A DNA stretch of 36,351 bases from Gemmatimonadaceae bacterium (lineage in GTDB: Bacteria > Gemmatimonadota > Gemmatimonadetes > Gemmatimonadales > Gemmatimonadaceae): NCBI GenBank assembly GCA_025362635.1, contig JANYFO010000148.1, positions 1 through 36,351 on the forward strand. The letters are read 5' to 3'. The notes under the pieces were generated by a model. That model searched no databases. It was not told the DNA's origin and saw only the letters and a list, made by a program, of their open reading frames with translations. The position numbers and the translations under genes are program-made. Of this stretch, positions 1 through 36,351 are shown piece after piece (within the stretch, counting starts at the first letter, position 1; each line of letters starts with the position of its first letter).

Positions 1-468
1 AACATCGCCAAGGATTGTGTCGCGCGGCCAGTGGTTCAGCGTTTCTTCCGCATTCTTGCTGAAACCAAAATCAAAGGCGCGCGTAAAAAATTGTCGCCCG
101 CCATCAATGCGTCGCGCCGACAGCAATTCTTGTGTGCGAATGACGCCAAGCGCTTCGCCGAGTTCGTTTCCAATGAGATTTTGTCCACCGTCCCCACGTG
201 TCAGCGAGAGGTAGGCCGTTTCTACCTTGCGTCCGCGCGCGAGCCACGAGATGAGCTGCGTGTCTTCATCGTCAGGATGCGCGGCAATCAACAACACCCG
301 GCCTGTTGTGCCTAAGCCGTCTAGGACAGAGCCAAGTGCGGCCGCACCACGATCGGACGTTACCGTGCTCTGAGCGAACAGCATCGACGTGTGAACGACG
401 AGCGCCGCAGCAAAAGCTGCGGCGCTGGCACGCGTCCGTCGGGCGATGATAGACTTGCGTCGAATCAC
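1..468 (-). CDS. PIG-L/LmbE-type deacetylase family protein, secreted, 3'-truncated by window edge
   Basis: Minus-strand translation from GTG at 468 reads [33 protein letters not shown] (signal peptide) then [84 protein letters not shown]; the AHPDDE motif is diagnostic of PIG-L deacetylases. Open to the window edge. Confidence 0.85.
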   Translation of the reverse strand, partial: [156 protein letters not shown]

Positions 469-3242
469 TGTCCCACCTTCATCGGTTGCCACTCCTCAGC
501 GAATTCGCCCGTTTCCATGACGACAGACACAATGCGCGCCTGCTCGAGATCATGTGCATCCTTCGCGCCCTCAGCGGGACTCGCGCGCTCCGGACGACCC
601 ACGTAGCGCACGCCAACAGCAGCGCTCGCAGACGCGCGCAGCCGTGGTTGCACATAGGTCCATGCACCTTGGTTGCGCGGCTCTTCCTGTGCCCATAACA
701 CTTGCTCGACTGCCGGATACAACTGCATCACGCGGGCGATCTCGTCGTGCGGCCACGGATATAACTGTTCGATCCGCACCAAGGCGACATGGGCGTTGCG
801 CGATGGCGCCATGGCGAGATCGTAGTACAGCTTCCCGGTGCAGAAGACAATGCGACGCACATCATCGCGATGCTGTGACGCAACGGCATCATCGATCACA
901 GGTTGGAAACTTCCGTCGGACAGGTCGCGCACATGCGACGCGGCCTGCGAGAGTCGCAACAACGACTTGGGTTGCAAGCACATGAGCGGACGTCGATCCC
1001 GACGCATTGCTTGTCGGCGCAGCAGATGGAAATATTGCGCCGGCGTGCTGCAATAGGCGACGGTCATGTTGCCTTCGGCACACAATTGCAGCATGCGTTC
1101 GAGACGCGCGCTGGAATGTTCAGGCCCCTGTCCCTCATATCCGTGTGGCAGCAGGAGCACGACACCAGAGTCGATGCCCCACTTCGCGCGATCAGAAACG
1201 ATAAACTGATCAATAATGGGCTGCGCCACGTTGACGAAGTCGCCGAACTGTGCTTCCCACAACGTGAGGGTGTCGGTCGCGACCGTGCTGAAACCGTATT
1301 CGAAACCGAGCACTGCGGTTTCGCTCAACGCGGAATTGTAGATCTCGAATGCTCCGGTGGCGCCCGATAGATGGGCAAGCGGAGCATACTTTGCGCCCGT
1401 TTCGACGTCGTTGAGCACGGCATGCCGATGCGAGAACGTACCGCGTTCAACGTCTTGTCCGCTCATGCGCACCGAAACGCCGTCGGCGAGGAGTGATCCA
1501 AACGCGAGCGCCTCGGCGTGCCCCCAATCGATACCACCGCTCTCGCCCATCGCTTCGCGTCGACGCTCTAACTGCTTTGCCAATCGCGGATGCGGGGTGA
1601 ACGTACTTGGCCACGAAAGGAGCATGTCGTTGATGAGCAGCAACCGGTCCGCTGCCACGGCGGTAATTACAGCCCTTGCTGGCGTTACGGGTTCGGCGGG
1701 CCACGGCGCGTGCTTCTCGCTCCCCAGCAGCGATGCTTTAAAGCGCGCATGAATGGTGGCGTAGCGATCGGCGACTTGTTTCTCGATCGCGGTCGCCTCG
1801 TCAGCGGCAATCACGCCTTCCGTGACGAGGCGTTGCGCCCATGCTTGTGGCACGGTGGGGTGCGCTTTGATCAGTTCGTAAAGCTTCGGCTGCGTGTACG
1901 TTGGTTCGTCGCCTTCATTGTGTCCGTGACGACGATATCCCACGAGATCGATGAGTACATCTTTCTTAAACTTTGCACGGTATGCGCACGCCAACCGAGC
2001 GGCGGTGATGCATGCTTGGGCATCGTCCGCGTTGACATGAAAGATCGGGATTTCGAATCCCTTTGCGAGGTCAGACGAATAGTGCGTGGAGCGTGCGTCG
2101 TTCGGGTCGGTGGTGAAGCCCACCTGATTATTCACGATGATGTGAATCGTCCCACCAGTGCGAAACGCATTCAGGCGCGAGATGTTTAGTGTTTCCGCGA
2201 CGATTCCTTCGCCAGGAAATGCCGCATCGCCGTGAATCGCGACCGGCACCACTGATGATTCGTCGCGGGCTCCCGGACTACCCGGCACCCGTTGCAAGGC
2301 GCGCGCAACGCCTTCGACAACAGGGTTCACCACCTCGAGATGCGATGGGTTTGGCACGAGTCGCAACAGCACTTCGCGGCCGTCGACTTCGCGCGATCCT
2401 GCGTACCCCAAGTGGTACTTCACGTCGCCGGTCGCGTTTTCGTCGGCGTGATCGTGACGTCCTTCAAATTCGGCAAACAGCGCTTCGAACGGTTTGCCCA
2501 TCACGTTCGTGAGCACGTTCAATCGTCCACGATGCGCCATACCGATGACAATTTCGCGCGCACCGGCCCGACCAGATTCATCGATGATCGTATCAAGGAG
2601 CGGGATGAGCGTGTCGGTGCCTTCAACGGAGAAGCGCTTGTAGCCGACGTACGCGCGTCCGATGAAGCGTTCGAGTCCATCCACCTCGTTGAGCCGATGC
2701 AGCACCGCTTTTTTCTCGTCGTTCGTCAAATCGCGCGTGATGACTCCGTCGCGAAATGTCGTGCGGAACCATTCGCGTTCGGCGTCCGTCTGCAAATGCC
2801 ACACTTCGTATCCAATGCGATTCGAATACACGGCGCGTTTACGACGAATCACATCCGCGGCGGTCGCGTAGCGCGCGTCGTCCAATGCTTCACCGGGAAT
2901 GATCTCGAGATCTGCATCGGTCAGCCCGTAGTACGCCGGTGTAATATCGTCCGCGCCTGGCGGCGGTGATCCGAGCGGATCGAGCTGCACGGCGAGGTGT
3001 CCGTAATTCCGGATGGCCTGTTGGAGCGATGCCGCCGAGGCCACTTTTTTCATCAGCGCGATGTCGACGCCTGCTGGCGCATGCCCAGAGGGCACTGGCG
3101 TGCCCCCCGCGAACAAGGACTCCGCGATGCGGAAATACTGACGCCACGTCTCATCCACACTCGCGGGATCAAGACGGAAACGTTCGAATTGTTCGGCGAT
3201 GACGCCGTCGTTAAAAACGCTGGAGATAGCTGACATGCTCAT
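465..3242 (-). CDS. sucA: 2-oxoglutarate dehydrogenase E1 component
   Basis: 925 aa ORF; typical SucA motifs (IGMAHRGRLNVLTNVMGKP, HGDAAFPGEGIVAETLN, VNNQVGFTT, YRRHGHNEGDEPTYTQP, C-terminal RIEQLYPWP, WAQEEPRNQGAW). Confidence 0.96.
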   Translation of the reverse strand: MSMSAISSVFNDGVIAEQFERFRLDPASVDETWRQYFRIAESLFAGGTPVPSGHAPAGVDIALMKKVASAASLQQAIRNYGHLAVQLDPLGSPPPGADDITPAYYGLTDADLEIIPGEALDDARYATAADVIRRKRAVYSNRIGYEVWHLQTDAEREWFRTTFRDGVITRDLTNDEKKAVLHRLNEVDGLERFIGRAYVGYKRFSVEGTDTLIPLLDTIIDESGRAGAREIVIGMAHRGRLNVLTNVMGKPFEALFAEFEGRHDHADENATGDVKYHLGYAGSREVDGREVLLRLVPNPSHLEVVNPVVEGVARALQRVPGSPGARDESSVVPVAIHGDAAFPGEGIVAETLNISRLNAFRTGGTIHIIVNNQVGFTTDPNDARSTHYSSDLAKGFEIPIFHVNADDAQACITAARLACAYRAKFKKDVLIDLVGYRRHGHNEGDEPTYTQPKLYELIKAHPTVPQAWAQRLVTEGVIAADEATAIEKQVADRYATIHARFKASLLGSEKHAPWPAEPVTPARAVITAVAADRLLLINDMLLSWPSTFTPHPRLAKQLERRREAMGESGGIDWGHAEALAFGSLLADGVSVRMSGQDVERGTFSHRHAVLNDVETGAKYAPLAHLSGATGAFEIYNSALSETAVLGFEYGFSTVATDTLTLWEAQFGDFVNVAQPIIDQFIVSDRAKWGIDSGVVLLLPHGYEGQGPEHSSARLERMLQLCAEGNMTVAYCSTPAQYFHLLRRQAMRRDRRPLMCLQPKSLLRLSQAASHVRDLSDGSFQPVIDDAVASQHRDDVRRIVFCTGKLYYDLAMAPSRNAHVALVRIEQLYPWPHDEIARVMQLYPAVEQVLWAQEEPRNQGAWTYVQPRLRASASAAVGVRYVGRPERASPAEGAKDAHDLEQARIVSVVMETGEFAEEWQPMKVGQ

Positions 3243-3556
3243 ATCTGCTGAATCTAACGGCGCGTTTCGTGCTCATGGCAGCGCGCAATTGTCGGCGAGC
3301 GCGTGAGCAAGGAGCCGTTCCTGGGACGAGAAGCAACCTCTAGTGGGTTTATCGAGAATCCGGCGGGTCGGCGCACGGTTTCAAACCGCTTCTGGCGTTT
3401 TAGGCCATAAAAGCGTGGGACCACTGCACTGTTGTGACGGGAAAGTGCTGAAGGCTTACACGAGCGTGTCGCGAAATTGCGTGTAATCAAGTTGATGAAC
3501 AATCGTAATTTTGGACATTGTGGAACACGCATGACAGGTCATCCGCTTTGTCAGAA

Positions 3557-3724
3557 ATGCCACGACGAGAATCCAATCGATCGCGCGACGGCGCCGTGCA
3601 AGGTCACCCGGACAAAACCTGTGTGCGGTGCGGTCGACCGTTTTCGTGGCGCAAAAAATGGGAAAGGGATTGGGAACGTGTACGCTATTGCAGCGACAAA
3701 TGTCGGATGGGGAAGGGTGCGTAG
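3557..3724 (+). CDS. DUF2256-like small zinc-binding protein
   Basis: Part of ORF 3518..3724; [36 protein letters not shown] matches the DUF2256 pattern (CxxC...RKKWxRDWxxVRYCSxxC). Start assigned to the internal ATG at 3557; 3518 is also possible. Confidence 0.75.
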
Positions 3725-3731
3725 CCCACGG

Positions 3732-3753
3732 ACTGCGGTAAGCGGTTTTTTTT
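3732..3753 (+). terminator. Putative intrinsic terminator after DUF2256 gene
   Basis: ACTGC-GGTAA-GCGGT short stem (one G.T wobble) directly followed by an 8-T run at 3746-3753. Confidence 0.4.
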
Positions 3754-3775
3754 AACGCAACCGCAAGCAAACATG

Positions 3776-3808
3776 TCCGAGTGGACGCCACGCGCATCGC
3801 CACTCGGA
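3776..3808. terminator. Inverted repeat between convergent genes, possible terminator
   Basis: TCCGAGTGG-(15 nt)-CCACTCGGA perfect 9 bp inverted repeat between the end of the DUF2256 gene (+) and the end of the TonB receptor gene (-). Confidence 0.4.
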
Positions 3809-3841
3809 ACAGATTCGCGTTATAAACGGTGGGCAGTTTCG

Positions 3842-5971
3842 TTAAAACATCACCTCAGCGGTGACAAACACACTGCGTGCCGGCAGTACGAAGTAACGCA
3901 CCTTTCCCGACGACGACACTGAGCCGCTGCCGTATTTTTGCGTGTCGCCAAGGTTGGCACCGCGCACAACCACGGCGTAGCGCGCTACCGAAAAGCGCGC
4001 CGATGCATCAACAGTGAAGAAATCCGGTAGCACTCGGTCGCCACTACTCGTGTTATCAAGAAACGCCTTCGATTGGTAGCGCGCTTCCGTGCTCAGCGCG
4101 ACGTGTCGCGTTACCGCAAACTCCGCGCGTTGCGTTGTAACGAATCGCGGTGTGAGCAGTGGCTCTACGTTTAGACGCAGCACCGGCGTGCCACGCGACG
4201 AGTCTGTGAACTGCTTGATACGATTCATGCTCCACGCGGCGTTAGCACTGAGCACCAGTCGTGGCACCCCACGCCACAGACCATCAAATTCAAGGCCCCG
4301 TCGATAGCTGGAGCCCACGTTCCGACGTAGGATGGCGCCCGAGGCGGTCGGCGCGCCGATGCGCTCGATATCATTGCGAAAATCCATGTTGTAAACGTTT
4401 GCGTGCAACTCAAACGCTGCCTGTATCACATTGAGACCAAGTTCCGCATCGTGTACCGTCTCGGGCTTCACGCGCGTAAAATCTCCATACGCCGACACGT
4501 TGTCCGCATTCAAGTCATCGTCGCCCGCCAACAGATCGCTGCGCGCTGGCTCGCGCGTGGTCGCCCCGAACGACGCAAACGCCGACACGCCGTTGGCGAT
4601 CTGCATCGTCACGCCAACTTTGGGATTGAAAAACGTCCAATCGATACTGCGTTCGCTTATACCCGCATTTTTGTCAGGGACGTAGCGGAATCTCGCCTGC
4701 CGCGCTTGCACATCGACAAACCAGCGCGCGCGCCCTGCCTTGTACGACGCCTTCGCGAAAATGTTTGCGTCGTCTTTGTGTCCAGTATTGTCATACAACG
4801 TAAGATCAGGCTTGAGATATCCGCGATGCGCGCGCTGATACAAATTCGCGTTCACCCCCGCATTGAGTTGCAGGTCACCCTCCTCATGCGTGATCACGCT
4901 GATCACACCGTACCACGTGTGCGCCAAGTTAAACCGATACCGGTCGGGCAATTCGAAATAGTCGTAGTTTCCACTCGCGGAATTGCGATATACCGTCGTA
5001 TTCAACGACGTCGCTGAGCTCACGATGCGCGTGTACGCGAGCGCCACCATTTGTTGACCGAATTGGTCTAACTCATCGGTCGCTAGCGGGTTGAAACGGC
5101 GATTTTGCTGCAATTGTGCTGATGTCGCGCCGGTGTACGACAACGTGTCGGCGAGCAGACCCACTAATGCTGTCAGCTTGATGATGTCGTGCGATCCAAA
5201 CCACCCGGCGCTGAGGAATGCGGTGCGTCCTTGCACTCCACTGTGGTCGCGATATCCATTCGTCCGAAGCGCGCTGACTCGTCCGTACACCGCGAGACCG
5301 TTCGCCAATAGGCCTGAGCCGAAACCCGCGCTGACGCGCTGCGCGCCAAACGATCCAAGCTGCACTTGCACATCGCCGCTTGGTGCAGGCTGCGCGATCG
5401 GCATTGTTTCAAAATTTATTGATCCCGCATACGATGCCGTGCCCGCCGTACTCGTGCCCACCCCGCGCTGCACTTGTACCGATTGCACGTTAGACATCAA
5501 ATCGGCAAAGTTGGCGAAGTACAGCACTTGGTCTTCCGGATCGTTCAACGGGACGCCGTCGATCGTAATGTTGATACGCGTCTGGTCAATACCGCGTAAT
5601 CGCAGATGGCTGTACCCCCAGTTCGTACCGGTTTCCGTATCAGCCGTTAGCGACGGCGACGCCCCTTGGAGCAAGAGCGGGACTTCCTGTCCGAATTGAC
5701 GCTGCGCGATTGTTGCGCGACCAATCGTTTTTTGTGCGATTGGCGCAGCGTCCGACGCACGAATGGCGTTCACCATCACGCGTTCGATTCGCCGCGCCGA
5801 ATCGGCGACCGCATGGCGAGTTGTGTCCGTGGTGGATTGCGCGCTGAGCGGTGCGACGCCTGAACAGAGGGCGACACACGCGGCGGCGAATATGTTGAAG
5901 ACTACGAGATAGGATGCGGCGCTTTCGCGCATCCGCGGATGCGCGCTGCGCATCCGAGTGGTGCTGTACAT
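3842..5971 (-). CDS. TonB-dependent outer-membrane receptor, putative thiamine(-compound) receptor
   Basis: 709 aa with signal peptide; plug domain LRLRGIDQTRINITIDGVPLNDPEDQ...VQVQRGVGTSTAGTASYAGSINFET; C-terminal beta-barrel ending in aromatic (VFVTAEVMF). Thiamine specificity is inferred from the upstream TPP riboswitch. Confidence 0.92.
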   Translation of the reverse strand: MYSTTRMRSAHPRMRESAASYLVVFNIFAAACVALCSGVAPLSAQSTTDTTRHAVADSARRIERVMVNAIRASDAAPIAQKTIGRATIAQRQFGQEVPLLLQGASPSLTADTETGTNWGYSHLRLRGIDQTRINITIDGVPLNDPEDQVLYFANFADLMSNVQSVQVQRGVGTSTAGTASYAGSINFETMPIAQPAPSGDVQVQLGSFGAQRVSAGFGSGLLANGLAVYGRVSALRTNGYRDHSGVQGRTAFLSAGWFGSHDIIKLTALVGLLADTLSYTGATSAQLQQNRRFNPLATDELDQFGQQMVALAYTRIVSSATSLNTTVYRNSASGNYDYFELPDRYRFNLAHTWYGVISVITHEEGDLQLNAGVNANLYQRAHRGYLKPDLTLYDNTGHKDDANIFAKASYKAGRARWFVDVQARQARFRYVPDKNAGISERSIDWTFFNPKVGVTMQIANGVSAFASFGATTREPARSDLLAGDDDLNADNVSAYGDFTRVKPETVHDAELGLNVIQAAFELHANVYNMDFRNDIERIGAPTASGAILRRNVGSSYRRGLEFDGLWRGVPRLVLSANAAWSMNRIKQFTDSSRGTPVLRLNVEPLLTPRFVTTQRAEFAVTRHVALSTEARYQSKAFLDNTSSGDRVLPDFFTVDASARFSVARYAVVVRGANLGDTQKYGSGSVSSSGKVRYFVLPARSVFVTAEVMF

Positions 5972-5976
5972 CGTTG

Positions 5977-6062
5977 GACTCCCTACGCCGGTACGAGCCG
6001 GATCAGGTTCTACGGGACTGTCTCAGCCAACGCTCACTAGCGGCGCGGCACCCCGGTCATGT
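5977..6062 (-). promoter_or_regulatory. TPP riboswitch (THI element)
   Basis: Minus strand reads ACCGGGGTGCCGCGCCGCTAGTGAGCGTTGGCTGAGACAGTCCCGTAGAACCTGATCCGGCTCGTACCGGCGTAGGGAGTCC, containing the hallmark GGGGTGCC, GGCTGAGA, GAACCTGATCCGG and GTACCGGCGTAGGGA blocks in order, immediately 5' of the TonB receptor ATG. Confidence 0.96.
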
Positions 6063-6108
6063 GCATCAACCATAATTGGTGAACACGCCCGTGTATAGCT
6101 TTCCGTGC

Positions 6109-6720
6109 ATGACCAACTTTTGCGACTGGCTCATCACGCACGGCAGCTCCTGCGCGGAACTGTTTGGCTTTGTCTGCGGCGTATTAAGCGTGTATCTCGC
6201 GACGCGCGAGAACATCTGGAATTGGCCGTTCGGGGTGCTCAACGCGGGCTTTTACATCGTGGTGTTTGGCCGTGCGGGTTTGTATTCCGACACCGGCTTG
6301 CAGGTCGTGTATTTCGTACTCTCGTTTTACGGGTGGTGGCATTGGTTGTACGGCGGCAAAGCGCGTGCGCCCGTATTAGTAGCGCGCACATCGCTTCGCC
6401 TCGCCGCCGTGCTGCTGTTGATCGCGCTTGGCGCGTGGTTCGTGCTGTTCACCATCACATCCCGCATCCCCGGCGCGAAATTGCCGCTGCTTGATGCGGC
6501 GCTTGTGGCGCTAAGCCTTGTGGCGCAGTGGATGATGACCCGGAAATTATTAGAGAACTGGGCGTTATGGGCGGCGCTCGATACGGTATACGTCGGTCTT
6601 TTTATCGTTCGCGGCTTACGCTTGACGGCCGTGTTGTACGCTGTATTTTTGCTCCTCGCCATCTTTGGTCACTTCGAATGGAAACGATCACTCGCCCGCA
6701 CGTCACCCGCATCGTCTTGA
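6109..6720 (+). CDS. PnuC-family vitamin/nucleoside transporter (PnuC or PnuT type)
   Basis: ORF 6076..6720; multi-TM protein with ELFGFVCGVLSVYLATRENIWNWPFGVLNAGFYIVVFGRAGLYSDTGLQVVYFVLSFYGWWHWLYGG, characteristic of PnuC. ATG at 6109 preferred over the upstream TTG at 6076. Confidence 0.9.
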   Translation: MTNFCDWLITHGSSCAELFGFVCGVLSVYLATRENIWNWPFGVLNAGFYIVVFGRAGLYSDTGLQVVYFVLSFYGWWHWLYGGKARAPVLVARTSLRLAAVLLLIALGAWFVLFTITSRIPGAKLPLLDAALVALSLVAQWMMTRKLLENWALWAALDTVYVGLFIVRGLRLTAVLYAVFLLLAIFGHFEWKRSLARTSPASS

Positions 6721-7229
6721 CAGGTTCGGAGTCGGTTGGCAAGTCGATATTGGCAACGCAGCTGGCCGCGCACTACGGCGTCGCGTTCGTTCCGGAGTTC
6801 GTGCGCCAGTACGCGCTTTGCAAAGGGCTTCCGCTTGATGTCCACGACAATGAGCCCATTGCCCGAGGGCAGATGGCGCTCGAAGACGCGTACATCGCGC
6901 GCGCCACGTCCTTGCTACTGCATGACACCGACTTGGTAAGCACCGTGGTCTATGCTCATCACTATTTTGGGCAATGTCCACCCTTTATCGAAGATGCTGC
7001 ATTCGCTCGTCGCGCAGACATGTATTTGTTACTCGACATTGATGTTCCGTGGATGCCAGACGCGGTGCGTGATCGCGGTGATCGTCGCGACGAAGTGCAA
7101 CAACTGTTTGTCGCGACACTCGCCCGCGTGCACGCCGCCGTGACACCCATTTCCGGAACCTGGGCGGCGCGGTTTGCGCTCGCCACGGCGACGATTGATG
7201 CCGTCCGCTTGCGGAGCGATCAGCGTTGA
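6678..7229 (+). CDS. NadR-like AAA ATPase/kinase (ribosylnicotinamide-kinase-like)
   Basis: Translation METITRPHVTRIVLTGSESVGKSILATQLAAHYGVAFVPEFVRQYA...; P-loop GSESVGKS and VPEFVRQY typical of the NadR kinase domain. Overlaps the pnuC-like gene by 43 bp. Confidence 0.8.
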   Translation: METITRPHVTRIVLTGSESVGKSILATQLAAHYGVAFVPEFVRQYALCKGLPLDVHDNEPIARGQMALEDAYIARATSLLLHDTDLVSTVVYAHHYFGQCPPFIEDAAFARRADMYLLLDIDVPWMPDAVRDRGDRRDEVQQLFVATLARVHAAVTPISGTWAARFALATATIDAVRLRSDQR

Positions 7230-7273
7230 GCGAAACTCGCCGTGGCAGGCTTCCCTTCTTAGAGGATTTTCTC

Positions 7274-7711
7274 GTGTCTAGCAATAATCAAAACTTCGGC
7301 AATCACGCGCGATTCGTACCGGGCTATCACTTTGTCACGGTGCTCCTCGCAATTGTTTATCTCGTGTGGGCCATCTATCGCGCGCTAACAATACGCGACG
7401 CCGCCACGCACTTCGAACTCGTGGGTGCGCTCGCACTCGTTGGGACAGCGTTGTACGCGCGTGTCTTTGCCCTGCAAGCGCAGAATCGCGTCATTCGCCT
7501 TGAAGAACAGATGCGACTCGCACGCATTCTGCCGACGGATTTACAAGCAAGTATTTCGTCGATCCATCCCGCACACCTCATCGCTATCCGTTTCGCGTCC
7601 GACGCAGAAGCATCGGAACTCGTACGTCAGGTGATCGCGAATCCGGCGATGACAGGTAAAGAGATCAAATCACAGATCAAGGCTTGGCGCGCCGACCACT
7701 ATCGCGTGTAG
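7274..7711 (+). CDS. DUF6526-like membrane protein
   Basis: NQNFGNHARFVPGYHFVTVLLAIVYLVWAIYRAL...ALYARVFALQAQNRVIRLEEQMRLARILPTDL resembles DUF6526. GTG start at 7274 with AGAGGA 7 nt upstream preferred over TTG at 7226. Confidence 0.7.
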   Translation: MSSNNQNFGNHARFVPGYHFVTVLLAIVYLVWAIYRALTIRDAATHFELVGALALVGTALYARVFALQAQNRVIRLEEQMRLARILPTDLQASISSIHPAHLIAIRFASDAEASELVRQVIANPAMTGKEIKSQIKAWRADHYRV

Positions 7712-7714
7712 TCG

Positions 7715-8917
7715 CTACCGCGTGCCTTTTGCACGCGTCATTTCAACCGTTACCGCAATTCCGCCATTACTCGTGCGCAACCGCGTGTCCATCGGAATAC
7801 GCAGTTGCGCCGAGAGTTGCTTGTCGGGCACAAGCATGGCGAGGCGCCAGCCCTTCCCGCCCGCGCGCAGCACATCGCCCATGCGCGCGAACAAACTGCG
7901 CAAGTCGGCGCCGTCACTGACCCGAAGACCATAGGGTGAGTTGGTGAGGACGAGACCGGTCTCGCCGATCGCGGCAAGATCAGTCTCCGAGAGCGGCTGT
8001 TGTGCAATCGCGATGTCGTCTAACACGCCGGCCCGTTCAGCGTTCGCTTGCGTTGCTTCACACGCCCCTGCATCACGGTCGGTGAGGACAATGTGCACAC
8101 CATTGGATGGTCGCATGGCTGCTCGTGCCTCTGCGCGCACATGGGCGGCTTCCATGGCGTCGTGTCCCGGCCACTGCTCCAGCGCAAAGGGGCGGTCCAA
8201 TCCGGGCGCAATATTGCGCGCCATGAGCGCCGCCTCGATGCCGATTGTACCCGATCCGCAAAACGGATCGACGAGGGGGATTTCACCCGTCCACTCACAC
8301 GCGGTCAGCATGGCCGCCGCGAGTGTTTCACGCAGTGGCGCCTTCGCGATGGCTTGCCGCCACCCACGGCGATGAAGCAGCTCGCCCGAGCTGTCTGCAC
8401 TGATTGTGCATTGATCGTGATCAAAACGCACGACGATCAGCTGTGCGGTCGTCGCGACGTCGGCGTCTTCTTCATCCGGCGAATGGGCTTCGACACGAGC
8501 GCCTTTGATCGAACGCTCGATACCGCGTGCGATACGCTCAGCTACGGCGTCTGAGTGGTAAAGTCGCGACTTGCGACACGTAACGCGCAGACGCGCCAGC
8601 GAACCGGGCGCCAGCACGCGGCCCCAGGCCATACGCGTCGCAAGTTTTTCGAGCGTGGCAAAATCGCGCGCTTCAAACGTTGCCAGCCGTACGAGCACGC
8701 GGCTCGACATGCGCGACCAGAGATTGGCGCGCAGTAAACTGGCAGCGTCCGCATCAAAGGCAACGCCCGCATCACTTACCTCACGCGGCACAATGCCCAT
8801 CGTTGTGAGCTCACGAGCAACCAGCGGTGCCAGACCGGGTGCCGTTACCGCAAACGCATCGAACGAGACGAGCGTTGGTCCTCCATCGCCCTTAAGCGGC
8901 TTGTGCACCAAGTTCAC
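7715..8917 (-). CDS. RlmL-like 23S rRNA guanine-N2 methyltransferase (THUMP + MTase)
   Basis: FDAFAVTAPGLAPLVARELTTMGI..., LLHRRGWRQAIAKAPLRETLAAAMLTACEW, PLVDPFCGSGTIGIEAALMARNIAPGLDR, LVLTNSPYGLRV (NPPYG-like). Start uncertain; GTG at 8917 assumed within ORF 7715..9037. Confidence 0.85.
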   Translation of the reverse strand: MNLVHKPLKGDGGPTLVSFDAFAVTAPGLAPLVARELTTMGIVPREVSDAGVAFDADAASLLRANLWSRMSSRVLVRLATFEARDFATLEKLATRMAWGRVLAPGSLARLRVTCRKSRLYHSDAVAERIARGIERSIKGARVEAHSPDEEDADVATTAQLIVVRFDHDQCTISADSSGELLHRRGWRQAIAKAPLRETLAAAMLTACEWTGEIPLVDPFCGSGTIGIEAALMARNIAPGLDRPFALEQWPGHDAMEAAHVRAEARAAMRPSNGVHIVLTDRDAGACEATQANAERAGVLDDIAIAQQPLSETDLAAIGETGLVLTNSPYGLRVSDGADLRSLFARMGDVLRAGGKGWRLAMLVPDKQLSAQLRIPMDTRLRTSNGGIAVTVEMTRAKGTR

Positions 8918-11723
8918 GAGGCCGATGCGTGGCCGAGGGCAAATCTGTCGCGCGGGATTGCAGAAGCGTCCAAAATTCCTCCGCGTCGAGCGGTTTAGAG
9001 AACAAATATCCTTGGCCGAGTTCACAGCCCAGCGCAATTAATTGCGCCCGTTGTGACTCACGCTCAATGCCTTCGGCCACGGTATTCAGCCGCAACGTTT
9101 CTCCAAGCGCGACGATCGCACTGGCCAACACCGGACCCTCGCCTCCTCTGTCGATGACATCGACAAACGCCTTATCGATCTTGAGAATGTCGATCGGGTA
9201 GCGTTGAAGATAGCTTAATGAAGAATATCCGGTTCCGAAATCGTCGATTGCCAGTGAAATACCGAGTGATTTGAGGGCCATCAGGCGCGCCATGGACAGG
9301 TCGGTATTATGCATCAACATGCTTTCGGTAATTTCGAGCACGAGGTGACTTGGATCCAGGCCCGAGTCCACGAGGGCCAATCGCACGTCTTCGACTACGC
9401 CCGGTTCCTGAAGTTGACGTCCGGACAAATTGACGGTGATACGCATCGTCGTCCCGCGCTCGCGCTCCCATTGCTTGGCAGTTCGACACGCGCGGCGCAA
9501 CACCCACCGTCCGAGTGCCGTGATCAAACCCGTTTCTTCCGCAATCGGAATGAACACACTCGGGGGTACCGTTCCACGCTCTCGACAGCACCAGCGGACG
9601 AGCGCTTCCGCTCCAATAATCTCGCCGGTCTCGAGCACGACAATAGGTTGATACTCAAGAAAAAACTCTTCGCGTTCGATGGCGCGACGCAAATCAACTT
9701 CGACCACCAATCGCTCCAGCACCGCCTGGTGCATACTCGGCTCAAACAGCACGTACTGTCCTTTGCCTCGCGTTTTAGCCACGTACATCGCCAAATCGGC
9801 ATTGCGTACGAGATCGCTCGTCGTGCACTGCGCGCCGTTTCGTGCGATGCCAATACTGGCGCTGACCGTCACCTGCCGACCCACGAGCTCAAACGGTTGC
9901 GCCAGCGCGTCGCGGATACGATCAGCAATGGCCAACACGTCGCCATCGTCATCAATCTGTTCGACTAACACCGCAAATTCGTCACCGCCGAGCCGCGCAA
10001 TGACGTCACTTTCCCGCACACACCGCGAGAGGCGATGCGCCGCCTCGACAAGCATGCGGTCTCCTTCAGCGTGACCGAGGGAATCGTTTACAGTTTTGAA
10101 ATTGTCAAGATCGAGGAACATGACGGTGACAGGAGTACCCGGTCGCGCGGCACGTGCGAGTGCGCTGCCCACTTGATATAAAAACAATGAACGATTCGCG
10201 AGATCTGTGAGCGGATCGTGAAATGCCTGATGCATATACTGATGCTTAATTACAGCTTGTTCGGTGACGTCACGCGTGTTGAGTACCAGTCCACCAATCA
10301 CCGGCTCCGCCAACAAATTTGTACCCACGTTGTCCACGGTCATCCAACTTCCGTTCACATGGGCGATACGCCACTCCAGCGAGCGCGCACTCACCGCCGC
10401 GAACGCCGCGTTCCGCGTGCGCGGCGTGATGGCGAGGTCGGCGAGAAACGCCATCGCTGATGCAACATCGTCTGGATGTAGCAACGAGGTGAGCGACGTG
10501 TTGAGAAGCTTTACTGGATCATGACCAAGCACGGTCGCGACAGACGGACTCACGTATCGAATCGTGCCGTCGGTGTCGACGATTGTAATCACATCACTTG
10601 AGTGCTGCACGAGCGCACGAAATCGCGCCTCATTATTGCGCGCTGTCGATTCCTGCAGCGCCCGCACGGTTGCGCGTGCTGACATTAGTTGCCGGGCAAA
10701 CGCAAGACCAGTTAAAGCAGCGGCACCAACCGCAAGCCCGACCAATGGTTGCGCCGTCTGCTTAAATGCGGTGGCCAACAACAGGCCAAATCCGAATATG
10801 ACAGCCGCAAAGGGAAGAAGACTACTGCCGGCCTGAGAATGCGATGTCACGGTGCACACACGCAGTTCGCGCTGCGACATGGTCGCGCACTTGACCCACG
10901 CGGCGAGCGCGAGAAGCACCGTACTGATCGGCGCGGCAGCAACCTCCCAATAGTTTACGCCTGCGCCGCCCAGCATTTGCACGACCATGGCAACATTTGC
11001 CAGAAAGTGCACCAGCAGCGCGACGGACAGTAAAATCAGCACGTTTGCCTGGTGCTGCAACGCCGTACGTCGCCAAAGCAACGACGCGATGAGGAGTAGC
11101 AAGAGATCCCCAATCGCGGCGGCGTGCGGTAGCACAAATGCTCGCAGTGTGAACACCAACCCGTGCGTCTGCGCTGAGGACCAGTCCACCCACACGACGA
11201 GCAATCCACCGACACATACTGTCGCTACATCAAGCGCCAATTTGCTGCGATCAGACGCGGTTCGTGGTGCGCTCGGCAACTGTAGCAGTGCATAGAGCAG
11301 CAGCAACTGCGAGATGAACGGTGTTGCATCTGATAGCGCGTGTGTTGCGCCGTGAGAGAGCAGGAGGCACACATCACGGAGCACGTAGATCAGCTGCGAC
11401 AATCCGACGAACCTCCAAGATCGGCGCGCGCCGTGGTCGAGTGTCCGCGCGCTTGCTGCGCGGAAGGCCAAGGCGGACGCGATGCTGGTGAGTGCGTGCG
11501 GTGCCATCGTGCGCAGAACGTCAAGCGGTTCGCTTAAGCGCGCACCTACCGTCAGCCACGTCGACATGACAGCGGCGTACGCAATCATACCAACGAACAA
11601 TACCGTGTTCCAGCTCCATAAAAACACAGCTGACGGACCAGCCGGGACGCCTTGCGATACGCGAACCGCAGGGCTCGGATACTGGCCTGATCGACGTGTG
11701 GAAACGTCGGATGTCGTGGCCAT
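8892..11723 (-). CDS. Membrane PAS-GGDEF-EAL cyclic-di-GMP signalling protein
   Basis: N-terminal multi-TM region, PAS (FRALVQHSSDVITIVDTDGTIRYVSPS), GGDEF (RLGGDEFAVL), EAL (EYQPIVVLETGEIIGAEALVRW; DDFGTGYSSLSYLQRYPIDILKID). ORF extends to 11825; start at 11723 or 11825. Confidence 0.93.
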   Translation of the reverse strand: MATTSDVSTRRSGQYPSPAVRVSQGVPAGPSAVFLWSWNTVLFVGMIAYAAVMSTWLTVGARLSEPLDVLRTMAPHALTSIASALAFRAASARTLDHGARRSWRFVGLSQLIYVLRDVCLLLSHGATHALSDATPFISQLLLLYALLQLPSAPRTASDRSKLALDVATVCVGGLLVVWVDWSSAQTHGLVFTLRAFVLPHAAAIGDLLLLLIASLLWRRTALQHQANVLILLSVALLVHFLANVAMVVQMLGGAGVNYWEVAAAPISTVLLALAAWVKCATMSQRELRVCTVTSHSQAGSSLLPFAAVIFGFGLLLATAFKQTAQPLVGLAVGAAALTGLAFARQLMSARATVRALQESTARNNEARFRALVQHSSDVITIVDTDGTIRYVSPSVATVLGHDPVKLLNTSLTSLLHPDDVASAMAFLADLAITPRTRNAAFAAVSARSLEWRIAHVNGSWMTVDNVGTNLLAEPVIGGLVLNTRDVTEQAVIKHQYMHQAFHDPLTDLANRSLFLYQVGSALARAARPGTPVTVMFLDLDNFKTVNDSLGHAEGDRMLVEAAHRLSRCVRESDVIARLGGDEFAVLVEQIDDDGDVLAIADRIRDALAQPFELVGRQVTVSASIGIARNGAQCTTSDLVRNADLAMYVAKTRGKGQYVLFEPSMHQAVLERLVVEVDLRRAIEREEFFLEYQPIVVLETGEIIGAEALVRWCCRERGTVPPSVFIPIAEETGLITALGRWVLRRACRTAKQWERERGTTMRITVNLSGRQLQEPGVVEDVRLALVDSGLDPSHLVLEITESMLMHNTDLSMARLMALKSLGISLAIDDFGTGYSSLSYLQRYPIDILKIDKAFVDVIDRGGEGPVLASAIVALGETLRLNTVAEGIERESQRAQLIALGCELGQGYLFSKPLDAEEFWTLLQSRATDLPSATHRPRELGAQAA

Positions 11724-11853
11724 CGGGAAGAGTAGGGGATACGATTGCGGCCGCGCGCTATCACTCGATGACGAACGCGCGCGGACCCGACAACCAACAT
11801 CGGCGTCAGGGTCCGTAATCTCCACCTACCCGACGCCTATACCGCGCAAACCG

Positions 11854-12543
11854 TCACACTGCTGGCGATGACATTTTGTCGTCAGTGCCTGGCACCGTCG
11901 CACGTACCTTCGCCTTTTTGCGCGGCCAAAATATGCGAAACGCGAAGAGCACGGCAAACACCCCCGCGTACATTAACGGCTCCTCAATGTCCTTCTTTTG
12001 GCCCCAGATATAGTGAATACATGCCGCGACCGCAGATACGTATACGAGTCGATGCAGCACATTCCATTTGCGCCCGCCAAGTCGCTTAATCCAAGCTTTC
12101 GTTGACGTGATCGCCAGTGGAATCATAAGCAAAAACGCGAGCATGCCCAACGTGATATACAAATGCTTGAGCACGTCCGTGACGATGTCATGCACATCGA
12201 AAAACATATCGAGACCGACGTAGATGCACAGGTGCGCAAACGCCCAGTAAAATGCGGCAAGACCAAGAAATCGACGCTGCGTCACGAGCCATCCCCAATG
12301 CGTTATGCGCATCAGTGGCGTGACGGCTAAGGAGCACGCCAATAAGCGCAGCGCCCACTCGCCCGTAAAATGTTCCGCCGCGCGAATAGGGTTGGCGCCG
12401 AGTTGGTCAAGTAATGCTTGCGCAACCAATACGGGCGCTGGCACCAACACCAACGCCCACAGCGCGGGCCGCAGCCATCGACGAATCCACGGTTCACTCC
12501 GCGTAAGCTGCGCGCCGATCGCTGCGCGATTGACGAAGGTCAA
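11854..12543 (-). CDS. msrQ: Protein-methionine-sulfoxide reductase heme-binding subunit MsrQ (YedZ)
   Basis: Ferric-reductase-like TM protein (ACSLAVTPLMRITHWGWLVTQRRFLGLAAFYWAFAHLCIYVGLD ... WNVLHRLVYVSAVAACIHYIWGQK) directly downstream of msrP with 4 bp overlap. Confidence 0.92.
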   Translation of the reverse strand: MTFVNRAAIGAQLTRSEPWIRRWLRPALWALVLVPAPVLVAQALLDQLGANPIRAAEHFTGEWALRLLACSLAVTPLMRITHWGWLVTQRRFLGLAAFYWAFAHLCIYVGLDMFFDVHDIVTDVLKHLYITLGMLAFLLMIPLAITSTKAWIKRLGGRKWNVLHRLVYVSAVAACIHYIWGQKKDIEEPLMYAGVFAVLFAFRIFWPRKKAKVRATVPGTDDKMSSPAV

Positions 12544-13463
12544 TAGGACTTCCTTAAGTCCATGCCCGAATAGAGCGACGCGACTTGTTCGCTGTACCCG
12601 TTGAACATCAATGTTGGAATTTTAAGAAACTGCCCGATGCGACGCTCTTTTGCTTGCGTCCACCGCGGATGATCGACCGTCGGATTCACGTTCGCGAAAA
12701 AGCCATACTCACTTGGTGCAGCATCGTTCCACGTCGTGTGCGGCATTTTGTCAGTGAAGCGAAGGCGCACAATCGATTTGCTCCCCTTAAATCCGTATTT
12801 CCATGGCACCACTAACTTGAGCGGTGCTCCATTCTGGTTGGGCAACGGCTTGCCGTACATACCCGTGACGAGCAGCGCGAGCGGGTGCATCGCTTCGTCC
12901 ATCCGCAACGCTTCCGTGTACGGCCACGGCAGAACTGACCGCCGCTGGCCGGGCATGCGCGTCGGATCGAGCAGCGTGATAAACTCTACAAACTTTGCGC
13001 TGGGCAACGGTTCGCAGCGATTAATGACATCGCGCACCTGCACGCCCTGCCACGGAATAACCATTGACCACGCCTCGACGCAGCGATGACGATAGACGCG
13101 ATCCTGCAGCGACAGTCCTTTGATCAGATCGTCGAACGCAAATGTCTTTTGCTGCTTGACCAGGCCATCCACCGAAATGGTCCAAGGCCGGGTTTTAAAG
13201 TTTTTGGCTTGATCTTTTGGTTCGTCCTTGTCCGTGCCGAACTCGTAGAAATTATTGTAACTGGTCGCGTCGGCTTCGCTCGTAAGTTTCTCGCCGCGCG
13301 CCGGCTGTCGACCTGAGCGACTGAGCGCCTGTAATGCCGCGGGTGCCAGCACGGTACCAAGCGCGAGCGCACCTGCCGTACCGACGAATTGGCGTCGATC
13401 AAGGCAGACGGACTCGGGTGTGATGTCCGAAGATTTCAAGTCGTCAGAGCGTCGAATCAGCAT
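12540..13463 (-). CDS. msrP: Protein-methionine-sulfoxide reductase catalytic subunit MsrP (YedY), Tat substrate
   Basis: Tat-like signal DRRQFVGTAGALALG; TSEADATSYNNFYEFGTDKDEP; YRHRCVEAWSMVIPWQGV (Mo-cofactor Cys); WNDAAPSEYGFFANVNPTVDHPRWTQAKERRIG. Confidence 0.95.
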   Translation of the reverse strand: MLIRRSDDLKSSDITPESVCLDRRQFVGTAGALALGTVLAPAALQALSRSGRQPARGEKLTSEADATSYNNFYEFGTDKDEPKDQAKNFKTRPWTISVDGLVKQQKTFAFDDLIKGLSLQDRVYRHRCVEAWSMVIPWQGVQVRDVINRCEPLPSAKFVEFITLLDPTRMPGQRRSVLPWPYTEALRMDEAMHPLALLVTGMYGKPLPNQNGAPLKLVVPWKYGFKGSKSIVRLRFTDKMPHTTWNDAAPSEYGFFANVNPTVDHPRWTQAKERRIGQFLKIPTLMFNGYSEQVASLYSGMDLRKSY

Positions 13464-13558
13464 GGTACGGCGAGTGAGGGATAGTGGTGGTCGAGCGGCG
13501 ATGTGCAGAACACAACTGCATCAGATACGACCAGACGGAGACAATCGTTCCGCGTGGT

Positions 13559-14689
13559 TCAGTCCAACGTCTTCGCAAATCGTCGTACGGAAACCGTTAG
13601 CAACAGGATGGCGAATACCGACAGAATGACCAATTCCGACCACAACTCGGCGAGTCCGACTCCTTTGAGCAACACGCCACGCAGAATTGTTAAGAACCAT
13701 GTTAGGGGCAGCAACGCGCCAAGCCACTGCGCCGGCTCCGGCATGGCAGCGCGCGGAAAGATGTATCCTGACAACAAAATGTTGGGGAGCATAAAGAAAA
13801 AGCTGAGTTGCATCGCCTGCACCTGATTTCGCGCGATGGTCGAAATGAGCAGGCCGATGCCCAAGCTTGCCACGATGAACACGAAAGACAGCGAATAGAG
13901 CAGCAGAAGACTACCAGCGATCGGAATGTCAAAGAAGAGGCGTCCGAGTACCAACACCACCGACATTTGAACGTACCCCACGACCAAAAATGGCACGAGT
14001 TTTCCCAGCATGAGGCTGGTTTTTCCGATTGGTGTTACGATGAGTTGTTCGAGCGTGCCTCGTTCACGTTCCCGCACAATGGCCGTGGACGCAATCAGCG
14101 TCATGGTGATGGTGAGCAAGACGCCAACAATGCCGGGCACGATAAACATCGCGCTCTGCTGCGCTGGGTTATACCACGGTCGCACGTGGATGACCACGGG
14201 TGGGGTGATCGCGTAGCGAGTAGCGAGCAATTGCGATCCCCGTGCGGCCGCGGCCAACTGCGCGCCGGAGATTGCTGCGCCGGACGATTGTGGATCAGCA
14301 GCGTCGATCAGTAATTGCGCTTCACCCGTATGGCCGCGTCGGATATCGCGTTGATACTCGGGAGGAATGACCAACGCGACACGGGCCGCACCGCGCTCAA
14401 TCCAGTGTCGCGCCGTCGTGCGATCCGGCACCGCCGCGACCACGCGAAAGTTGTCCGTGTTTTGTAGCACTTGAATGAGCGCCCGGCTTTCAAACGTGCG
14501 CGACTGATCCAGCACTACGGTTGGCAGTCGACGTACGTCGGTTTGAATCGCGTACCCAAAAAGCAATAACTGCACGGCGGGCAATCCCGTCATCATCGCG
14601 AAGGTCAGCCGGTCGCGACGCAAGCTGATGGACTCTTTCCATAGCATCGGCCACACGGTCCACCGACGGAGTCGCTCCCACATACTCAA
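13559..14689 (-). CDS. ABC-2 type transporter permease
   Basis: 376 aa; LWKESISLRRDRLTFAMMTGLPAVQLLLFGYAI ... RERERGTLEQLIVTPIGKTSLMLGKLVPFLVVGYVQ ... PNILLSGYIFPRAAMPEPAQWLGALLPLTWFLTILRG. Confidence 0.92.
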   Translation of the reverse strand: MSMWERLRRWTVWPMLWKESISLRRDRLTFAMMTGLPAVQLLLFGYAIQTDVRRLPTVVLDQSRTFESRALIQVLQNTDNFRVVAAVPDRTTARHWIERGAARVALVIPPEYQRDIRRGHTGEAQLLIDAADPQSSGAAISGAQLAAAARGSQLLATRYAITPPVVIHVRPWYNPAQQSAMFIVPGIVGVLLTITMTLIASTAIVRERERGTLEQLIVTPIGKTSLMLGKLVPFLVVGYVQMSVVLVLGRLFFDIPIAGSLLLLYSLSFVFIVASLGIGLLISTIARNQVQAMQLSFFFMLPNILLSGYIFPRAAMPEPAQWLGALLPLTWFLTILRGVLLKGVGLAELWSELVILSVFAILLLTVSVRRFAKTLD

Positions 14690-15474
14690 GCGCCCGTGCT
14701 CGCCGTTTGCTCATCGCGCTGCTGCAACAGTACAAACACGTCTTCTATGTTATTTGCACCGAAGTGCGTGAGAATTTCCTGAGGTGTGCCGATGGCGATG
14801 AGATGTCCGCGCGAAAGAAATGCGAGACGATGGCACCGCGCCGCTTCGTCCATGTAATGTGTGGTCACGAGAATCGTGGTTCCGTTGCTCGCGAGGGAAT
14901 AAATCGTTTCCCAAAATGTGCGTCGCGCGGCGGGATCAACGCCGGCGGTCGGCTCGTCGAGAAAGAGGAGTCGTGGGTTGTGCGCGGTTGCACACGCTAA
15001 GGCGAGTCGTTGCTTCCATCCACCGCTTAACGTACCGGCAATTTGTGCGCGCCGCGCGGTGAGTCCGAGCACCTGCATGTGCTCCTCCAATCGGCGTGTT
15101 CGCGCGGCACCGAGCAGCCCGTACACGGAGGCGTAGAAGCGCAAGTTTTCAAACACCGTGAGTTCATCGTACAAGCCGTATCGTTGCGACATGTAGCCAA
15201 TGCGTTGTCGCACCTGTTCCGCCTGCGTCCCGACATCATAGTCGGCCACGGTGGCGCTGCCACTCGTGGGCACGACCAATCCACACAGCATGCGAATGGT
15301 GGTCGTTTTGCCCGAGCCATTCGGGCCGAGGAGCCCGAATACCTCACCCTGTGCGATAGAGAAATCGAGATTGTCAACGGCCAGTACGGAACCGAATCGC
15401 TTGCTGAGCGCGCGCGTTTCTACGACCGGTCGTAGCGTGTTGCTATTGTCCATGTGCGCGTTCGGCGTTGTCAT
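14686..15474 (-). CDS. ABC transporter ATP-binding protein
   Basis: Walker A GPNGSGKTTT, signature LSGGWKQRLALACA, Walker B LLFLDEPTAGVDP. Confidence 0.95.
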   Translation of the reverse strand: MTTPNAHMDNSNTLRPVVETRALSKRFGSVLAVDNLDFSIAQGEVFGLLGPNGSGKTTTIRMLCGLVVPTSGSATVADYDVGTQAEQVRQRIGYMSQRYGLYDELTVFENLRFYASVYGLLGAARTRRLEEHMQVLGLTARRAQIAGTLSGGWKQRLALACATAHNPRLLFLDEPTAGVDPAARRTFWETIYSLASNGTTILVTTHYMDEAARCHRLAFLSRGHLIAIGTPQEILTHFGANNIEDVFVLLQQRDEQTASTGA

Positions 15475-16454
15475 TTGTTGCCGCGCGGCAGCGTGACCGT
15501 GACGGGAAGTCCTGCCTTTAACTGATCGCTAGGATCCACAAATTCAATTTTTACGCCAAATAGTAGATCCGCACGTTCTTTCTCGGTTAATGCGACACGC
15601 GGCGTGAATTCTGCTTTGCGTGCAATGGCGGCGATGCGACCGCGGCGCGTGATGGTATCCCCGTCAAGTCGCGCGGTCACCGTGTCACCAACGTGCAGTC
15701 GCGGGAGCACAAACTGTGAGACGTAAATACGCGCCCATGGTCGTGACGGTTGGCCGATGGAGATTGCACTTTGCCCAGGGCTTATCACTTCGCCAGGTTC
15801 GACATTTCTGCTGGTGATCACACCGTCAATGGGCGCGACCAGTACGAGATCGTTTGTGTTGGCGCGCACTGCGGCGGCCGCAGCGTTTGCACCGCGCGCG
15901 TCCGCGGCGGCCGCGAGTCGACGTTCATCACGCGGCCCCGCGCGCAACAGTCGCAGCGTCTCGCGCACGGCATCGCGTTTGCTCGCGCTACTGCGCGCCG
16001 CAGCCCGTGCGGCATCGAGTTGCGCGCGGCTAATGTCACCGCGCGCGGCAAGGGGTTCGAGGCGCGACAAGTCGGCGGCGGTTCGGTCGACGTCCGCATC
16101 GGCAACGTTGACATCGGCCTCCGCGCGCAAGAGTTCGGACGGGCGTGCCCCGCGTATGAGTTCACGCGCTGCTTGCTGCGCCGACTGCACGCGCGCATCC
16201 GCCTGTGCCTGTACGGCGACCATCGTCGGCGTCGCAAAGATCGCTAGGGTATCGCCAACCCGCACAGGATCCCCCTCCTGCACAAAGACGCGCACGGCGC
16301 GCGCAAGTTGCAGTGGTCCGATGTTGGTTTCGACCATTTCAAGCGTACCCACCGCCGTGTCGGGAACCGTAGATCGGCCGCAGCCCACGAGGACACTGAC
16401 GCAAAGCGAAAGCGTGTGATGCAGCGCGAGCCGTTGGTGCTGGGGAGTGTTCAC
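15471..16454 (-). CDS. HlyD-family membrane-fusion (periplasmic adaptor) protein
   Basis: Signal/lipoprotein-like N-terminus; PLQLARAVRVFVQEGDPVRVGDTLAIFATPT (lipoyl-like), coiled coil, DLVLVAPIDGVITSRNVEPGEVISPGQ; overlaps the ABC ATPase gene by 4 bp. Confidence 0.9.
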   Translation of the reverse strand: MNTPQHQRLALHHTLSLCVSVLVGCGRSTVPDTAVGTLEMVETNIGPLQLARAVRVFVQEGDPVRVGDTLAIFATPTMVAVQAQADARVQSAQQAARELIRGARPSELLRAEADVNVADADVDRTAADLSRLEPLAARGDISRAQLDAARAAARSSASKRDAVRETLRLLRAGPRDERRLAAAADARGANAAAAAVRANTNDLVLVAPIDGVITSRNVEPGEVISPGQSAISIGQPSRPWARIYVSQFVLPRLHVGDTVTARLDGDTITRRGRIAAIARKAEFTPRVALTEKERADLLFGVKIEFVDPSDQLKAGLPVTVTLPRGNK

Positions 16455-16574
16455 ACTCGAAACCTTTGGTTCGGACCCGCACGCGTCAATCGCCTGCCTC
16501 TGTTCCCTAATCGCTCATCCTAAATCCCTGCTTTCACCCTTGCTTGCCCACCGACCCACACATTCACTTCGCTT

Positions 16575-17045
16575 ATGTCCGACATCGCCACCGAATCACT
16601 ACCCCCGTCACTCGCAAAAACCTTGCGCCAGTTTCGGGCGCTGGGTCGGGAAGACAAGATGCAGGCACTCTTAGCGTGGTCGAAGAAGCTTGAACCGCTG
16701 CCAGAGCGTCTCGCGGTGCTTGACCGGACTGCGTTTATGGTGGCTGAATGTCAAACGCGCGTTGACCTCTTCCCTGAACACAATGCCGACGGCACGTTGC
16801 ATTTCTTCGCCGACGTGAACGCGCGACAATCTCCGACGGTAGCGGCGGTCCTCGCCATTACGTTTTCCGCCGTTAACGACCAGCCACCCGCCGTTGCGCT
16901 TGCCCTTCCGCCAGATTTCGTTCGTCTGCTCATGCAAGATATCGGACTTGGCGCCCGCGAATCAGGTTTGGCCGCCATGATTGACCGCATTAAGCGACAC
17001 GCGCACGCGATTGCTACTTCATCAACACCAAAACCCAACACATGA
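16575..17045 (+). CDS. SufE-family Fe-S metabolism protein
   Basis: LAKTLRQFRALGREDKMQALLAWSKKLEPLPER ... RTAFMVAECQTRVDLFPEHNADGTLHFFADVNARQSPTVAAVLAI resembles SufE (ESQVWL/DS-A equivalent region shows VAECQTRVDL). Confidence 0.8.
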   Translation: MSDIATESLPPSLAKTLRQFRALGREDKMQALLAWSKKLEPLPERLAVLDRTAFMVAECQTRVDLFPEHNADGTLHFFADVNARQSPTVAAVLAITFSAVNDQPPAVALALPPDFVRLLMQDIGLGARESGLAAMIDRIKRHAHAIATSSTPKPNT

Positions 17046-17308
17046 CAGTTACGATCACTATACGAAATAACGGCCCCCTCGTCATCGCCCCAGACCAGGT
17101 AGCGATGATTCGCTTGGTCGATCACGAAGGCAACGTTGTGCCGCCGCGTTCCGCGGAAGGGAAACCGATGTCGCTCTGTCGCTGCGGCGCGTCTGCGGTC
17201 AAGCCGTTTTGCGACGGGACACATTCGAAGATTGGATTTGTCGGTGCGAACGCTGCTCGCGAGGCATTTGATGCTGCCGCCAGCGCTCCTCAGCCCGTTG
17301 CCGGCTGA
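17042..17308 (+). CDS. CDGSH iron-sulfur domain protein
   Basis: SLCRCGASAVKPFCDGTHSKIGFVG matches the CxCxxSxxxPxCDGxH motif. Confidence 0.92.
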   Translation: MTVTITIRNNGPLVIAPDQVAMIRLVDHEGNVVPPRSAEGKPMSLCRCGASAVKPFCDGTHSKIGFVGANAAREAFDAAASAPQPVAG

Positions 17309-18087
17309 TGCTCTGGGTATTAAACGCGTGGGCGTGGGTGTCGATGGTGACTTGTGTCATCGTTGGCACACCCATCGTCGCTCTCGTTTTCGCATTCACC
17401 GCACCCTTCGATAAGGGACGCTATGCGGCGGGTCGGGCGTTCCGGCTTGTCGCCGTAACAGCGCTCAAGCTCAATCCATTGTGGCGCTTTCGCACACGCG
17501 GCGCGCCGCTGTGCGATCCGCGACGTCCGTACGTCGTTGTCGCGAATCATGAGTCGTACGCGGATGTGTTCTTAATCAGCTGTTTTCCGTGGGAAATGAA
17601 ATGGCTCAGCAAGGACACCATGTTCAAAATTCCGTGTATGGGCTGGATGATGCAGATGGCCGGGGACATTCGCATCATTCGCGGCAAGCGCGAATCGGCC
17701 GTCGATGCGGTCAAACAGTGTCGGGATCGGCTCGCGAAAAAAGTGTCGATCATGATCTTTCCTGAAGGCACGCGCTCACGGGATTGGGAGATGCTGCCAT
17801 TTAAAGACGGCGCGTTTCGACTGGCTATTGAAGCCGGTGCGCCCATTTTACCAATCGCCGTCGCTGGTACGCGAAACGCTATGGCGAAAGGCACGTTTCA
17901 ATTTTTGCCGGCCCGCGCGGTTGCGCAGATGCTTGCACCAATCGAGACAGTCGGTTTGACGTTATCCGATCTTCCGGCGCTTAAACAGCAAACGCGTGAG
18001 CGCATCGAAGCTGGGCGTCGCGCACTCGCGCAGGATTTGGGGCTGCCGGTTGGCGGGGTCGTGGAGACGAGTGCGGCCTGCCCCTGA
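17308..18087 (+). CDS. 1-acyl-sn-glycerol-3-phosphate acyltransferase family (PlsC)
   Basis: NHESYADVFL (NHxxxxD block), FPEGTRSRDWEMLPFKDGAFRLAIEAGAPILPIAVAGTRN; TGATG coupling with the upstream stop. Confidence 0.92.
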   Translation: MLWVLNAWAWVSMVTCVIVGTPIVALVFAFTAPFDKGRYAAGRAFRLVAVTALKLNPLWRFRTRGAPLCDPRRPYVVVANHESYADVFLISCFPWEMKWLSKDTMFKIPCMGWMMQMAGDIRIIRGKRESAVDAVKQCRDRLAKKVSIMIFPEGTRSRDWEMLPFKDGAFRLAIEAGAPILPIAVAGTRNAMAKGTFQFLPARAVAQMLAPIETVGLTLSDLPALKQQTRERIEAGRRALAQDLGLPVGGVVETSAACP

Positions 18088-19114
18088 AAACGAGCGTGCC
18101 CTCAACGACGCGCTGTCGTCGCCGGACGATTCCACATCGCAAGCGCTCGCCTCGCTTGATGGTGACATCATCGTGCTTGGTGCTGGCGGGAAGATGGGAC
18201 CGACACTCGCCCGCATGGCGCGTCGCGCGCTTGATGCTGCTGGGGCGTCGCGCGATGGACCGGACGCACGTCGTGTCATTGCCGTTTCTCGATTCTCCGA
18301 TGCAAGCGTCGCTACTTCGCTCGCATCAGACGGCGTCGACATCATTCGGGCCGACCTTGCCGATCCTCACGCTGTCGCGTCGCTCCCGTTTGCGCCCAAC
18401 GTCCTGTGGTTAGCCGGACAGAAGTTTGGTACCACGGGTGATCCCGTTGGCACGTGGACGCTAAACGTTGTGGCGTCGACGCATGCCGCCGAACATTTCG
18501 CGGGCGCGCGCATTGTATGTTTTTCGACCGGCAATGTGTATGCGCGAACTCCCGTTGCTACAGGCGGATCACGCGAACACGATGCGCTCGCGCCCGACGG
18601 GGAATATGCCGCATCGTGTGTAGGACGCGAACGCGTGTTTGAATCGGTGGCGCGTCGTACCGGATCGCCACTGCTGTTGTATCGACTGTTTTATGCATGC
18701 GATTTACGATACGGCGTGATTACCGATCTCGCGCTCCGCGTGCTCCGTGGTGACACCATCTCACTGGCGACGCCGATCGTCAACGTCATTTGGCAAGGCG
18801 ACGCGAACCGCCTTGCGTTGCGCGCACTCGCGGCAACAACGACACCGCCAACTGCATTAAACGTGACGGGTGCGGCCATACACACCCGCACGCTGGCAAC
18901 ACAAATCGGCGCGCTGCTCGATGTTGCGGTACGATTCGCGGATGACGTCCGCACGGAGGCGCTCGTCGCCAACGTTGATGCATTGCACGCGACGTTACCC
19001 TACGACGCGCTTCCAGTGGATACACTCCTCGCGTGGGCAATCGCTTGGATTCGGCAGGGCGGCCACCTCCTCGGCAAGCCCACCAAGTTTGAGGTGCGAG
19101 ATGGCCGTTTCTGA
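18071..19114 (+). CDS. NAD-dependent epimerase/dehydratase-like protein
   Basis: IIVLGAGGKMGPTLARMARRALDAAG Rossmann GxGGxxG; VCFSTGNVYARTPVATGGSREHDALAPDGEYAASCVGRERVFE; SDR-like. ORF 17996..19114; GTG at 18071 chosen to limit overlap with plsC. Confidence 0.75.
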   Translation: MRPAPENERALNDALSSPDDSTSQALASLDGDIIVLGAGGKMGPTLARMARRALDAAGASRDGPDARRVIAVSRFSDASVATSLASDGVDIIRADLADPHAVASLPFAPNVLWLAGQKFGTTGDPVGTWTLNVVASTHAAEHFAGARIVCFSTGNVYARTPVATGGSREHDALAPDGEYAASCVGRERVFESVARRTGSPLLLYRLFYACDLRYGVITDLALRVLRGDTISLATPIVNVIWQGDANRLALRALAATTTPPTALNVTGAAIHTRTLATQIGALLDVAVRFADDVRTEALVANVDALHATLPYDALPVDTLLAWAIAWIRQGGHLLGKPTKFEVRDGRF

Positions 19115-20192
19115 GGAGCCCCTGCAAGTGCGACGTCATCTCGCAGCTGGTCACGTCATACCGGCCCACCCCCTCGCGCTTACTCCGCATCGGACGATGG
19201 ACGAGCGTTCCCAACGCGCACTCACGCGCTACTATGTCGCCTCCGGTGCAGGCGGAATGGCCGTTGGAGTACACACGACGGGATTTGCCATTCATGATGC
19301 AGCGGTCGGATTGTATCGCCCTGTACTCGAACTCGCGGCAGAGACGGCGAAGTCCGCACTGGCCACTGCGGCGATCGACAGCGGAATTGTTCGACCATTT
19401 GTGCGCATCGCCGGAATTATCGGCGACACCAAACAGGCCATCAAAGAAGCCGAAATCGCGCGCACCCTTGGCTATCACTGCGGGCTGCTCTCTCTCGGCG
19501 CATGGCGCGACGCCGATGACGCAGCGGTCATGCACCATTGTCGACATGTCGCCGAAGCATTTCCGCTCTTTGGCTTTTACTTGCAACCGGCAGTTGGTGG
19601 TCGTCGCTTATCCTATGGCTTCTGGCGTGAGTTTGCAGAAATCGCAAATGTTGTCGCGATCAAAGTGGCGCCGTTTGACCGCTATGCGACTCTCGACGTC
19701 GTTCGTGCCATCGCTGACGCGGGCCGTGACGATATCGCGCTGTACACCGGCAATGACGACTCCATTGTCAGCGACTTGGTGACGGATGTACCAGTGCGCA
19801 CGGGTGGTCGCGCTACGACACGACACTTTGTTGGCGGTTTGCTTGGTCAATGGGCGGTGTGGACACATCGCGCGGTTACGCTGCTCACTGAGATCCGTGC
19901 GTGGCGCGCGACAGCATCCACAGCGTTGCCCACAGCGTGGTTGTCGCGTGGCGCGGAACTCACCATGGCCAACGCAGTGATCTTCGATGCCGCCAATGCA
20001 TACAGCGGTTGCCTGCCCGGCCTTCTCGAAGTGCTGCGCCTGCAAGGCTTAGTGCGTGGGACGTGGACGCTCGATCCGCACGAGCGCCTGTCTGCGGGTC
20101 AAGGCGACGCGATCGCACGATTCGCCTCACGCTTTGGTGATCTGCATGACGACGCGTTCGTCGCCCGACATCTCGACGACTGGATGCGATAG
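19101..20192 (+). CDS. Dihydrodipicolinate synthase (DapA/NAL) superfamily protein, divergent
   Basis: From ATG 19101: VIPAHPLALTPHRTMDERSQRALTRYYVASGAGGMAVGVHTTGFAIHD; IRPFVRIAGIIGDTKQAIKEAEIARTLGYHCGLLSLGAWRDADDAAVMHHCRHVAEAFPLFGFYLQPAVGG; VVAIKVAPFDRYATLDVV (Schiff-base Lys position). Confidence 0.75.
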   Translation: MAVSEEPLQVRRHLAAGHVIPAHPLALTPHRTMDERSQRALTRYYVASGAGGMAVGVHTTGFAIHDAAVGLYRPVLELAAETAKSALATAAIDSGIVRPFVRIAGIIGDTKQAIKEAEIARTLGYHCGLLSLGAWRDADDAAVMHHCRHVAEAFPLFGFYLQPAVGGRRLSYGFWREFAEIANVVAIKVAPFDRYATLDVVRAIADAGRDDIALYTGNDDSIVSDLVTDVPVRTGGRATTRHFVGGLLGQWAVWTHRAVTLLTEIRAWRATASTALPTAWLSRGAELTMANAVIFDAANAYSGCLPGLLEVLRLQGLVRGTWTLDPHERLSAGQGDAIARFASRFGDLHDDAFVARHLDDWMR

Positions 20193-20199
20193 CTGTCCG

Positions 20200-20691
20200 C
20201 TACGTGATCAGCCGCGCATGCCAACCTTGGCGCGCCGGTCGCTCGAACTGCAAACGCCATTCACCGACAGTCGTCACCATCGTATCAAACACTGGCGTAT
20301 CGGCCACCACCACGCCATTCGCGGCCGCAGCGACAAACGCACTGCGCGCCGCCATTTGCACGATTCCAGCCGTATCGCGCCAGAATATCATTCCGCCACC
20401 TACCAGTGATGTCCCGATCTGCGGCTCGGCGCCCGCCAACGTGCGAAATAGCCCGTCGATTGAGCACCCCGATGCGCCGGTGGCCGCTTCGTCCACCGCA
20501 ACGGCAAGAAAGCGATCATCGCGCCAGGCACGCGCGCACACTAACGGCGTACCATGCGCACGCCAGTCGAGCAGATATTCGTCCACGATCTGCATCAACT
20601 GTTCGAGCGCCGCGCCGACCACCGGCGCGGCGGCTCCAAATACCCATACGCGTGCCGACGGCGGCAGCGTCTCAAAACTTACCTTCGGCAT
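20200..20691 (-). CDS. Conserved protein of unknown function (resembles a family sometimes annotated 'ABC transporter ATPase')
   Basis: MPKVSFETLPPSARVWVFGAAAPVVGAALEQLMQIVDEYLLDWRAHGTPLVCARAWRDDRFLAVAVDEAATGASGCSIDGLFRTLAGAEPQIG; RVWVF/W.AHG/FL.VAVDE..ASGCSID pattern; no Walker motifs. Confidence 0.65.
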   Translation of the reverse strand: MPKVSFETLPPSARVWVFGAAAPVVGAALEQLMQIVDEYLLDWRAHGTPLVCARAWRDDRFLAVAVDEAATGASGCSIDGLFRTLAGAEPQIGTSLVGGGMIFWRDTAGIVQMAARSAFVAAAANGVVVADTPVFDTMVTTVGEWRLQFERPARQGWHARLIT

Positions 20692-20713
20692 GTGCGACTT
20701 TTCGTAGAGAACG

Positions 20714-21691
20714 TTACGGCTTGCTGCTGCCAGGCAACTGCAGCATCGGCATCGCACCACCCGTCACCGTTGGCATCTGCCCGTTCCAACGCTTCGCCAT
20801 TTCGTACTGCACGAGGTTGGACGTAATGCTACGCGACAGCAAATCATTTGCCTTCGCCTGTGCTTCCGCTTCAGCAAGAATTGCCTTCGCGCGACCAACC
20901 GCCTTAATGCTGTCGCCCTGCGCTTGAAACGTATTTTTCTGCAATTCGTTTTGTGCCGTCAGTGCTTGTTGCTGCATCACGTTTTTCAATGAAATCGCGT
21001 CCATAACTGCCTTTGGCGCGCGGAATTCGTTGAGTGTGAACTGTTTCACGTCGATGCCGTACGGATCAACACGCTTCTGCAAGGCCGCCTGTGTACGTGC
21101 AACCACTTCTGCTTTCTTCGGACCGAGGATCGCCGCAATTTCTTCGTTGCCCACAACTTCTTGCAACGACTGCCGAATGGCCTGTTTGATGAAGCCGTGC
21201 TGAATCGTGTACACGTCCGTCCGAAATGTGGAATACAATTGCGGCACTTTATCGGGACGTAGTTCGAAGGACATCGAGACATCAAGCGACAACGGTTGCC
21301 CTTCGATCGAGTTGACGTTGATTTCCTCGTTATTGGGCGAACCTTCGGCTGGGTCCTTTGCGAGCAGGAGCGTTTGCATAAACGTCGGATACTCAGTGAT
21401 TTGCGTCAGCAGCGGATTGCGGACGTGAAATCCCGGGCCGAGTGGCTGTGGATCGACGCCGCCGCCGCCGCGATGAATCACGATGCCCACATGTCCAGGT
21501 TCGATATACGTCACTGTTGATCGCGCGAGCAGAAACAGTGCGACCAACACCACCGCGCCGAGCGCGAGACGAAGCGCGCGTCCACCGCTGCTGTCTCCGC
21601 CACTCAATCCACCTCCGCCCGAGACGCCGGACATCGAGTTGCGCATCGAACTACGAATCCCTTCGAGCGTCGTATCAATCGACGTGGCCAT
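20714..21691 (-). CDS. SPFH/prohibitin-family membrane protein
   Basis: Single N-terminal TM then STVTYIEPGHVGIVIHRGGGGVDPQPLGPGFHVRNPLLTQITEYPTFMQT ... DPYGIDVKQFTLNEFRAPKAVMDAISLKNVMQQQALTAQNELQKNTFQAQGDSIKAVGRAKAILAEAEAQAKAN. Confidence 0.92.
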   Translation of the reverse strand: MATSIDTTLEGIRSSMRNSMSGVSGGGGLSGGDSSGGRALRLALGAVVLVALFLLARSTVTYIEPGHVGIVIHRGGGGVDPQPLGPGFHVRNPLLTQITEYPTFMQTLLLAKDPAEGSPNNEEINVNSIEGQPLSLDVSMSFELRPDKVPQLYSTFRTDVYTIQHGFIKQAIRQSLQEVVGNEEIAAILGPKKAEVVARTQAALQKRVDPYGIDVKQFTLNEFRAPKAVMDAISLKNVMQQQALTAQNELQKNTFQAQGDSIKAVGRAKAILAEAEAQAKANDLLSRSITSNLVQYEMAKRWNGQMPTVTGGAMPMLQLPGSSKP

Positions 21692-21965
21692 CTACAGCCT
21701 CCTGGTAGCAATGAGGACACAGCGCTTCGCCCTTTGGCAGCCGTACGAGTTGTTCTTCGCGCTGGAGTCCGTGAATCGGGCATGTGAGGTCTAACTGTTT
21801 CTCGATGCGCTTCCGGTTGGCGGTTTGTGTAATCCGCTTTCCAAACGGCGTCATCTTCACGATGGTCACGAAAAGAGCGGCCAGTACCGCCAGTGTGGCG
21901 ATAAACAGTCCGCTCTCGAGCATAATGGCGTTCATAGGTATGTTGAATATTACGGCGTGTTGCAC
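21675..21965 (-). CDS. Small membrane protein with CxxH...CxxC zinc-knuckle-like tail
   Basis: N-terminal TM (IMLESGLFIATLAVLAALFVTIVKM) and C-terminal TCPIHGLQREEQLVRLPKGEALCPHCYQEAVDGHVD; overlaps the SPFH gene start by 17 bp. Start could be the ATG at 21935. Confidence 0.65.
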   Translation of the reverse strand: MQHAVIFNIPMNAIMLESGLFIATLAVLAALFVTIVKMTPFGKRITQTANRKRIEKQLDLTCPIHGLQREEQLVRLPKGEALCPHCYQEAVDGHVD

Positions 21966-21992
21966 GGAAAGGCGTCAATCATACCCTATTCT

Positions 21993-23372
21993 CTAAACTC
22001 CCAACTCAAACCGCAGCATCGCTGCCACCTCCGGCAACCGAAAGCGAAAGCCTGAGCGCAGGAGCACGGTCGGCACCACGCGTTGACTGGCCAGCGCCGT
22101 CGCGTCGGCCATTTCGGCGCCGAGCACCAGGCGCAAGGCGAAGGCTGGTACAGTTGCGAGCGATGGTCGGTGTAGCACGGTCGCAAGCACTTGCGTATAC
22201 GCTTCGTTCGTCAGCGCATGCGGTGCGACAAGATTGACCGGACCGATTACGTCGTCGTGCATGAGGCAGTGGTAGATGGCGCCGATTTCGTCGTCGAGCG
22301 CGATGGGGCTAATCCACTGTGCTCCGCTGGCCAATTGGCCGCCCAGTCCGAGCCGAAAGAGCGGTAGTTGCACCGCGAGCGCACCTCCGGCAGCGCCTTG
22401 GACAATGCCCGTGCGCAGGTGCACCACACGAATGCCAGCGCGACTTGCTGGTTCGGTCGCGGCTTCCCATGCGTTGCACACGTCTGCCAAATAGTCCGTG
22501 CCGTGTTTACTCGATTCGTCAAGCACCTCGTCGCCGCGACTTCCGTAAATGCCAATCGCCGAGCCGCTGAGCAGCACCGTTGGCTTTTGTGTGAGTTTCG
22601 CGAGGGTGCGCGCTAACAACGACGTCCCGTCGATGCGACTTGAGCGAATGGCGGCTCGATGATCAGCCGTCCAGCGTTCGGCGATCGACGCACCCGCGAG
22701 GTGAATGACGGCGTCGACCCCCTCCAAGGCACCGGGATCGAGCACACTGCGCGCCGGATCCCAGCTTACGTCGACGCGACCGGGCTGCACCGGACCGCGA
22801 CCGATGCGCAGAACCTCGTGCCCGCCCGTCGCAAGAAATGCGGCGAGCTGTGTGCCGATAAATCCCGAGGCGCCCGTGATTGCAATGCGCATACGCGGAC
22901 GATCCGCATACGCGGCGTGTCCCGCGAGATCTGCGGTTAACAGCTCGTGTCGATATTGAAACACGCGAGCCAGGGTTGACGCGGCATAATCGCCACCAAC
23001 GGCGCTGCCGAGTGCGCCGAGCGGCAATGCATATTCGATGTGATCTTCGAGCGTGCTTGCGCCAATCCCATCTGGTGCAAAGAGATGCGTATGTCGCCAA
23101 CGCGCGAACGGACCACTGGTCATCACGTCGCGAAATTGGCGATTGACGATGTAGTCGCGGTGCTCGACGGTCCACGTGGTCGGTATCGGACCCGCGTGAA
23201 CTTGCAGCGTAACCTTCGCTCCGTCCCGAATGCCACCGGTGTGTTCAAGAACGCGAGGTTTGTCCCACGGCGGAGACAGTCGTTCGAACGCGCCCGGTCG
23301 CTCGTGCCACGCGAACAGCGTTTCAACGGGCACCGGTACGTGAAGCGTCTTGCTAAAAATCTGGGCGGTCAT
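21993..23372 (-). CDS. TIGR01777-type NAD-epimerase with N-terminal SRPBCC-like domain
   Basis: From ATG 23372: TAQIFSKTLHVPVPVETLFAWHERPGAFERLSPPWDKPRVLEHTGGIRDGAKVTLQV (SRPBCC-like) then MRIAITGASGFIGTQLAAFLATGGHEVLRIGR ... VLLSGSAIGIYGSRGDEVLDE ... PVNLVAPHALTNEAYTQVLATVLHRP. Confidence 0.9.
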   Translation of the reverse strand: MTAQIFSKTLHVPVPVETLFAWHERPGAFERLSPPWDKPRVLEHTGGIRDGAKVTLQVHAGPIPTTWTVEHRDYIVNRQFRDVMTSGPFARWRHTHLFAPDGIGASTLEDHIEYALPLGALGSAVGGDYAASTLARVFQYRHELLTADLAGHAAYADRPRMRIAITGASGFIGTQLAAFLATGGHEVLRIGRGPVQPGRVDVSWDPARSVLDPGALEGVDAVIHLAGASIAERWTADHRAAIRSSRIDGTSLLARTLAKLTQKPTVLLSGSAIGIYGSRGDEVLDESSKHGTDYLADVCNAWEAATEPASRAGIRVVHLRTGIVQGAAGGALAVQLPLFRLGLGGQLASGAQWISPIALDDEIGAIYHCLMHDDVIGPVNLVAPHALTNEAYTQVLATVLHRPSLATVPAFALRLVLGAEMADATALASQRVVPTVLLRSGFRFRLPEVAAMLRFELGV

Positions 23373-23445
23373 AGGCGGATGATGGTTGCATGATACTCCA
23401 AAATAACGCGTCGTATCGTGCCATTGTTCGCAATAGTTGGTGCCG

Positions 23446-24108
23446 CTACCAGCCGCCCACGTTTTCCATATCGAGCACGCGCCAACAATACCAACTGGCG
23501 ATCGACGACCACGGTCGCCATTTCTTGGCAACTTTCTCGAGACGATCAATTTCTGGGAGTGCTCGCATGCGATAAATGCGTTGGGCACCTTTTCGCACGC
23601 CAAGGTCGAGTACAGGCAGCACGTCTGGCCGGCCGAGTCGGAACATCAAAAACATCTGCGCGGTCCATCGTCCAACACCACGCACTTTCACCAGTGCTTC
23701 AATGATCGCTTCATCATCCAGCGTTTCGATGGTATGGAGCGGAAGCTGCTGGTCGACGACATGGCGCGCGAGATCGCGAATCGCTGCGGTTTTTGCCGCT
23801 GAGAGTCCACAGCCTCGAAGCACTGTTTCGTCGTGCGCGAGAACATGTTCCGGAGTTGGCGGGCCGCCGTCGCCACAGCGCTCGACAAATCGACCATGAA
23901 TGGTGGCGGCCGCGGTGCCGGAGAGCTGTTGATAGACGATTGCGCGAGCGATGTGGTCGAAATGCGTGCCATCGCTGTTGACGCGCATCGTGCACGGACC
24001 AACGCGCTCAATGGCAACCGCCAGACGATCGTCAGCGTCGTGCAGCGCTTGCACGCCGACGCTGACGTTGCGCGCGGTAAGCAGCACGCGCGCCGACCGT
24101 CCAAGCAT
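23446..24108 (-). CDS. DNA-3-methyladenine glycosylase II-like (AlkA/HhH-GPD)
   Basis: IARAIVYQQLSGTAAATIHGRFVERCG ... GLSAAKTAAIRDLARHVVD ... LVKVRGVGRWTAQMFLMFRLGRPDVLPVLDLGVRKGAQRIY (HhH-GPD with catalytic D). Start ATG at 24108 overlaps the upstream TAA (TAATG). Confidence 0.9.
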   Translation of the reverse strand: MLGRSARVLLTARNVSVGVQALHDADDRLAVAIERVGPCTMRVNSDGTHFDHIARAIVYQQLSGTAAATIHGRFVERCGDGGPPTPEHVLAHDETVLRGCGLSAAKTAAIRDLARHVVDQQLPLHTIETLDDEAIIEALVKVRGVGRWTAQMFLMFRLGRPDVLPVLDLGVRKGAQRIYRMRALPEIDRLEKVAKKWRPWSSIASWYCWRVLDMENVGGW

Positions 24109-24701
24109 TACATCGTCAGACTGAACATGATGTGTGCTTTTGGCGTACCGGGCAACATCAGCCACGGCTTCGAGTCCGACGGCTTGGTGGACAAACCGGT
24201 TGTCGCTTCTGTCGCAAACGGAATGTAGACCACGAACAACGGTTTCGATTTCGCTGCGGTTCCGGTCGCAGCGTCGTAATCACCATCGGGTCCGAACAGC
24301 TGATACAGCGAAGCGGGCGTAGACGGCATTTTGAGCTTGCCGGCTTTCACCTCCGCAAAGCGCACGGTATCTACCTGCGCGCCTTTCACGCCCGCCTCAC
24401 GGAGCGCTCGACCGCGGGCCATAAACGGGTCCATTGAATCGTGGTAGCACGACACATGGAATTGCTTATCCGAAGGATCATCGGCGAGGCAGAGCATGCC
24501 GTTTTTGGATGGGCGGAGCATTTCCAACTTGCCAGCGGTGCGGTACCCCATCACACCGGCGCCATCACGCATATCTTTGGGCAGCGCAAGAACCGCTGCA
24601 TTGACTTGATCGGTCGTCGACGGCAGGGTTTGCGCGAAAACGGCAACGGGTCCGACGGCGAGCGCGAACATCACAGCACGACAGGCACGAAAAGCAGGCA
24701 T
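24108..24701 (-). CDS. Secreted protein of unknown function
   Basis: From ATG 24701: MPAFRACRAVMFALAVGPVAVFAQTLPSTTDQ (signal peptide) followed by ALPKDMRDGAGVMGYRTAGKLEMLRPSKNGMLCLADDPSDKQFHVSCYHDSMDPFMARGRALREAGVKGAQVD; coupled to the glycosylase gene. Longer ORF to 24791. Confidence 0.7.
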   Translation of the reverse strand: MPAFRACRAVMFALAVGPVAVFAQTLPSTTDQVNAAVLALPKDMRDGAGVMGYRTAGKLEMLRPSKNGMLCLADDPSDKQFHVSCYHDSMDPFMARGRALREAGVKGAQVDTVRFAEVKAGKLKMPSTPASLYQLFGPDGDYDAATGTAAKSKPLFVVYIPFATEATTGLSTKPSDSKPWLMLPGTPKAHIMFSLTM

Positions 24702-24819
24702 CCGATTCCTCAGGTGGCAGAGTGTTGCACCAACGATACGACAGAATCGGCATCTGTCCATGCCTGCTTTTTGCATCAGCGTGGTTGTCAACCGTTCGCC
24801 CTGTCCCTTTCTTCAGGTA

Positions 24820-25572
24820 ATGATAGACAATTCTAGGACGGGTGATCCAGCGCCGCCGAGCCACGAACCAGCACACGCGGAGCGCATTGCGCACCAACGT
24901 CAGGAGGCACTCGGACTGTTTGCGCGGAAAATGACGCATGATTTGAATAACTTTGCGACTGTGGTGCGCACGTACAGTGAATTGCTGCAAGCCGAGTTGC
25001 CTCGCGGAAGTAGTGTGCACGCCGATGTGACAGAAATTCATCGTGCGGCAGATGCAATGGTGGTGTACTTGCAACGCGTGGTACACTTTACCCGCGCAAC
25101 GAATGCGCGTGCCGAGGTTATCGATGCGGACGCAGCGGTACACGAGGCATTGCAGGCGCTTGCGCAATCCGCGCGCGACAGCAACGAATTGCCATTGGTG
25201 CTCGTCGGCACGGCGGGCGTGCGGATAAACGTCGACCGGGCGTGGTTAACCGACGCGATCACTGCGCTCGTCTGTAATGCGCGCGAAGCGTCCCCGTTAC
25301 ACCAAACGGTGACCGTGACGCTGACGGTACGCGCAGCTGCGTCTATCGCGCCGCTGTTCGTCCTGACGGTTGCTGATCTCGGCGCAGGGTTTGACCTCTC
25401 GGTGTCAGCGAACGCCGAAGATCCGTTTGTGACAACGAAGCGCGGCGAACGTGACGCGGGATTTGGCCTCGCCAACGCGTCAGCATATGCACGGGCCGCT
25501 GGCGGTCATATCGAGCACGAGCGTGTTACCGGCGAAACGCGTGTATCGCTGGTGTTACCGTGCGTCGACTAA
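24820..25572 (+). CDS. Soluble orphan sensor histidine kinase-like protein
   Basis: FARKMTHDLNNFATVVRTYSELLQAEL (DHp H-box), N-box ALVCNAREASP, G1 VADLGAGFDL, G2 ERDAGFGLANASAYARAAGGHIE; no TM or sensor domain apparent. Confidence 0.8.
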   Translation: MIDNSRTGDPAPPSHEPAHAERIAHQRQEALGLFARKMTHDLNNFATVVRTYSELLQAELPRGSSVHADVTEIHRAADAMVVYLQRVVHFTRATNARAEVIDADAAVHEALQALAQSARDSNELPLVLVGTAGVRINVDRAWLTDAITALVCNAREASPLHQTVTVTLTVRAAASIAPLFVLTVADLGAGFDLSVSANAEDPFVTTKRGERDAGFGLANASAYARAAGGHIEHERVTGETRVSLVLPCVD

Positions 25573-26601
25573 CGTAGCGCGGAGTAGCGCGTCGGCAATA
25601 TTCGGAAGCGCCAACACTTCAACTGCCGCATTAAGCAAAACCGCTTCACGAGGCATTCCATACACAACGGAAGTGGCCTCGTCTTGCGCGACAGTAAATG
25701 CACCGGCCTCGCGCATGGCTAACATGCCTTTGGCACCATCCACGCCCATCCCGGTGAGAAGCGCGGCGACGGCATTGCGTCCGCCGCTCCGCGCGACACT
25801 TTGAAATAGCACATCGACCGCAGGCCGTTGGTGATGAACAAGTGGACCATCCTTGACGCGCACCACCCACCGCGCACCGCTGGCTTGTACAATAAGATGT
25901 TTGCCTCCAGGGGCGATCAGCGCGAGACCGGGAATTACAGAATCGCCGTCGCACGCCTCTTGCACGCGCATCGCACAGACGCCGTCGAGCCGCTTGGCAA
26001 ACGACGCCGTGAAGTGTTCCGGCATGTGCTGCACAATCACAGTGCCGGGCGCGTCCACCGGGAACTGACGCAATACGTGTTCGATTGCCTGCGTCCCGCC
26101 GGTGGATGCGCCGAGCGCGATGATCTTGTTCGTTGCAACAATACCGGCCATCGCTCCGAACGGAGCCATCGCGATGACGGTCGACGACTCGATGCGTCGC
26201 GTAACGCGCGCGAAGGATGCCGCGCGCACCGCACGGACAAGTGCATCGCCAATATCTCTCGTAGCAAGTGACGATCCGGGCTTCGCGATCACGTCCACGG
26301 CGCCAAGCGCGAGCGCGCGCAATGCCGTTTCGCTGTTCTGCGGGGTCAGCGAGCTTACGACAATCACGGGAAGCGGAAAGTGTTGCATGAGTTTGGCCAG
26401 AAATGACAGCCCATCCATGCGCGGCATCTCGATGTCGAGCGTGATGACATCGGGACGCAATTCCACGATGCGTTCGCGTGCGTCGTACGGATCGGTGGCA
26501 GTGCCAACCACTTCAATGTCCGCATGTTTCGAAAGTGCTTCGGCTAGCATACGCCGCACCAGCGCAGAATCGTCGACAATCAACACGCGTACGGCCGCCA
26601 T
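25555..26601 (-). CDS. cheB: Chemotaxis response regulator protein-glutamate methylesterase CheB
   Basis: Receiver MAAVRVLIVDDSALVRRMLAEALSKH...DVITLDIEMPRMDGLSFL; methylesterase ALGASTGGTQAIEHVLRQFPVDAPGTVIVQHMPEHFT...LTGMGVDGAKGMLAMREAG. Confidence 0.96.
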   Translation of the reverse strand: MAAVRVLIVDDSALVRRMLAEALSKHADIEVVGTATDPYDARERIVELRPDVITLDIEMPRMDGLSFLAKLMQHFPLPVIVVSSLTPQNSETALRALALGAVDVIAKPGSSLATRDIGDALVRAVRAASFARVTRRIESSTVIAMAPFGAMAGIVATNKIIALGASTGGTQAIEHVLRQFPVDAPGTVIVQHMPEHFTASFAKRLDGVCAMRVQEACDGDSVIPGLALIAPGGKHLIVQASGARWVVRVKDGPLVHHQRPAVDVLFQSVARSGGRNAVAALLTGMGVDGAKGMLAMREAGAFTVAQDEATSVVYGMPREAVLLNAAVEVLALPNIADALLRATLVDAR

Positions 26602-26602
26602 A

Positions 26603-27109
26603 CTAAAGCCTCCGCTCCACACCGTTCACGCACACCGTGACGTCGCCATTCGTCACGTCAATCCACACGTTGCGTGCGATTTGCGAGCCGCCCAGATCGC
26701 TGGCGTGCACCTCGACGCCGTTACGCAGCAACAGCGAGGCAAACGCGCGCGCATTGTGTAATCCGATTTTGAAACGATCAGCGTGCATTGAAACGCCCGC
26801 ATGCGCACCGCCCGCGACAACAAGGCGCATCCGTGATTTCTGCGCGCCCAACGCGTAGCATGCTTTGAACAGCATCGGCACACCGCTGTCGACGAACATG
26901 GCGGGGCGTACACGCTGTTGTGGTTTGTCAATCGATCCCGTCGGGAGCATCACGTGCAACAAACCAGCCACCTGCACGATGGGATCGTACACCACGACAC
27001 CGAGACAACTGCCTAGCGCATACGTAATCAATCGTTCGCCAGCGGTGGCCGACACTTTGCAATCGGCAATGCCAACGACGCGTTCGACGTACCGTGCGAG
27101 CGCGGACAT
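26603..27109 (-). CDS. cheD: Chemoreceptor glutamine deamidase CheD
   Basis: LITYALGSCLGVVVYDPIVQVAGLLHVMLP...MRLVVAGGAHAG: catalytic Cys/His motifs of CheD. Confidence 0.93.
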   Translation of the reverse strand: MSALARYVERVVGIADCKVSATAGERLITYALGSCLGVVVYDPIVQVAGLLHVMLPTGSIDKPQQRVRPAMFVDSGVPMLFKACYALGAQKSRMRLVVAGGAHAGVSMHADRFKIGLHNARAFASLLLRNGVEVHASDLGGSQIARNVWIDVTNGDVTVCVNGVERRL

Positions 27110-27110
27110 T

Positions 27111-27959
27111 CTACTTGACGTACACCGCAGGTTGCACGTAGCGAAAGCGATGTGCGAGCCCTGTCAAACTTTCGCTGTGACCAACAAACAAATGTCCTCC
27201 AGGTCGCAGCATACCCCAAAACCGTTCAACCAGCCGTTGCTGCGTACCCTTGTCAAAATAAATCATCACATTGCGGCAAAAAATAGCATCGAATGGTCCC
27301 TGCATCGGCCATGTGTCCATCAGGTTGAGCTTTGCGAAATGCACGAGGCGACGAAGCGTCGGCATGGCTTCATACACCGGACGCCCGTGCGCGTCCTCGC
27401 GCTGCGTCCAGTAGCGCTGCACCCAGGGGCGCGGAACGTCGATCATCGTGTCTACAGCGTACGCGGCGGATTTAGCGGTCGATAATACGCGGTGACTGAT
27501 ATCCGTTGCAAGCACACGCACATCGCGCGTTGCAATGTGTGGATACGTCTCATTTAAAAGCATCGCCAACGTATACGCTTCCTCGCCCGTGGAACATCCC
27601 GCGCTCCACACTCGCACGGATCCCGTCAGGCTGGGCAGCACATAAGTGCGCAGATAGTCAAAGTGCGCGACCTCGCGCAGAAAACTCGTCTTATTCGTGG
27701 TAAGTACGTCAATCATTTCCGCGAACTCGCGACGGTCCGGCTCCGACTCGACACGATGCAAATACGTCTCGAAATCCGTAAGACCGAGCGCACGCAATCG
27801 GCGCGTCAATCTTGCCCGAACCAACCCTTCTTTCCCTTCGCGCATGCGAATGCCAGCATGATCGTACAGCCAGCGCACAATTTGTGTGAATTGCTTGGCG
27901 GTCAGCTCGCACTCGGCAAATACTACATCCGGGGCCTGTGGCCGTGATATCGACGTCAT
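27111..27959 (-). CDS. cheR: Chemotaxis protein methyltransferase CheR
   Basis: LTAKQFTQIVRWLYDHAGIRMREGKEGLVRARLTRRLRALG; VRVWSAGCSTGEEAYTLAMLL; FDAIFCRNVMIYFDKGTQQRLVERFWGMLRPGGHLFVGHSESL. Confidence 0.95.
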   Translation of the reverse strand: MTSISRPQAPDVVFAECELTAKQFTQIVRWLYDHAGIRMREGKEGLVRARLTRRLRALGLTDFETYLHRVESEPDRREFAEMIDVLTTNKTSFLREVAHFDYLRTYVLPSLTGSVRVWSAGCSTGEEAYTLAMLLNETYPHIATRDVRVLATDISHRVLSTAKSAAYAVDTMIDVPRPWVQRYWTQREDAHGRPVYEAMPTLRRLVHFAKLNLMDTWPMQGPFDAIFCRNVMIYFDKGTQQRLVERFWGMLRPGGHLFVGHSESLTGLAHRFRYVQPAVYVK

Positions 27960-27972
27960 CGCGTCCGCGCGC

Positions 27973-28467
27973 TTAGTACGCGTGTGCCGGAACTGCCTCA
28001 AGTATGTCGAGCTCATCGGCGGCGAGTACTCGATCGATGTCGAGTAGCAATCGCACACGACCGCCTGCCTTCCCGATACCGAGCAGGAACTCCGTGCGAA
28101 TTCCCGCACCGAAGCTTGGTGCGTCCTCCACATCACCCTCGGTGATGGTCACCACCTCACTGACACGGTCGACCACAATGCCCGTTTGCACGCCCTGCAT
28201 TTGCACCACAATGATGCAGCCATCGATTACGCCGTCCTGTGTCATCCCAAATTTTGCACGGAGGTCAGTGATGGGAATGACTTTCCCACGCAAATTGATC
28301 ACACCACGCACGAAATCTGGCATCCGTGGCACGCGCGTAATTGGTTGCATGCCAATAATTTCGCTCACCTTCAGGATTTCTACACCGTACTCCTCATTCG
28401 CGAGATAGAACGTAAGATATTTGCCAACGCGCGTGTTACCGCTCGGTCCATCCTGCTGCATATGCAT
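27973..28467 (-). CDS. cheW: Chemotaxis coupling protein CheW
   Basis: KYLTFYLANEEYGVEILKVSEIIGMQPITRVPRMPDFVRGVINLRGKVIPITDLRAKFGM. Confidence 0.95.
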   Translation of the reverse strand: MHMQQDGPSGNTRVGKYLTFYLANEEYGVEILKVSEIIGMQPITRVPRMPDFVRGVINLRGKVIPITDLRAKFGMTQDGVIDGCIIVVQMQGVQTGIVVDRVSEVVTITEGDVEDAPSFGAGIRTEFLLGIGKAGGRVRLLLDIDRVLAADELDILEAVPAHAY

Positions 28468-28504
28468 GACTCACTCAGTGGTGAAGAGGTCCATCTTGTG
28501 TTGC

Positions 28505-30532
28505 TTATGCCGCAGCGTCGCGGTGATGATTTCGAACTTGCCGAAGCGACGTCATCTCACTGCTGCGCTCGAGCGTAATGATCTCGTTCACGTCGAGGAT
28601 CAATCCAACGCGCCCGTCTCCAAGAATTGCCCCGCCACTTACACCGGGTACCTTGCCGAGGGCGGCACCGAGTGTCTTGGCGACCACCTGCTGCTGACCA
28701 AGCAGTTCATCAACCAATAAGGCCGATCGACGTTCGCCTTCGCCAACAATCATCAGCAAACCATCGAGCGGACTTTCGATCGCATCGACCACATTGAAGA
28801 GACGATGCAAGCGGATGATTGGCATCAAGGCGCCGCGCAGCAGCACGACTTCACCTTTGCCGGCTACCGTTGAAAGCATAGAACGCTCTGGACGAAAACT
28901 CATGTGAATGTTCGTGAGCGGAACGACAAAACGCTCGGCACCGACGCGCACTAACATGCCATCCGTCACCGCGAGCGTGAGTGGCAGACGAATGGAAAAC
29001 GTGGTGCCGCTACCGGTCGATGATCGAATCTCCACGCGGCCGCGGATGGACTCAAGATTTCGTCGTACGACATCCATGCCCACGCCGCGTCCGGACAGAT
29101 CGGTGACCGCATCTGCAGTTGAAAATCCGGGTGCAAAAATCAACGCGAATACATCATTGTCGGACATACCCTTGTCAGATTCAATCAGTCCTTTCTCAAT
29201 TGCTTTGCGCACCAACTTCTCGCGATGTAGTCCGCGACCGTCATCGACGAGCTCCACGACCACATTGCCGGAGGCATAAAACGCTGACAGTCGCACCACG
29301 CCTTCGCGCGCTTTCCCTACACGTTCGCGCTCGTCAGGGCTCTCAATGCCGTGGTCCACGGCATTTCGTACCATGTGCACTAACGGATCACCGAGCAGAT
29401 CCGCCAACGTACGATCAATTTCTACATCATTCCCGTCAGTAATAAACTGCACCTCCTTGCCCGCTTTTACCGATGTATCGCGCACCACGCGTGTCAGCTT
29501 CTGGAACGTTGTTCGCAGCGGCACCATACGCATCGACATGCTCAACGCCTGTAACTCACGCACAATTTTCCCAGCGTGCGTCACTTTGCGCTGCAATGCA
29601 TGCCGAGTCTTAGTGTCGAATAATTCGTCACCGGCGATCATCGATTGCGCAATCACGAGCTCACCGACCATATCGATTAAGCGATCGAGACGATCCGTGC
29701 GCACACGAATGGTTGCGTCACTCGCTGCGGCAACGCGTTCGGCCTTTGCAGCAACGGGGACGGTGGCGTGCAGCTTCGATGGCACGGTTGCTGACGCGTC
29801 AAAGTGCGCGAGTGCGTACACCAGGTCGTGATATCCGCAGGGAACGGCCAACGCGCCATCGCCAGCCAGCGCGACTTCCACGGCAGCGAGCAATTCCTTC
29901 AGCATGTCGACGGAGCGAAGCGAAAGGTCCGCGCACGATCGCGTGTACGCGATTTCCTTTTCTCGCACTCGACTGAGTAGCGATTCCACGTTGTGCGCAA
30001 ACGCTGTCAAGCGCGCCAATCCGAGAAATGCCGACGTGCCTTTCACCGTGTGAAATGCACGAAATACCGTGTTGACGGCCTCCACATCGCTCGGATCGTC
30101 TTCGAGGCGCAATAGTGCCGCCTCGCTGCCCGCGAGGTACTCGTGGCTTTCGATGAGGAAGTCCGGGAGCAGCTCGCGATCCGCGTCCGCTGGGAGTTGT
30201 TCGGAATTTTCATCGGACGGTGTGTCGCGCGTGGGCGCTACCGCACGAACCGCAACGTGATGCGCCGGCGTGGATCCGGCATTAACGCGCAGGGCTGCCT
30301 CGATGGCATCGTTCACTTCGGTAAACGCCGCAGTGGCGTCTGTGGCTGCTCCGTTCACGAGCATACCGAGGACGCGCGCGGCGCGGGCCACGAACGGCTG
30401 CGCCGGTAGCGATACGCCATTCTCGAAAGCGAGATCGGCGAGCGCATCACGCAGGCGTGCGAGATCGACGGTATCCGTCGCGTCCAACTGCAGGAGAAGT
30501 GTGGCCGCATCATCGAGTGTTAGGAGTACCAT
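28505..30532 (-). CDS. cheA: Chemotaxis histidine kinase CheA
   Basis: Hpt FRAFHTVKGTSAFLGLARLTAFAHNVESLL; HATPase DPLVHMVRNAVDHGIESPDER...FAPGFSTADAVTDLSGRGVGMDVVRRN; C-terminal CheW-like domain. ATG at 30532 preferred (ORF to 30583). Confidence 0.95.
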   Translation of the reverse strand: MVLLTLDDAATLLLQLDATDTVDLARLRDALADLAFENGVSLPAQPFVARAARVLGMLVNGAATDATAAFTEVNDAIEAALRVNAGSTPAHHVAVRAVAPTRDTPSDENSEQLPADADRELLPDFLIESHEYLAGSEAALLRLEDDPSDVEAVNTVFRAFHTVKGTSAFLGLARLTAFAHNVESLLSRVREKEIAYTRSCADLSLRSVDMLKELLAAVEVALAGDGALAVPCGYHDLVYALAHFDASATVPSKLHATVPVAAKAERVAAASDATIRVRTDRLDRLIDMVGELVIAQSMIAGDELFDTKTRHALQRKVTHAGKIVRELQALSMSMRMVPLRTTFQKLTRVVRDTSVKAGKEVQFITDGNDVEIDRTLADLLGDPLVHMVRNAVDHGIESPDERERVGKAREGVVRLSAFYASGNVVVELVDDGRGLHREKLVRKAIEKGLIESDKGMSDNDVFALIFAPGFSTADAVTDLSGRGVGMDVVRRNLESIRGRVEIRSSTGSGTTFSIRLPLTLAVTDGMLVRVGAERFVVPLTNIHMSFRPERSMLSTVAGKGEVVLLRGALMPIIRLHRLFNVVDAIESPLDGLLMIVGEGERRSALLVDELLGQQQVVAKTLGAALGKVPGVSGGAILGDGRVGLILDVNEIITLERSSEMTSLRQVRNHHRDAAA

Positions 30533-30595
30533 GCGGTAAGTATCGGGAGCTCGCTTCCACAGGTTGAGACTCTGCGTCAACAATCGTGGACATGC

Positions 30596-30627
30596 GAACG
30601 GCTCGCGTCCGAAGACACGAGCCGTTC
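30596..30627 (-). terminator. Strong intercistronic hairpin with C(UUCG)G loop downstream of cheZ
   Basis: Minus strand GAACGGCTCGTGTC-TTCG-GACGCGAGCCGTTC: 14 bp stem with a single G.U wobble and a UUCG tetraloop; no strong U tract follows. Confidence 0.7.
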
Positions 30628-30650
30628 ACGCCGCGGGCTGCCGGGGGGGC

Positions 30651-31331
30651 CTACACCGCGGGCAATCGAATTCCGGTAAAGATTTCGTCCGCAAGCGCCT
30701 GACGACCTTCGATGTTCTTCGTACTTGCATTGGGATCATAGATCATTTCGTCCGGAGCACTATACCGTTTACCGCGATACTGTTCGTCAAAGCTGGTGTC
30801 GAACAAGCGCGCAATATCCGCTAGTCGATCTTCCATTTCGACCAAAACCGCCGAGGCATGATTGAGTTGCTGCGTGGTAATGTCTTGGAATTGCAACGCG
30901 CTCATCATGAGAAACAGTTCGTCACGCAAGGTCCCGCGCAGTGCACTGGCTTTGGCGCGATTGGGTACGGCCTGCGCGTCATTGGCATCGAGGGCGTCCA
31001 CGATCTGCGCGGCACGATCGCACGCGTCGAGAATATTGGTCGCTGCATCCTCTGTCGCCGTCGTGACTTCGCGGAGTTTGTCTTGCGTAACTTGAAATTT
31101 TTGTAACGCGGAGCTCTGGAGTGCTGTGCGCGTGTCACGTAAGCGTGATAGCACTTCAAGAATCTGCGCATTTGCACGCTGCAGAATGGCTGGCAGCTCG
31201 GCGACGCCGGCCTCGCAAAGCATCGGTTCGCCGCGTAGGTCGTGAATCTCTTGATCCACCAATCGCAACGCGGCTTCCGACTCATACAGCACTTCGTGCG
31301 CTCGATGACTAATCATCGCGGGCGTCGTCAC
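30651..31331 (-). CDS. cheZ: Protein phosphatase CheZ
   Basis: DELFLMMSALQFQDITTQQLNHASAVLVEMEDRL matches the CheZ QFQDxTxQ catalytic region; sits between cheY and cheA. Start 31331 or 31316. Confidence 0.85.
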   Translation of the reverse strand: MTTPAMISHRAHEVLYESEAALRLVDQEIHDLRGEPMLCEAGVAELPAILQRANAQILEVLSRLRDTRTALQSSALQKFQVTQDKLREVTTATEDAATNILDACDRAAQIVDALDANDAQAVPNRAKASALRGTLRDELFLMMSALQFQDITTQQLNHASAVLVEMEDRLADIARLFDTSFDEQYRGKRYSAPDEMIYDPNASTKNIEGRQALADEIFTGIRLPAV

Positions 31332-31699
31332 GCGGCCGCAGCCAGAAGAAGCGCGTCAATCTTCTCCTTCAGCACTTGCGGCGTAAACGGCTTTACAATG
31401 TAGTTGTTCACGCCCGCCTCCATCGCGGTGAGAATGTCTTCCTTTACTGAGCGCGCGGTTACCATCAGGATCGGAACGTGTTGCCCATCGGATCGTGCAC
31501 GCAATGCTTTCGTAAATTCTGTGCCGCTCATGTTGGGCATATTCCAGTCGGTGATGACGAACTGCACCGAGCTGTCGAACTTGACGAGGGCGTCCTGTCC
31601 GTCACTCGCTTCGATCGTGTCATTGAATCCGATACGCTGCAGCGAATTGACCACGATACGCCGCATGGTCGCGGAGTCGTCAACTACGAGGAACTTCAT
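31328..31699 (-). CDS. cheY: Chemotaxis response regulator CheY
   Basis: MKFLVVDDSATMRRIVVNSLQRIGFNDTIEASDGQDALVKF...FVITDWNMPNMSGTEFTKALRARSDGQHVPILMVTARSVKEDILTAMEAGVNNYIVKPFTPQVLKEKI. Confidence 0.96.
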   Translation of the reverse strand: MKFLVVDDSATMRRIVVNSLQRIGFNDTIEASDGQDALVKFDSSVQFVITDWNMPNMSGTEFTKALRARSDGQHVPILMVTARSVKEDILTAMEAGVNNYIVKPFTPQVLKEKIDALLLAAAA

Positions 31700-31743
31700 T
31701 CTACCAGTCTCCTAAATGCGCTGGTCAGTGTGGACAGTCGAAA

Positions 31744-32055
31744 CTACAGATCGCCGCGCGTGAGAATGCGTCGCGCCACCTGATCAACCACGTCGAGCGT
31801 GTTGTACGCGCCGGTTAGTACTTTGGTGCGCAGCTCGGCGACACGCTCGGGATCGAACGTGCTCTTCGCGTCGGCCTCGATCCGACCAACCAGCGAACGC
31901 CCGGAATCCGAAATTGTGACGGAATCCGATTTTGTCGGAGCCGCCGTGTTGGCCTGCGCTGCTGCCTCGTTCGGACGACCTGTGGCTGGACTGCCCGCGG
32001 TCGTCGGTCGATCAGGGCGCAACGGGTCAAACATGCTTCCGTTAATTCGCATCAA
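31744..32055 (-). CDS. flgM: Anti-sigma-28 factor FlgM
   Basis: SDSVTISDSGRSLVGRIEADAKSTFDPERVAELRTKVLTGAYNTLDVVDQVARRIL, typical FlgM C-terminal pattern, within flagellar cluster. Confidence 0.85.
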   Translation of the reverse strand: MMRINGSMFDPLRPDRPTTAGSPATGRPNEAAAQANTAAPTKSDSVTISDSGRSLVGRIEADAKSTFDPERVAELRTKVLTGAYNTLDVVDQVARRILTRGDL

Positions 32056-32076
32056 GTTTCCTCCTCATCTGTGTGA

Positions 32077-32104
32077 CTATCGGCACATCTGCCCAATTAC
32101 TTGA
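32077..32104 (-). promoter_or_regulatory. Putative sigma-28 (FliA) promoter of flgM
   Basis: Minus strand TCAAGTAA-N12-GCCGATAG versus FliA consensus TAAAGTTT-N11-GCCGATAA: 7/8 match in -10 and 5/8 in -35, located between the upstream ORF stop (32128) and flgM start. Confidence 0.5.
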
Positions 32105-32127
32105 GCCGGGTAATCTTTCGAGCGCTG

Positions 32128-32376
32128 CTAATACCGAACGTCGAGCTGTCGATGGCCCGGTTCCGCCAGAGGCTCCGGCGTCGACATGTACACTTGATGC
32201 CCTGGCCGTTGCAATTGACCACCCTCCTGCGCGAGCACGGTGTGCTTGGCATCCAAGCGCAATCGTTCCACCAACGCATCGTCCGCTGAGAGCAGCGGTT
32301 CGCGCTCATCAGCGTCGAGCTCTGCGAGTTTGTCGCGCAGCAATCCGTCAAATGACGCGGCACCGACCACGATCAT
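32128..32376 (-). CDS. Small protein of unknown function in flagellar cluster
   Basis: 82 aa ORF MIVVGAASFDGLLRDKLAELDADEREPLLSADDALVERLRLDAKHTVLAQEGGQLQRPGHQVYMSTPEPLAEPGHRQLDVRY; start overlaps upstream stop (ATGA), suggesting translational coupling. Confidence 0.55.
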   Translation of the reverse strand: MIVVGAASFDGLLRDKLAELDADEREPLLSADDALVERLRLDAKHTVLAQEGGQLQRPGHQVYMSTPEPLAEPGHRQLDVRY

Positions 32377-32870
32377 CGCACGCGATCCACTTGATGCGGT
32401 AAGGAAAAGGCGGCATAGCCCATCCCCGCACTGCCCGCGCGTTGTACCGAATCCAACTCTGCACGGAGTTCAGCCGCGCGATCGGCGACCCGCTTGGCCA
32501 ACGCCATCGTGGTCCGATGTGTCGAGGATAGCACGGCGCAGACGTCGCTCACTAACGCGTCGGCATCATCCACCAAGCGCTCAGTGGCTGCAAACAACAA
32601 ACTGTCCGCCGTTGGACGTTCCAAGCGCAAGGTCAACAACTGCTCGGATAAGTCAGTCAACATCTGTTCACGCTGCTCCAGCAGGCTAAACAGATGATCG
32701 TCATCGACGCCGACAGCCGCACCGGCCACGAGCGCCAGCGCGTCAGCGTTCGTACAGATTCGGATCGCTTCATGCGCGGCCTTCGCACGCGAGAGCGACC
32801 AAGATTTCTGCGTGGTTCGAGGTACGAGATTCGGATTCACAAACGCCTCACGCCGACTTTTTGACGGCAC
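32373..32870 (-). CDS. FlgN/FliT-like flagellar export chaperone candidate
   Basis: Helical protein with LFSLLEQREQMLTDLSEQLLTLRLERP, position directly after fliS; overlaps fliS by 23 bp. Family assignment by position and style, not a diagnostic motif. Confidence 0.5.
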   Translation of the reverse strand: MPSKSRREAFVNPNLVPRTTQKSWSLSRAKAAHEAIRICTNADALALVAGAAVGVDDDHLFSLLEQREQMLTDLSEQLLTLRLERPTADSLLFAATERLVDDADALVSDVCAVLSSTHRTTMALAKRVADRAAELRAELDSVQRAGSAGMGYAAFSLPHQVDRVR

Positions 32871-33243
32871 TCAGCTGTTCTGCAGCGCCGGCAAATCCAT
32901 CCCGCAAAGAGGTTGCGATGGTCACCAGCTTACGCATCACGCGCAGATCGCCTCGTTGACCGACGTCGACCAGTTCGTACAACATGTACTGATACAGGTC
33001 CGCAAGCTGATTGGAGAGCGATTGGCTCTGCTCAAAATCAAGCGACGCCAGCAGCTCACCTACAAGGTCACGCGCGCGACGGAGTGACGTGACGCGGAGT
33101 TCGAGATTAGTGCGCTCCATCGCAATACGTGCGCGTTCCAGATTGACGACCAGTTGTTCAAAAACGATGACGACCAGACGCTCGCGCGAGGCGGAAAATA
33201 CTTCCATTTCGCGATAGCTGGACGACGGTGTCGCGTAAGACAT
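32848..33243 (-). CDS. fliS: Flagellar export chaperone FliS
   Basis: MSYATPSSSYREMEVFSASRERLVVIVFEQLVVNLERARIAMERTNLELRVTSLRRARDLVGELLASLDFEQSQSLSNQLADLYQYMLYELVDVGQRGDLRVMRKLVTIATSLRDGF. Confidence 0.92.
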   Translation of the reverse strand: MSYATPSSSYREMEVFSASRERLVVIVFEQLVVNLERARIAMERTNLELRVTSLRRARDLVGELLASLDFEQSQSLSNQLADLYQYMLYELVDVGQRGDLRVMRKLVTIATSLRDGFAGAAEQLSAVKKSA

Positions 33244-33305
33244 CGAATACCGGATTGAAGTCGAAGCCGAGAAATTGCGTGCGTCACGATGGAGTATCGG
33301 CATGG

Positions 33306-35405
33306 TCAGCCTGAACTCTGAAGCGCTTTGATCGAGCCCGTAATTACGGTACCGCGTTGATTCAGTGTCGCGATCGCGGTTTCCATTTTCGTAAATTGCG
33401 CGACGAGCGAGGCACGTTTTTCATCTAAGCGACGTTGCGCGTTGAGCTGGCGCGTTTTTAAGCGCGTCGTGGCAGAGGCGATCGATTGCGTTTGCGTGCT
33501 GATCGTACCCGTGCCGTATTGCGTGACCGCATCAGTCGCGATTACGAAGGCGCCGCCAATGCCAGAGAAGCCAAACAACGCTTCCACTTCCGATGGTTTG
33601 GCCGCGATCGCGGTCTTCAACGCGTCCTTATCGACTATAAGCAGCCCGTTGCGATCGAGGGTAATGCCCGTCAGCGCAAGCTTCGGATACGCGACGTTTG
33701 CTGACACGCTGGTACGCAGCGCGGACGTAAAGCTGTCCACGATCCCGCGGAGCGAGGTGTTCGCAGACAACGCACTGCCCGACGTGCGCTGGGCATCGGA
33801 AAAAGCTCGGATGGCATTGTACGCATCGGCAAATTTCTGAACCGCCGTGAGTGATCCATCAATGTCACGATTGACCGCGACGTCGATGCTCGTGCCCGGT
33901 TCGGCCGACGTCAATGCGAGCGTCACACCACCAATGGCGTCGGTAATGTTATTTGAACTGCGCGTAAGCTCACGTCCATCCACACGCAAAATTGCGTCTT
34001 TCCCCTGCTGCAGTTCGCGCGCACGTCCGACCGTGGTGATGCTCGTTGCACCTAACGATCCCGACGTGCCATCAGCATGCGTGATTGCAAGGGACATGCT
34101 AAGTCGCGATTGACCGCCGACGCTATCCGCCATCCGAATACGACCGTCAGCCCCCAGCGAGGCCGATGCTGGCCGTGCGCCGCTGCCGAAGCCGGTCGTT
34201 ACGTCGTTGACCTTATCAAGCAGGGTCTGCATCGTATCCGACGAACCCACCACCAACCCAATGGTGACCGCGGTGCCATCGCCGCGAAACCCTCGAATGT
34301 TGATGGCATCACCAACGGCAAGCGCCGTCGTCGCGCCGTCGAGTTTAAGTCCGGCAAGCGCTGTCGAAGTTGTTACGACCGCGTCGCTGCTATCCGTATA
34401 CGCACCCGTTGCCACTGTCTGCTTCACGGTACCGGATTGTCCGGCTGCAAATCCCAGCGCATCAATCACGGCCTGACTGCCAGCATCACCAGCGACCGCG
34501 GTGACATTGCCGTCGGTCACCAAACGAAAGCGTGTTTGATCTCCATACTGTTCTGGCTCCACTGACGCCGAACCGCCCGCGGCATTGATCTTCGCCGCGA
34601 TCGACGCGATGGAGTCGACCGCCAAGTCGGCGGTGATCAGGCGATTCCCCACACGAATCGTGGCCGGTGACGGGGAGATGGACATCCCGAGCGCGACCGC
34701 CGCCGCTTGCGTGGCCGATGAAATTGGTTTGGTCCGTGAATCGACGAGGCCAACTTCGCGTGCAATGCCTCCCGTCCCGTCCCGCAGCGTAATGCCGCTC
34801 GATCCACTGGCGTTCGCCGTCAACACAAGGCGACCCGCCGTACCACCGTCGCTGATCACCGTTGCCGTGACGCCCGTCGGGGTCGTACCAGTGTTCGCGT
34901 CATTCAGCTTCTGTTGTAGGTCAAGCAACGTATCAGTCGTGACCACACTAATCGTGGCACCGTTGAGCGTGAAATTTCCGCTCACACCAAGTGCGGTTCC
35001 GGTGTTCGCCACGCTGTTACCCGCGAGCTTCGCCGTGTCCGCCAACTGCGCCACTTCAACGCGATAGGTGCCAGCAACGGCGTTTAATGTTGCTGACGCT
35101 GTGAGCAACGCCCGGCCGCTTGTAGGGCTGGCTGGCACATTCGCGGTGTAGCCGCCAAAACCCGCGCGACGTACCAGTCGCGCGGTATCATTGAGTGTTT
35201 GCGTCAACGCCTGCAGCTGCGTCCACGCAATCTTCTGCCTGGCGCGCGTTTCAATATCATTGGTGATCGGCGTTAGGTCGCGTGCTTCTTGTGCGCGAAT
35301 CGTCGCATCGACGATATCGCCCCACTGAATGCCTGAACCAAGCCCACTAATGGTCGTTGGACCACTCGTGGACGAAGACGTTGTTGGTGTAACCGGGGTT
35401 GTCAT
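33306..35405 (-). CDS. fliD: Flagellar hook-associated protein 2 / filament cap FliD
   Basis: ISGLGSGIQWGDIVDATIRAQEARDLTPITNDIETRARQKIAWTQLQALTQTLNDTARLV; C-terminus LALTGITLDRNGLLIVDKDALKTAIAAKPSEVEALFG. Confidence 0.93.
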   Translation of the reverse strand: MTTPVTPTTSSSTSGPTTISGLGSGIQWGDIVDATIRAQEARDLTPITNDIETRARQKIAWTQLQALTQTLNDTARLVRRAGFGGYTANVPASPTSGRALLTASATLNAVAGTYRVEVAQLADTAKLAGNSVANTGTALGVSGNFTLNGATISVVTTDTLLDLQQKLNDANTGTTPTGVTATVISDGGTAGRLVLTANASGSSGITLRDGTGGIAREVGLVDSRTKPISSATQAAAVALGMSISPSPATIRVGNRLITADLAVDSIASIAAKINAAGGSASVEPEQYGDQTRFRLVTDGNVTAVAGDAGSQAVIDALGFAAGQSGTVKQTVATGAYTDSSDAVVTTSTALAGLKLDGATTALAVGDAINIRGFRGDGTAVTIGLVVGSSDTMQTLLDKVNDVTTGFGSGARPASASLGADGRIRMADSVGGQSRLSMSLAITHADGTSGSLGATSITTVGRARELQQGKDAILRVDGRELTRSSNNITDAIGGVTLALTSAEPGTSIDVAVNRDIDGSLTAVQKFADAYNAIRAFSDAQRTSGSALSANTSLRGIVDSFTSALRTSVSANVAYPKLALTGITLDRNGLLIVDKDALKTAIAAKPSEVEALFGFSGIGGAFVIATDAVTQYGTGTISTQTQSIASATTRLKTRQLNAQRRLDEKRASLVAQFTKMETAIATLNQRGTVITGSIKALQSSG

Positions 35406-35431
35406 GACCTAAATCTCCGCAAAGGGCAGGA

Positions 35432-35464
35432 CCTCGGAGCCGGCACATTACGCCGACTCCGAGG
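35432..35464 (-). terminator. Strong hairpin between fliC and fliD
   Basis: Minus strand CCTCGGAGTCGGC-GTAATGT-GCCGGCTCCGAGG: 13 bp stem (one G.U wobble) 28 nt after the fliC stop. Confidence 0.75.
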
Positions 35465-35492
35465 GGTTAGTCATCCGCCAGCCTGATCGGGT

Positions 35493-36260
35493 TTATCGCA
35501 GGAGCTGCAGCACGCCTTGGCTGCCTTGATTCGCCTGTGACAACATCGCTTCGGCTGCCTGCTTGAGAATGTTGCTCTTGGTAAAGTTGGCCATTTCTTC
35601 CGCCATGTCGACGTCGCGAATCACAGACTCTGCGGCGCGGACGTTCACGATTGCGGACTTCAAGTTCTGCACGGTGTAATCGAGCACCGACTGACCTGCG
35701 CCAATGTTGGCGAGCGTCGTGTTGACCGCGTCAAGCGCCGTATCAGCATTTGCCAACGTTGAGGTACCACTTAACGTCGTCAGCGTTAACGCGGAATTCA
35801 CCGTCACCGTACCGCTTGTCGCTGAGTCGCGCACTTGGAACAAGAGCGACGCGAACACGCTTGCCCCCTGAAAGTCTGACGCCGCGAGAATACGGGTCGA
35901 CTCTGTCTGCAGCGTGGCGATTTCTGTGCTGAGGGTCGCGGTGACGGTGCTGTTGTTACCCGTCGACGTCGCCTGCGTGATCAGTTCCTTCTGACGCTCG
36001 ACGATCTTTTGAATCGTCGTCGCAGCACTTTCCGCGATCTGCAACATCGCGCTGCCCTGCTCGGCATTATTCGACGCGGCGGTTAACGAACGGCTCTGCG
36101 TACGAAGCTTGTTTGCAATAGAAAGACCGGCGGCGTCATCTGCCGCGCGACTGATACGCAAACCTGAGCTCAACTTCGCCATGCTGCTGTTCGTCGCCAT
36201 TTCGTTGACGAAGATATTCTTTGAAGCCGTCAGTGCACCGATGTTCGTGTTAATACGCAT
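35493..36260 (-). CDS. fliC: Flagellin (short)
   Basis: MRINTNIGALTASKNIFVNEMATNSSMAKLSSGLRISRAADDAAGLSIANKLRTQSRSL...; C-terminus AESVIRDVDMAEEMANFTKSNILKQAAEAMLSQANQGSQGVLQLLR; start ATG at 36260 with GGAGG upstream. Confidence 0.96.
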   Translation of the reverse strand: MRINTNIGALTASKNIFVNEMATNSSMAKLSSGLRISRAADDAAGLSIANKLRTQSRSLTAASNNAEQGSAMLQIAESAATTIQKIVERQKELITQATSTGNNSTVTATLSTEIATLQTESTRILAASDFQGASVFASLLFQVRDSATSGTVTVNSALTLTTLSGTSTLANADTALDAVNTTLANIGAGQSVLDYTVQNLKSAIVNVRAAESVIRDVDMAEEMANFTKSNILKQAAEAMLSQANQGSQGVLQLLR

Positions 36261-36351
36261 GAGACTATCCTCCGTGATGTTGAATTGAGGCATCCGTGCC
36301 TCGCCCGGACTCGATGATCGAATCGCGGTCAGATCTCAGTGTCGTCGCGAC

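Follow-up and report, generated by a model that had tools for sequence, protein, structure and literature searches.

The locus described here raises two questions: why an aptamer of the TPP class should stand before the gene for an outer-membrane receptor, and what such a receptor would bring into the cell. The window, that is, the whole stretch of 36,351 nucleotides that was analysed, is contig C454 of a 3.73-Mb Gemmatimonas draft genome that is 90% complete. The sequence-only reading had put a THI element on the minus strand right before the receptor ATG and proposed a search with RF00059. That search bears the element out: when the whole window was scanned against Rfam 15 with cmscan, RF00059 (TPP) gave the sole match above cut-off, exceeding its gathering score of 54.3 bits over the full model (positions 1-105; Table 1), and the motifs, coordinates and strand of the earlier reading all proved correct. 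The match is unique in the draft genome. The 3' side of the aptamer reaches the receptor ATG on the same strand, and because this arrangement is kept 5' of orthologous receptors across the genus, a chance occurrence of the aptamer is excluded. We expect the aptamer to bind TPP. On the plus strand, a permease gene begins 43 bp past the aptamer edge and is followed by a kinase gene.

Table 1. Features of the locus and of related loci, with positions in the window where they apply.
Feature	Position or locus	Strand	Evidence or remark
TPP riboswitch aptamer (RF00059)	5963..6065	-	60.3 bits, E 1.4e-9, full-length model
AGGGAG ribosome-binding site, within conserved 3' part of aptamer (GUAGGGA)	5979..5984	-	sequence reading
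TonB-dependent outer-membrane receptor, 709 aa, predicted thiamine receptor	3842..5971	-	PF07715 plug, PF00593 barrel
Covarying GC-rich hairpin in receptor frame, nt +16 to +36, 9 bp, 3-nt loop	5936..5956	-	covariation
Possible -10 element of receptor promoter (AATTAT)	6072..6077	-	position only, by analogy with CTAATTA(G) in relatives
Divergent PnuC-family permease, predicted thiamine permease (PnuT-like)	6109..6720	+	PF04973 E 1.6e-52
NadR-type P-loop kinase (AAA_28), 183 aa, single domain, predicted thiamine kinase	6678..7229	+	PF13521 E 1e-28
Second TPP riboswitch before thiM	L076, L077, L078, L079, L080		minority of Gemmatimonas genomes

The receptor reading frame starts with the ATG at 5971-5969, 7 nt behind AGGGAG. 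In 28 of 28 genus members this sequence is followed at 6-9 nt by a start codon (ATG or GTG) and overlaps the conserved aptamer motif GUAGGGA. In the RF00059 structure, the UAGG of the motif forms the 3' side of a helix, so that folding stabilised by the ligand should directly mask the ribosome-binding site. Because that site sits within the aptamer, control of the receptor is likely to be translational, and the element would act as a translational OFF switch. The same layout of the ribosome-binding site is found in several thiC leaders of relatives and in the leader of a pnuT gene from a Gemmatimonadota draft (L115). Acidobacteriota leaders usually have the start codon farther downstream of the aptamer, and their expression platform is therefore probably different. 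An intrinsic terminator was considered as the platform and rejected, none being found near the aptamer. Minimum free energy folding of the window leader gave no clean two-state switch and was uninformative on alternative states.

A second structured element lies inside the coding sequence. Receptor frames of Gemmatimonas contain, at about nt +16 to +36, a hairpin with a 7-9 bp stem and a 3-nt loop, the sequence of which varies between species with the pairing maintained: among 13 distinct arm pairs, 7.6 of 8 positions are paired. The arm-swap control gave 4.26 +/- 0.72 pairs against the 7.6 observed, and other offsets in the genes (1490 of them) gave 4.21 +/- 0.42. Under a synonymous-codon null, in which codons were redrawn by each gene's own codon usage, the value was 6.19 +/- 0.24, with a maximum of 6.85 in 2000 draws. 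We reject a mere effect of GC-rich codons, since this null accounts for much of the pairing (6.2 of 8) but not for all of it; the pairing comes largely from the protein sequence and GC-rich codons, yet an excess is present. The hairpin lies at about what we take to be the end of the footprint of an initiating 30S ribosome.

What the receptor might import can be approached through the thiamine genes of the organism and its relatives. ThiC and ThiE had no match in the window's genome, an absence that, in a draft 90% complete, rests partly on the relatives, and nothing above cut-off was found there for ThiG. ThiL is present above its curated cut-off (contig C370). The catalytic domain of TPK (PF04263) had no match in any of the 61 genomes that we compared, namely the window's own and 60 relatives from its genus, family and order; control genomes were positive. 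From its gene content, the organism is thus predicted to be auxotrophic for thiamine while retaining the step from TMP to TPP. With receptors called at an E-value of at most 1e-20, the receptor occurs in 33 of the 35 genomes without ThiC and in none of the 26 with it, although most of these genomes belong to one clade and the counts are not independent events. None of the genomes assembled into a single contig (G020, G028 and G029) has ThiC. Of the 33 genomes with the receptor, 32 have the riboswitch 5' of it; in the other, G002, a contig end cuts the receptor. Among the ThiC-bearing genomes, 25 of 26 have the riboswitch on the strand of the thiC match, just 5' of it and no more than about 450 nt away. 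Given the mutual exclusion of receptor and ThiC and the position of the riboswitch in the 61 genomes, the riboswitch tracks predicted thiamine supply, preceding thiC in putative prototrophs and the receptor gene in putative auxotrophs.

Two ThiC-less genomes lack the receptor. One (G011, a genus member, 91% complete) has neither riboswitch nor receptor, and no part of the module was found in it; the other (G059) has ThiG and ThiE, and is therefore probably a gap in the draft. Two congeners from another family of the order differ from each other, G055 having ThiC and no module, and G056 the receptor, PnuC and the kinase but no ThiC; this pair looks like an independent case of a switch of target. 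The thiC riboswitches of other Gemmatimonadota share with ours the aptamer class and, in most of the inspected leaders, GUAGGGAG directly before the start codon; they differ in that they control biosynthesis, in host genomes without the receptor. A second TPP riboswitch stands before thiM in five genus members, with thiE and thiD after it in four. These loci serve precursor salvage in those five genomes; none was found in the window's genome.

Published work on the order and genus bears on the predicted auxotrophy. A survey found thiamine synthesis to be far rarer in Gemmatimonadales than in a sister order (PMC10469786). Added vitamins are reportedly not needed by G. groenlandica, in a medium that contained yeast extract and peptone (PMC7844134), and for G. 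phototrophica vitamins helped growth and were not indispensable, on agar made from a rich medium (PMC9862903). Neither growth report settles the matter.

We consider it highly probable that the locus is a module for thiamine salvage under the control of a TPP riboswitch, in a Gemmatimonas predicted to be auxotrophic for thiamine. At low TPP the aptamer would be empty, AGGGAG in its 3' strand free and the receptor translated; at high TPP the bound aptamer would hold AGGGAG in the P4/P1 region and turn translation off. The receptor, energised by TonB, would carry thiamine across the outer membrane and the Pnu permease would carry it through the inner one, after which the NadR-type kinase would convert thiamine to thiamine monophosphate, also trapping it, and ThiL would convert the monophosphate to TPP. 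An alternative that we regard as unlikely is that the receptor imports not free thiamine but a precursor (HMP or thiazole) or a phosphorylated form (TMP or TPP). The thiM loci of the five genus members, four of them with thiE and thiD, speak for precursors, and imported TMP would be directly usable by ThiL. However, ThiE is missing from the window's genome and from most members of the genus, which could therefore not join HMP and thiazole, unless through YjbQ, and import of TMP or TPP would make the co-inherited kinase superfluous. Free thiamine is the substrate that we would assign to the receptor.

The assignment of the permease and kinase to thiamine needs more argument, because curated models name them a nicotinamide riboside (NR) transporter (PnuC) and a NadR-like protein, and their best solved homologues are PnuC (4qtn) and NadR. 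The permease belongs to the Pnu family by PF04973 and scores 88 bits against a PnuC equivalog cut-off of 42 bits. We read both model names as statements about family rather than substrate. The kinase is a P-loop kinase related in sequence to the ribosylnicotinamide kinase domain of NadR (1lw7, 8x7f), but it has no adenylyltransferase domain, matches the model of bifunctional NadR in the kinase part only (86.6 bits against an equivalog cut-off of 341.15) and occurs in a thiamine gene context. PnuC is present in 32 of the 35 ThiC-less genomes versus 2 of the 26 ThiC-bearing ones, and the kinase likewise in 32 of 35, versus one weak partial match among the 26.

Wider context comes from a scan of genome contigs with the kinase alignment (A1), which yielded 80 loci. 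In Acidobacteriota, one strand carries in order a TPP riboswitch (identified with Rfam), a homologue of the receptor, PnuT and the kinase, and in the Gemmatimonadota draft L115 a TPP riboswitch lies directly 5' of a pnuT-kinase pair. At five gammaproteobacterial loci the kinase gene is followed by a TPP riboswitch, with no PnuC match nearby, and at one of them (L167) thiB, thiP and thiQ, all above cut-offs, follow the riboswitch. Since TPK was not found, ThiL is kept and the kinase is linked to several kinds of thiamine genes, it is probably the missing thiamine kinase, and we would expect it to act on thiamine. The broader proposal, which we hold to be reasonably likely, is that NadR-type kinases of this kind form a hitherto unassigned family of thiamine kinases, which makes TMP from thiamine for ThiL to convert to TPP, replaces TPK in thiamine-salvaging Gemmatimonadota and Acidobacteriota, and adjoins thiBPQ in some Gammaproteobacteria.

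The model names and solved homologues would also suit a pair devoted to NR salvage that stands beside the receptor by accident, the receptor alone being related to thiamine. We think this quite improbable: the pair tracks the loss of ThiC, NadA, a marker of de novo NAD synthesis, is found in nearly all genus members, and the kinase is a single domain without the NMN adenylyltransferase part. The pair also lies within TPP-riboswitch operons in Acidobacteriota and behind a TPP riboswitch in L115, and the gammaproteobacterial kinase adjoins a TPP riboswitch and thiBPQ where PnuC has no match. Genomic context thus favours thiamine over NR for the permease. Two records among the loci, one titled Candidatus Kuenenia with a Gemmatimonas-like module (L103) and one titled Methylococcaceae with an Acidobacteriota-like module (L151), are probably mislabelled or mixed drafts.

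The receptor itself has plug and barrel domains above cut-off (PF07715, E 8.8e-11; PF00593, E 1.7e-23). A structure model based on an alignment of 25 sequences across Gemmatimonadota and Acidobacteriota (A3) reached a pTM of 0.73, with a many-stranded barrel that is fairly confident and a plug region of low confidence. PqqU and YncD (9c4o, 6v81) are among its nearest solved structures by profile search; in the comparison of folds PqqU comes out first, closely followed by siderophore receptors. Like the predicted receptor, these are TonB-dependent importers of an organic cofactor, but their ligand is PQQ and identity over the structural alignment is 17-18%; the likeness fits import of a small cofactor and does not itself assign the ligand. 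That the receptor takes up a ligand unrelated to thiamine, for example heme or a siderophore, with the riboswitch as a control on cofactor status, is very improbable, as the matches to heme/hemoglobin receptor models that suggest it are far under cut-off (54 against 324 bits), the closest solved structure is that of a cofactor importer, and thiamine accords both with the phylogenetic pattern, in which receptor and ThiC exclude each other, and with the conserved operon that includes PnuT. A TPP aptamer 5' of the gene and linkage to PnuT, two features of OMthi-type receptors, are both present. The prediction of thiamine rather than iron-siderophore uptake, made from the sequence alone, is accordingly supported by the lack of matches to ThiC, ThiG, ThiE and TPK in the genome, by the mutual exclusion of receptor and ThiC in the 61 genomes, and by the co-encoded Pnu permease and kinase, which in Acidobacteriota share a single TPP-riboswitch operon with the receptor.

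Receptors under TPP control are known, as that reading also held, from Bacteroidetes and some Proteobacteria. In Bacteroides, a TPP riboswitch lies 5' of OMthi (BT2390), the system includes pnuT-tnr3, and deletion strains have growth phenotypes (PMC5613172, where Tnr3 is called a thiamine pyrophosphorylase); in Variovorax, a thiamine operon under TPP regulation includes a gene that resembles those of TonB-dependent receptors (PMC10409787); and PMC2771747 discusses putative TonB transporters of thiamin with a link to PnuT. Our locus resembles that of Bacteroides in having a TPP riboswitch before a TonB-dependent receptor gene, a permease of the Pnu family and, adjoining the permease gene, a gene for a phosphorylating enzyme. 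Whereas Bacteroides has Tnr3 and biosynthesis genes, here a NadR-type kinase stands beside the permease, ThiL is kept and neither TPK nor biosynthesis genes were found; moreover, the permease and kinase genes are divergent and not behind the riboswitch. In Variovorax, too, a TPP riboswitch precedes an operon that includes a TonB-dependent receptor with a predicted role in thiamine import, but that operon is mainly biosynthetic, while the riboswitch of our locus belongs to the receptor gene of a predicted auxotroph. Our locus differs from these systems in that its host is predicted to be auxotrophic, that it occurs in other phyla, that the permease and kinase genes are divergent, and that a NadR-type kinase stands where Bacteroides has Tnr3. 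The literature that we searched, which is no proof of absence, yielded no description of this kinase in thiamine metabolism, and the Gemmatimonadota/Acidobacteriota form of the receptor together with the kinase appears undescribed there.

These results would extend TPP-riboswitch-controlled uptake of thiamine across the outer membrane to Gemmatimonadota and Acidobacteriota, both of them frequent in soil and fresh water; they also predict that a whole cultured genus relies on external thiamine. The riboswitch offers a clean natural contrast: thiC follows it in makers of thiamine, the receptor gene in takers. For bacteria without TPK and ThiE, the NadR-type kinase is a testable candidate for the missing step from thiamine to TPP, and genes annotated as PnuC and NadR may be thiamine genes.

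A consensus scan found no sigma-70 consensus promoter. The interval from the aptamer to the divergent pnuC start, 6066-6108 in the window, contains a near-palindrome, CTAATTA(G), in 24 of 28 genus genomes, with all 8 bases in 19; it is a possible -10 element shared by both directions. The window's genome and G008 lack it, and the former has instead two separate AT-rich hexamers, TATAGC at 6094-6099 (+) and AATTAT at 6077-6072 (-). Elsewhere in the window, the kinase gene is directly followed by a gene for a DUF6526 protein (7226-7711, +). Downstream of the receptor gene, on the same strand and after a gap of about 600 bp, lies a gene for the E1 component of 2-oxoglutarate dehydrogenase, a TPP-dependent enzyme (465-3242, -), and the region 25555-36293 (-) holds chemotaxis and flagellar genes (CheB, CheD, CheR, CheA-like, FliS, FliD and flagellin).
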